From contig OY811980.1 of assembly GCA_963681505.1 (NCBI GenBank), positions 6,112,359 through 6,176,358 on the forward strand: a stretch of DNA of 64,000 nucleotides. Direction: 5' to 3'. This DNA comes from Eunapius fragilis (lineage: Eukaryota > Porifera > Demospongiae > Spongillida > Spongillidae). Shown here piece by piece: positions 1-64,000 of this stretch. A model generated the notes under the pieces. It did not search any database. It saw nothing but the letters and a program-made list of their open reading frames with translations, and had not been told where the DNA came from. Position numbers and translations under genes: made by a program. How positions within the stretch are numbered: position 1 is the stretch's first letter; each line of letters begins with the position of its first letter.

Positions 1-3000
1 TTTGGATAAGCTGAAGAAACTGTTTAATGCCTTAAAATGTGAGGGAAAGTACCTGCTCCTATTCCTGCGCTCAGTAGACACAGTGGAGGTGTATGAGATA
101 GACTCCCATGGCCAGCAGAGCATGAGATTCAAGACCAGTATTGCCAATAAAGAGCGAGACAATATCTATGCGAGGAGAAAGGAGTTCTTGCAGGCAGTGA
201 AGCAGGAATATGCAGCCAACAAGTACAGTATTAAGAGGTGCATACCTCTCACATTGGACTTCACAATCACTGTGGAAGATGAAGTGGTCACAGAGAACCA
301 CTGGATAGTGGTTAGCCAGGTAGGATCTAGCAATCAAGGAGTCCTCCAGTGTGCTTCTAGTTATCAAATACTGCCATGGGTGGGAGCAGCTATGGAGACT
401 GAAGGATCACAGAATGCTGCAGGAAAGGGGCGTGTCTTCTGCTTCCTTCCCATGCCAGCAGAAGCCTCTTCACCCCTCCCCATCCATGTGAATGGAACCT
501 TTGGTCTCAGTGACGACCGCAGGACACTGAAATGGCAGAATAGTGAGAGGCAGAATGACACAGCTGCAGAGTGGAATATGATCCTCGTGAGTGAGGTGTT
601 GCCCCCATGTTATGCTCTGCTTATCAGGTATGCCATTGATAACCTCCAAATGTCTTGTGCAGGGGTGTACCATATCTGGCCCGATACGGCCATAGTACGG
701 GGCACAGAATGGGAGCCACTCCTCTCTAGCTTGTTCAGAATTCTTACAGCAAATGATAGAATTGTGTGGACGGATGTTCCCAAGGACACTGCTAACTTGG
801 CTCTGACACAAGGTGAGTGGGTTTCCTTAGCAAGAGCCACCTTTATCCCAGAGAACCTGAGCCTATCACAACTGGTGCAGGTGCACAACTCTTTACATCA
901 CTGTGGTATAAAGCTGGCAGAAGCTCCTGCTACAGTGTATAATGCACTCAAATATATTGGTTGTTCAGTGAACTACCTGACTCCAACCTTGGCTAAGGAG
1001 AAATTAAAAACAAATCATGGCTGCTACCAGAATCTTGACAGTAACAAGAAATATGACCTACTCATGTACTGCACTTCAGACAACCAGTACAATACCTTGA
1101 TAGGCTTGGAGCTACTTCCACTGGCCAATAATACATTTACTGTTTTTCAGCAAAAGACAAAGTGCAACCAACCGATCTATGTATGCAACTCAAGCTACCC
1201 TAGAGAACTGTTTCCTAATAAAGATCATCTTATTGTTAGCACTCAAAATGTAAATGCACTGAATGAGCTTATCAAAATTGCATCCTCTAACTGGACCCAG
1301 GTCCAGATGATGGATCAGCCCTCAGCTGTCAGGTTGATCAAGCAGTGCTTCCCCTCCCAATGGCAACAACAACAGCAGGTCACAATGAGAAGTACAGACA
1401 CATCATTTCCAGCTACCTGGTTCACTACCTTCTGGAAATGGGTCCAGACCTACAATTTACAAGAATTTGCTGGTGAAATGTTAGTTCCCCTTGGCATAGA
1501 GCCAGCTTCATGTGTGCACAGTTTTGAAGTCACAAGACTATCCTCCAAGTCCCCAGTTCTGTACCTGACATACAATGATGTGTATCAACAGGCATATTTG
1601 TTGGCAGGTCTTCAAAAGCTTCCCCTCAGTATCACCAGCACACAGGCACATCTAAATCTTGTTCACAAACACCTGGACACATATGTGAACAGTCTTACTC
1701 CGGGAGGCATACTGGATGCCCTGAGCAACAGCTGTAATGAACAGTTCATCCAGTTGCATGGCACTACTTTCACTATGGATGAAGCATATCAGCTCTGTGT
1801 GCTACTGTCTCAACTGACACAGACACAGCTTACACCACCCAGGTACAAGGTCCTCCTTAACCTCCCAATATTCTGCACTCTCAACCAACCATCCGCCCTG
1901 TGTAATGTGTTTGCCTCTGCCCAGGCCTCGTGGGGCAAGAAGGCCATGGTGCAGCCTCAAGAGCTGCCCCTCAGTGCTAAGCTCCTCCCGGACAACCTCG
2001 TTATCTTCCCACCTTTGCCCCAACAGTTACCTCTCCTGAGGCTCCTGTCTGACCACGTGCAGGTTCCCACGGTGATGCAGTTCATTCTTAACACCTTGCT
2101 TCCAATGATATCACAGGGTGCATACAAGCCTCTATCCAGTATGGATGCCATCATGTCAGAGATCATCATGCAGCTGCCCTCATGGAAGCGGCACTATCAG
2201 AGTGACATTCCAGCTCTCCTGAAGTCTTTGTCTGAGCTGCCCTTCCTACCAGTAGGAGATAATATTACATCCTCACAGAGGCGGCGTCCAAAAGATCTGT
2301 ACGATCCTTCCAATGGTGAACTTGTGGCACTCTTCCAAGGGGAGCAGGTGTTTCCTTGTGCCCCTTTTAATGAACAAAGCCATCTGCTTCTCCTCAGGGA
2401 GTGTGGACTGATGACTGAAGCTAGCCCTCAAGCTCTGATGAACATCATCGCTTCAATCAGCCTCCCCATCTCCGGTGTTCCACTGCCAGTGGACATTGTA
2501 AGGTATAGTAGGGCTAAAGCAGTCCTTGGTTACCTAAGCAGCCATCCTATTCTAAATGCAGCACAGCTAGCTATAGCACAAATGGCAAAGACCAGCAGCT
2601 GGCTTCCTATTAATTGCATCGCTCCTACTGGCTACCCTTCATGCTTACAGTGGAAAGGAAGCATGTATGAGTCACATTTCACCTCCCTTACTACTTCCTT
2701 CATACCCAGCATAGAGACATGTGACCTTCCATTGATTCTGGGGTCACAAGTGTTTGTCATCGATTGCCTTGTACCTCATGGCATCTCGAGTGCATTCAAT
2801 ACAGTGTCCCAGGGACCACTGGTGGTGGCGCACTTCAAGGAGGTCATAAATCACCATGGAGACATACCAGTTACATGTCTGGAGAAGATTGTCCACCTGA
2901 TCTATCAGTACCTTACTAAGCAACCAGCACCTAACATCCTGCTTCAGGGCCTTCCAACGTGGGTGTACATAAAGGGCAAGTTTGTGAGTCCTCAAGTGGT

Positions 3001-6000
3001 AGCAGTTGAAGCAAATGGTTCTTTCTCTCTGGACCTTACTCCATATGTGCACATACTTCCTGAGAGCCTTGCATCCTATCAGGACCTGTTCACACAGTGT
3101 GGAGTTGAAATGTCCCTAACCCCCAGGCAGATATGTTCAGTTATGGAGATGATGCACAGTGGTGGAGGATGTGAGGTGAGTCCTGAGAGGGCATGGAACA
3201 TTGTAGTGAGCATCCTGAACTGGCTGACCAGCAATGGAGAGCAGATGGCCCAGCTGGGTGATGGGGAGACATTATACGTTCCAATTGAATGTGACTCCAA
3301 GGGACCATTACTAGAGGACTTTACAAAGGTCACATACAGTGATAATGAGTTCTTGCGCAACACCTTATCTGATGCAGGACAAGGTGTGCCACATACATTT
3401 TTGAACCATAGGGTAGCTTCCTTAGCCCACTGCTTGCACCTCTCCCCTCTGAGTGATCACTTAAGCATAACAGAAGATGCATTTGAGGATGCAGGACAGC
3501 ATGAGCCACTGACAGTGAGGCTGAAGAACATCCTCAAGGAGTACAAAGATGGACTCACCATCGTCAAGGAGATGCTCCAGAATGCAGATGATGCTGGGGC
3601 CACAGAGCTCAACATCTGCTATGATGCCCGTACCCACGCTACTGAACGAAGGACTCTCTTCTTCCCTGACATGGAGGACAGTCATGGTCCAGCCTTGGTC
3701 ATACATAACAACTCCATCTTCACTGATGATGATTTCAAGAACATCACGAAGCTAGCTGGTGCCACTAAGGAAGGGTCACCCCTCAAGATTGGCAAGTTTG
3801 GTGTGGGGTTCTGCTCTGTTTACCACATCACAGATGTGCCTTCCTTCATCAGTCGAGACTACCTTCATATACTTGACCCAACACTGAGGTACTTAAAGGG
3901 AACAGTAAAGGACTTTTCCAAGCCTGGAAAGAAGTTAAACCTCTCTCATCCCATCCTTCGGTCATCCAAGCAGCTACAGCCATACCAAGGACTGTTCGGC
4001 TTTAGCTCACAGCAGTCCTACAGTGGGACAATGTTCAGACTTCCCTTCAGGTCCTCTCCCAGTGAGATCAGCAGTACCATGTATGGCAAACACACCATTG
4101 ATGAAATGGTATCTGACCTGAAGAAGTGCAGCAGTGAGCTAGTCCTCTTTCTTCAACACATCACCAAGATCACGTTCAGTCTCATCGAGGCTGACAGCTC
4201 TGCACCACGTTATCTTGTAGAGATACAAAGGGCCACACAGCAATGCAGAGGAAACAGCCTTGTGACAGTAACAACCAGGGAAGATGGAGGTTCCTCTTCA
4301 TCTAAGGTATGGCTACTTAGCAGCTCAGAGGAGGATACATCTGGAAAGCGAGGGACAGGGTCAGTGGCCTGCTTAATGGAGGCATGTGAGGGAGGGTATG
4401 AGGTCCAGAGGTGCATTGGAGAGGCTTTCTGCTTCTTGCCCTTGTCCAAGAGCACAGGTCTGCCAGTACATGTCAGTGCCAACTTTGCTGTGATGACTAA
4501 CCGCAGAGGCATCTGGGCAGAGGACAGCCACACACCCCACAGCACTAAAGAATCACAGTGGAACTTGGCTCTGATGAAGACAGTGGTCCCAAAGGCCTAC
4601 CATTGCTTGCTGGAGGCTCTGAAGGGATTGGAGCAGGAGGGTAAGCTGACTGGCTACGTCTTCCATTCCCTGTGGCCTCTAAATAAGGACCTGGAACAAC
4701 ACCATCCATGGACTGCCCTCATAGCTGCCCTGTACAGAAAGATATCATCAGGGCAGCTCATGTACTCCTGCAATACCTCACGCTGGCTGACTGTTGGAGA
4801 CGGCAGGTTCATTGCTCCTTCCATCTTTGCTATCTCATCTGCATGTGCAGATACTCCTCCTTGCATTGTCAAGGCTATCAAAGCACTTGGCACTCCAGTA
4901 GTGGATCTTCCATTGGCATATCATGCTTACCTAGATCTTGTACAGTCCACCATTACAGAGCGGGTGTTTATTACGATGTTCTTTCAAGGCATTGAACTCT
5001 TCAATAGCATGCAAGAATGCAGAAATGATGTCTTAGTAACCCTTTTGGAAGTCTTTGCAGTGGAGATTGGGAGGAACACACAGCGTGAAAAGACATTATT
5101 AAGTGGTCTTAAAGGGAACAAGTGTGTGCCATGCAGTCCATGTGGAGCTACTCTTAAGAAATGTAGTGAGCTGGCTGATCCGCAGTCTGTGTTTGCATCC
5201 ATGTATGATGATAGTGATGGCAAGTTTCCATGCATAGCAGCGTGCAGAAGTGATCTTGCAAGACAAGCAATGCTTAAGCTTGGTCTTCATCACAACTCTG
5301 TGCCTTGGGAATTTATTATTGAGAGGGCTCAAACCATTGGTTCCCTTTTTATGGTTGATTCAAACAAGGCACTGAAAAGAATTGAATACATACTTCAAAG
5401 CATTCACAAGAACATGACTCTTTGTTCTAGAGGGATGGTTCCAGAAGAGGCTAAAACCCTTGCTTCTGTGCCATTCTTACCAGTAAAACAGAAACCAGAT
5501 GGATATCCATTGCCTTGGTTTGGAGACAGATGTTCTCGTTTCCACTGTGGAAGAGACCTAGTCACCTTCAGACCAGACACAAAAATATCCTGTAATGTTG
5601 ACTTGATTGCTGGCTCTAGTGTTGCCATCTTACAGCAGAGCACCAATGGCGGATTTGTGCCTGCTGATGTTTGTAACCTTCTCCAAATGAAGACCACTCC
5701 TTCGTGTGCCAATGTTGTTGCACATTTCAAACAGCTGATCACGGCTGTGCTTCAATTAGAACCAAACACTATACCTTTAGTGAATCAAATCTGTGATGCC
5801 GTATATAGTTACTTTGAAGTTTCTTTGATATCCAATGCCCAAGCAGAAATATCTGTGATTAGTGAAATAGGGACTTTATGTTCTATCTGGACTGGAAGGA
5901 AGTTTATATACCCAAATATGGTAGCCAAGAACTGGGCATGGGATGGGCCATATTTGTTCAAAATCCCAACCATACTAGACTACAGACAGAAACTTGTAGA

Positions 6001-9000
6001 ATTTCTTCATATCCAATCATCTTTTACAATCAATGATGCTTTAAGAGCTCTAGTAAAGATGGGCGATGACTTCGGAAATGAACCTGTCAATGTAGAATGT
6101 CAACAGATAATAAGACACATTGTTCCTCTTCTTCTTGAGGGGGAGGTTGACAATGTGAGCCAACTAGTGATGCTACCAGACCAGGCCTACATCCTGTGTG
6201 ATGCCAGACAGTTGGCCTTCAATGACACACCTTGGTGTGAACCTGATGAGGGTACAAGGTTTCTCCATGATAATATTCCAAGACCCTTAGCCTTGAAGCT
6301 AGGAGTAAAGGCTGTTCGAAGCCTGATAGTTGAGAAATATGCATCACTGTTTGAATACAAGATGGATGAAGAGGCCTTTGGTCAGAGTGAGCCTCTCACC
6401 AGGAGGATCCAGAACATCCTGCAGGACTACCCTAATGATGAGACAGTTCTCAAGGAGCTCCTACAGAATGCTGATGATGCCAAAGCTAACAAGATGTACA
6501 TCATTCTTGACAAAAGAACTCATGGCGACAAGGTGTTTAATGACAGATGGAAGGAGCTCCAGGGACCTGCACTGCTTGTCTGGAATAATACTGTTTTTAG
6601 TCCAAAGGACCTTGAAGGAATCCAGAAGTTGGGATTTGGAGGCAAAAGATCTGATGCTGAGACCATAGGACAGTATGGGATTGGGTTTAATGCTGTGTAC
6701 CATCTAACAGACTGTCCCAGTTTTGTATCCGATGGAGACACAATGTGCATATTTGACCCCCACTGTAAGTATGCTCCAGGAGCTAATGAGGTAAAGCCTG
6801 GGAGGCGATTTGATAGGTTGAAAGGTGGGTTCTGGGAGAAGTTTCCTGACTTAAAATCCTCTTTCCTTCAAGATGGACTACAGAACTCTCCTCAGGACCT
6901 TCAAAATGAACTGAAGGGTGGATCTCTCTTCAGGCTTCCCCTGAGGCACACCCTGGACATGGTTAGAACCTCCAAGATAGTTCCAGAGAAGCCTGATGAA
7001 TCCAAGCCCTTACCACTGGATGCTTATAACATGCAAAAGTTTCTTGACAAATGGACCCCCTGCATCAAGCAATCCATGTTCTTCCTCAACAATATCACAG
7101 AGATCAAATTCCTTGTCATTGAGGCAGACAGCCACCATCTAGATGTCATTCATCACTTCAGCACACGTTTGGATCAAGCTGATAGGAAACGACTTGATAA
7201 CTTCAAAGAAGCTGTACATGATTTCACCTCTGTTTCTGGTAGTGAACCTGCAACCGTCATCTACTCCCTGTATCTCTGTGATACACAAGTGCTGGGAGAT
7301 AATACAAACAAACAGAGAAAAGAGAAAAAGGTTGAGGAGAAGTGGTTGGTACAGCAAGGGATTGGGGACATTGATGACGAGATGCAAAGGTGGAACTTCA
7401 TACAACAGATGAAGCCAAGACATGGCATTGCCATACCCCTTGAGGCAACAGAGACCTTTAAAGGTCAAGTGTACTGCTTCCTTCCGCTTCCAATATTGTC
7501 CAATCTTCCTGTGCATATTAACGGCCACTTTGCCCTAAATACTGCACGGAGAGACCTCTGGAAGTCCACTGATCCAAAGAGGCCAACCTGTGAGGATCAG
7601 AGACACACCTGGAACAAGAACATCATGTCTGCTATCGCTTCCTCTTATCACAAGTTTCTATTAGAAGGACGACGTTATGTCATCAAACAGGAAGGGTACT
7701 CAACATATGACCAGGTCTGTGCCGATTTAGCTCGGTATTACAAATTATTTCCTGACATCAAAGACATTTGGCAGGATTTGGCAAAAGATGTTTACAAAAA
7801 GCTAATAAAACACAATTCGAAGGTTTTAGCTGTCCCAGGCCAAGAAAGGCCATACCTGTTTCTCCCTGCTGATGATGACAACATGACAGAAGGAACAGCT
7901 CCAATGCTGTGTGTTAAGTGGCATGCCTTGCACTCTGCCACCCTTCAAGACCAAACACATTTCTTTAAGGTAGATTCCAACACCCTATACCACCTTTCCA
8001 AGTATAAAAAGAGTGCCAGGCCAGTAGCCAGCTATGTGCAAGCTCTCGAGCGAACTACAGCTAGCACTGCCATCATGCCTGCCAATGGCCATTCAGGTAC
8101 TCACATTTCCAATCAGCCCCCAAGGACTGGGTACCTATGTCTAGAAGGCCCTGCCCAATCAGGTGTGCCCTCAATAGCAAATGATAATGATGACAACATT
8201 AGGCATATCCTAGAGATGACTGGGATGGTGATCACATGTGCACCTCTCCACATCAGAGCTCACCTGAAGGCCTGTGGCCTCACTCTGCCCATCACTACAC
8301 CACAGGCTGTGCTCAGCTATTACCATGACCAGGTGTTGCTACGCAATGAGAAGTTCCCTTGCGATGTTGAAGACACAAAGTTTACCACTGTTGCCAATTT
8401 CAAGGGTTTTTTGAAATATATTCTTCATGAGGACAAACATAGTGCTGGATTTGTTGATAAGACAGCAGCTAATGGAGATGAGGCAACTGCTAGTGATGGA
8501 GACCAGACAATTTCTAGTGAAGGAGACCAGACAACTGCTAGAGGGGACCAGACAACTGCTAGTGAAGGAGACCAGACAACTGCTAGAGGGGACCAGACAA
8601 CTGCTAGTGAAGGAGACCAGACAACTGCTAGAGGGGACCAGACAACTGCTAGTGAAGGAGACCAGACAACTGCTAATCAAAGAGACAAGTTAAGTGGTTG
8701 TGAAAAGGAAATGTCAACTGTTGGTGAAGGAGGTGATTCAAAGCTACCACCATTTCCTGAGGGAATACCCCTTCTTCTGACAGCAGATCAAAAAATCAGG
8801 AGATTTGACAAAATGGCTCTTGTTTTGAATTCAAACTTCTCTCTCCTTTTTCAAAATAGTCTTGATAGATTCCTTCACCCAGACCTTGTCCCTCTGAATA
8901 TGGTGTCCCACTACTTCCTTACAGCTGCAAGTGGTACAACTGACACAATGGATGCTTATTACAAACAGAACTTGCATGCCATGATGTGTCAGATATTACC

Positions 9001-12000
9001 AGATGAACTGTTGGATGTGCAGGCTGAAGATAGCCTGCTGGATGAAGATATTTTAAAATCTCTGTGGAAATGCTTTACAATGGATGCTGTGTTCATGTCA
9101 TGCCTAGATATCATCGTCCAGACATGGGCCGTGCTTCCTTCTTCATCAAATGGACTGTTCTCCATCAGGTCTCCAGTACTACCAATCGTTGAACCTTCAA
9201 AACAATCACCACAATATGATAGCATTAGAGATATTGTTGACATCCTTCACTCACTTGGGATGCCATTTCTTAAGCAGTGGGTACCTCCCAAGGCTCATAT
9301 GTATTGCCCTCAAATCAAACAGCACAGTAAGGTGCTCCTCAATCTTGTCAACCTCCACAAAAGGTCACTAATCAATGCTTCCAGTGCTGATGTCAAAATT
9401 ATAGTAAAATATTTTCAAAATATTAAATTTCAGGAAGAGCCAGAATGTGCTGGCCTTGTAAGGCAGCTGCCACTTTTCCAAGATATTTTTGGTAATTTGA
9501 CAGATCTCAGTGCCAAAGAAGCATATGTTATTTCTAATAATGTTGAACTGTGTTTGGAAGGTGTGGAGGAGTGCTTAAAGAAGAGTGGGGCAGTATTGCT
9601 TGATCCAGCTGGGGAGTGGAAGGTGCTCAGCCCAGCCGATATAAATGTCACTGAAATAGAAAATGAAGAGTTATACACCAAGTGTATATACAACAACTTT
9701 GGCTCTCTTAATGAAGACCAGCGCTACAAACACCTAAAGCACATCAGAGATCATGTTTATAAAAAAAGCTGTGCAATAGTTAAGACCTTTGATCCTGGTC
9801 ATGATTGTTACCTGAAGGCCCAGAGTTTTCTGAACTCCTTGAAGACACTTAGGTGCTTAGGTCCAGATGATTCCCTCAAACCTGTTAGTGACTTCTGTGA
9901 CCACAGACATACGATTTTTCACATTTGCAAAAAAAAGTACAACTTTCTTCCAGGTGTATATACTAGCTCAAAGGATGAGGAAATGAAGTGGCTTGAGTTT
10001 TTTCTTGAACTTGGGATGAAAAAAGCCATTTCAGAAGAACAAGACTTAGTGCAGTTAGTTCAGGTGGTCACCAGTGGTCAATGTGACATCCCAATTGAGG
10101 AAGCTTCCTCTATACTTGTGAATAGACTAATTGACCCTGATGCACAATTCAGTGATGTATTTCTGCACAAAGTCTCTGGCATGCCATTTGTGCCTGTGAA
10201 GAAGCTAGAGCATCTCACCTGGATTGCTCCAGCATGTGCTGCACCTCACCGTCTTCAGAAGGGCCAGGAGACCATTGACATGGCAGCTTTGAGAGGATCA
10301 TGCAGTGGTAGAGCAGAAAGACTTGTTTGGACCATAATGCCAATCATCTCACTGCCATATTGTTCAACACATAAACTAGGTGCCATCGTGAAACCCAGCT
10401 TTGAAGATGTGGTGAAAAATATTGTTCATATTTCCAAGGGTCCTTTGTCAAACAGAGCTCTCTTTGACCAGGCATCTCAGGAGGCTGTTATTTCCAAGGA
10501 TGGTACTGATCTGGTTACTGTGATATCATCAATATTTGAATTCTTAAAATCTGTCAATGATGATGAACACCCTAAACTACTCAAGGTCCTTCGCACGTTG
10601 CCCTGCATTCCTGTCCATGCTCAGGTGCCCAATTCATCAGTACTGGTAGAGCCATCGCAAGTGGTTGCTCGTGATGAGGCTAGCGAGTACTACCCATTCC
10701 TACATTGCCTTCCACACAGCCTGCATGTGCACTTTGACACAATTCTTCAAAAGATTGGTGTTAAAAAGTCCATTGAACCAGTACATATGAGGATTGTCTT
10801 AGAAATGGCACACAAGCAATCAGACCAGCTGCACCTGGACATTAACACACTAATAACTGTGCACAAATCACTGAAGACCTTGTACACTCTGCTAAAGAAG
10901 TTGAAAGGGAATAACATTCCTAATTTGTCTCCTCTCTACCTCCCAGACCAGAGTGATAAGCTGTGTCCATCCACATCCCTAGTCTATTGTGACAATGTGC
11001 AGTATTCACACAAGGTTCTGGAGTTCTCCAGTGCAGGGCTGTCAATGTTCCTCCTGCCACCTCAGCTGGGTGTCCAGGAGGAGGAGTTCTGCAGTCTCCT
11101 TCCAGAGGCAGTGAGGCCACAGTGCATATCGAGATGCATCACTAAGGTAAGACACATGGAGCCCCTCCCGGTGGCTACACCCCTTGTCGAGCAGCTCCAG
11201 CAGACACTAAAAATGCCCGAGGTGATCAAAGCCATTGTAAAGATCATTGAGCACCTAACAGGAGGTGGTGACATCATCATGGGGATCCATAGTGATCTTA
11301 CACGTATCTTATCCAGCATTCAGGTGTCCTGTGTTCATGATCTGAGCAATTCCATCTCTATAACCCACCCGGCTTGCAGCATTGGAATGATCAAATTAAA
11401 ATATGAGCTAGCAGATGAGTCAGGTAAATGCCATCTGTACATTGATTCATCCAGGCAGTCTCCAGTATCCTGCAAATTGGTTTGTGATGCAATGAGTGAC
11501 CTGGTTGTGAAACGTCTAGAGTCATTCTCAAGGCAACAAACCTACGACGTCTTGCTCCGACTTAAGGAGTACATCTCCACACTGTTCATGGTCCAGAGAT
11601 TGGAGGACATTCAAGAGGTTCTCCAAACGCTCAACCTCAGGCTGGACACAAGGGAGCTCTCCTATCACGACCTGGAACCAAAGCTGGGTGACCCGATCCC
11701 TCCCACATGGCACCACAGGCTGGATCAAGCACTAGGCAACATCTTCAGGCCTCAGGAATGGGTTGGATATGAAATAGAAGATGAAACTATTGTATTTGCT
11801 CAGGTAGCCCATCGGGTTGAATCAAGTGATGACACATCTGATAAACTGATTATCAAATACAGAGTCTACATTACTGACGATGATATCATAGGAGTCATAG
11901 TGAGTTCACTTTCACTATACAAATTCCTTCGAGGGTCTAGTCGCCCTGATGTAAGTTCGAATGCTATAGGGCAAGTTCTCGTGGCATCGGTTCAACCCAA

Positions 12001-12853
12001 CGTTCCAAGGGTTGATGTTTCAGCACACGAAGCTATGCTACAGCTCAACAGGGAGCTGAAGGAGATCTGGAAGCTTTCTGAGAATGAGAGGAAAAGAGCT
12101 TTCAAGCGCTATTACCTTGAGTGGCACCCTGATAAAAATCCTACCAGAGTGCAACTGGCCGAGGAAGTGTACAAATACCTACGGCAACAGATCAGTAGAC
12201 TGGAAAAGGGATTACCCCTACAAGACCCAACTACACAACCTGCAGAGCAACCTGTGCAATGCAATGATCCCAGAGAATCACCGTCCCCAAAATGGCAGCC
12301 ATATTTCACAGAATGGGACAAAACGGCTCACAGCCATCAACAGTCTCAGAGAAGTGAAGAGCAGAACAGTTCAAAGCCAGGGGCCAGTTCCTCTGCCCAC
12401 CATACCCCACCTGAGTGGCAACCCAATGCTGACCCCACTCAAGGGAAACTCTGGATCAGCCAAGCAGATTCAGACTGGGAGGCTGTGTGCGTCCTCCTTG
12501 GTCAAGTCTCGACCAACCCGGCCATCCCTTGTCACGTGTGCTTCCACGCTTATGAGGTGGTTAGCAAGGTGGTGAGAGGAGGGTTAATGACCGTGTGTGG
12601 ACTGAGGGAGAGGGGGGCTACCCAGGAGAATCTGGTCCACCAAGCCATGGCACTGGAGGCAGAGGTACCCCAACTTAAAGGCTGCCTTGTGCATAACGTG
12701 GAAGTTTTGGTGAGGTACAAGACATGTACGCGGTTCCCCCAGCGTGGACAACCAGCCCCTGTACGTATGTTCAACATTGAACATGCCAAAGCTGCAGAGA
12801 GGCATGCATGTGCTGTACTCCGAGCTGTGAAGGATGCCATACTGATGAGGTGA
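1..12853 (+). CDS. SACS-like: Sacsin-like giant co-chaperone, copy A (5' partial)
   Basis: The frame is open from the window edge to a TGA at 12851, about 4283 codons with no intron. The first codon, TTG, is not a start: copy B carries about 199 more N-terminal codons, so the start and the first ATPase motifs lie upstream of the window. Two Hsp90-type ATPase (GHKL) repeats are complete. Each has an N-box LQNADDA (Asn codons at 3581 and 6467) followed by a GKFGVGF or GQYGIGF glycine motif and VYHxTD. A J domain with HPDKNP (His codon at 12125) follows, then a HEPN-like C-terminus from about 12460. Known for the family: vertebrate sacsin is a large Hsp70-linked chaperone affecting mitochondria and intermediate filaments. 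No disabling mutation was seen. Identity to copy B looks to be about 95 percent by eye. Confidence 0.93.
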   Translation, partial: LDKLKKLFNALKCEGKYLLLFLRSVDTVEVYEIDSHGQQSMRFKTSIANKERDNIYARRKEFLQAVKQEYAANKYSIKRCIPLTLDFTITVEDEVVTENHWIVVSQVGSSNQGVLQCASSYQILPWVGAAMETEGSQNAAGKGRVFCFLPMPAEASSPLPIHVNGTFGLSDDRRTLKWQNSERQNDTAAEWNMILVSEVLPPCYALLIRYAIDNLQMSCAGVYHIWPDTAIVRGTEWEPLLSSLFRILTANDRIVWTDVPKDTANLALTQGEWVSLARATFIPENLSLSQLVQVHNSLHHCGIKLAEAPATVYNALKYIGCSVNYLTPTLAKEKLKTNHGCYQNLDSNKKYDLLMYCTSDNQYNTLIGLELLPLANNTFTVFQQKTKCNQPIYVCNSSYPRELFPNKDHLIVSTQNVNALNELIKIASSNWTQVQMMDQPSAVRLIKQCFPSQWQQQQQVTMRSTDTSFPATWFTTFWKWVQTYNLQEFAGEMLVPLGIEPASCVHSFEVTRLSSKSPVLYLTYNDVYQQAYLLAGLQKLPLSITSTQAHLNLVHKHLDTYVNSLTPGGILDALSNSCNEQFIQLHGTTFTMDEAYQLCVLLSQLTQTQLTPPRYKVLLNLPIFCTLNQPSALCNVFASAQASWGKKAMVQPQELPLSAKLLPDNLVIFPPLPQQLPLLRLLSDHVQVPTVMQFILNTLLPMISQGAYKPLSSMDAIMSEIIMQLPSWKRHYQSDIPALLKSLSELPFLPVGDNITSSQRRRPKDLYDPSNGELVALFQGEQVFPCAPFNEQSHLLLLRECGLMTEASPQALMNIIASISLPISGVPLPVDIVRYSRAKAVLGYLSSHPILNAAQLAIAQMAKTSSWLPINCIAPTGYPSCLQWKGSMYESHFTSLTTSFIPSIETCDLPLILGSQVFVIDCLVPHGISSAFNTVSQGPLVVAHFKEVINHHGDIPVTCLEKIVHLIYQYLTKQPAPNILLQGLPTWVYIKGKFVSPQVVAVEANGSFSLDLTPYVHILPESLASYQDLFTQCGVEMSLTPRQICSVMEMMHSGGGCEVSPERAWNIVVSILNWLTSNGEQMAQLGDGETLYVPIECDSKGPLLEDFTKVTYSDNEFLRNTLSDAGQGVPHTFLNHRVASLAHCLHLSPLSDHLSITEDAFEDAGQHEPLTVRLKNILKEYKDGLTIVKEMLQNADDAGATELNICYDARTHATERRTLFFPDMEDSHGPALVIHNNSIFTDDDFKNITKLAGATKEGSPLKIGKFGVGFCSVYHITDVPSFISRDYLHILDPTLRYLKGTVKDFSKPGKKLNLSHPILRSSKQLQPYQGLFGFSSQQSYSGTMFRLPFRSSPSEISSTMYGKHTIDEMVSDLKKCSSELVLFLQHITKITFSLIEADSSAPRYLVEIQRATQQCRGNSLVTVTTREDGGSSSSKVWLLSSSEEDTSGKRGTGSVACLMEACEGGYEVQRCIGEAFCFLPLSKSTGLPVHVSANFAVMTNRRGIWAEDSHTPHSTKESQWNLALMKTVVPKAYHCLLEALKGLEQEGKLTGYVFHSLWPLNKDLEQHHPWTALIAALYRKISSGQLMYSCNTSRWLTVGDGRFIAPSIFAISSACADTPPCIVKAIKALGTPVVDLPLAYHAYLDLVQSTITERVFITMFFQGIELFNSMQECRNDVLVTLLEVFAVEIGRNTQREKTLLSGLKGNKCVPCSPCGATLKKCSELADPQSVFASMYDDSDGKFPCIAACRSDLARQAMLKLGLHHNSVPWEFIIERAQTIGSLFMVDSNKALKRIEYILQSIHKNMTLCSRGMVPEEAKTLASVPFLPVKQKPDGYPLPWFGDRCSRFHCGRDLVTFRPDTKISCNVDLIAGSSVAILQQSTNGGFVPADVCNLLQMKTTPSCANVVAHFKQLITAVLQLEPNTIPLVNQICDAVYSYFEVSLISNAQAEISVISEIGTLCSIWTGRKFIYPNMVAKNWAWDGPYLFKIPTILDYRQKLVEFLHIQSSFTINDALRALVKMGDDFGNEPVNVECQQIIRHIVPLLLEGEVDNVSQLVMLPDQAYILCDARQLAFNDTPWCEPDEGTRFLHDNIPRPLALKLGVKAVRSLIVEKYASLFEYKMDEEAFGQSEPLTRRIQNILQDYPNDETVLKELLQNADDAKANKMYIILDKRTHGDKVFNDRWKELQGPALLVWNNTVFSPKDLEGIQKLGFGGKRSDAETIGQYGIGFNAVYHLTDCPSFVSDGDTMCIFDPHCKYAPGANEVKPGRRFDRLKGGFWEKFPDLKSSFLQDGLQNSPQDLQNELKGGSLFRLPLRHTLDMVRTSKIVPEKPDESKPLPLDAYNMQKFLDKWTPCIKQSMFFLNNITEIKFLVIEADSHHLDVIHHFSTRLDQADRKRLDNFKEAVHDFTSVSGSEPATVIYSLYLCDTQVLGDNTNKQRKEKKVEEKWLVQQGIGDIDDEMQRWNFIQQMKPRHGIAIPLEATETFKGQVYCFLPLPILSNLPVHINGHFALNTARRDLWKSTDPKRPTCEDQRHTWNKNIMSAIASSYHKFLLEGRRYVIKQEGYSTYDQVCADLARYYKLFPDIKDIWQDLAKDVYKKLIKHNSKVLAVPGQERPYLFLPADDDNMTEGTAPMLCVKWHALHSATLQDQTHFFKVDSNTLYHLSKYKKSARPVASYVQALERTTASTAIMPANGHSGTHISNQPPRTGYLCLEGPAQSGVPSIANDNDDNIRHILEMTGMVITCAPLHIRAHLKACGLTLPITTPQAVLSYYHDQVLLRNEKFPCDVEDTKFTTVANFKGFLKYILHEDKHSAGFVDKTAANGDEATASDGDQTISSEGDQTTARGDQTTASEGDQTTARGDQTTASEGDQTTARGDQTTASEGDQTTANQRDKLSGCEKEMSTVGEGGDSKLPPFPEGIPLLLTADQKIRRFDKMALVLNSNFSLLFQNSLDRFLHPDLVPLNMVSHYFLTAASGTTDTMDAYYKQNLHAMMCQILPDELLDVQAEDSLLDEDILKSLWKCFTMDAVFMSCLDIIVQTWAVLPSSSNGLFSIRSPVLPIVEPSKQSPQYDSIRDIVDILHSLGMPFLKQWVPPKAHMYCPQIKQHSKVLLNLVNLHKRSLINASSADVKIIVKYFQNIKFQEEPECAGLVRQLPLFQDIFGNLTDLSAKEAYVISNNVELCLEGVEECLKKSGAVLLDPAGEWKVLSPADINVTEIENEELYTKCIYNNFGSLNEDQRYKHLKHIRDHVYKKSCAIVKTFDPGHDCYLKAQSFLNSLKTLRCLGPDDSLKPVSDFCDHRHTIFHICKKKYNFLPGVYTSSKDEEMKWLEFFLELGMKKAISEEQDLVQLVQVVTSGQCDIPIEEASSILVNRLIDPDAQFSDVFLHKVSGMPFVPVKKLEHLTWIAPACAAPHRLQKGQETIDMAALRGSCSGRAERLVWTIMPIISLPYCSTHKLGAIVKPSFEDVVKNIVHISKGPLSNRALFDQASQEAVISKDGTDLVTVISSIFEFLKSVNDDEHPKLLKVLRTLPCIPVHAQVPNSSVLVEPSQVVARDEASEYYPFLHCLPHSLHVHFDTILQKIGVKKSIEPVHMRIVLEMAHKQSDQLHLDINTLITVHKSLKTLYTLLKKLKGNNIPNLSPLYLPDQSDKLCPSTSLVYCDNVQYSHKVLEFSSAGLSMFLLPPQLGVQEEEFCSLLPEAVRPQCISRCITKVRHMEPLPVATPLVEQLQQTLKMPEVIKAIVKIIEHLTGGGDIIMGIHSDLTRILSSIQVSCVHDLSNSISITHPACSIGMIKLKYELADESGKCHLYIDSSRQSPVSCKLVCDAMSDLVVKRLESFSRQQTYDVLLRLKEYISTLFMVQRLEDIQEVLQTLNLRLDTRELSYHDLEPKLGDPIPPTWHHRLDQALGNIFRPQEWVGYEIEDETIVFAQVAHRVESSDDTSDKLIIKYRVYITDDDIIGVIVSSLSLYKFLRGSSRPDVSSNAIGQVLVASVQPNVPRVDVSAHEAMLQLNRELKEIWKLSENERKRAFKRYYLEWHPDKNPTRVQLAEEVYKYLRQQISRLEKGLPLQDPTTQPAEQPVQCNDPRESPSPKWQPYFTEWDKTAHSHQQSQRSEEQNSSKPGASSSAHHTPPEWQPNADPTQGKLWISQADSDWEAVCVLLGQVSTNPAIPCHVCFHAYEVVSKVVRGGLMTVCGLRERGATQENLVHQAMALEAEVPQLKGCLVHNVEVLVRYKTCTRFPQRGQPAPVRMFNIEHAKAAERHACAVLRAVKDAILMR
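8461..8690 (+). repeat. Coding minisatellite in sacsin copy A
   Basis: In-frame alternating 21- and 24-nt units encode GDQTTAR and GDQTTASE in near-perfect alternation. The tract is acidic and Thr-rich and lies between the third ATPase repeat and the J domain, so it is probably a disordered linker. All units keep frame. The copy B tract at the matching place has a different unit order. Confidence 0.9.
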
Positions 12854-12979
12854 AGGAGTATAGCAACCATGCAGAGAATTGTTTGTATTGTAGGATAAAT
12901 CTTTTAAGACTCCCTTGAACATTATATATGTTATCTAATTTAGATTCTAGATATGAGATCAAGTTTAGTTTTCAGTTGA

Positions 12980-12985
12980 AATAAA
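12980..12985 (+). terminator. Polyadenylation signal, sacsin copy A
   Basis: An AATAAA hexamer lies 127 bp after the stop codon, followed by GT-rich sequence. The same signal in the same context follows copy B, which supports function. Confidence 0.75.
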
Positions 12986-14116
12986 GTTTGTGAACTGGCT
13001 GAATTACAATACACGTGTGGTGGAGCAGAAAGGGATGCTCAGATGCTAGTTATCTGAATTTTATCATCTCCTTTTTGCTTTATAAAGATACATATCAGGT
13101 TGCAAGAGGCAAAGTGATGAGATAGCAATATGAAAGTATCCTTGCATTTGACGCCTGGTTACCATTCCCCTGTCATCTGATTTAACTAAGCCACAATTAA
13201 CACTATGATTGGAGTGCCTTTCAACTTGCTTTTAGATCAGTGGACCTGGAACAATATCACATTAGCGATGATTTAATTGGATAAATAAAGCAGCATGTGT
13301 ATGGGGGTAAATACGACTAAGGCACAGCATATGGTTGGATTGGCTGATGTCTCGCCTGGTAGAGTGGATACGGGAATTGAAGCACTGTTCTTGGTGGTAA
13401 AACCCACTAAAAGCAGCATGTTGCATAGCCTCTTCCATGAAGCTGTTTACAGTAACCCCATTATGTCCAGTTGCTTAGACCACACTCACTTCAGGGCACT
13501 GGCATTTTGTTTGATACCTTTTTATTTGTCCCCTTTATACTGATAATGTCATGGTGTTTTCAGCTTCTAAGAAGGAAGTACTGTGCAAAGAGATAGGTTT
13601 GGTGTCCATGCAGAAGGTTTGTAATTTCACTTAACACCCATCCTATGTTCAATGAAGGTAGATATCATGTGCACAATCTTAATTTTGTTGGCATACTCCC
13701 CCACCCTCCCATTGACTAAGGCCATGTACATGTAACAGCCAGCAAGAAGTACAATGACAATGCCAATCAGAATTCAAGAAGGTCAATGACATGTACAGAA
13801 CACATGCATGCACATGCTGTGAGATTGGGGAATGTCTGATAAAAGTAGCCATCAGTGGCACTCTTCTTGTATTGGAGCTGACTGCTTGACTCAGAACAGG
13901 TACCAGGTACCAAGCTAATACTAGTACCAGTACCTGCATGTACTGCTCATTGCTGATAACATTGCCAGACCCTTACAATGTATGTACATGTATAATGTTA
14001 CATACATGCAGTTATACATTTAACAATTGTATACAGTATTATGTTGTGTGTAAGTGTATGCATGCATGTACCATGATAATAATTTTTGCAAGGTAAAGTT
14101 TACATCCAGACCCAAA
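12986..14116. other. Non-coding flank of sacsin copy A
   Basis: Up to about 13175 this matches the 3' flank of copy B (60541-60750) with many small differences. Beyond that the match stops abruptly at a CCTGTCAT motif, which in copy B begins a tandem array. From 13175 to 14116 I see no gene and no repeat that I can name. Confidence 0.6.
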
Positions 14117-14143
14117 TACACACACACACATGCACACACACGC

Positions 14144-14210
<67 letters not shown>
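14117..14210. repeat. (CA)n microsatellite
   Basis: A nearly pure CA dinucleotide run with a few TG/CG interruptions at its left end. The ORFs across it on both strands are artefacts. Confidence 0.97.
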
Positions 14211-14212
<2 letters not shown>

Positions 14213-14226
14213 GCTTCAAGGTTGAG

Positions 14227-14387
14227 CAGAGGGAGGAAATGGATGGAGGGAGGGGAGGGGAGGGGAAGAGAGGGGGAGGGGGAAGGAGAGGAGAGAGAAA
14301 GGGGAGGAGAGAAGGGGAGGATCGAGAGGAGAGGAAGGAGGGGAGAAGAGGGAGGGAGGGAGGAGGGGGAGGAGGGAGGGGGAGGAA
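14227..14387. repeat. Polypurine (GGA/GA)-rich tract
   Basis: About 160 nt of almost uninterrupted G and A on the plus strand. It adjoins the CA run and could form triplex or H-DNA. From 14388 to 14928 I see no further feature. Confidence 0.9.
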
Positions 14388-15659
14388 CCAGTTTAACGCA
14401 ATTAGTTCATGACGCATGCAAGCATGCAACATGCAACCCCCAACGTACATGTACATAGTAGACATTATTAGCAGTAGTCTCGTATGCAGACCCAACGTGG
14501 TACATTACGACTGGGTACGTGATTACGTTATCTAGTCGTGTGCATGCTCAACACATACTGGCACACACCAGCTAGTCCATTGTCATGTACATTGTCCATC
14601 GCAAGGGTTTGTGAACGATGTAGGCAGTACACGCCCACTACGCAGACGTACATTGTAAAGGCCTGGGAACGATACAAGCACATGCAGGTACCGGGCCGAG
14701 CGGTCAGTTCCGGTACTTCGAGACGACTTAAGAGTCAAAGAGAGCGCCACTATTGAAAAAATTCGATGGAGAGAATGATTTGTCATACTGCAATTTTACT
14801 AAATCATATAGATAGAGAAAATTGAGATACGCCAAATCCATTTTTTCATTTTTTTTAACGTTACCGATATTGACCGATATTAACGTAATTATGCTTATTT
14901 GAATAATGCGAAAACGAATTGTGGAAAGGGTCCGTGTAGGTCTGTGTGCCTTTCCGCCATTTCGATTTCTCTATTAATGGCACTCTTGTTTGTCCATTTT
15001 ATTGCCATTTTTTTGATCTTTCGTTTTATGACATAATGACATTTAGCCAGATATTCGCCTCAATTTCGATGGCAGCTTGGATTGGAAAGTCGAGAATTTG
15101 AACGATTGCGTAAAATTGGTTCAATTATTGGTTTTGTCAAATTTAAATATTTTTAAAATCGAACATTTGAAATTATGGTATGGAACCGAAGTGTGTCCGG
15201 AATGGAATCGGGCTTTCTAATAACTACGAAGCCACACCTATATCCCGGTTGCATGTTTACCAGTGGCGACGGAAGTGGGGGGGGGGGGCTGGAGGGTCTC
15301 GAGCCCCCCCCCAATAATGACATAGTGGGGGGCTCAGCCCCTCCTAACCAAACAATGTACAATTGTTATTCCTTGCCCGCGAGATCGCTCGCGTATACGC
15401 GACCGTTCGATGGGGAAAAGGGGGGACCCTTCTCAACTAATAATATTCATAGCGCTAGTTTTCTTGAATCGTATGAGTTTTTTCGTGCATAAATATAATC
15501 AAAACAGTCCGAAGGACTGTGCTTGTGAGGAAGTAAAATTAGGGCTTGGGGCATTAGGGGGGGCCGAAGGCCCGCTACGCCGACCCAACTTTTCACCCCC
15601 TCTCCGAATCCGCCCTCAAATTGCACCCGTCCCTCCCTTCCGACACTCTTCATTGAAAC

Positions 15660-16196
15660 TAGCCTCGTCCCCAGGCCATCAATTAAAGTTTGGGAAAAAA
15701 GACGGCCTGGTCTCCATTGCAACTCCGTTAGTGCGCATGCGCTGGCCATTACCAGAAAAAGTGGTAATCGTATATTTCGCTTGTAAACCTTTCCGTAAAC
15801 TAACTCGTTACCGGTCTGCCTCGTTCTAAGTGCCAGGCTTTTTCAATTAAAAACACATCGCGCACATGCATAAAATACATAGCTACGCGTAGTATGTGCA
15901 ATACAATGTGTAGGAGACACAACACTGCCACTAATCCTGCAAGACTTTGACGTCGTTGCCATACTACGCGTAGCTATGTATTTTGTGCATGTGCGCGATG
16001 TGTTTTTAATTGAAAAAGCCTGGCACTTTGAACGAGGCAGACCGGTAACGAGTTAGTTTACGGAAAGGTTTACAAGCGAAATATACGATTACCACTTTTT
16101 CTGGTAATGGCCAGCGCATGCGCACTAACGGAGTTGCAATGGAGACCAGGCCGTCTTTTTTCCCAAACTTTAATTGACGGCCTGGGGACGAGGCTA
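15660..16196. mobile_element. MULE-like MITE, copy 1
   Basis: A 537-bp element with 237-bp terminal inverted repeats (15660-15896 and 15960-16196), nearly identical, ending TAGCCTCGTCCCCAGGCC. The 9-bp direct repeat CATTGAAAC flanks it exactly (15651-15659 and 16197-16205). Long inverted repeats and 9-bp duplications are typical of Mutator-like elements. The 63-bp centre cannot code for a transposase, so it is non-autonomous. It sits inside F0. The near identity of its arms suggests recent insertion or homogenisation. Confidence 0.88.
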
Positions 16197-16604
16197 CATT
16201 GAAACTTACTAACTCTCCCCTCCTTAATGAACGCCATCTTTAAGTGAACGAGGCGCCTGCGGCGCCGTACTTGGCGCCTTCGGCGCCACGCTCTCTACTC
16301 CTAATTAGGGCATCGAAAGCTTCCAAAATATATATGTATTCTGGTTCAGAAGGACATAATACGAAGTATAAACTGTACATGTATGTCCGATTGAATGAGG
16401 CCAAGGGTAACGAGTATGCATTATGTTTGCTGTCTTAGCTTTCTAAGCGTATGCAGTTTCACTACTGATATATTCACCGTCGGAATATTCATAGAGGCGC
16501 GCTTGCTAAATTTAAATAGATGCCGCGGGTCGATCGGTGTCCAGTTGTTAATCGTATTCACGACACACAATTCGAGATCCAAGCATGCACCGCGCAATTG
16601 GAGA

Positions 16605-16642
16605 GTGTGTGCATGTGTGTGTGTGTATGTGTGTGTGTTGTG

Positions 16643-16716
<74 letters not shown>
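16605..16716. repeat. (GT)n microsatellite
   Basis: A GT dinucleotide run with a few interruptions at its left end, lying between the MITE and the right arm of F0. Confidence 0.97.
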
Positions 16717-16717
<1 letters not shown>

Positions 16718-17149
16718 TGAAGAATAATTCAGGCTCTATATAGTTTCTCACTCGCGTATAGTCTCCGTAGCGGAGCCAGTATATATGCAGCCATAGATAT
16801 ACTATCATATCTATGATGCAGCTAGGCTATAGAAGGACAACCGGGATATAGGTGTGGCTTCATAGTTATTAGAAAGCCCGATTCCATTCCGGACACACTT
16901 CGGTTCCATACCATAAGTTCAAATGTTCGATTTTAAAAATATTTAAATTTGACAAAACCAATAATTGAACCAATTTTACGCAATCGTTCAAATTCTCGAC
17001 TTTCCAATCCAAGCTGCCATCGAAATTGAGGCGAATATCTGGCTAAATGTCATTATGTCATGAAACGAAAGATCAAAAAATGGCAATAAAATGGACAAAC
17101 AAGAGTGCCATTAATAGAGTAATCGAAATGGCGGAAAGGCACACAGACC

Positions 17150-18230
17150 CGTGTATATTTCCGCCATTCCTAAATTTCATTGGTTTCAATTTTTTCAGAA
17201 ATTGAAAATTTGCTTTTTCTTCCAATATTTCATTGTTTCATCAAATTTAATTCATGCTGGTAAGCAATTCCGCCTGTATTGTTCTTGATAGATCTCAATT
17301 TTTGAATCAATGCACTGTATACTTCCGCCATTTCCTAATTTCAACCGTTTCAATTTTTTCAGACATTGAAAATTTGCTTTTTCCTCCAATGTTTCATTGT
17401 TTCATTAAGTTCAATACTAGAGATAATCAATTCCGCTTATGTTCTTCTCATATGATCTCAATATTTGAATCAATGCCGTTGTCGTTTTCAAATTTTCAAT
17501 TTTTTTTACATCCTAATTAAGTTGTTGCAGTGTCTCGTCCCCAGATCAAACGTATATAAGTACAGTAGCGGCTCGCACTTTTAACACCTCGCACATCCGC
17601 ACAATTGAACAAACTTTTAGCTTTCACCTATCGATCTCTATATAACAATATTCACTGTACATGAAAGCTAAAAGTTTGTTCAATTGTCTTTTGAATATCA
17701 TTATTTGTGCGGATGTGCGAGGTGTTAAAAGTGCGGATATGCGAGCCGCTACTGCACCCCGCTCTTAGCAATATCTTGGTATTCAGTATTAATGATTCAC
17801 TTCCTGTTAGCAATGGCATAGATGCTGACTGCTCAGTAGACCTCGTCCGTCGTTACATGTACTATTCATAAGTCCCGCCTTGACAAGGAAGCAGTTAAAG
17901 CCAAGTTTATTAGAGAAGCGGTAGATATACAGCTATCTAAGAGAGGGAAGTTAATTTTGGGGTGGCTCCATTGAGCTACGCACCCTCCCCCGATTTCCCA
18001 GCAACTGGAAGGCTCGTAGTCAGACTAAGTTTGGGGGGTTAACCCACCTTACCTCCACCTTTAATAGTTTGCAATTCATACATGTAAATCCCATTGGCCT
18101 CCTTCCCGGTAAGCATCCCCGTTACTACTTTCAAAACATGTGGACATACTGTTACCACATACACATGAACTGACATTCTGAACATTTTTAGTTGAAGAGA
18201 TGATCTGTTCTTGGAGTAATGAACTGACTA
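17150..18230 (+). repeat. Inverted arm, element F1 left
   Basis: This is the forward copy of a family seen six times (here, 20460-23360 minus, 23362-24540 plus, 26290-27951 minus, 27957-29760 plus, 30740-31747 minus). It starts with GTGTATATTTCCGCC and contains two related units of about 180 bp in direct tandem, each with a TTTCCGCCATT start. Then come CTCGTCCCCAGATC, a segment with TAAGTCCCGCC, and a CCCATTGGCCTC segment. It continues to about 18230 as shown by matching to the reverse copy ending at 20460. There is no coding potential; the short ORFs recurring in the copies are chance. Confidence 0.75.
17563..17754. mobile_element. Pogo/Tigger-like MITE
   Basis: A 192-bp palindromic element with arms beginning CAGTAGCGGCTCGCAC, inserted in the F1 left arm. 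Sister copies have AAGTACCCCGCTC at this place. Here TA precedes the element and CA (a mutated TA) follows it, so a TA target duplication fits. The CAGT end and TA target are those of the pogo/Tigger branch of Tc1-mariner. It is non-autonomous. Confidence 0.82.
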
Positions 18231-19901
18231 TGTACATGTGCGACAAAATATAAGTAGTATAGAAAAAATACAGCAAATACTAAATGAATGGTTAATGAGT
18301 TGCCTATAGTAGCTATATTCCAAAATGAAGTACATTCGCCAGTTACGGTGCAGATGTTACAGCGCTCACAAGTTACCGGGTGTTGACCCCTTAAAAACTG
18401 TCTCATTAACAACTTCCCCTGTGTAGAAATCTCTTACAAAATGATAATTCTTTAAAAGGAAAAGCATGTAGGAGCTATGTTGGTGAAGTTATGTCATTTC
18501 TACAGTTGACCATTAATTCATGTGTGACGTCAGTGGTAAAAGAAAATATTGCAATGTGCGTGTATATAATATAATATTATATATATGCAGCTTTTTTAAT
18601 TATGCCATGCAGTAGACGTTATATATGATTTTCTGTTTCATGCTGAAGTTCAATTCACTAAACATTCCTTGACTATGCACACATCAATATCGCACAAAAG
18701 AAGCCTGCTTTCAGGTAATCGGCAAAGGACTGCCAGCTGTGACCGTCGGCTCGATTTTCATGTCCTTCGACGGTCAATATATAATGACCGCAACCGTGCC
18801 GGATAAGGCTTAAAGCGACCTGCCCGTACCGGATCGGGAGAGACCCTAGGCGGCCGGATATCAACCGTGATCGCCTAGGCCTATTCCGCGGCATAGATAT
18901 TAAATATCTTATCTTCGATCCCGGTTAGCTGACCGTCCGCGATCGCAAGTTTATTAAATCGTTCAACCGCGGCAACACTGCCTACATGTAGGTCAAAGAC
19001 AGCATGTCTCAATTCTTGATGAGACAACGGGGGCAGCTATCAGTGAAAAATTGCGTGGAATAATTTAGAAACTATTATGTGATTGAACAGAAAATCACAC
19101 GCTTTATTGATTTTTCTGTTCAATCACGCAATGGTTTCGATATAATTATATAAATGATTCCACGCAGGTTTAGATGGATAAAATTGTCAGCAGCATGCTA
19201 GTTGGCTTTGCTGATGATTATCACATGCACGCTGTGAGTTGCAGCCGGAAAAATGTCTCTTTGGCCGCCTATTTTCCCTAAGTCTTGGATCATTTTCTGC
19301 ATGCTTTCATTATTTTGTGCCATGGATTACTATATCAACGCATGTGTGTAGTTGGGGCCAAGCAATTTGTGGCTGCCATATAGGTTAGTGCACAAACTCA
19401 AGAGGGCATATTATTAACGTACTACTATGATGTCCATTTTCCCTACAGTACTACTAAACTAGCGAGAGGTGAGTTCAGATGCTATTCGCTTGCACAATAC
19501 TAAATGGCGTATCACGTTGCTCTCGTCTGGACCATAAAACGGATGCGCCTTGGTACAATAACCCAATTAAGCGTACAAACTGGCAGAGTCTATTAAAGGG
19601 TCAGAGAGTCAGATTGGGTGCAGGTGCATGGAATTAATCATTTTTAAGAGGAAACCACGGGTCCACAAGTTGAATAAATGTTTGGCAATGTGTTGGACAA
19701 AATATGAACGTTCTATGCTGGTTTTAGGAAGCCGGTAATCGCAGCACATGTAGGCCTAGCTCCTCTGATGAACAAGATGTGGTAACATCATCATGGTATT
19801 GTATAGAACTCAACATGTTTTTTTATTACATTGCACATTTGTATCCACTACATTTCAAATCCACAATAACCTGGAAACAAAGAGTGCAAGTGATTACCTC
19901 C

Positions 19902-19934
<33 letters not shown>

Positions 19935-20459
19935 CCGAATTCCTGCATCTGCCCCAGTCTGCTGCATGTAATCAGTTGCGGTCTGATTTTGGATGGGGGG
20001 GGAGGGGGGGGAGGGGGGGATATGGGGAGCACTGTAAACTCCTCCATTGGGATCTGGGATGGAGCTCCACGCATAAGCTTTGCAATTGTTGTATTTTGGC
20101 ATTAAGAATCTAAAAGCAAACGGCAATGGATGCTATTTGTTTTAAGAGGAGGGAGCTAAGGAGGACGGGCCCCGGATTCAGAAGTTTCCTCTGTCCCTCA
20201 CACTACACAGGCAAAGGCCAAAATCCATAATTAAACAAAGTAAAATAGCAGGGCTGTAAAACTCCCAGAGGCAGTTTTACCACAATGTGCATGGATCGGT
20301 AGCATGTGGTGGTCAGTTGACTCTGCAATCCTCTTTTGGTCACGATCCATTTGCTCAAAAAGGAATCTTGATGGTTGAACGTGACAATTTTGATAGCAAT
20401 GCATGCAACTATATTTTATGTTATCAGCAACAACAATTGCAATTATGAGTACATAAGGT
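18231..20459. other. Centre of element F1, no gene seen
   Basis: This unique sequence lies between the two inverted arms. It contains a GC-rich patch at about 18720-18970, a long hairpin at 19052-19167, a C homopolymer at about 19904-19933 and a G-rich run at about 19995-20019. No ORF here has recognisable motifs, so no transposase can be assigned. Confidence 0.5.
19052..19167. repeat. Imperfect hairpin / small palindromic element
   Basis: TGCGTGGAAT at the left is answered by ATTCCACGCA at the right. Inside, GTGATTGAACAGAAAATCA pairs with a TGATTTTTCTGTTCAATCAC-like arm. It may be a small MITE remnant; no target duplication was found. Confidence 0.6.
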
Positions 20460-21005
20460 TATACATTACTCCGAGAAAAGCTCAGAGTCAATTGAACCAT
20501 CTCTTCAACTAGAAATGTCAGTTTATGTATGTGGTGCCTGTATGTCCACATATTTCTGCAGATCATAAATTTGAGATACAAATATATGCATGCACATGTA
20601 ATAACTATAACAGTGGCAACGGCCCCTAAATTGGCATTTCTAGCCTTGTGCGTACAAAGCCCACATATATGATATCCCTTAGTTAACACTACCTTGTTGA
20701 AGGTGTGAGTATAGTAACGGGGAATTCTTACAGGGATGAGGCCAATGGGATTATATATATGTATTAAAGGTGGAGGTAAGGTGGGTTACCCCCCCCCCCC
20801 CCCCCCCCCCCTCCCCCCAAACTATGTCTGGCTACGAGCCTTCCCGTTGCTGGGAAAGGGGGCGGGGCGGGGGCGTAGCTGAATGGAGCCACCCCAACAT
20901 TAACTTCCCTCTCTTATAGATAGCTACACATCTACCCCTTTTGCTTTGCTTCTCTAATAACCTTGGCTTTAACTGCTTCCTTGTCAAAGCGGGACTTATG
21001 AATAG

Positions 21006-23171
21006 TTTTTTTTTTTTTTTTTATATATATACTAAACTTACAGCAAATACACACACATACAGCCATTATACATATCACATAACTTATGAGAATTTTTAAC
21101 CAATAAATGGTTCAATGCATGATTGAGTAAAGAGCGGCCCCATCCTCAAAGCCCAGGCCACTTCTCCACTTTACTCTGGAACCCCTTAGGCATAAGCTGG
21201 CTGCTCTGATGATGGCAAATGAAAGCCTTGCTCTGATGTAGCCACATGTTTGTGCATAAGACTTTTCCCATTTGCTTGCAACACATGTGGCCATTCTCTT
21301 CAGGAAGTGCTCTGCTTCCCGGTGAAGGAGTCCATCAACTGAAATCACAAAGGGTGTAAAAGTACCTCTCCGATCTTCAACTGCTTGCCTGTAAATTCTC
21401 TTTTTTTCCTGAGCACCCGATTCAAGAACTGATTCTGGCGAGCGATTGCTGTATGATGGGGCATCTGTATCAATGACCTTGAAGTCAAAGAGCGCCTCTG
21501 CCTGAGGTTGCCAAACACCACGCACCCCCAAATCCAGCCTCAACCCTGAGTCATCCACTTGTGTTTCTGCCTCTCTAACGATTGGCTCTCTGACAACCTG
21601 TGTCCACACCTGTGCTGCAATATCTCCAACGCAATCTCTGATCTCATTATGTCTCTGGATAACTAAGTCCACCAACCTTACAGTCAAGAGCATCTTGCAA
21701 TGTTAATGAGGCTCCACAACCATCACACTTCTGTCGGGTCACGCATATAGCGAACCACTAACCCATCTCTTAATTGAGCTGGAGACAGGTCAAAGTGACA
21801 AGTAGCGATTGGAAGGACAGATAACCATGAACTGCATTAAAATACTGTCAAGTGCAGATTGGTAAGTCTGTTCCTTGGTGGTAACATGGTGTTTTCTAGC
21901 ATCCCAAAGAGTATCTAAATGTTGTACTGGATCAAAGACATCAACTCCTTTCACAGCTTCAACTAACACTTTAGTTCCTTGTCTGGATGTCTGGTAAGCT
22001 AAAGTTGCTGTATTAGTGGGGTCAAAAATCCCTAGTCCTGCTAGAGATGTTGGTAAAGCAAACAAAGCCTCCTCTGCTTCAGTGACACCTGCACCAAGCA
22101 TAGCTGGAAAGAATTGCTTCTTGATTTTCTCATTTAGTGGTGTAAAAGCATCTGCACAGTCTGGTACAACTCTCTGGAGGAAGTCCCATTCACACTGCAA
22201 AGACTTTGTCAAAGATGCAAATGCAGCCTGGGGTGCCTTGATAGCAGCTTGGGACAATTTATCCACACAGTCTACCCAAACATCAACCTTTTCTCTGACA
22301 AATTGCACACAAAATTCCCTTTCACCAACCACACCTCCAAGAAAGCGATGTCCAGTAACGACTTTCACTCCCACATTTTGAAAGGCACTCTTGGCAATTT
22401 CCACATACTTCGATGCTACTACCACTACACTCTTAGTGGGTTCTGGGAAATAACCATAAGTAGGACCTCGTTCGATTAGAAGATCCGGCCAAGAATGGAT
22501 TGAATTCAATGGTCCAGCACATGCAGAATCATCAGCATACCAGCTCTGTTGATATTGCTCTCTGCAGCGAAGAGAGTTCACCAGTGGCATCATTGCTACA
22601 GCATATAGCAACATGGACAAAGGGTCACCCTGTGTTATTCCCTCTCTGCTGTAAAGGAATTCCTCAGAATTCCGTAACAGCAACACAGCAAAACCCGCTC
22701 TGTATGTGTTGAAAAGAAACCTACTGCATCTAGGCCATAGTATTCTTGCATTCCACAGAGCAGTCACCCGGGACATAAGATTAAATGCATTTACTGCATC
22801 CACTAGTAGAAAACCCCAGCCATCACTAGAGAACTCATCATATAAATCAGTCATAGCATGGATAGCACCTTCGACACCAGATTTCAGTCCTGTAGCCAGT
22901 TGCTCTGCACCACATAAGTCTTGAACATCACCCCCAGTGACTAGAGCCATGGTTTTTCCCACTATCCTACGCAAACTTTCACCAATACCAATAGGTCTAA
23001 CACCAGGACATTTATCTAAGGCCACAAGGCGATTAGCCATCAATGCCTTGATTTCAGTCCACTCTACAACCGAATTTGCGAGTCTACGGGTCAGTGCAGC
23101 AACTGCTTCTCTCAAATGATTGCTCTTGATTCCGTATCTTAATAAAAACCGTTGCCATTGAATGGTACATT
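21006..23171 (-). mobile_element. Non-LTR retrotransposon insertion (5'-truncated)
   Basis: Read on the minus strand, the insert begins at 23171, carries reverse transcriptase and endonuclease remnants, and ends in a run of 17 A residues (plus-strand T at 21006-21022). AATAG lies on both sides (21001-21005 and 23172-23176) as a target duplication. The sister arm at about 17860 has the uninterrupted site TGTACTATTCATAAG, so the empty site can be read in the same window. Poly(A), target duplication and truncation indicate target-primed reverse transcription. Confidence 0.88.
21112..23115 (-). pseudogene. Retrotransposon RT plus restriction-like endonuclease, frameshifted
   Basis: The 441-codon ORF 21790-23115 holds reverse transcriptase blocks: GVRPIGIGESLRRIVGK (residues 38-54), VDAVNAFN (105-112, catalytic Asp), TQGDPLSMLLY (161-171) and WYADD (192-196, catalytic Asp pair). 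A second ORF, 21112-21693, has RHNEIRD, then a Leu-Asp-Leu and Asp-Phe-Lys pair spaced like a PD-(D/E)XK site. This is as in LINE clades with a C-terminal restriction-like endonuclease. A CxxC...C knuckle at about 21679-21727 lies in yet another frame between them. At least two frame changes therefore break the original polyprotein, and this copy is dead. The exact clade is not determined. Confidence 0.85.
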
Positions 23172-23361
23172 AATAGTACATGTAACGACGGACGAGGTCT
23201 ACTGAGGAGTCAGCATCCATTGCATTGGTAACAGGAAGTGAATCATTAGTACTGAATACCAAGCTATTACTAAGAACGGGGTACTTATATACGTTTGATC
23301 TGGGGACGAGACTGCAACAGCTGAATTAGGATGTAAAAAATTCAAAAACGCAGTAATATAC

Positions 23362-24540
23362 GGTCCGTGTAGGTCCGTGTATATTTCCGCCATTCCTAAA
23401 TTTCATTGGTTTCAATTTTTTCAGAAATTGAGAATTTGCTTTTTCTTCCAATATTTCATTGTTTCATCAAATTCAATTCATGCAGGTAAGCAATTCCGCC
23501 TGTATTCTTCTTGATAGATTTCAATTTTTGAATCAATGCAGTGTATATTTCCGCCATTTCCAAATTTCAATCGTTTCAATTTTTTCAGACATTAAAAAAT
23601 TATTTTTCCCTCCAATTTTTCGTTGTTTCATTAAGTTCAGTTTCTAGAGATGAGCAATTCCGCTTGTGTTCTTCTTATATGATCTCAATATTTGAATCAA
23701 TGCCGTTATGTATTACCCTGTTTTTTAATTTTCAATTTTTTTTGCAGCCTAATTAAGTTTTTGCAGTCTCGTCCCCAGATCAAACGTATATAAGTACCCC
23801 GCTCTTAGCAATATCTACTTTGGTTCATAAGTCCCGCCTTTACAAGAAAGTTAAAGCCAAGTTTGTTATAGAGGAGCAAAGCAAAAGGGCTCCACATTTA
23901 AGAGTTTGCAATACATATTTATAATCCCATTGGCCTCGTCCCTGTAAGCATTCCCCGTTACTACTCAGAACTCACACCTTCAATAAAGTAGGGTTAACTA
24001 AGGCATATATGTGTGCACAAGGCTATGGAAATGCCAATTTAGGGGCTTTTGCCACTGTTATAGTTGCTACATGTGCATGTTTATAATCTGCAGAAACATG
24101 TGGATATATACTGAGCCTGTAGCTGCCATCAGTCACCATTGGAACATATCACAGGTATAAGGAACACTTCTTTAAATATGGAATTGGTACCAGAAGTACA
24201 TTATTACTTTATTAGAACAAGCATATGAAGAAAACACCACCTTAATGAAAGTACTTGTGTTGCATGGCATATGAGATGATGACTATCCAACTCACAATTA
24301 AATTTATAAATATTGGCCGGACAGTGTCCAGCTAAATCGGCCTTCTGGGGTTACGCATGCATAAAAAATTGTAGGCGGATACATAAATCAATGTATCCTC
24401 GCAACTGTACAACGCTTAATCTCGTGCATGTCTTCCCACACTATTTGCCCCTCCCTTTGGTGGTCTAGCTATTTTCTTTGCCGTAAGAACAAAGCTCTCC
24501 AACCCACCCATCAGGTACATATCTCCAGGTTACTCAAACA
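23362..24540 (+). repeat. Inverted arm, element F2 left
   Basis: It begins with two tandem copies of GGTCCGTGTA, then TATTTCCGCC. It carries the ~180-bp dimer, the CTCGTCCCCAG segment and a longer inner part ending near CATATCTCCAGG. The copy at 27957-29760 matches it closely up to this last motif and then continues differently. From 24541 to 24952 I see no gene. Confidence 0.75.
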
Positions 24541-24952
24541 TTTATATGATATATTATGAGGTTACATGCATGCAAGTCAGTATTGTGTGTATGGACAATG
24601 GTATTCAAAGTGATTCTATAGTCACAACACAACACAGCAATGCATGGCTGTGTGAATATATGCAATTGGCGTTCAAACAGTTTAAGTTAATTCGATGCTT
24701 GCCCCAAACAATTTAATTGTAGTAAAATACGCCCCCAAAATGCAAATAAAAAACGATTGCTGTGACGTTTTGAATATTTATCGATACCCATGCCCTTATT
24801 ACTTACCTATGCCCTTATTCATATTATTTATTATTTAAAGAAAATATTGGTCCGGCGGCGGCCGGACCTGCCGGACCGGTTCCGACGCCGATGCAGATGG
24901 AGCTATACTATTACAGCAACGACAAATTATATGCAACAGGTTCATGGATTAT

Positions 24953-25438
24953 TAAACTCGTCCCCAGGCCATCAATTAAAGTTTAGGAACAAAGATGGCC
25001 TGGTACCTATTGCCACTATGTTAGTGCGTATGTGCTGGCCATTCCACGTAATTAGCTTGTAAACCTTTGACATCGTATATGTATAAGCTACGCGTATACG
25101 TATACGATGTCAAAGTCTTTTAGGATTTGCTACAGTGTTTTGTCTCGTACACATTATGTCGTACTTTTTTCAAGGGAATCTTTGGCATCAGATCTTGCAA
25201 ACAGGCTCAGCAAGGTTGCCGATTTCCCAGTGGCTTCTGAGATGGTTTGTCCAGGTTCATTTGCATACCTTGCAAAACAAACTTGCTTCGCGCGGAACGG
25301 TTTACGGAAAGGTTTACAAGCTAAGTATACGATTACGTAGGTAATGGCCAGCGCATGCGCACTAACATAGTGGCAATAGGTATGGTACCAGGCCGCCATT
25401 TTTCCTAAACGTTAATTGACGGCCTGGGGACAAAGCTA
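24953..25438. mobile_element. MULE-like MITE, copy 2
   Basis: Its ends CTCGTCCCCAGGCC and GGCCTGGGGAC match the MITE at 15660-16196, with the same AATGGCCAGCGCATGCGC block inside. The 9-bp direct repeat ATGGATTAT flanks it exactly (24944-24952 and 25439-25447). The arms are more diverged than in copy 1. The centre (about 25110-25300) is different and longer, so it was acquired or retained separately. Confidence 0.85.
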
Positions 25439-26289
25439 ATGGATTATATTATCAAAGGTGCAAGAGGTCCCAAGACAGTGTAATATTTTTGCATGTGACA
25501 TTATACATCATTTTTCCTACTTTTTGATCACTTAAAATGCATCAGTGCACTCCAAGTTCATATGCACTATGACTAACTTGATATGCAGTGGGGGGATCCA
25601 GGAATTCGGCGAGGGGGTCCGACATGAAAAATTAATGAGGGAGAGGGGCGGAAGAGGTGCCGTGTCGAACTAAGGGTATGGAGGAGAGAAGTAACATGCG
25701 CATATGCAGAATTCAAGATATAATATAGAGGGAAAGCGCTGAACTTTTTAAAAATTCGCATTAGATAATTATATTCATATCGTTATTGAGGGCCGAAGGG
25801 GGACGTTAGCTGCTCTTACAGCAACTTGTCACATGCAGAGGAGGTACATTGTACGCGGTACGCAGGTTATTTTTATTTTTCAATTACCGCGTACACTCGC
25901 CGTACAGTGTATCTCCGCTGTTGCGACTTGCTATATTAACAGCAAAAGGTAATAGGCCTTCAATGCTTCGGCCAGATAAGGACTTATACAACGTGGCATA
26001 ACAGTCAAACTTCCCGCGGAATGCAAAAAACTTTGACCGCGGAGCATGCACGCTAGACATTAAGCATGGCATGGCGGAAGTGCATGGTGACCAGCAACTA
26101 AAACGACAACTGAGCCGGCCTCCCGTGCTTGCCGCGAGCGTGTCCACATTTGATCCACGGTAAGGTATGCAAAGTGGGGCAACCCGACGAAAGCCAATGG
26201 CCTGCATGCGAATAATACTAGTATTATCGTCCATGCATGCAAAGGCCCATGCATGGAAGTAACCATGCATGCATTGAAACTTTTCATAT
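25439..26289. other. Centre of element F2, no gene seen
   Basis: Mostly unique sequence with no convincing ORF. A 137-codon minus-strand ORF (25884-26297) has no motif and looks random. Several GCATGCATGC-type short palindromes occur at 26210-26280. Confidence 0.45.
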
Positions 26290-27324
26290 AGAGGCATGCA
26301 GATAGGAGCCTCACCTAGGGATCAGAGGCAGTGGCTAAGAGTCCCATACAGGATATGACATAGGGCCAGAAGGAGGAGGTTCATTATGACCTAACTGTAG
26401 AGCCAAAGGGAGAGTGGTGACTCTTGACAAACGCGAGGTGCATGGTAGTATGGTAAAGGTGAGTTCTCTACAACCCGCAAAATGAGGCTAAATATGCTGA
26501 CGGAGCAAGGTGCATGAACATGCGATCCTTATTCCAAGGCCTCCGACTTTACATGGAGTGGGGCTTGCAACCATAGCACGGTTATTAAGAAGGTTCAATG
26601 TCATAAAGTTGGAAACTTATTATTTTAAGGTGCATGATGTCCGTCACAAGTATAAATTAATTGCAAATGCATTGCGGAGCAATAAGAGGCTTTCATGAGT
26701 GCAAAGTGATTCAACCTCGACCTGAAAAAGGGCGGTCTTGTCATGATGGACGAAAAAATGGACTCCACATCCACTCAATTTCCACAGCATGGAATATCTA
26801 CGTAATGGATATTACATTCAAGTCATCAATATGGACTGTTAAATTAATAGCTAAAGAACTCCTAGCTCTATACATGACGCGCGTATACCTGGAGATATGT
26901 ACCCGATGGGTTGGAGAGCTTTCCCATTCATCATTACCGATCGTTTTGTTGATCTTTTAAAATTATGTGGTACTTGCAGGGAGATACATGCAAAAATTGT
27001 CCCCTTTCCCTATACGGCTAAAAAGTGGTTTTAAAAAAATTATCCATTAACTATCCAAACACGCTCGCTAAATCAGAGTCCACGGTATGGCGGCAATAAT
27101 CGGATCGGGTGTCTTTCTAATTATTTCATGATGCTTCAAGTCCTACAGAGGACCAGATCCACTCTATAGGGTCTGATTCCATATTGTTCTAAGTAAAATT
27201 TCGTTTCTAGCTATTATAAATATGTATCGCAAACTCTTAAATGTGGAGGTAAGGTGGGTTAACACCCCCCACCCCCACCCCAAACTATGTCTGGCTACGA
27301 GCCTTCCCGTTACTGGAAAAAAAA

Positions 27325-27366
<42 letters not shown>

Positions 27367-27951
27367 AGGGTGGGCGTAGCTCAATGGAGATACCCCAACG
27401 TTAACTTCCCTCTCTTACATAGCTGCGTATCTCCCCCTTTTGCTTTGCTTCTCTATAACAAACTTGGCTTTAACTTTCTTGTAAAGGCGGGACTTATGAA
27501 CCAAAGTAGATATTGCTAAGAGCGGGGTATTTATATACGTTTGATCTGGGGACGAGACTGCAACAACTTAATTAGGCTGCAAAAAAATTGAAAATTTAAA
27601 AACAGGGTAATACATAACGGCATTGATTCAAATATTGAGATCATATAAGAAGAACACAAGCGGAATTGCTCATCTCTAGAAACTGAACTTAATGAAACAA
27701 CGAAAAATTGGAGGGAAAAATAATTTTTTAATGTCTGAAAAAATTGAAACGATTGAAATTTGGAAATGGCGGAAATATACACTGCATTGATTCAAAAATT
27801 GAAATCTATCAAGAAGAATACAGGCGGAATTGCTTAGCTGCATGAATTGAATTTGATGAAACAATGAAATATTGGAAGAAAAAGCAAATTCTCAATTTCT
27901 GAAAAAATTGAAACCAATGAAATTTAGGAATGGCGGAAATATACACGGACC
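26290..27951 (-). repeat. Inverted arm, element F2 right
   Basis: Reverse copy ending TACACGGACC at 27951. Its part 26290-26930 matches 29170-29750 in reverse (for example the CCAGAAGGAGGAGGTTCATT block), and 27240-27951 matches 23362-23900 in reverse. A middle stretch (about 26930-27230) has no match in the other copies. It includes a run of 41 G at 27325-27365. Confidence 0.72.
27325..27365. repeat. 41-nt G homopolymer
   Basis: An uninterrupted G run inside the F2 right arm. The sister arms have shorter C/G runs at the same place (about 20791, 28466 and 31136), so this is an expandable tract of the repeat family. The length may also be affected by assembly error. Confidence 0.9.
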
Positions 27952-27956
27952 CGAAA

Positions 27957-29760
27957 TTGCTTACCTGCATGAATTGAATTCAATATTTCATTGTTTCATC
28001 AAATTCAATTCATGCAGGTAAGCAATTCCGCCTGTATTCTTCTTGATAGATTTCAATTTTTGAATCAATGCAGTGTATATTTCCGCCATTTCCAAATTTC
28101 AATCGTTTCAATGTTTTCAGACATTGAAAAATTGCTCTTCCCTCCAATGTTTCATTGTTTAATAAAGTTCAATTTCTAGAGATGAGCAATTCCGCTTGTG
28201 TTCTTCTTATATGTTCTCGATATTTGAATCAATGCCGTTGTCTATTACACTGTGTTTTTTTTTTTTGCATCCTAATTAATTTGTTGCAGTCTCGTCCCCA
28301 GATCAAACATATATAAGTACCTTGCTCTTAGCAATGCCTACCTTGGTTCATAAGTCCCGCCTTTACAAGAAAGCAAGTTTATTAGAGAAGCAAAGCAAAA
28401 GAGGTAGATATGCAGCTATGTAAGAGAGGGAAGTTAATGTTGGGGTGGCTCCATTGAGCTACGCCGCCCCCCCCCCCCCCCCCCCCCTTCCCCAGCAACA
28501 GGAAGGCTCGTAGCCAGAAAAAAAATTTGGGGGGTGGGGTTAACCCACCCTCCCTCCACCTTTAGTGGTTTACGATAGATATATATAATCCCATTGGCCT
28601 CATCCCAGTAAGCATTCCCCGTACGCATTCTCCGTTACTACTCACAACTCACACCTTCAGCAAAGTAGGGTTAACTAAATACATGGGCTTTGTACGCACA
28701 AGGCTATGGAAATGCCAATTTAGGGGGTTATAGTTATTACATGTGCATGTTTATGATCTGCAGAAACTTGTGGATACCGAGCCTGTAGCTGCCATCAGTC
28801 ACCATTGGAACATATCACAGGTATAAGGAACACTTCTTTAAATATGGAATTGGTACCAGAAGTACATTAGTACAAGCATATGAAGAAAGTACCGCCTCAA
28901 TGAAAGTACTTGTGTTGCATGGCATATGAGATGATGACAGTCCAACTCACAATTAAATTTACAAATATGGGCCGGACAGTGTCCAGCTAAATCGGCCTTC
29001 TGGGGTTACGCATGCATAAAAAATTGTAGGCAGATATATAAATCCATGTCTCCTCGCAATTGTACAATGCTTAATCTCGTGCATGTCTTCCCACACTATT
29101 TGCCCCTCCTTTTGGTGGTCTAGCTATTTTCTTTGCCGTAAGAACAATTAAAGCTCCCCAACCCATCGGGTACATATCTCCAGGTACGCGCGTCATATAT
29201 CGAGGTGTTCTTTAGCTATTTAACAGTCCATACTGATGACTTGAATGTTATCAATTACGTAGATATTCCATGCTGTGCAAATTGAGTGGATGTGGAGTCC
29301 ATTTTTTGTCCTTCATGACAAGACCGCCCTCTGTCAGGTCGAGGCTGAAACACGTCTGCACTCATGAAAGCTCTTTTTGCTCTGCAATGCATTTGCAAAT
29401 AATGTATACTTGTTATACCTTAAAACAATAAGTCTCCAACTTTATGACAATGAACCTTCTTAATAACCGCGTGCTATGGTTCACTCCATGAAACACCATG
29501 AAAAGTCGGAGGCCTTGGAATAAGGAGTGCTGCATGTTCATGCACCTTGATCCTTCAGCATAATTAGCCTCATTTGCGGTTTTGAGAACTCACCTTTACC
29601 ATATACTACCACCGCGTTTTCAAGAGTCACCACTCTCCCTTTGGCTCTACAGTTAGGTCATAATGAACCTCCTCCTTCTGGCCCTATGTCATATCCTGCA
29701 TGGGACTCTCAGCCACTGCCTCTGATCCCTAGTCTGAGGTGAGGCTATCTATCTATCTAT
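27957..29760 (+). repeat. Inverted arm, element F3 left
   Basis: Forward copy abutting F2. Its outer end is missing and replaced by a short foldback: GCTTACCTGCATGAATTGAA at about 27960-27979 is the inverse of the sequence at about 28004-28023. It runs through the dimer, the CTCGTCCCCAG segment and the long inner part, and ends in a small (CTAT)n run near 29745. Confidence 0.72.
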
Positions 29761-30739
29761 CTATCTTCCTATCTGCACGCCTCTATATGAAAAGCTTTAA
29801 TGCATGGATGGTTACCTCTATAGGTGTTTTATATGTATAGATCTAGAGATAAATTAAGCAAAAATGACACAGAGGCATTATCTCAGGCCTTTAAAAAGGT
29901 GCCTTGTGTGGTACTAGATGCTCCTAAAAGCATTCCCCATTGGTATTAGTATAGCGTGCATGGTTGTGTTTCAATGTAAAACACATAATGAGATGTGTAT
30001 ACAGTGAATCATATAAATGATGGCATGCATTAGTCTGGGTACCCGACTGATCGGTTGCACTATCATAGTGATAGTGCAACCAGTCAGTACTCTGACTATT
30101 AGGCATGCATATGCGCGCATGTGCACAGGATATACAGCTAAAACTACATTTATACACAATTTCACTACCATCAACGGCATATGAGTCTGGAATCTAGCCT
30201 ATAGGCGGACCTTGGAAGTACATGCAAGTCGATCGTGCAGTTTAATACTGTAGGTGTAGTATTTGCAAGGACTGGTGCAAGAATTAAAAAGTAAGTTAAA
30301 AAAAAAACCACTATGAAACAATAAAATGCGCAACAATGATTTAACATCTTTTAACACGCGGTTTACGACAGATGCGGGGAAATATTGGGGAATATATAAT
30401 ATTCATAATTCCCTCCTATAGATTTTTTTCTAAGTTAATCATGTTTAATAATACACCAATCATTTTACATGAAATTGGAAAAGTAAAGAATCAGCAGGCA
30501 TATACAATTGTCGTATTGTAACCTTTAAAAGCCAGCTCATTATAGTTTTAACGATGTGCCTCAGATTTCAAGGTACAGATCCGATATCCTAAATGGATGC
30601 AAAAGCGAATGTTATAAGAAAAATGCATGCAACAGGAGTGAAGGATTGGTAGCCATGGATGCGCCTGGTTCGCTGCTGCACATACTTCAGAGGCTGTGAT
30701 GGATATAATAAATATGGGAATTAAGGGGCAAAAATGTCC
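29761..30739. other. Centre of element F3, no gene seen
   Basis: AT-rich unique sequence without recognisable ORFs. A perfect 13-bp hairpin with a 3-nt loop lies at 30053-30081. Confidence 0.45.
30053..30081. repeat. Perfect short hairpin
   Basis: GGTTGCACTATCA is followed after TAG by its exact reverse complement. It is not followed by a T run or near a gene, so it is probably just a palindrome. Confidence 0.8.
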
Positions 30740-31747
30740 ATTCTGGTACCAATTCCATATTTAAAGAAGTGTTCCTTATATACCTGTGATATGTTCCAAT
30801 GGTGACTGATGGCAGCTACAGGCTCAGTATCCACATGTTTCTGCAGATCATAAACATGTAATAAATATAACAGTGGCAAAAGCCCCTAAATTGGCATTAA
30901 CATAGCCTTGTGCGTACAAAGCCCACATATACTTAATTAACCCTACTTTTGCTGAAGGTGTGAGTTGTGAGTAGTAACGTGGAATGCTTACGGCGAATGC
31001 TTACAGGGATGAGGCCAATGGGATTATATATATATATATATATATCTATCGTAAACCACTAAAGGTGGAGGTAGGGTGGGTTAACCCCACCCCCCAAATT
31101 TTTTTCTGGCTACGAGCCTTCCTGTTGCTGGGAAGGGGGGGGGGGGGGGCGTAGCTCAATGGAGCTACCCCAACGTTAACTTCCCTCTCTTACATAGCTG
31201 CATATCTACCTCTTTTGCTTTGCTTCTCTAATAAACTTGGCTTTAACTGCTTCCTTGTCAAAGCGGGACTTATGAGCCAATCGTAGGTACATGTATTGCT
31301 AAGAGCGGGGTACTGATATACGTTTGATCTGGGGACGAGACTGCAACAACTTAATTAGGATGCAAAAAAAAAAAGAAAATTTAACAACAGGGTAATAGAC
31401 AACGGCAATGATTCAAATATTGAGATCATATAAGAAGAACATAAGCGGAATTGCTTATCACTAGAAATTGAACTTAATGAAACAATGAAAAATTGGAGGG
31501 AAAAGCAATTTTTCAATGTCTGAAAAAATTGAAACGATTGAAATTAAAAAATGGCGGAAAAAAACAGTGCATTGATTCAAAATTTGAGATCTATCAAGTA
31601 GAATACAGGCGAAATTGCTTACCTGCATGAATTGAATTTGATGAAACAATGAAATATTGGAAGAAAAAGCAAATTCTCAATTTCTGAAAAAATTGAAACC
31701 AATGAAATTTAGGAATGGCGGAAATATACACGGACCGTACACGGACC
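30740..31747 (-). repeat. Inverted arm, element F3 right
   Basis: Reverse copy of the same family. It ends at 31747 with two near-tandem copies of the terminal motif (CACGGACC GTACACGGACC on the plus strand). It matches 27980-28870 in reverse over nearly 1 kb. Its outer end lies only about 176 bp before the SHOC1 start codon. Confidence 0.75.
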
Positions 31748-31923
31748 AAACTAGTACCCGTTTCTCATGGAACGGGTGTTAAAATAATAAAGCGATGCAT
31801 ATGAATAATTCTCGTTCCCAGGCACAGCGTTACGCCATTCTACATCACGTGGATCGGGCCCCGAATGTAATAGGCCTTTGGTCACGTGAGTGTAGTGCAG
31901 CTGCCGGAGCGCCGCGAGCGGGT
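31748..31923 (+). promoter_or_regulatory. Probable SHOC1 promoter region
   Basis: The only non-repeat sequence between the F3 end and the SHOC1 ATG. It contains two CACGTG E-box cores (ATCACGTGGA at about 31845 and GTCACGTGAG at about 31882) and a GC-rich stretch just before the ATG. There is no clear TATA box. Promoter function is inferred from position only. Confidence 0.4.
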
Positions 31924-34900
31924 ATGCCCAAATTTCTAGCACAAAATTATCTCGCCGAGGTATACTGCCGGTATAGTGTAGTTAGTATTGTGATGTTTAT
32001 ATATATGTTACCAAGGCCTTGCAACGTCGGCGTTTGTTGTTGGAGCGCATGCTTCTTACATCACCCCACCACCTGGAATTCACAGAAACTTATGTGCATA
32101 AGGGGGACGCAGGAAACAGCGAGTACATCAAGCCATGGCTTATAGGTGAGTCTTACTGACCTGCGGAGAAAGCATTCCATTTTTCTGGCCTCCTGCTTTG
32201 TGCATAGGATTTTGCTGCTCCATGTACAATAACATTGGTCAGGTGTTTGAAAGCACGGCGGAGAAAATTAAGCCCGACATTGCAAAACTAACGCAGGCAT
32301 GCGGAGGAAAAGAGTGCATTGAAGTGCTGAACGAGGAAACGGTGTGGGACCGCGCGAGGTAGTTATTATGTTGGCTGGCGGCGTTACACCCCATTCAAAA
32401 CTGGCGCCTTTTAAAATTATTGCAGCTGCGACGGTAGCAGTGATGACCTTTTCGTTGAGATTGACGCAGCTATTGATAAGGTTACTGCCACCCCCGTTAC
32501 GAGGGAGGAGTTTGAAGCAGACAGTTTACATCACTGGTACCTGAAGGAAGAAGGTAGCATTCACCACGTCGTCATTTCATATGTGATTACAAGGTCGAGG
32601 ATGCTTGACCCTATCCAGCCCTCCTGCGGCATCTTTTTGAAGTCCTTGAGCCTTATGACCACCTGTCATTTGTACTGGGCACACTTCCAACTATGGGAGA
32701 GCTCCTACAGAGGCTTAAGCCCAAGATGGTCCAAGACCCACTTCTGGACTCCAAGGCACAGCCATACTGCTACCACACCATTGCACGGTATGGTTGATAT
32801 AGGCCAGAGAGCCTTTAGTATAGTGTCTTGTGTGACGTGCATATTTTTGTTAATTGAATCCAGATCGGACATATCACCTATGACCATTGATGGCAACTTT
32901 AACCCTCTGCCCCTGGAAACCTACCAGGTGGAAGCGCTGCCAGACTGCTGTGACCTGGATCCAATTATGGACCTAAAAGTCCCCAGCCCAGACCTGCCGC
33001 AGCCTGATATTGCATTTCCTTTGCTACCTTCCCCAGACTACGATATATCAAAGGAAAGCCTTTCTCCCAAAGGTGAGAGGACTATCTGCCATGATCTAAT
33101 CCCTCATTCAACCCACCCTCTCCTCTCCTTACTCCTCTCACTCATGTCATCTCCCCCCCCCCCCCCTACCCCTCAAACCCTTTTCCAAGGCATGAGGTCT
33201 TTTATTTTGGAGCCAAACGAATACCTGCTAAGGAGTAGAGGTGAAGTGGTGAGCCTCAGCCCCAGTCCTACCGATAGCAGGGATCCTGGTCTTCACAATT
33301 TTGTAAAACTTAATGACGTTGGTAGGATTCCTGAAAACATCTACACAGGCACACATCCACACACTGACACACCCACATACCACACTTACACATTGCCACC
33401 ACCTCATTCACATTTCCTTTGTCCACTAAGATGTGAGCAGTGACTCTGCAGACTCGGGGGTGGAGCCAGGACGCTTGGAGTCACCACTCATCACAGTCAC
33501 CTTCTCACCATTACAATCACCGCTCAGCAAGAGCATCGGAAGGCTGGAGCCCCTCCCACTGCCATTGGAAGATGACATGTAATGCCCCACCTACTGTTTT
33601 GGCCATATATGGTGTTACCCCATCCTTATATATATATATATATGGACAGTGTCCAGCAAAATCAACCTTCTGGGTAGTTTTTCAAGTTTTCAAATTTTTT
33701 CATTTTCTGTGAACTCCAACGAGCTTCTATCTAATGGTCCTGATGCATCCTAAATTGGACTATCTATCATAAAGTTATTAGGCACTGAATTTATAATTAG
33801 CCATATATTTCAATACTTTTCTTTTTCTTGTCCTGGAAAATTTGATGAAGTATCATAAGGGTGATTTTGCTGGACACCCATATATATATATATATATATA
33901 TACGATGCCCTATGAATTGACCCTCATATGGTGCCATGTAACCTCCACCTCTTTCTTCCTGCCTCCCAAAAATTATGGCTCTTCGTATATTATTGTATCG
34001 TGTTGCTAGGATACTTCTCAGTCCAAAACACAAATGGACCATTGAGAGGCATCTCTGGGAGAAGGAGAAACTGTTTGACAGCATCGCAGCATTGGTTTTG
34101 CAATGTGAGGCATCTTTTTGTGGTGGGGGGGGGGAGAATGGAGAAGAAGTGTACTGTCATTTCCCCATGCTCTGCAATATACATGCAGGTCCTGACATAG
34201 AAGGGATTGCATACCTCATCCAGAAGAATGCTGTAGGTGACCTTATGTCGCTGCTAAATCTTACCCCCTTCTGCATCATTGGAGAGTAAGAAGGGGGCTG
34301 GGGTGTTAGGGTATTTAGAGGGGCTGTGTAGGGAAGGCTGTGTTTATTGAAGGGCTATGTTGAATTTCTTGAATACATATATATATTTTTTATTTTTTCG
34401 GGAGGTTGGGGGGGGGGGGGGGGGGGGGTGGTTCTTATGCAATCTTCTCTTTCCCCATATGTATGCCACTCCAGCATGGAGCTTGAACTTCCCTGGGACC
34501 CTGTGTATGAGTCTTGCAAGGCGATGATGGTTGCAAGGGACAAGATTGTGGCTACATGTCCGTTTGGAATGGTTGAAGGATCTCTTCAATCACCCAGGGA
34601 AGAGTTTGTGCTTGACTGCTCCATTAAGTTACTAGGTTAGATTTATAATTCTGTATTACGCCTATCGGTGCAAATATTGCTGCATGACTGCATGCAATCC
34701 ATGTTTTTTTTTTTTCCATTACTCCTTCCAGATGATAAAGAAAAGGATCTTCCATTCGAAATCCCCCAGATGGTGACAGACATTCCCTCCTTGGGGCTGA
34801 GATCTGGTACATTGTGTCCAATACATGCTGCATGCTCTTCCGATTACCTTGGTGATCATGTGGTAGGGGCTCCCCCTCCTGGATACCTGAAGCCCTGTCC

Positions 34901-37683
34901 TGAGCCTTGTGGTGTCGGTTCAAAGCAGCTGTCTGGTGTGCCACTGTTCCAGGGTGGAGCCAGGCCAGTGGACAAAGTGCCTGCATCATTCAACGAGCTA
35001 TCGTCTTTGGATGTGTTCATGATGCTTCGTGGAGTGAATCCTTCTGCCGGTGCAAAAAAGAGGCCGCCCTCACTGGATAAGCTCCAGTCCTCAGGGCCTA
35101 ACCTAAAAAGGCTCCACTGTAAGTGTAGTACTGCATGTCTGTTTGCATATATATAACATTTTATTGTTGTTGGCATGGTAACCACAGTGCAGCAGTCATT
35201 TGCTGAACCACATGTACAATCATGTACATCTGGTCAGACCACTTCTGAAGTCAAAGACACTGGGCCAGTGCTATGTGATGTAGAACTTCCAGGTAATTAT
35301 CTCTGGGTAACAAAGCGATGTACTGGTAAACGAACTCTTCCCTTCCTTGTGATGACAATATCTGTCTATGTGGTCACACTTCCCTCACACCATTCCACCC
35401 TCCTTGATTCCTTTGTCCCTCAATTCCTCCCCCCCCACCCCCTCACTCCCTCAATGTAGTTCAGTACAGATCATTTCTGACCACGATAGAAGAACTGGCC
35501 TCTCCCCTCATCATGCAGCTCAGGGACCAAGGACTCAACATCCCTCAAAAACTGTCTGGAACCCTCACAGATCAGATGAAGTTTTTCATCAAGCAGCAAC
35601 AGAAGACCATGGAAGATGTCCACGAGAAGGCCACAGTAGCATCTGCCGGTATGGAATCTGGACTGATGGGTAGTCCCTAGTCCAACCTAGCAATAAAAAC
35701 ATCCACTCCAACCCACATACTCAGGCAAGCTGTTCCAGAGCTGCCAGGTGGCTGCCTGTCTGTACGTCATGAGTGCTCTGGCTGACACCCTGACACACTG
35801 CAGCGTGACTGCAGCATTAGGTGTGATATGAGGGTCAGGGTGTGGGGGAGGTAGAAGGGGAAAGAAGCACAATGAATGACATCATTGCTTAATATTGCAG
35901 GAAGGTTTTCTTCTGACTGTGAAAAGTACGACTACTTCATCAGCAGTGAGGCAGCCATTTGCACTTTTGGTGCACTCCATTGATGTCTCTCTATGCAGGC
36001 AGCCTTGATGTGCTGAAGCGTGAGCTGCTCAAGTTCCAAGTCCAAGCAAGCACCAACACCACCTTCACCACCACCACCACGATGATTCACCCCAAGCTTT
36101 CTGAGCTTTCTAGACTGGTGCTGCAGTGGCTGCAGAGGAGGAGTGAGGGTACAGGCAAGGGCAAGGTCAGGCTGGGGAGGAGGGGAAGAGGTTGTATTTA
36201 TTACGCGCGGTGCCAACAGGCTGTGATTGTTGTGGCTCGGGAGTTCCCGACTTTGTCAGGGGAGATAACTGGTCACCTCCAGTCCATTGCCAACCTCAAG
36301 TCATGTGCTTTCTCGCTGGTACCTGATGGAACACTGGATCCATTGTATCTAGAAACTGTAGAGAACAGGTGGGTAGTGATTTTCTGCATGCAACCTATTC
36401 CCCATCCCTAATTTTGCACCGCATGCCCCCTCTCGATATATTGCTTAGCTACAACCATTCCCTCCCCATTACCCCATTTTCTTTCACCTTCTCATTCATG
36501 CCCGGGAGCCCCTCCCCCCCCCCCCCCCCCCCCCACCTCACTGCCTTTTCACTTTGGTTGCAGGCTCCATCATTACGATTGTCTGGTGATGCCAGTCACC
36601 TCCTTGGCTCCTTGCTTTCCATGGGAGAAGGTTGCCCTGCTGGTTGAATATGAACAGGCAAAAGCCACACCTATGTTTGATGGCACATTGCCAAGGAACC
36701 TTGAAAAATACATAGTCTTGAGGACTGTGCAAGATGTGTGCAGTGGAGGTAAGAGGGAATGAGAAGGGAGAGGTGGGGAGAAGGGCGGGATAGGTGGAGG
36801 AAGGAAGAGGATGTGGGAGAGGGAAGAGATGTGGTGAATGGAGGCAACTCCCTTCTCCACCTCAACCATCTCGATGATGGTGATATGTGCCGCTGAGTAA
36901 TGTGTAATGTGGGTTTTTGAAGGAAGATGGGGAACACGTGAGAGCAAGACTGGCCATGTTCCCTCCATCCCAGTAGGTAGTGCAGAGGTCTCCAATCACA
37001 TCCAGTTCACTGTAGTGGCTTCCAATGACGTAACTTCCAACTCTGACCTGTTGCAGCTGCTGGAAGTGAGGTGTGTCCATCACCACTTTGAATTGATGGG
37101 GGTAATTGTTTTAATTGCAGGAATAATCTTATAATTTTGGAACGAGACTATACCTTGCTGAAGCAAAGTTTGCAAAAGGTTTTTACATGTCTTCAGATGA
37201 AATGTAATAATTTTCTTCCTCCCCAGTCCAAGCTGTTTGCCTATGCTGACATCATAGTGGATGAGCAGACAGGCGTCCTGCTGAGGCCACTCTCTCTTCT
37301 GTCCACTGACCTGGGCCTGCGGATGGTAATCAACACCATCACCTCCCTCTCACTTCAGTATTCTGTGCTCTGGGTAGTTCTCTACTGTCAGGAGACCAAC
37401 AGGTAAGCCCAGGTGTGAAGAGGGGGGTGGATCCATACAAATAAATACATAGGATTCAATTGTTCTTTTTCTATTTTCATGTCAATTAAATTTCTGTACA
37501 TACTATGTGACTTTCTGGGTGCGCTCTAATATTTAGCTCAATATAGATGGTTAAATTATTTGTAGTGTCTGTTCCATGTTCTGACTGCATGTCTGGCATT
37601 GTGGTGGATAGCGAGTGATTGTGTCCTCCCTATTTAAACATAACTTACAAATCCAACGTAGGGGCATCATACAGGAGTTATGT

Positions 37684-37723
<40 letters not shown>

Positions 37724-40700
37724 TAAATTGAAGGGTCATAATTCTTTCATACGTTGAGTGTGGTGAAACTCAGTTGTGTATCCGCCACTCAATTTGAGCA
37801 TCTCCACAATTACTTTAAGAACAGGAATGATTAATTGTCCTGTCATTCATATGAAATTGACCCACCCATGTAGAATAATGCCTTAGATGGCGGCTTGTGA
37901 CAGCTCCTTAAAAAATAGCAATTACAAATTCATTCAAATGCACTCTTGGCGTGGAGGACCCCTTTGTTACATACGTTTCATTCTTTTCATACCCTCCTAG
38001 CTATCAGTATGGAGGGAAAGTCCCAGCCAACCTGGCCTGCCTGTATGCCTCCTTTGCCCACTACTGTCCCAAACAGGACCAGTATGAGGTCAAGGTGCTC
38101 TACGCCACGGACACAAAGGAAGCGGCCCATCTGGTGAGGATGGTGGTGGAGGAGACATACAAGGCCTCAAAGGTAGGGGTTTGGTGGCTGGTGATCGTAT
38201 ACCTTTGCTGCCCATTATCATGTCACAGAGGAGCTTTGAAGAGTGGTGTAGCAGGGACTGGCTGTTTCCCGAGCTGACCAAGGTAGGTGTGACCCTGTCT
38301 CAAGTGTGCACAAGAAACTGCTTCTCCTTCATTGCTATTTTGTCAGCATGAACGGTTTCTGCTTAGCTTCCCTTGCCTGAATTCATTCAGGTTAGGGTCA
38401 GATACTGGTATTGACTGTCAATTTATGAGTTTGGGTCCACCTCAGTGCCCAGAGAATGCTCCATGCCTGCTCCTTGCAAGAACTTCTCTTCAAAGGGCAA
38501 ATGGAACTGGAAACATTGCTCACATGGATACCACAAAAGTCTCTTGCGGTAAGGGCACCTCTTCTTATCCTTCTAATCCCACCCCATCTCCCCCACCACC
38601 ACCATCACTTCTGATATTCCACTCACTAATGCTCGCACAACGAATGCTGCAAAGTGGGGATTATCATTATTACTGATATCATGTTGTTGCAACCAAAAAA
38701 AAAATGATTCCCTTCAACAATATCCCAACTGTCAAAAATAAAAAATTCGAAGAGGGAATAAAAGAGTTTCTTGTTCTGACCATCATCTGTGTACTTATTA
38801 TAATCTGCATGTTTTGACCATCATTATTTTCTGAACGTCATTACCACCTCAATCCGTCATTTGTACTTGTTCTTATCCCGTAGTTATTTCATAAGATGTG
38901 CAACACTTCACACAGTGGCATTGCTGCTGGTCTTAACTGCTCCAATGCCATTCTAAGATCAGGACAACAGTATGACCACATTGAAAGCGAGCCAATACCA
39001 ATTGATAAAGTGATCACTGGGTTTGGTGTAAAACCGACACTAAATGCAAAACACCTAATTGTTGAGCCTTTGCCAGGGGTGACTAGAATGGATGCTCATG
39101 GAGTCAACATGGATGCTCATGATGTCAACATGAACTGTTCATTTGGTGCAAAAGAAGCACCAGGAGTTAATATGCCAATTTCATTTGGTGCTGAGCAAAC
39201 ACCAGGGGTAGATCGTACTACTGCACTGTCACTGTTTGATGACCAGCATTCAGGCTTTTATCAGCAGCTGAAGCCAACTACATCCTCCATTGCATCATTC
39301 AAGATGGATTGGCATTCAGCAGAAATGCCATATCATCCACCTGTACCTCCACATCATCCACCTGAGGTCCTCAGTGGACCATCACATCATCCACCTCAGG
39401 TCCTCAGTGGGCCATCACATCATCCACCTCAGGTCCTCAGTGGACCATCACATCGTCCACCTCAGGTCCTCAGTGGGCCATCACATCGTCCACCTCAGGT
39501 CCTCAGTGGACCATCACATCATCCACCTCAGATCATCAGTGGGCCATCACATCATCCACCTCAGATCATCAGTGGGCCATCATATTGTCCACCTCAAATC
39601 ATCAGTGGGCCATCACATCATCCACCTCAGGTCCTCAGTGGACCATCACATCCACCTCAGATCTTCAGTGGACCATCACATCCACCTCAGATCTTCAGTG
39701 GACCATCACATCATCCACCTCAGGTCCTCAGTGGACCATCACATCCACCTCAGGTCTTCAGTGGACCATCACATCATCCACCTCAGGTCCTCAGTGGACC
39801 ATCACATCCACCTCAGGTCTTCAGTGGACCATCACATCATACACCTCAGATTCTCAGTGGACCATCACAGCTACCCTTCTGTGGTCCACCACCACTTCTT
39901 CACTCATCAAATGTACAGCACCCTCATTTTCGAAGTTTTGATTTTCCCAATACGTCTGTTTCTCACCAAAACATGGAGGCGCACTCTCACCAGCTGTCCT
40001 CTGATCATAATACAGCTATGCCTACCCATCAGCTATCATTCTCTAACCCTGATGCCAGTCACATGAATGTACCCAATGATCGGATTACATCTGACCACAG
40101 CACATTTTTCACTGGATCACATGCATTGAGGACACCACTACGTGTACCAGTCAAGTCACTGGATCTGTTTGACTCTCTTGCAAATGACACAGGTCCAGCC
40201 CGCCTCATGACCCATGACCGAGCACTAGCATTGAGCTGTGCTCAATCACCACCACTATCAGCTCCAAAGCCCATGCTTCTCAGTAGTACAACTGAACCAA
40301 ATAATAGCAGGTGGAAGCTTTCTGCTCAGGACTTAAAGTCTTTTCACCTTAAGCAGCTGCAGCAACCAATGGCAAGTGCAAAAGCTACACTCCTATGGGA
40401 CTTGCAGGATGCTCCCCAGGGAAAGGCAATCAGACAAAGAGAAACAGGAGGACCAGGTGCTCACATGGCAGATAAGGTACATCATGTTCCAAAGGCTTGT
40501 TAACTGGATAGGGTGTTTTATTGTTGTGTCATTTTCCCTCCTAAAGTCACCTGATGTCCAAGTACTTCCGGGAAATTGCACCATGTCACCAGAGGGAGGT
40601 ATTCAAACCCGCTGACCCCTCATGCCCCTACACTCTGGCACATTCATCTTAGTAACATTTGTATCTTTGCAGTGTTCAAATTGATAAGTTGTTCTTTTTT

Positions 40701-40856
40701 TTTTATTGCTTTTTAAAACCAGTTGACCACACCCTATTCCCTTCTCCAAATGCTACCGTGGTTGACTCTGTTCTGCTGAGCCCCCAAGGCAAGAGGCTTC
40801 GGTGTGAGAAGGTTCCTGGGAGCACAGGTGGGCAGACGCGCTTGGTGCTGTTTTGA
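31924..40856 (+). CDS. SHOC1: SHOC1 (shortage in chiasmata 1) meiotic crossover protein, 26 exons
   Basis: Exons by GT-AG sites and frame: 31924-31959, 32016-32145, 32208-32358, 32426-32553, 32619-32787, 32864-33072, 33190-33321, 33431-33578, 34010-34104, 34189-34285, 34475-34635, 34732-35118, 35188-35292, 35460-35648, 35725-35820, 35999-36368 (a 54-bp intron, 36166-36219, may split it), 36564-36748, 36977-37070, 37121-37178, 37227-37402, 38001-38172, 38229-38282, 38347-38390, 38446-38548, 38884-40456, 40723-40856. All join in phase to 1731 codons (1713 if the 54 bp is spliced). Family marks recalled from vertebrate SHOC1: VALLVEY (exon 17), VDEQTGVLL and SLSLQYSVLWVVLY (exon 20), FLLSFPCLNSF (exon 23) and the C-terminal EKVPGSTGGQTRL. 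Known role: an XPF-like ZMM protein that, with SPO16, binds branched DNA and promotes meiotic crossovers. Exon 25 carries a repeat tract that makes the protein longer than the vertebrate one. The first exons are the least certain. Confidence 0.85.
39352..39867 (+). repeat. Coding minisatellite in SHOC1 exon 25
   Basis: Sixteen in-frame units of 33 or 30 nt encode HHPPQVLSGPS and variants (HRPPQVLSGPS, HHPPQIISGPS, HPPQIFSGPS). Length differences are exactly one His codon, so frame is kept. The overlapping ORFs in the other frames arise from the same repeat. The tract is probably a disordered Pro/His-rich linker. Confidence 0.93.
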
Positions 40857-42161
40857 GAAGGCTGTCATTTGTAGAATAATCAATATAGAGCATGGCTTTT
40901 AACATCCACTGTCTCTAATTTTATGTCTTCTCCATATTGCTTGTATCATAAATATATTTATTTCAACAAAGAATTGGGAACTGAGAGCTAGTGTGATTCT
41001 GGTGTGATTTCACTACATGCATCTAATGTTTTGATATATGGGGGAGAGGAGAATGGGGGCTCCTGCATTGTGATGGCTGTAGATATATGCACACACACAC
41101 ACACCAACACATACTCACATAGACACACACACAATGCAACCTTTGAGTGCACCCCAGAACTTGTATGGGAATGCGGATTTATGAGGCATGCTAACGAACA
41201 CTCCTCTTTAAGTCATGTTCAACACACCAGAAGGTCAGGACAAATACAGTTTTGTTGTGCTTGCAAGGACACAGAGAAACAAGCCTACATTCACATGATG
41301 ATATCATTCTATAAGGGCTTTTTAAAAACTATCTGCAGTCATTAAAAAGTTCAATAGGAGTCCCTTATGGCTTCATATTTGGCACCTTAATTATAATATA
41401 AATTATGTGACTCTTACATTCCTGTCCCCATGACAAATAGCTTTGAACAGTTTTTGTGCTCATCCATACAATGTGCCCATATCTGATGCATTTAGGTCAT
41501 GAAGCCGGTGCAAAGCAAAATACTACAAGGTCATATTGTTTTTGTGTATACTTTTGAATATCAACAGTAGTTGTTTGCTCAAATAGAGATCGTATAGTTT
41601 TGTATACGTAGCTCTCGTCTAATACCATACAAGTAAAAGAAAAGTGAAACTTGCTAGGTAGTGCTTACTAGCCACAATAAAAGCCAGAGACTTAGTAACA
41701 TACTATAATCAGATCCTATCTATTTATTGCACCTTGCATGTTCGCGTATTAAAATGCACTCATTAACACACAGCGATATTGAAGGTCAGTTTTTTCCTAC
41801 AATGCAGTTCCTTCCCACTACTGATAATAATTCTATGAGTAATTGTCTAAGCATTCACTGCTACATTTTGATTTCAATCCAACAAACCGCTCGTGAGTTG
41901 TTCATTTCGGCTATATCATGGAGTACATAAAACTGATGGCTTTGTATATTTGCTTTGTGATTGCAATAAAGCTTACAAAAGGTCTCTGACGAGAATTTAA
42001 AAAATGCCCCCCCTCCTCAGACACACCTGAGCATGCATTGTTATCTCTTGTGAACCCCCTTCAATAATTATAATGTCAGTGAATGCGATTATATCGTACG
42101 CGTGATGAAGGTGCGTGGATTATTAAAAACCTGTCGGGAACACATGTAGTTACAGAAATCT
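40857..42161. other. Intergenic region between SHOC1 and sacsin copy B
   Basis: 1.3 kb holding a short (CA)n run at about 41089-41104 and the segment 41217-41915, which is repeated after copy B. The last 250 bp should contain the copy B promoter and 5' UTR. I see no TATA box and no other gene. Confidence 0.6.
41217..41915 (+). repeat. 5' flank segment repeated after copy B
   Basis: It matches 61121-61640 in the same orientation, for example CAAGCCTACATTCACATGAT, GTAGCTCTCGTCTAATACC and CGTGAGTTGTTCATT, with indels. The two copies are about 19.9 kb apart and bracket sacsin copy B. Confidence 0.8.
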
Positions 42162-45100
42162 ATGGAAATCGCCGTTGGTCACACATTCGGACAGAGGCGG
42201 CCTCCTCTCTCCGTCACCATTAAAAGCATCCTTAGCCGCTACCCGGATGGACAGATCTTCAAAGTAAGCTGTGCCGTATATAAGTGCAGAGTTACTGCGA
42301 TTATATCCTTTCGCTGTGCAGGAGATCATTCAGAATGCGGACGATGCGGGTGCCCGAGTGGTTCGCTTCTACCTGGACCACCGCCAGCACGGACGGAGCA
42401 CCTTGGTGCATCCCGAGATTGCCAGGTTTCAGGGACCTGCCTTGCTGTCTTACAACGACGCTCAGTTCATGGAAGAGGACTGGGAGGGAATCCAGAACCT
42501 GCAGCTGAGCAACAAGGCCGAAAATCCGTTTAAAGTCGGGAAGTTCGGCATCGGTTTCAACTCAGTCTACCATATCACCGGTAAGTATTGCATTCATTGA
42601 CGTATAATGCGGGTGTATCCTACGCAAGGCTGAAGCAACTTTGTATAATGAGAGCGATAGATACGCAGTTCATAGCGAGGTTACGTGTATCCCCCCCCCC
42701 CCCCCCCCAGCAGCCCAATTATGAGTTTTAATACAATGCCCTGTTATAATTGACATTGTTGCCTATACAGACTACATGTATAGTTGTACAAACTATAACT
42801 GCTGGACTGCTGGTACATATAACTAGAAAAATAATTAAGGAACTTGTTACGAAGTGCGTTTATACTATACGTTACCGTAGTCTGCTCGCAGTGAGCTAGT
42901 TTATGACGGCCTTTAGCAACCGATTTGTATTCATTAGCGTAACAGTATGCACAGGTTTAATTGGGCATGAGCATGACTGACTACTACATCCTGTCTGCTG
43001 TCTTTGGCCAACTGATATATAGTACAAAGCATACATATTGGCACTGCAAGCTCCATGCCTCCCACACACCATATTACTATATAATACACAATTGCCTACA
43101 CATGTGAACAACCATGAATTGATTTGCTTGCAAAGAGTCTATTGAACTGCAGACCCCACATTTGTGTGGTTGTGTGATTAGTTATACCCAGTTTTATGTG
43201 TTCCATGATATAGACCTTCACTCGGCATGTAATGTGGCCATTTAACTGTATATGCTCTTCTTCACATTTGGCTCTCAACATCAATTTTTTGTTTTTTCTT
43301 CAGGCTCTTTTCGGCCTTTTTTTTCTCATGCTCTGCAACTAATGGCTTCTGTTGCACTCTCCTTTCCTTTTCCTTACAGTAGACCTCCACAATATCTCCA
43401 CTTGCATGGCAACGCCATTTTTTTGGTCTGCCATTAGCATAATGGAGCATGTTTATTGCCACACCCTTTTCCGGAATTGTTCTGTTCACTATAAGTTAGA
43501 CTGGGATGAGGTGGTGTCAGATATGTGGAGGAGAGATGACCCTTGCTTGCTTTAAGAGGTGGTGGACCATCTGGACATGTTCTTGAGGTAGACCACAAAC
43601 ACACTATTGTGGTCACATAAACATGCGTCTTACTGAAGTGTAGATGTGCACCAGCATCACTAGTACACATTCCACAGTACTTGGTATGTCAAAGTGATTA
43701 AGCTTGCAAGTGCCCTCTAGACCTGGACTGACATTCTTGTCAAGAAAAAAAAATTCTGGATATCTCTTAGTGGAGTTGATTGTACTTGTACATGATGGGT
43801 ATTAAATATAATGGTTACTGCACTGTAAAAACGGATTGGTGCATGCCACTAGAAATCATGAATGGGGCACTCGATTTCTCAAAATCGAGTGCCCTATTCA
43901 TGATTTCTAGTGGCATGCACCAATCCATCAAAATCGAGTGCCCTATTCATGATTTCTAGTGGCATGCACCAATCCATCAAAATCGAGTGCCCTATTCACG
44001 ATTTCTAGTGACATGCACCAATCCGTTTTTACAGTGTGCATGTATTTAGTAGTACGTGATATTCAGTTTATACATTGTCATCTGTTGCCCCTGCACCCCT
44101 GCACTAGTATGTCTGCTGACTGCGTAGGGCTGGCATAGGAAGTATGACTGCGGTAGATTTTCTGGGAGAGATGATTATGATTATAGGGATATTGTTCTAA
44201 GAATCAAATACTTTGAAGTTTTAGTACAGTTCCAGTGAACTGGGTGCATATACTAGAGCTGCGTGGAACTCTACCCACTGTTTACTGCTCACCTTATTTC
44301 CTCCTTTCTTCACATTACCAGTGGGGAGGTAAAGATAAATTGGCAGCTTAAGTCAGCAGGGAATTGTACATTGCCTCACCACACAGAGGTACAGGGCCTC
44401 ACCACACAGAGGGCTAGCCTGCACGACTTACTTATGTGTAGCACAGAAGGTTACTGGTGGTTCTACCACTTTGTTTTGTCCGTGAAATGAATGCAACAAT
44501 TCTCATTCAAACGCCTGTATATGGATGGGGTTGGTGCACAGGGTGTCATTGAATGAGCACAATGCTTTGAATAAATAAAAGTGTTGCATTCACTAGTGGT
44601 AATAACTCCTACAATACTCTTTGAGCCATACCCACACCACCCTTCCAATCCATCTCTGTTTTTAGAAATCACAGGATGACAAATTCAATTGAATAACAAC
44701 TGATATTATATTGCCATCTATGGAACAGTGGGGAAGTGCTATTGTGGTAAACCTTTTCTGGGAGAGATGATTATGATTATCATACATGTAGCAAACACTC
44801 AGATGTTCTGTCTCCTCTTTTTACCCTTTAAAGGGTTACTTCATCTCTCAAATGCTCATGCTAGTCAGTGGGTGTGTGCTGGTGTATGTGAGCATATGTT
44901 AGGTGTCCGCCATGTAGCAACAGCGAGCTGTTCTCCTCCTCTCCTTTTTGGCACCTGTTAAGAGTTGTAGTTCAAAAATGAAGTGATCAAATGACAGCTC
45001 ACAGAACTAGCCAACGGTGAGGTCCATTGACATACATCTGCAGGCACTGTACAGTAGAATAGGTACACAGTTGACTTTATGTGCCAGGCTGTCGAAAACC

Positions 45101-48100
45101 AATTAATGTATAGGCATCTGGTGTTTAGAACTTATGTGCCTTTGGCCTGGGCAAATCACAGTGGGTGTCTTTAGAAACATTCTCAGGTTTGCCTTTGCTG
45201 ATTGTAACGAGCTTTTCAGGAAAAATAACTACATTCATTTAGAAACTGTAGAAACTGTTAAGCATCACTCTCAATCAGCGGGGTAGAGTAATGGATTTGG
45301 AATTCAAGAAGTACTACCAAGATGGCTTGCATGGTTCCTCCCCTTTGTCACTGTTGTCCCTCAGTTGACGATTCCAACCACCAAAAATTCAAACACTTAT
45401 ATTGTCTATTTGCTTCGGAAAGTGTGCACACGCGTGCATGCTTTACCTTATTTACAATTCGAATCATTATTACCCCACATTAAACTCAGTGGCTGTAAAA
45501 TTGATGTATATTATTCCCCAGTGATGCACTGATGTGTAGTAGAATTCTGGTCCTGAAATATACTGCTTAATCTATGATAATGGAGCAGCTTCAGTTACTG
45601 CTTTATTACAAAAATTTTGTCACTAAAAGGCACATGTCAAAGTTAGTGGACTGCAAATGAAAGTGGGTAGTAAGTTCATACATAAGTTTTACTATTCCAA
45701 TGCAATGTAAGGAAATTCCATGTATTTCACTAGCAGTGTCTCGGGCCTGGCTTTTTAAATTGTGTACAGGTGTGCACACTGTAAAATGCACCACACCCAT
45801 AATGCATTTTGTGTACTTGAAATATGTTCCTGATAGAGGACAGTACGTTCTATTACTTGTATATGAAATCAATTTAATCAGTTCTTTTTTATTTTTTCTG
45901 TTGAGTTTGAAAATACAGTGTGTACACTTGTGCACACTTTAATACTGCACATGGCAGCATGGTTACAGACCTTAATTGTTACTATTTGCTCAAGCATTGA
46001 ATGGCATAACATGTACATAAGATAGCCCTTGAAGATGCAGTATTCCACCATTGAAACACTGAATGAGCTAGCTGGCCTTTCGTTGTCATCAAACAGCAAA
46101 TACTTACCCACATACACATGTACAAGACAGAAAGAACTGCTTGCTCTGTCCTCTCAATGGCTCCTATTTATGGCCTGCCATGTTCTATAGCTTGTATACC
46201 TGTTTGCAGTCCCTGGCTGACTGCCCTGCCACGTTCTACAGCTTGTGAACCAATGTGCACTACACTACTTTATGCCCTGCCAAGTCCTCTAGTATTTTAA
46301 TCTGCTTGCAGTCCCCACAGCTTGTGAACCTGTTTGCAGTTCCTTTAACTGACTGCCCTGCCACGTCCTAGAGTTTTTTTAAATCTGTTTGCAGCCCCTA
46401 GCTGACTGTCGCCCCGCGTTCGTGAGTCAGAGCTGCGTTGTTAGCACCAACAGTGGGCTAATTGATTTCGTTAACACGCCATTTGGTAACCAAGCGCAAG
46501 TGGACACTGGGCGGGTCCTAAGAACTCTGGCCTCTCTCGTTGAACTACAGACTCACAGTACCTCCATATTTGTTTTTAAATGTCACGTGCGTACGAATTT
46601 TTGATTGCTTTTCTGGCCAAAAAAACTATGAGTTTTAAGTGCAGTTTTTTATGTTCTATATTTCCCCACATTCTGCAAAGACCCATCTTTAAAATGATGT
46701 AAAATCTGCTACAGGAATCCAGCAACTGTTAAAGATATGAAGGTGTAAATAAAGTGTGCACACCTGTACACACTGTACGTACAGTATGCACACCTGTGCA
46801 CACGGGCGCAAATAGACAATATATACCAGCATTATCAACTTTTTACCATAATATAAAACACTGGAGCACACTGAAATATTTACTCATTATATACAATGTA
46901 ATTTCTAAAATTGTGATAATTTAAAGGTGAAGAAACAAAAACAAACCTGAGACAGTAGACAAGGACACTTCTACATTTGGAGTTCAGATTGTTATTGAAG
47001 CTCGAAGGGAGTGAAAAGATGTGAGAGTATTTTTTGAGTCATTTTTAAATCAACAATGATCCACACTCTGACCGTCATTTGATATTTTCAACTTGCTTGG
47101 AGCTCAAAATAGGCCAAATTTCCTTTTTATGAATAAAGCTATCTCTAAATTGCTGGAGAAGAACATTAAAAATATTAACATCCAAGCACAGTTTTAATCA
47201 TTTCAAACGTTTTTAGATAGTGTAATGATAGTGAATTTTTAAATTCTCCCCTGATACGTTTAAAAAAAACCAGAAAATAACTTTATCCATCAATCATACA
47301 CCAGATCTTCCTGTGATCGTCAGTGGAGACAGGATGGCCTTTCTGGAACCGCATGAGAAGATATGGAGGGGAGAGTCTGGTAAGTACTTCACCCTCTCTG
47401 AAGTGTGCTCAAAACCAGATACAGTTGCTCCTTTTGATGGAGTGTGTGGTTTCTCACCAAGATTAACTGAATATAGTGGTACAATATTCAGGTTTCCATT
47501 GCGCAGTGTTGCTTCAGATCTATCAGATCAGCTGTATGATTTAGATAAGCTGAAGAAACTGTTTAATGCCTTAAAATGTGAGGGGAAGCACCTGCTTCTA
47601 TTCCTGCGCTCAGTAGACACAGTGGAGGTGTATGAGATAGACTCCCATGGCCAGCAGAGCATGAGATTCAAGACCAGTATTGCCAATAAAGAGCGAGACA
47701 ACATCTATGCAAGGAGAATAAAGTTCTTGCAGGCAGTGCAGCAGGGATATGCAGCCAACAAGTACAGTATCAAGAGGTACATACCTCTTACGTTGGACTT
47801 CACTATCACGGTGGAAGATGAAGTGGTCACAGAGCACCACTGCATAGTGGTTAGCCAGGTAGGATCTAGCAATCAAGGAGTCCTCCAGCGTGCATCTAGT
47901 TATCAAATTCTGCCGTGGGTGGGAGCAGCTATGGAGACCGGAGGATCACAGAATGCTGCAGGAAAGGGACGTGTCTTCTGCTTCCTTCCCATGCCAGCAG
48001 AAGCCTCTTCACCCCTCCCCATCCATGTGAATGGGACCTTTGGTCTCAGTGACGACCGTAGGACACTGAAATGGCAGAACAGTGAGAGGCAGAATGACAC

Positions 48101-51100
48101 AGCTGCAGAGTGGAATAAGGTCCTTGTGAGTGAGGTGTTGCCCCCATGTTATGCCCTGCTCATCAGGTATGCCATTGATAGCCTCCAAATGTCTTGTGCA
48201 GAGGTGTACCATATCTGGCCCGATACGGCCATAGTACGGGGCACAGAATGGGAGCCACTCCTCTCTAGCTTGTTCAGAATTCTTACAGCAAATGATAGAA
48301 TTGTGTGGACGGATGTTCCCAAGGACACTGCTAGCTTGGCTCTGACACAAGGTGAGTGGGTTTCCATAGCAAGAGCCACCTTTATCCCAGAGAACCTGAG
48401 TCTATCACAACTGGTGCAGGTGCACAACTCTTTACATCACTGTGGTGTAAAGCTGGCAGAAGCTCCTGCTACAGTGTATAGTGCACTGAAATATATTGGT
48501 TGTCCAGTAAACTACCTGACTCCAACCTTGGCTAAGGAGAAATTAAAAACAAATCATGGCTGCTACCGGAATCTTGACAGTAACAAGAAATATGACCTAC
48601 TCATGTACTGCACTTCAGACAACCAGTACAATACCTTGATAGGCTTGGAGCTACTTCCACTGGCCAATAATACTTTTACTGTTTTTCAGCAAAAGACAAA
48701 CTACAGCCAACCAATCTATGTATGCAACTCAAGCTATCCTAGAGAGCTGTTTCCTAACAGAGATCATCTTATTGTTAGCACTCAAAATGTAAGTGCACTG
48801 AATGAGCTTATCAAAATTGCATCCTCGAATTGGACCCAGGTCCAGGTGATGGATCAGCCCTCAGCTGTCAGGTTGATCAAGCAGTGCTTCCACTCCCAAT
48901 GGCAGCAACAACAGCAGGTCACAATGAGAAGTTCAGACACATCATTTCCAGCTACCTGGTTCACTACCTTCTGGAAATGGGTCCAGACCTACAATTTACA
49001 AGAATTTGCTGGTGAAATGGTAGTTCCCCTTGGCATAGAGCCGACTGCATGTGTGCACAGTTTTGAAGTCACAAGATTATCCTCCAAGTCACCAGTTCTG
49101 TACCTGACATACAATGATGTGTATCATCAACAGGCATGCTTATTGACAGGTCTTCAAAAGCTTCCCCTCAGAATCACAAGCACACAGGCACATCCACACC
49201 TTGTTCACAAACACCTGGACACATATGTGAACAGACTTACTCCAGGAGGCATACTGGATGCCCTGAGTAACAGCTGCAATGAACAGTTCACCCAGTTGCA
49301 TGGAGTTACCTTCACTATGAATGAAGCCTATCAGCTCTGTGTGCTACTGTCTCAACTGACGCAGACACAGCTTACACCACCCAGGTACAAGGTCCTCCTT
49401 AACCTCCCAATATTCTGCACTCTCAACCAACCCTCTGCCCTGTGTAATGTGTTTGCCTCTGCCCAGGCCTCATGGGGTAAGAAGGCCATGGTGCAGCCAC
49501 TGGAGCTGCCCCTCAGTGCTAAGCATCTCCCTGACAGCCTTGTTATCTTCCCACCTTTGCCTCAACAGTTTCCTCTCCTGAGGCTCCTGTCTGACCACGT
49601 GCAGGTTCCCACGGTGATGCAGTTCATTCTGAACACCTTACTTCCAATGATATCACAGGGTGCATACAAGCCTCTATCCAGTATGGATGCCATCATGTCA
49701 GAGATCATCATGCAGCTGCCCTCATGGAAGCGGCACTATCCAAGTGACATTCCAGCCCTCCTGAGGTCTTTGTCTGAGCTGCCCTTCCTACCAGTTGGAG
49801 ACAATACATGCTCACAGAGGCGACGTCCAAAGGATCTGTATGATCCTTCAAATGGTGAACTTATGGCACTCTTCCATGGGGAGCAGGTGTTTCCATGTGC
49901 CCCATTTAATGAACACAGCCATCTTCTCCCCCTCAGGGAGTGTGGACTGATGACTGAAGCTAGCTCTCAAGCTCTGATGAACATCATTGCTTCAATCAGC
50001 CTCCCCTTCTCTGGTGCTCCACAGCCGGTGGACCCTGTAAGGTATAGTAGGGCTAAAGCAGTCCTTGGTTACCTAAGCAGCCATCCTATTCTAAATGGAG
50101 CACAGCTAGCACAAATGGCAAAGTCCAGCAGCTGGCTTCCTATTAATTGCAGCGCTCCAAAGGGATACCCCTCATGCTTACAGTGGAAAGGAAGCATTTA
50201 TAAGTCTCACTTCACCTCCCTTACTACTTCCTTCATACCCAGCACAGAGACATGTGACCTTCCATTGGTTCTGGGGTCACAAGTGTTTGTCATTGATGGC
50301 CTTGTACCTCATAGCATCTCAAGTGCATTCAACACAGTGTCCCTGGGACCACTGGTGGTGGAACACTTCAAGGAGGTCATAGCATACCATGGAGGCATAG
50401 CTGTTACATGTCTGGAGAAGATTGTCCACCTGACCTATCAGTACCTTAGTAAGCAACCAGCACCTAACCTCCTGCTTCAGGGCCTTCCAACATGGGTGTA
50501 CATAAAGGGCAAGTTTGTGAGTCCCCAAGTGGTAGCAGTTGAAGCAAACGGTTCTTTCTCTCAGGACCTTACTCCATATGTGCACATACTTCCTGAGAGC
50601 CTTGCCTCTTATCAGGACCTGTTCACACAGTGTGGAGTTGAAATGTCCCTAACCCACAGGCAGATATGTTCAGTTCTGGAGATGATGCACAGTGGTGGAG
50701 GAAGTGAGGTGAGTCCTGAGAGGGCATGGAACATTGTAGTGAGCATCCTGAACTGGCTGACCAGCAATGGAGAGCAGATGGTCCAGCTTTGTGATGGGGA
50801 GACATTATACGTTCCAATTGAATGTGACTCCAAGGGACCATCACTAGAAAACTTTACAAAGGTCACATACAGTGATAATGAGTTCTTGCGCAACACCTTA
50901 TCTGCTGCAGGAGAAGGTCTGCCACATATCTTCTTGAACCACAGGGTAGCTTCCTTAGCCCACTGCTTGCACCTCTCCCCTCTGAGTGATCACATGAGCA
51001 TAACAGAAGATGCATTTGTTGAGGATGCAGGACAGCATGAGCCACTGACAGTGAGGCTGAAGAACATCCTCAAGGAGTACAAAGATGGACTCACCATCGT

Positions 51101-54100
51101 CAAGGAGATGCTCCAGAATGCAGATGATGCTGGGGCCACAGAGCTCAACGTCTGCTATGATGCCCGTACCCACGCTACTGAACGAAGGACCCTCTTCTTT
51201 CCTGACATGGAGGACAGTCATGGCCCTGCCTTGGTCATACATAACAACTCCATCTTCACTGATGATGATTTCAAGAACATCACAAAGCTAGCTGGTGCCA
51301 CTAAGGAAGGGTCACCCCTCAAGATTGGCAAGTTTGGTGTTGGGTTCTGCTCTGTTTATCACATCACAGATGTGCCTTCCTTCATCAGTCGAGACTACCT
51401 TCATATATTTGACCCAACGCTGAGGTACTTAAAGGGAGCAGTAAAGGACATTACCAAGCCAGGAAAGAAGTTGAACCTCTCTCATCCCATCCTTCGGTCA
51501 TCCAAGCAGCTACAGCCATACCAAGGACTGTTTGGCTTCAGCTCACAGCAGTCCTACAGTGGGACAATGTTCAGACTTCCCTTCAGGTCCTCTCCCAGTG
51601 AGATCAGCAGTACCATGTATAGCAAACACACCATTGATGAAATGGTATCTGACCTGAAGAAGTGCAGCAGTGAGCTAGTCCTCTTTCTTCAACACATCAC
51701 CAAGATCACGTTCAGTCTCATCGAGGCTGACAGCTCTGCACCACGTTGTCTTGTAGAGATACAAAGGACTTCACAGCAATGCAGAGGAAGCAGCCTTGTG
51801 ACAGTAACAACCAGGGAAAATGGAGGGTTGTCTTCATCTAAGGTATGGCTAGTTAGCTTCTCAGAGGAGGATATATCTGGAAAGCGAGGAATAGGGTCAG
51901 TGGCCTGCTTACTAGAGGCATGTGAGGGAAGGTATGAGGTCCAGAGGTGCATTGGAGAGACTTTCTGCTTCTTGCCCTTGTCCAAGAGCACAGGTCTGCC
52001 AGTACATGTCAGTGCCAACTTTGCTGTGTTGACCAACCGCAGAGGCATCTGGGCAGAGGACAGCCACACACCCCACAGCACTACAGAATCACAGTGGAAC
52101 TTGGCTCTGATGGAGTCAGTGGTCCCAAAGGCCTACCATTGCTTGCTGGAGGCTCTGAAGGGATTGGTGCAGGAGGATAAGCTGACTGGCTATGTCTTCC
52201 ATTTCCTGTGGCCTCTAGATAAGGACCTTGAACAGCACCATCCATGGACTACCCTCATAGCTGCCCTGTACAGAAAGATATCATCAGGGCAGCTCATGTA
52301 CTCCTGCAATACCTCACGCTGGCTGACTGTTGGAGACAGCAGGTTCATAGCTCCTTCCATCTTTGCTATCTCATCTGCACATGCAGATACTCCTCCTTGC
52401 ATTGTGGAGGCTATCAAAGCACTTGGCACTCCAGTAGTGGACCTTCCATTGGTATATCGTGCTTACCTAGATCTTAGACAGTCCACCATCACAGAGCAGG
52501 TGTTTGTTACAATCTTCTTTCAAGGCATTGAACTCTTCAATAACATGCAAGAATGCAGGAATGAAGTCTTAGTAACCCTTTTGGAAGTCTTTGCAGTGGA
52601 GATTGGGAGGAACACGCCACGTGAGAAGACATTGTTAAGTGCTCTTGAAGGGAACAAGTGTGTGCCATGCAGTCCATGTGGAGCTACTCTTAAGAAATGT
52701 AGTGAGCTGGTTGATTCGCAGTGTATATTTGCATCCATGTATGATGATAGTGATGGCAAGTTTCCGTGCATAGCAGCATGTGAAAGTGATCTTGCAAGAC
52801 AAGCAATGCTTAAGCTTGGTCTTCATCACAACTCAGTGCCTTGGGAATTTATTATTGAGAGGGCTCAAACCATTGGTTCCTTTTTTAAGGTTGATTCCAA
52901 CAAGGCACTGAAAAGGATTGAATACATACTTCAAAGCATTCACAAGAACATGACTCTTTGTTCTGGAGGGATGGTTCCAGAAGAGGCTAAAACCCTTGCT
53001 TCTGTGTCATTCTTACCAGTGAAACAGAAACCAGATGGATATCCATTGCCTTGGTTAGGAGATAGATGTTCTCGTTTCCACTGTGGAAGAGACCTCGTCA
53101 CATTTGGATCAGACACAAATATGTTCTGTAATGTTGATTTGATTGCGGGCTCTAGTGTTGCCATCTTACAGCAGAGCACCAATGGAGGATTTGTGCCTGC
53201 TGATGTTTGTAACCTTCTCCAAATTAAGACCGCTCCTTCGTGTGCCAATGTTGTTGCACATTTCAAACAGCTGATCACGGCTGTGCTTCAATTAGAATCA
53301 AACACTATACCTTTAGTGAATCAAATCTGTGATGCCATATATAGTTACTTTGAAGTTTCTTTGATATCCAATGTCCAAGCAGAAATATCTGAGATTAGTG
53401 AAATAAGGACTTTATGTTCTGTCTGGACTGGAAGGGAGTTTATACACCCAAATATGGTAGCCAAGAACTGGGCCTGGGATGGACCATACTTGTTCAAAAT
53501 CCCAACCATACTAGACTACAGACAGAAACTTGTAGATTTTCTTCATATCCAATCATCTTTTACAATCAATGATGCTTTAAGAGCTCTAGTCAAGATGGGC
53601 GATGACTTCGGAAATGAACCTGTCAATGTAGAGTGTCAACATATAATAACACACATTGTTCCTCTTCTTCTTGAGGGGGAGATTGACAATATGAGCCAAC
53701 CAGTGATGCTACCAGACCAGGCCTACATCATGTGTGATGCCAGTCAGTTGGCCTTCAATGACACACCTTGGTGTGAAGCTGATGAAGGTACAAGGTTTCT
53801 CCACGATAATATTCCAAGATCCTTAGCCCTGAAGTTGGGAGTAAAGGCTGTTCGAAGCCTGATAGTGGAGAAATATGCATCACTGTTTGAATACAAGGTG
53901 GATGAAGAGGCCTTTGGTCAGAGTGAGCCTCTCACCAGGAGGATCCAGAACATCCTGCAGGACTACCCTAATGATGAGACAGTTCTCAAGGAGCTCCTAC
54001 AGAATGCTGATGATGCCAAAGCTAACAAGATGTACATCATTCTGGACAAAAGGAGTCATGGCAACAAGGTGTTTAATGACAGCTGGAAGGAGCTCCAGGG

Positions 54101-57100
54101 ACCTGCACTGCTTGTCTGGAATAGTTCTGTTTTTAGTCCAAAGGACCTTGAAGGAATCCAGAAGTTAGGATTAGGAGGAAAAAGATCTGATGCTGAGACC
54201 ATAGGACAGTATGGGATTGGGTTTAATGCTGTGTACCATCTAACGGACTGTCCCAGTTTTGTATCCAATGGAGACACAATGTGCATATTTGACCCCCACT
54301 GTAAGTATGCTCCAGGAGCCAATGAGGTAAAGCCTGGGAGGCGATTTGATAGGTTGAAAGATGGGTTCTGGGAGAAGTTTCCTGATTTGAAATCTTCCTA
54401 CCTTCAAGATGGTCTTCACAACTCTCCTCAGGACCTTCAAAATGAACTGAAGGGTGGATCTCTCTTCAGGTTACCCCTAAGGCATACTCGAGACATGGTT
54501 AAAGCCTCTAGGATAGTTCCAGAGCAGCTTAATGGAGCTAGGCCCCCACCACTTGATACTAAAGAGATGCAAAAGTTACTTTTTAAATGGACCCCCTGCA
54601 TAAAGCAATCCATGTTCTTCCTCAACAATATCACAGAGATCAAATTCCTTGTCATTGAGGCAGACAGCCACCATCTAGATGTCATTCACCACTTCACCAC
54701 ACGTGTGGATCAAGCTGATAGGAAACGACTTGGTGAGTTCAAAGAAGCTGTGCATGATTTCACCTCTGGTAGTGAACCTGCAACCGTTACCTACTCCCTG
54801 TATCTCTGTGATACACAAGTGCTGGGAGATGATACAAACAAACAGAGAAAGGAGAAAAAGGTTGAGGAGAAGTGGTTGATACAGCAAGGGATTGGGGACA
54901 TTGAAGAGGAGATGCAAACATGGAGCTTCATCAAACAGATGAAGCCAAGGCATGGCATTGCTGCACCCCTTGAGGCAGCAGAGACCATTGTAGGTCAGGT
55001 GTACTGCTTCCTTCCTCTTCCAATATTGTCTCATCTTCCTGTGCATATTAACGGCCACTTTGCCCTAAATACTGCACGGAGAGACCTATGGAAGTCCACT
55101 GATCCAAAGAGGCCAGGCTCTGATGATCCAAGACATACCTGGAACAAGAACATCATATCTGCCATCACTTCGTCTTATCGCAAGTTTCTATTAGAAGGAC
55201 GACGGTATTTCATCAAACAGGAAGGATACTCAACATATGACCAGGTCTTTGCCGATTTAGCTCGGTATTACAAATTATTTCCTGCCATCAAAGACATTTG
55301 GCAAGATTTGGCAAAAGATGTTTACAAAAAGCTAACAAAACACAATTCAAAGGTTTTAGCTGTCCCAGACCAAGAAAGGCTACACCTGCTTCTCCCTCCT
55401 GATGATGACAACATGACAGAAGGAACAGCTCCAATGCTGTGTGTTAAGTGGCATGCCTTGCACTCTGCCACCCTTCAAGGACAAGCACACTTCTTTAAGG
55501 TAGCTACCAACACCCTATACCACCATTCCAAGCATAAACAGAGTGCTGCCAGGCCAGTAGCCAGCTATGTGCGGGCTCTTGAGCAAACTGCAGCTAGCAC
55601 TGCCATCATGCCTGCCAATGGCCATTCAGGTACTCACCTTTCCAATCAGCCCCCAAGGACTGGGCACCTGTGTCTAGAAGGCCCTGCCCAATCAGGTGTG
55701 CCCTCAATAGCGAATGATAATGATGACAACATTAGGCATATCCTAGAGATGACTGGGATGGTGATCACATGTGCACCTCTCCGCATCAGAGCTCAACTGA
55801 CGACCTGTGGCCTCACTCTGCCCATCACTACGCCACAGGCTGTGCTCAGCTATTACCATCTGTACCATGACCAGGTGTTGTTACACGGTGAGAAGTTCCC
55901 TTGTGATGTTGACGACACAAAGTTTACCACTGTTGCCAATTTCAAGGGTTTTTTGAAATATATTCTTCATGAGGAAAAACATAGTGCTGCATTTGTTGAT
56001 GAGACAGCAGCTAATGGAGATGAGACAACTGATAATGATGGAAATGAGGCAACTGCTAGTGAAGGAGACCAGACAACTGCTAGAGGAGACCAGATAACTG
56101 CTAGAGGAGACCAGACAACTGCTAGTGAAGGAGACCAGACAACTGCTAGAGGGGACCAGTCAACTGCTAGAGGGGACCAGGTAACTTCTAGAGGGGACCA
56201 GACAGTTGCTAGAGGAGACCAGACAACTGCTAATCAAAGAGACAAGTTAAGTGGTTGCAAAAAGGAAATGTCAACTGTTGGTGATAGAGGTGATTCAAAG
56301 CTACCACCATTTCCTGAGGGAATACCCCTTCTTATGACTGCAGATCAAAAAATCAGGAAATTTGACAAAAAGGCTCTTATTTTGAATTCAAAATTCTCTC
56401 ACATTTTTCCTACTAGTCTTGATAGATTCCTTCACCCAGACCTTGTCCCTCTGAACATGGTGTCCCACTACTTCCTTACTGCTGCAAGTGACACAATTGA
56501 TGCTTATTACAAACAGAACTTGCATGCCATGATGTGCCAGATATTACCAGATGAACTGTTGGATGTGCAGGCCGAAGATAGCCTGCTGGATGAAGATATT
56601 TTAAAATCTCTGTGGAAATGCTTTACAATGGATGCTGTGTTCATGTCATGCCTAGATATCATCGTCCAGACTTGGGCCGTGCTTCCTTCTGCATCAAATG
56701 GACTGTTCTCCATCAGGTCTCCAGTACTACCAATAGTTGAGCCTTCAAAACAATCACCACAATATGATAACATTAGAGATATTGTTGACATCCTTCACTC
56801 ACTTGGGATGCCATTTCTCAAGCAGTGGATACCTCCCAAGGCTAATATGTATTGCCCTCAAATTGAACAGCACAGTAAGGTGCTCCTCAATCTTGTCAAC
56901 CTCCACAAAAGGTCACTAATCAATGCTTCCAGTGCTGATATCAAAATTATAGTAAAATATTTTCAAAATATTAAATTTCAGGAAGAGCCAGAATGTGCTG
57001 GCCTTGTAAGGCAGCTGCCACTTTTCCAAGATATTTTTGGTAATTTGACTGATCTCAGTGCCAAAGCAGCATATGTTATTTCTAATAATGTTGAACTGTG

Positions 57101-60100
57101 TTTGGAAGGTGTGGAGGAGTGCTTAAAGAAGAGTGGGGCAGTATTGCTTGATCCAGCTGGGGAGTGGAAGGTGCTCAACCCAGCCAATATAAATGTCACT
57201 GTAATAGAAAATGAAGAGTTATACACCAAGTGTATATTCAACAACTTTGGCTCTCTTAATGAAGACCAGCGCTACAAACACCTAAAGCACATCAGAGACC
57301 ATGTTTATAAAAAAAGCTGTGCAGTAGTTAAGACCTTTGCTCCTGATCATGATTGTTACCAGAAGGCCCAGAGTTTCGTGAACTCCTTGAAGACACTTAG
57401 GTGCTTAGGTCCAGATAATTCTCTCAAACCTGTTAGTGACTTCTGTGACCACAGACATAGAATTTTTCACATTTGCAAAGAAAAGTACAACTTTCTTCCA
57501 GATATATTTAATAGCCCGTGTGATGAGGAAATGAAGTGGCTTGAGTTTTTTCTTGAACTTGGGCTGAAAAAAGCCATATTAGAACAAGACTTTGTGCAGT
57601 TAGTTAAGGCAGTCGCTAGTGGTCAATGTGACATCCCAATTGAGGAAGCTTCCTCTTTACTTGTGAATAGATTACTTGACCCTGTTGCACAATTCAATGA
57701 TGGATGTCTCCACAAAGTCTCTGGCATGCCATTTGTGCCTGTGAAGAAGCTAGAGCATCTCACGTGGATTGCTCCAGCATGTGCTGCACCTCACCGTCTT
57801 CAGAAGGGCCAGGAGACCATTGACATGGCAGCTTTGAGAGGATCATACAGTGGTAGAGCAGAAGGACTTGTCTGGACCATAATGCCAGTCATCTCACTGC
57901 CGTATTTTTTTTCAACACATGTTTTAGAAAAGGCTCTTGGTTTTATCATGAAGCCCAGCTTTGAAGATGTGTTGAAAAATATTGTTCAGGTTTCCAAGGG
58001 TCCTTTGTCAAACAGAGCTCTCTTTGACCAGGCGTCTCAGGAGACTGTTATTTCCAAGGATGGTACTGATCTGGTTACTGTGATATCATCAATATTTGAA
58101 TTCTTAAAATCTGTCAATGATGATGAACACCCTAGACTACTCAAGGTCCTTCACACGTTGCCCTGCATTCCTGTCCATGCTCAGGTGCCCAATTCATGGG
58201 TACTGGTAGAGCCATCACAAGTGGTTGCCCGTGATGAGGCTAGCAGGTACTACCCATTCCTACATTGCCTTCCACACAGCCTGCATGTGCACTTAGACAC
58301 AATTCTTCAAAAGATTGGTGTTAAAAAGTCCATTGAACCAGTACATATGAGGATTGTCTTAGAAATGGCACACAAGCAATCAGACCAGCTGCACCTGGAC
58401 ATTAACACACTACGAACTGTGCACAAATCATTGAAGACCTTGTACACTCTGCTAAAGAAGTTGAAAGGCAATAATGTTCCTAATTTGTCTCCTCTCTACC
58501 TCCCAGACCAGAGTGGTAAGCTGTGTCCATCCACATCTCTGGTCTACTGTGACAATGTGCAGTACTCACACAAGGTTCTGGAGTTTTCCAGTGCAGGGCT
58601 GTCCATGTTCCTCCTGCCACCTCAGCTGGGTGTCCAGGAGGAGGAGTTCTGCAGTCTCCTTCCAGAGGCAGTGAGGCCACAGTGCATATCAAGATGCATC
58701 ACTAAGGTAAGACACATGGAGCTCCTCCCGGTGGCCACACCCCTTGTGGACCAGCTCCAGCAGACACTAAAAATGCCCGAGGTGATCAAAGCCATTGTAA
58801 AGATCATTGAGCACCTAACAGGAGGTGGTGACATCATCATGGGGATCCATAGTGATCTTACATGTATCTTATCCAGCATTCAAGTGTCCTGTGTTCATGA
58901 TCTGAGCAATTCCATCTCTATAACCCACCCGGCTTGCAGCATTGGAACGATCAAATTAAAATATGAGTTAGCAGATGAGTCAGGTAAATGCCATCTGTAC
59001 ATTGATTCGTCCAGGCAGTCTCCAGTATCCTGCAAATTGGTATGTGATGCAATGAGTGACCTGGTTGTGAAACGTCTAGAGTCATTCTCAAGGCACCAAA
59101 CCTACGACGTCTTGCTTCGACTTAAGGAGTACATCTCCACACTGCTCATGGTCCAGAGATTGGAGGACATTCAAGAGGTTCTCCAAACGCTCAACCTCAG
59201 GCTGGACTCAAGGGAGATCTCCTATCACGACCTGGAACCAAAGCTGGGTGACCCAATCCCTCCCATGTGGCACCACAGGCTGGATCAAGCACTAGGCAAC
59301 ATCTTCAGGCCTCAGGAATGGGTTGGATATGAAACCGAAGATGAAACTATTGTATTTGCTCAGGTAGTCCATCGGGTTGAACCAAGTGATGACACATCTG
59401 ATAAACTGAATATCAAATACAGAGTCTACATTACTGATGATGATATCATAGGAGTCATAGTGAGTTCACTTTCACTATACAAGTTCCTTCGAGGGTCTAG
59501 TCGCCCTGATGTAAGTTCGAATGCCATAGGGCAAGTTCTCGTGGCATCGGTTCAACCCAACGTTCCAAGGGTTGATGTGACAGCACACGAAGCTATGCTA
59601 CAGCTCAACAGGGAGCTGAAGGAGATCTGGAAGCTTTCTGAAAATGAGAGGAAAAGAGCTTTCAAGCGCTATTATCTTGAGTGGCACCCTGATAAAAATC
59701 CTACCAGAGTGCAACTGGCCGAGGAAGTGTACAAATATCTACGGCAACAGATCAGTAGACTGGAAAAGGGATTACCCCTACAAGACCCACCCACACAACC
59801 TGCAGAGCAACCTGTGCAATGCAATGATCCCAGAGAATCACCGTCCCCAAAATGGCAGCCATATTTCACAGAATGGGACAAAACGGCTCACAGCCATCAA
59901 CAGTCTCAGAGAAGTGAAGAGCAGAACAGTTCAAAGCCAGGGGCCAGTTCCTCTGCCCACCATTCCCCACCAGAGTGGCAACCCGATGCTGACCCCACTC
60001 AAGGGAAACTCTGGATCAGCCAAGCAGATTCAGACTGGGAGGCTGTGTGTGTACTCCTTGGTCAGGCCTCGACCAACCCGGCCATCCCCTGTCACGTGTG

Positions 60101-60413
60101 CTTCCATGCTTATGAGGTGGTTAGCAAGGTAGTGAGAGGAGGATTAATGACCGTGTGTGGACTGAGGGAGAGGGGGTCTACTCAGGAGAACCTGGTCCAC
60201 CAAGCCATGGCGCTGGAGGCAGAGGTACCCCAACTTAAAGGCTGCCTTGTGCATAACGTGGAAGTGTTGGTGAGGTACGAGACGTGTACGCGGTTCCCTC
60301 AGCGTGGACAACCAGCCCCTGTACGTATGTTCAACATTGAACATGCCAAAGCTGCAGAGAGGCATGCGTGTGCTGTACTCAGAGCTGTGAAGGATGCCAT
60401 ACTGATGAGGTGA
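42162..60413 (+). CDS. SACS-like: Sacsin-like giant co-chaperone, copy B (complete)
   Basis: Exons 42162-42263, 42322-42580 and 47305-60413 join in phase (0, then 1) to 4489 codons, close to vertebrate sacsin. The ATG is the first after an in-frame TAG at 42147. Three GHKL ATPase repeats are seen: QNADDAG at residues 38-44 with GKFGIGF at 107-113; N-box Asn at about 1392 with GKFGVGF at about 1462; N-box Asn at about 2354 with GQYGIGF at about 2421. A repeat linker lies near 3030-3095, the J domain has HPD at about 4248, and a HEPN-like domain fills about 4359-4489. Sequence right after the ATG already matches the first ATPase repeat, so the N-terminal ubiquitin-like domain of vertebrates is absent. 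Known role: Hsp70-linked quality control. The last exon alone is 13.1 kb. Confidence 0.94.
42581..47304 (+). other. Intron 2 of sacsin copy B
   Basis: 4724 bp from GTAAGT to CCAG, interrupting an Asp codon in the GFNSVYHIT-D motif. It holds a C run (about 42691-42709), a MITE-like palindrome at 43821-44036, and imperfect tandem sequence with CTGCCCTGCCACGT at about 46150-46400. It also has GTGCACAC-rich short inverted motifs at about 45766, 45920 and 46757. No nested gene was seen. Confidence 0.8.
43821..44036. mobile_element. Small palindromic MITE with a triplicated arm
   Basis: The element starts CACTGTAAAAACGGATTGG and ends in its reverse complement. The left arm occurs once (43821-43876). 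The right arm is in three direct 49-bp copies starting at 43880, 43929 and 43978. No clear target duplication is visible, so the superfamily is unassigned. Confidence 0.78.
56043..56237 (+). repeat. Coding minisatellite in sacsin copy B
   Basis: Units of 21 or 24 nt encode GDQTTAR or GDQTTASE with variants (ITAR, STAR, VTSR, TVAR). The position matches the copy A tract but unit order and number differ; frame is kept. Confidence 0.9.
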
Positions 60414-60534
60414 AGGAGAAGTATTGCAGAGAATTGTTTGTATTGTAGGATATACCTTTTAAGACTCTCTTGATTATTGTATATGTCATCAAACTTAGAT
60501 TCTAGGTAGGAGATTACGTTTTATTTTCTATTGA

Positions 60535-60540
60535 AATAAA
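60535..60540 (+). terminator. Polyadenylation signal, sacsin copy B
   Basis: AATAAA 121 bp after the stop, in the same context (TTGAAATAAAGTTT) as in copy A. Confidence 0.75.
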
Positions 60541-60720
60541 GTTTTGGCTGCTTGTGAACTGCATGGAGCATGGGGCAGAAAGGATTCCCAGATGCTTGTT
60601 ATCTGTATTTTATCATATGGTAATTCTCCCTTATTGCTTTTATAAATAAGACATGTGGGTACATATCAGGTTGCACGAGGCAAAGTGACAGGATAGCAAT
60701 ATGAAAGTGTCCTTGCATTT

Positions 60721-60893
60721 GATGCCTGGTTACCTTTCCCCTGTCATTTGATGCCTGGTTACCTTTCCCCCGTCATTTGATGCCTGGTTACTATTCCCCT
60801 GTCATTTGATGCCTGGTTACCTTTCCCCCGTCATTTGATGCCCTGTTACCATTCCCCTGTCATTTGATGCCTGGTTACCATTCCCCCGTCATA
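60721..60893. repeat. 29-bp minisatellite
   Basis: Six direct copies of a 29-bp unit starting GATGCCTGGTTACC (at 60721, 60750, 60779, 60808, 60837 and 60866). The copy A flank has one unit only (about 13150). From 60894 to 61120 I see nothing recognisable. Confidence 0.93.
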
Positions 60894-61120
60894 TGTGTAT
60901 GTAATTTCATATTTCTCTTTTCCTTATTACATTTTACATCACTCAGCGTTTTCAAATCTAAGGAGAACCATTGTGTGCTTGTGATGTATGGGTCAATTAT
61001 TGGCCTGGAGACCACCCCAAATATTAGGTTCCAGGGACCATCGTGCTTGCAACTAATTGAAATTGCATCAGTAGTTTAATATGCATGTTGGATTGATATG
61101 TGTGTAATTTTAAAAAGTGA

Positions 61121-61640
61121 GGAACAACACATCAGAAGATCAGGACAATTGTGCTTGCAAGGACACTGATAAACAAGCCTACATTCACATGATGATATCA
61201 TTCTACAGGGCTTCCTTATAATTTGCAGTCATCAAAAACTTCAACAGGAGTCCTTTATGATTTCATATTTGGCATCTTAATTATACATATAAAAATTATG
61301 TGATGTTTTACATTTCTGTCACAATGACAAAAAGCTTTGAACAGTTTGTAGCTCTCGTCTAATACCTTACAAATATAAGAAAAGTGAAACGTGCTAAGTA
61401 GTGCTTACTCTAATTATTGCAGGGGCGGATCTTCCTAGCATGTGTTCGACGTTCACTCGTATTAACGCTCATTAACGCTTTGCGATATTGGGGGCCGTTT
61501 TTTTCTACAATGCAGCTCCCCTAATTCTTCCTACAGATAATAATTGTCTAAGCACTCACTGCTCACATTTTAATTTGATTTCAATCCAACTAACCGCTCA
61601 AGGCTTCAAACAATCACGTGAGTTGTTCATTCGGTGGGGG
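61121..61640 (+). repeat. Second copy of the sacsin 5' flank segment
   Basis: Matches 41217-41915 in the same orientation, then breaks off at about 61640 before the part that would contain a sacsin first exon. It may mark the start of a lost third sacsin unit. Confidence 0.75.
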
Positions 61641-62073
61641 GCCGGGTCACTTTGTGAAGCTCTCGTACGTCCACGGAAATTAATCTGAAGGCATTCTAAA
61701 ACAATCTGTACTATTTTGCATCTGGAGTATAGATTTCTAAGATAATATCGAGCATGAAATTTATGCAATACGATATGATGGAAAGTTCTACGGGAAAATG
61801 GATTAATATATAAAACGCAAATCGATAATATCTTCCGAAATATAAACACCATCGGGTTCCTTATTTTTTTAAAGCACAATATACCACACCATTCCTATAT
61901 GTTAAAATCCATTTTGGTGCCTTACTCATGCAGAGCACCGTGACGTTACAAGGTCCGATACTCCTTACTAAATTATGGCCACATATTCAAGTAGGAGCGT
62001 CCAAATCGGTTCAAATTCAGTACGCGTAGAAGGGTCCTGTCGCTATTGATTTATTCTGTGGGTATAGCTAAAA
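61641..62073. other. Unassigned sequence
   Basis: No ORF, repeat or splice pattern that I can support. It begins at the breakpoint of the flank repeat with a G-rich GGGGGGCCGGG. Confidence 0.5.
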
Positions 62074-62184
62074 CCAGGAGCAGGAGCAGGAGTTGCTACC
62101 TAAATCCAGGAGCAAGAGCAGGAGTTGCTACCTAAATGGAGCAGGAGTTGCTACCTAAATCCAGGAGATGCATGCTACCTAAAA
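62074..62184. repeat. Short tandem repeat with GAGTTGCTACCTAAAT units
   Basis: Four imperfect direct units of about 23-32 bp, each ending GCTACCTAAA and beginning with AGGAGCAGGAG-like sequence. Confidence 0.85.
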
Positions 62185-62280
62185 CAAAGAAAGGAATCAA
62201 ACAACGTACTGAACATCCGATAGAGGAACAGATATGTTCTCTGTTTCCGTGTATGGGGATGAACTTTGGTAAATGCTAGC

Positions 62281-62709
62281 TGTTGTCATTTTCCCAGACT
62301 GCCCTCCGCTTGATGACACAAGTGAAGCAAGTGATATTGAGAACTTGAGCACTGAGAAAACAGAAGTTTTTTTTTTTTACCAATGTTGTGGAACCACTGT
62401 TGTTCAGCAGTCAACATTTTTGAGCAGGAGCCCCTGGGTGATCCCTTTTGGTATTGCTTTTCAGGGAGACTCAGTAACTTGAGAACAACACTTCCTAGGA
62501 AAATCACAGTTGATGGTAGAATTTATGTGCTGGTGGATTATACTCTTTATAAGAAAGGAGCATCTCATTTAACTGCTGCTGTTATGTGGAGAAGTAAGTG
62601 GTGGTTTTAAGATGGACTCTCTGAAACAGACCAAACACGAATGAAACCTATGAAAGAAGCTAACATGTTTGGACACAAAGGTTCTTACGTGATATATGTA
62701 TTATTTTAG
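62281..62709 (+). pseudogene. Broken ORF fragment of unknown family
   Basis: The frame ending with TAA at 62608-62610 encodes ITVDGRIYVLVDYTLYKKG, then SHLTAAVMWRSKWWF. Directly after the TAA the same frame goes on with DGLSETDQTR and runs to a TAG at 62707-62709. A WWF-(stop)-DGL reading looks like one lost codon in a once-continuous protein end. The His-containing SHLTAAV...W pattern faintly recalls the C-terminal His region of ubiquitin-protease-like domains, but that is speculation. The upstream limit is uncertain. Between 62710 and 62872 nothing is seen. Confidence 0.4.
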
Positions 62710-62872
62710 TAATTCATCGTGCATGCATATGTATTTTTTTGATCAAATATAGTGAAGTATCATTATTATGATATAATAAGTCATATCTTTATGTTTCCTC
62801 TTTTACTGTGTTTGCTGTTAAATGTGGTTGTTATGTTTTGTTAATACAAAAAAGGCATATCATGCAGTATTA

Positions 62873-64000
62873 CTATAATAATATGCAATTAACATTCATG
62901 ATGGGAATATGGGGGCATCTCAGCAAGATGGCTCTAGCATTCTGTCTCATTAATGTGAAACCCAGCAGGCAGTAGAATTGGCTCAGTGCTTCATTGCCAG
63001 ATAGTCCCATTTGCATGGCAAGTCTCTTGGCAATGCTCAATCTTCTTGAGAAGCATTCTTGGGCTTCACATCCCCAACCACCATATTGACTTCCACCACT
63101 AATGGAGTGCATGTCCAGCTCAACTCTAAACACATCTCCTCATTTTTGGCATGCTTCCCAACCTCACCACATTCTGCAGAATTGCCTGAAGCCAAACTCG
63201 CTTCCAGAATGAGATCTGTATTAAGCAGATGGTAGGTCAAATGCTGCAGGATGGGAGAGACCTGTTTGACACCAGTACATCAGCTGGTCTAGAGAAGTCT
63301 ATGCCTGGACCTTTCTCCAGTTGAGGAGATAAGCATGCTTTGGAGCACAGATTGGCAAAACAGTCTCTCAGCTTATTGTGGCGTGCAATGATGTCCCCTC
63401 CAGAACAACATGTAAGGGTGTGGTGGCAATCTGGATCAAGAGCACTAGAGCAGAAGAGACATTAACTGTCAGCTCAGGAGACAGGTAGACTTAGCCACCA
63501 TTTCAACAGGACTTGCATTTCTTGAGGCTCCAAAGCAAAGTCATTGTGTATGCAAGGAATAGCTCTCAACCAGACATTAGCGTTACTGGCTGATACTGCT
63601 CTGAGTCTTGCTCTGGAACAGACTGTGCTGTTAATAAGAAGAGTCTGGAAAGAATTGTCTTCTATTTTGCCTGATAGATGGTGCTGCTGTGGAGGAGAGC
63701 CAGTCACTGATTCAAATGTGATTGCATCAGCAGAGTTGATCTTTGTGTTGTAGAGTGCTATTGCCTGTTTGAGGTGATGGGAAGCATTTGGAGCACTGGT
63801 GACATCAATAGCATTGGACAAAGACGAAATGAATGCACTGGAGGAGTGGTTAGAGACTGATGTCAATCCAAGACCACCATGCCATAATGTTAGTTGAACT
63901 TGTTTGGTGGCTGAAAGTGTAAGTTCAAAGGCTGCACATTCTTCCAAACAGTGGAGGACATCTTCATCAAAGAGCATAAACTGCCTTACAAACGAATCAC
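62873..64000 (-). pseudogene. Second retrotransposon 3' part (RT C-terminus plus RLE), decayed
   Basis: On the minus strand the frame is open from the window edge through 63474, with HGGLGL, SSAFISSL, HLSGKIED and a WLRAIP...LKWWLSLP stretch typical of the region after RT in these LINEs. Beyond it, in shifted frames, come a CLFC...C knuckle followed by RHNKLRD (about 63360-63460), ADVLVSN, then ILEASLASGN...KHAKNEE and WTCTPLVVEV. The piece RLAMQMGLSG...RQNARAIL ends near 62890. This is the plan of an RLE-type LINE endonuclease domain. At least two frameshifts and a stop (near 63240) show it is inactive. It belongs to a different subfamily from the copy at 21112-23115. The 5' part is outside the window. 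Confidence 0.8.

Follow-up and report, generated by a model that had tools for sequence, protein, structure and literature searches.

Abutting long-inverted-repeat elements form recurrent chains in the genome of the sponge Eunapius fragilis

A chain of four elements in the window

The analyzed window comprises 64,000 nt of the forward strand of the Eunapius fragilis assembly GCA_963681505.1 (contig OY811980.1, positions 6,112,359-6,176,358). Four long-inverted-repeat elements, denoted F0 to F3, lie end to end at window positions 14929-31747. An earlier note on this DNA had proposed such an abutting order of foldback-like elements, and arms and tips were indeed found for F0-F3. F0 belongs to family A; F1, F2 and F3 belong to family B.

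F0 (14939-17149, 2211 bp) was delimited by arm search and by reading of its tips, which are complete (GGTCTGTGTG...CACACAGACC). Its arms at 15009-15251 and 16838-17080 are 99% identical; with the tips included they span 14939-15251 and 16838-17149. An inverted-repeat search revealed a palindromic insert within F0 (15653-16203; arms of 244 bp, 98% identity). The tips show that F0 is inserted in the left tip of F1 with the 6-bp duplication CGTGTA, the left copy of which (14933-14938, plus strand) is identical to the right copy (17150-17155, plus strand). By direct reading, the latter doubles as nucleotides 5-10 of the F1 tip, and the GGTC stump at 14929-14932 (plus strand) is the outer 4 nt of that tip, severed by F0. 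The doubled unit at 14929-14938 and 17150-17155 therefore arose because F0 landed in the F1 tip, cutting off GGTC and duplicating CGTGTA. A possible right-end remnant of family D at 14911-14929 (minus strand) is a weak match, with 100% identity over 19 bp only (E 8e-5).

F1 (17150-23361), defined by arm and copy comparison, has a stumped left tip and a truncated right arm, which ends near 23361, approximately 330 bp before the end of a 97%-identical relative in L027. Its left arm (17149-17415) matches the F2/F3 arm type at 94%. F1 is interrupted at about 21006-23168 by an unrelated retroelement on the minus strand, which occurs throughout the genome, with a reverse transcriptase (RT) frame at 21793-23169 and a second frame at 21115-21702. 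Between F1 and F2, direct reading yielded an orphan tip, GGTCCGTGTA (23362-23371, plus strand), which may be the stump and duplication of a lost resident. F2 (23372-27951, 4580 bp) has both tips complete and arms at 23372-23742 and 27581-27951 that are 99% identical, as is the case over 515 bp; arm and copy comparison placed a palindromic insert related to that of F0 at approximately 24955-25440. F3 (27952-31736) has a complete right tip and arms at 27981-28264 and 31376-31659 with 90% identity; its left tip is lost, and about 29 bp of arm sequence in inverted orientation, starting at 27952, stand in its place. A second orphan tip, GTACACGGACC, was read directly to the right of F3 (31737-31747, minus strand).

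Two structural features had been described earlier in a form that needs amendment. The internal direct dimer of the B arms is present at 23377-23703 in the left arm of F2 (plus strand), and also at 27620-27946 and 31405-31724, with a unit measuring 164 bp rather than about 180 bp. The centres of the elements do differ inside the window; that they are random is ruled out, since subfamilies have common centres: L024 and L025 match F3 at 94-97% identity, centre included, and L027 matches F1 at 90-97%.

Element ends and target duplications in the host genome

Pattern searches of the host genome (219 Mb) mapped at least 324 element ends from seven families. This set leaves out the B dimer's inner units, entries duplicated across two tip-pattern searches and a few degenerate rows, the first pattern search contributing approximately 100 of its 207 matches; five further ends (C23) were included only in the reading of target-duplication pairs, outside the 324. 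Controls with reversed patterns gave 6 matches against 207 real ones, and 0 against 93, 92 and 94 in the further searches, so the end-pattern matches exceed chance. The arms of these families are the ends of terminal inverted repeat (TIR) elements that have little in common except the tip GGTCYGTGKR. At least eight families in the host genome carry this tip, which extends the shared end motif already noticed in the window. Among 114 same-type neighbouring ends lying 0.3-30 kb apart, 98 face inward (+-), the others being ++ (9), -- (5) and -+ (2); dispersed single repeats in random orientation, named beforehand as the refuting outcome, are not the pattern observed.

Copies and their target duplications, which a host-genome search had been expected to collect, were both recovered. 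Identical 6-bp duplications flank 24 of the 38 pairs read at both ends, and 24 of the 31 pairs in which both tips are complete. Together with defined tips on terminal inverted repeats, a fixed 6-bp duplication in most pairs is a feature of class II DNA transposons. The 14 pairs lacking identical 6-mers, together with two pairs read later, count against the reading favoured below; some of them are chain members, such as a 22.5-kb A copy flanked by CAGCAG and CTTGGG. Isolated copies carry the duplications GTAATA, CATAAA, TATATA, TAGCTG and TACTCT. Eight chain members are flanked on both sides by tip-derived words, namely TGTGTG (three times), CGTGTA (twice), TACACG, GTGTAC and CTGTGT. A chain on C8 reads CAGAAT-E-CAGAAT-E-CAGAAT, one 6-bp word occurring three times around two E elements, and abutting A elements have the 6-bp words CATAGA and TTTGAG in common.

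Junction registers and the route of insertion

Within 30 kb, 51 neighbours consist of a right end followed by a left end, and in 40 of these the spacer is at most 60 bp, compared with 0.03 expected under uniform placement. Twenty-three of the 40 close junctions fall into two registers, with spacers of -5 to -3 or 5 to 7; the registers were chosen after looking at the data and 17 of the 40 junctions lie outside both, and these two points count against the favoured reading. In register 1 the newcomer sits 3-5 nt inside the resident tip and duplicates approximately tip nucleotides 5-10, which explains the doubled GGTCCGTGTA; the doubling itself had been seen earlier, and its origin as a target duplication had been missed. 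The commonest spacer of this register is -4 (8 of 44 junctions). In register 2 the newcomer reuses the resident's own 6-bp duplication, as with CAGAAT in C8. Unlike families abut in both registers.

Shortened tips tell of the same positions. Of 111 tips, 15 were read without their outer 3-5 nt; 14 of these abut the complete tip of a neighbour directly, after nucleotide 4 (nine cases), 5 (four) or 3 (one), and the remaining one reaches it after a few extra bases. The density of insertions in the 16-bp tip zone exceeds that in element bodies about 520-fold. An insertion nested in the B arm of L026 at about nucleotide 288, away from a repeat-unit start, counts against such targeting. In a composite on C5, approximately 175 bp of B tip lie on both sides of a family-I body, and the composite has a duplication of its own, CTGTGT. 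Chains of abutting elements recur in this genome, among other places at C9:8110481-8160473 and C8:5497314-5509962, with newcomers placed repeatedly, and to the base, in or beside resident tips.

The tips, the 6-bp duplications, the registers and, at several junctions, the later-arriving partner can be read directly from the sequence. We consider it probable that the elements are non-autonomous TIR transposons on which a transposase with a preference for element ends acts in trans, in the manner of bacterial IS30 but in a eukaryote. A plain sequence preference for words such as CGTGTA and TGTGTG, which the tips happen to hold, would need no docking on ends and is an unlikely explanation. The duplications of register 1 are indeed tip words, and insertions nested in B arms lie near similar words at starts of the 164-bp units (CCGCCA at nucleotide 176 in L021, ATAGAC at unit 3 in L028 and L029); however, the register-2 words CAGAAT, CATAGA and TTTGAG are unlike tips, as are the duplications of the isolated copies. 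Somewhat less probable still is a copy-out/paste-in route, in which circles or end-to-end dimers form and then integrate as a block. IS30 forms such dimers and integrates beside its own inverted repeats, according to the available part of the source (PMC9333248), and a carried flank could account for exact 6-bp spacers where unlike elements meet. The middle CAGAAT on C8 equals the outer ones, however, and in the eight cases given above a single chain member is flanked on either side by a duplication of its own; both observations point to stepwise insertion.

That dispersed elements were merely joined, whether through end joining at short homologies in the tips or through recombination of their arms, appears very improbable. 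GGWCC is a self-complementary 5-mer whose overlap could account for the -5 spacer (4 of 44 junctions), and rearrangement does occur, because tips are broken (F1 right, F3 left) and some pairs have no duplication. Yet the more frequent -4 spacer is no GGWCC overlap, and end joining does not leave a 6-bp direct repeat beyond the newcomer, as seen in eight cases. The least credible account is that insertions accumulate where selection permits and abut as a by-product. It draws on contig C9, which carries 73 of the 324 ends, where 14.5 would be expected, and 17 of the 134 clusters, where 6.0 would be expected, and it leaves unexplained the base-exact spacing and the large share of close junctions among right-end/left-end neighbours.

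On the favoured reading F0-F3, with their long TIRs, the tip GGTCYGTGKR and a 6-bp duplication, are non-autonomous DNA transposons that probably move by cut-and-paste rather than another route. One transposase would probably move at least eight families in trans, and, bound to a resident end, it may itself steer the choice of target. The integration complex would favour element ends in two registers. In one, the staggered cuts would fall at about +4/+10 (or +5/+11) within the tip of the resident; in the other they would fall at -6/0, where the resident's duplication lies. Approximately 10 bp, or one helical turn, separate the two registers. Repeated insertion would leave elements abutting in chains, with GGTC stumps and tips in double copy, and these traces may later be blurred by deletion and by recombination of the arms.

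Most discussion of transposon targeting concerns DNA sequence, chromatin or host tethers. In this genome the transposon's own end would serve as target, and the base-exact registers make the mechanism testable. Targeting of ends would steer new copies away from genes, yield long palindromic arrays liable to rearrange, and give novel combinations of ends and bodies; stumps and shared duplications form a record of insertion order.

Transposase search and comparison with known systems

No transposase was found in the six frames of representatives of families A, B, D (10 kb), E and H (cores) and G, so that a common mobilization is a proposal, and the copies scanned contained no protein-primed DNA polymerase B domain of the Polinton/Maverick type. 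The genome has 45 matches to the MULE transposase (PF10551), none of them inside the 98 mapped spans, and 57 to the P-type transposase (PF21787), likewise none inside mapped spans; for these spans both were rejected as the driver. So was the retroelement in F1, whose RT frame had suggested a candidate gene: the 14 close copies examined (93-99% identity) lie at least 32 kb from any mapped end. C-terminal fragments resembling RT in copies of A and D were set aside, as they belong to a family of very high abundance, with 6745 candidates at first look, of which 150 were scored. The tnp2 transposase of the 22.5-kb A copy was rejected as marking an autonomous member, because it is carried by a separate 17.3-kb insert, bounded by short ends of its own, CACAGCGGTT..AACCGCTGTG, and located within an (AC)n tract.

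Tentatively, these elements could represent a new superfamily of eukaryotic DNA transposons that docks on resident ends, uses two cut sites one helical turn apart, stacks into chains and forms composite families by tip capture, as the composite on C5 would illustrate. Among the literature matches listed, no transposon paper was found by title for the motifs GGTCCGTGTA, GGTCTGTGTG and TTTCCGCCATT, and no title or abstract start on foldback, self-insertion or tandem TIR topics describes these tips, the coverage being outside Repbase and most subscription journals. The interpretation in the earlier note is partly supported, namely for the foldback-like long TIRs, the common end motif, the abutting order and the internal dimers of the F1-F3 arms; kinship to Drosophila FB was not supported. 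FB and Galileo have long TIRs, internal tandem units and non-coding middles, with duplications of about 9 and 7 bp, respectively, compared with 6 bp here, and the dimer is a shared look only. MULEs, with duplications of 8-11 bp, differ in the same respect. The hAT6 superfamily resembles our elements in its 6-bp duplication; Polinton and hAT ends are unlike GGTC..GACC.

A 6-bp duplication is also given for IS3EU, GingerRoot (PMC10045372, PMC12730594) and Polinton/Maverick (PMC10045372) in the available text of these sources; the ends described there are TA..TA (TAYGG..CCRTA) for IS3EU and mostly TA..TA, occasionally TG..CA, for GingerRoot, in contrast to GGTC..GACC. IS256/MuDR are together given 4-10 bp in the accessible portion (PMC10045372). 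The foldback element Tetris, as far as its source could be consulted (PMC4079207), has long TIRs with internal tandem units, as in family B, non-coding middles and no autonomous copy found; its duplications are 8-10 bp, and the consulted portion contains no tip-directed chains.

Linear arrays of unrelated TIR elements are known from the non-autonomous SaTar MULEs of guayule and rice, none interrupting another according to the authors; in the text available (PMC5907723), these elements are 0.4-1.7 kb long, are joined through microsatellites and have 10-bp duplications at other sites. Our elements are 2-22 kb long with 6-bp duplications, and at the junctions that were read, members meet at exact tips or across short words, with no microsatellite between them. 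A close likeness is to IS30 of E. coli, which, in the excerpted source (PMC9333248), inserts next to its own inverted repeat to give end-to-end copies, besides using ordinary targets with a 2-bp duplication, IR-targeting leading to IRL-IRR junctions via branched intermediates. Insertion adjoining an inverted repeat of their own is present in these sponge families; IS30, as described there, differs in being bacterial and in its 2-bp duplication, whereas here the duplication is 6 bp, elements of unlike families adjoin one another and the tip itself contains a second register.

Four abutting elements with long inverted arms

The host genome (219 Mb in 24 contigs; probably eukaryotic, judging from its genes and repeats) was searched with the two arm types found in the window (C10:6112359-6176358), and then with the tips. 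Four elements whose long arms are inverted occupy window positions 14929-31747, namely F0 (14939-17149), of family A, and F1 (17150-23361), F2 (23372-27951) and F3 (27952-31736), all of family B. The arm type of F0 differs from that of F1-F3. The earlier note had described an internal direct dimer in the F1-F3 arms; the dimer is present, with a measured unit of 164 bp instead of ~180 bp. F1 is interrupted by a retroelement (approximately 21006-23168, minus strand; weak RVT_1 match) with other genome copies at 93-99% protein identity; a very large family related to it is also present. Palindromic inserts are seen in F0 and in F2. F3 has lost its left tip; in its place (27952-27981) stands nearby arm sequence in inverted form, as though a break had been followed by snap-back and copying of the end. 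The chain sits between two giant plus-strand open frames with Sacsin domains (PF25794), one of 4283 aa at 2-12850 and one of 4392 aa at 47235-60410, which look like paralogues.

Families with a common tip

We mapped 324 ends, a minimum, in seven families (E 76, A 70, H 64, C 39, G 30, B 29, D 16); an eighth family, I, was seen within a composite on contig C5. The end motif recognized earlier in the window proved to be common to families genome-wide as the tip GGTCYGTGKR. Families A, B and C further share TTTC[CG]GCCATT, and D and E are alike over the first ~22 nt. BLAST detected no homology between the arms of different families; its few matches lay in the interiors and were short or of low complexity (A-D, B-E, D-E, D-G, E-G). 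Outer terminal inverted repeats (TIRs) of representative copies measured ~1.35 kb (84%) in A, ~0.59 kb (99.7%) in B, ~0.29 kb (97%) in C, ~0.70 kb (97%) in E, ~0.83 kb (92%) in G and ~1.65 kb (98.4%) in H; usual element lengths are ~4.7 kb for A, 3.7-4.6 kb for B, 5-6 kb for E, 6.2 kb for H and 8.4 kb for G. Same-type neighbouring ends 0.3-30 kb apart were left end then right end (+-) in 98 of 114 cases (++ 9, -- 5, -+ 2), which bears out paired opposite arms against random orientation.

Of the 324 ends, 73 map to contig C9 (9.79 Mb; 14.5 expected), as do 17 of the 134 clusters (6.0 expected), which include most of the long chains. In one E copy (C11:5293900-5299800) the centre consists of 5000 N, and the tips and the duplication TATATA are legible. 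The composite on C5 (10488894-10503617) has a family-I body (tip GGTCCGTGTACTTTTAGAGCACTCC, TIR ~2.7 kb) with ~175 bp of B tip at either side and its own duplication, CTGTGT, which suggests that it arose by tip capture.

Insertion within and beside resident tips

The genome search proposed in the earlier note recovered element copies together with 6-bp target duplications. Identical 6-mers flanked 24 of 38 pairs with both ends read, or 24 of the 31 whose two tips are complete; two pairs completed later had unlike flanks (C9:8149194-8155410, CACACG/TACACG; C5:10484242-10488888, ACCTAG/TGTGTG). The duplicated words of isolated copies are unrelated (GTAATA, CATAAA, TATATA, TAGCTG, CATGTG, TACTCT, CCGTAG, CGGGCA, GCGCTA).

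The end-to-end arrangement described for the window recurs elsewhere in the genome. Of 53 neighbouring ends within 300 bp, 44 were a right end followed by a left end (-+), 6 were ++ and 3 were --; the spacer was ≤60 bp in 40 of the 44 (0.03 predicted under uniform placement) and in 40 of all 51 -+ neighbours within 30 kb. Spacers peak at -5 (4), -4 (8) and -3 (1), negative values denoting missing bases of one tip, and at 5 (1), 6 (8) and 7 (1); these classes, set after looking, cover 23 of the 40 close junctions, with 17 elsewhere. GGTC is absent from 19 of 111 tips read, 15 of which run into the GACC end of a neighbour, 14 directly and one after extra bases; the direct cases break after nt 4 (9), nt 5 (4) or nt 3 (1). 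In the largest chain (C9:8110481-8160473) the elements follow one another as C, E, D, A, A, C fragment, A. The chain at 14929-31747 is a genuine structure, of a kind that occurs repeatedly and is exact to the base.

F0 has CGTGTA at either side, and GGTC precedes the left copy; F0 thus landed at nt 5-10 of the F1 tip, and this insertion with its 6-bp duplication explains the doubled GGTCCGTGTA reported previously. The same register, within the resident tip (+4/+10), recurs where B entered a C tip (TACACG; L017), where A entered A tips (TGTGTG; L033 and L063/L064) and where D tips received E (GTGTAC; L045) or G (CGTGTA; L052/L053); G next to an A tip (TGTGTG; L017/L057) and B at an A-A junction (CTGTGT; L030/L031) read alike. 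Two orphan tips (23362-23371 and 31737-31747), now without their other halves, would fit the same process.

A second register (-6/0) lies at the resident's edge. Contig C8 shows the order CAGAAT-E-CAGAAT-E-CAGAAT, and an A element adjoining another A is flanked by CATAGA (C23) or TTTGAG (C6). Such arbitrary words suggest that the target is the edge of the resident and not the word itself. The two registers lie 10 bp apart, from which we infer a spacing of one helical turn and docking on the resident end. Exact-register events numbered 23 in 5.2 kb of tip zone, whereas 824 kb of element bodies held 7 nested elements, a density ratio of ~520 that depends on mapped ends and on register classes chosen afterwards, one of the seven being a mis-pairing of the F1 left and F3 right ends; relative to the genome average of mapped pairs the ratio is ~9000. 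Elements nested in B arms land near starts of 164-bp units, as for G at nt 176 (CCGCCA) and for D where unit 3 begins (ATAGAC), a site at which remnants also occur in L059 and in the right arm of F1; an E at ~nt 288 (L026) runs contrary to this pattern. Self-tip insertion with a 6-bp duplication is well supported.

Coding content and known systems

A six-frame Pfam scan (E≤0.01) of representatives of six of the seven mapped families detected no domains in A (L035), B (L018), G (L021), 10 kb of D (L046) or the cores of E (L043) and H (L048), so that the autonomous transposase-bearing member sought since the earlier note was not found among them. None of 45 genome matches to MULE transposases and none of 57 to P-type transposases fell within mapped spans. 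One A element (L038) contains an 858-aa open frame with Transposase_21 (tnp2) at 5060-7633, minus strand (C9:9750359-9752932), within a 17.3-kb insert with CACAGCGGTT ends. This frame, carried by a nested insert with short CACAG ends, is the sole transposase found in a span, and it was rejected as the autonomous member. The gypsy-like frame set noted by eye in a 15-kb A copy on C7 (L040) also looks nested.

Drosophila P elements are able to land in P ends; a literature search for this gave no such title among the matches listed. No known family compared (IS30, SaTar, foldback, IS3EU, GingerRoot, Polinton, hAT6) combines all the tested features. Foldback elements such as Tetris similarly have long, internally repeated TIRs and lack an autonomous copy, but their duplications are of 8-10 bp vs 6 bp here (PMC4079207). 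Duplications of 6 bp also characterize IS3EU, GingerRoot, Polinton and hAT6, although the ends of IS3EU and GingerRoot differ from those described here (PMC10045372, PMC12730594). SaTar MULEs likewise form non-nested arrays, an architecture that their authors state had not been described previously, but these are joined through microsatellites (PMC5907723). IS30 inserts beside inverted repeats of its own and generates copies joined end to end (PMC9333248), and in this it resembles the families of F0-F3, which insert next to their own ends and yield abutting copies.
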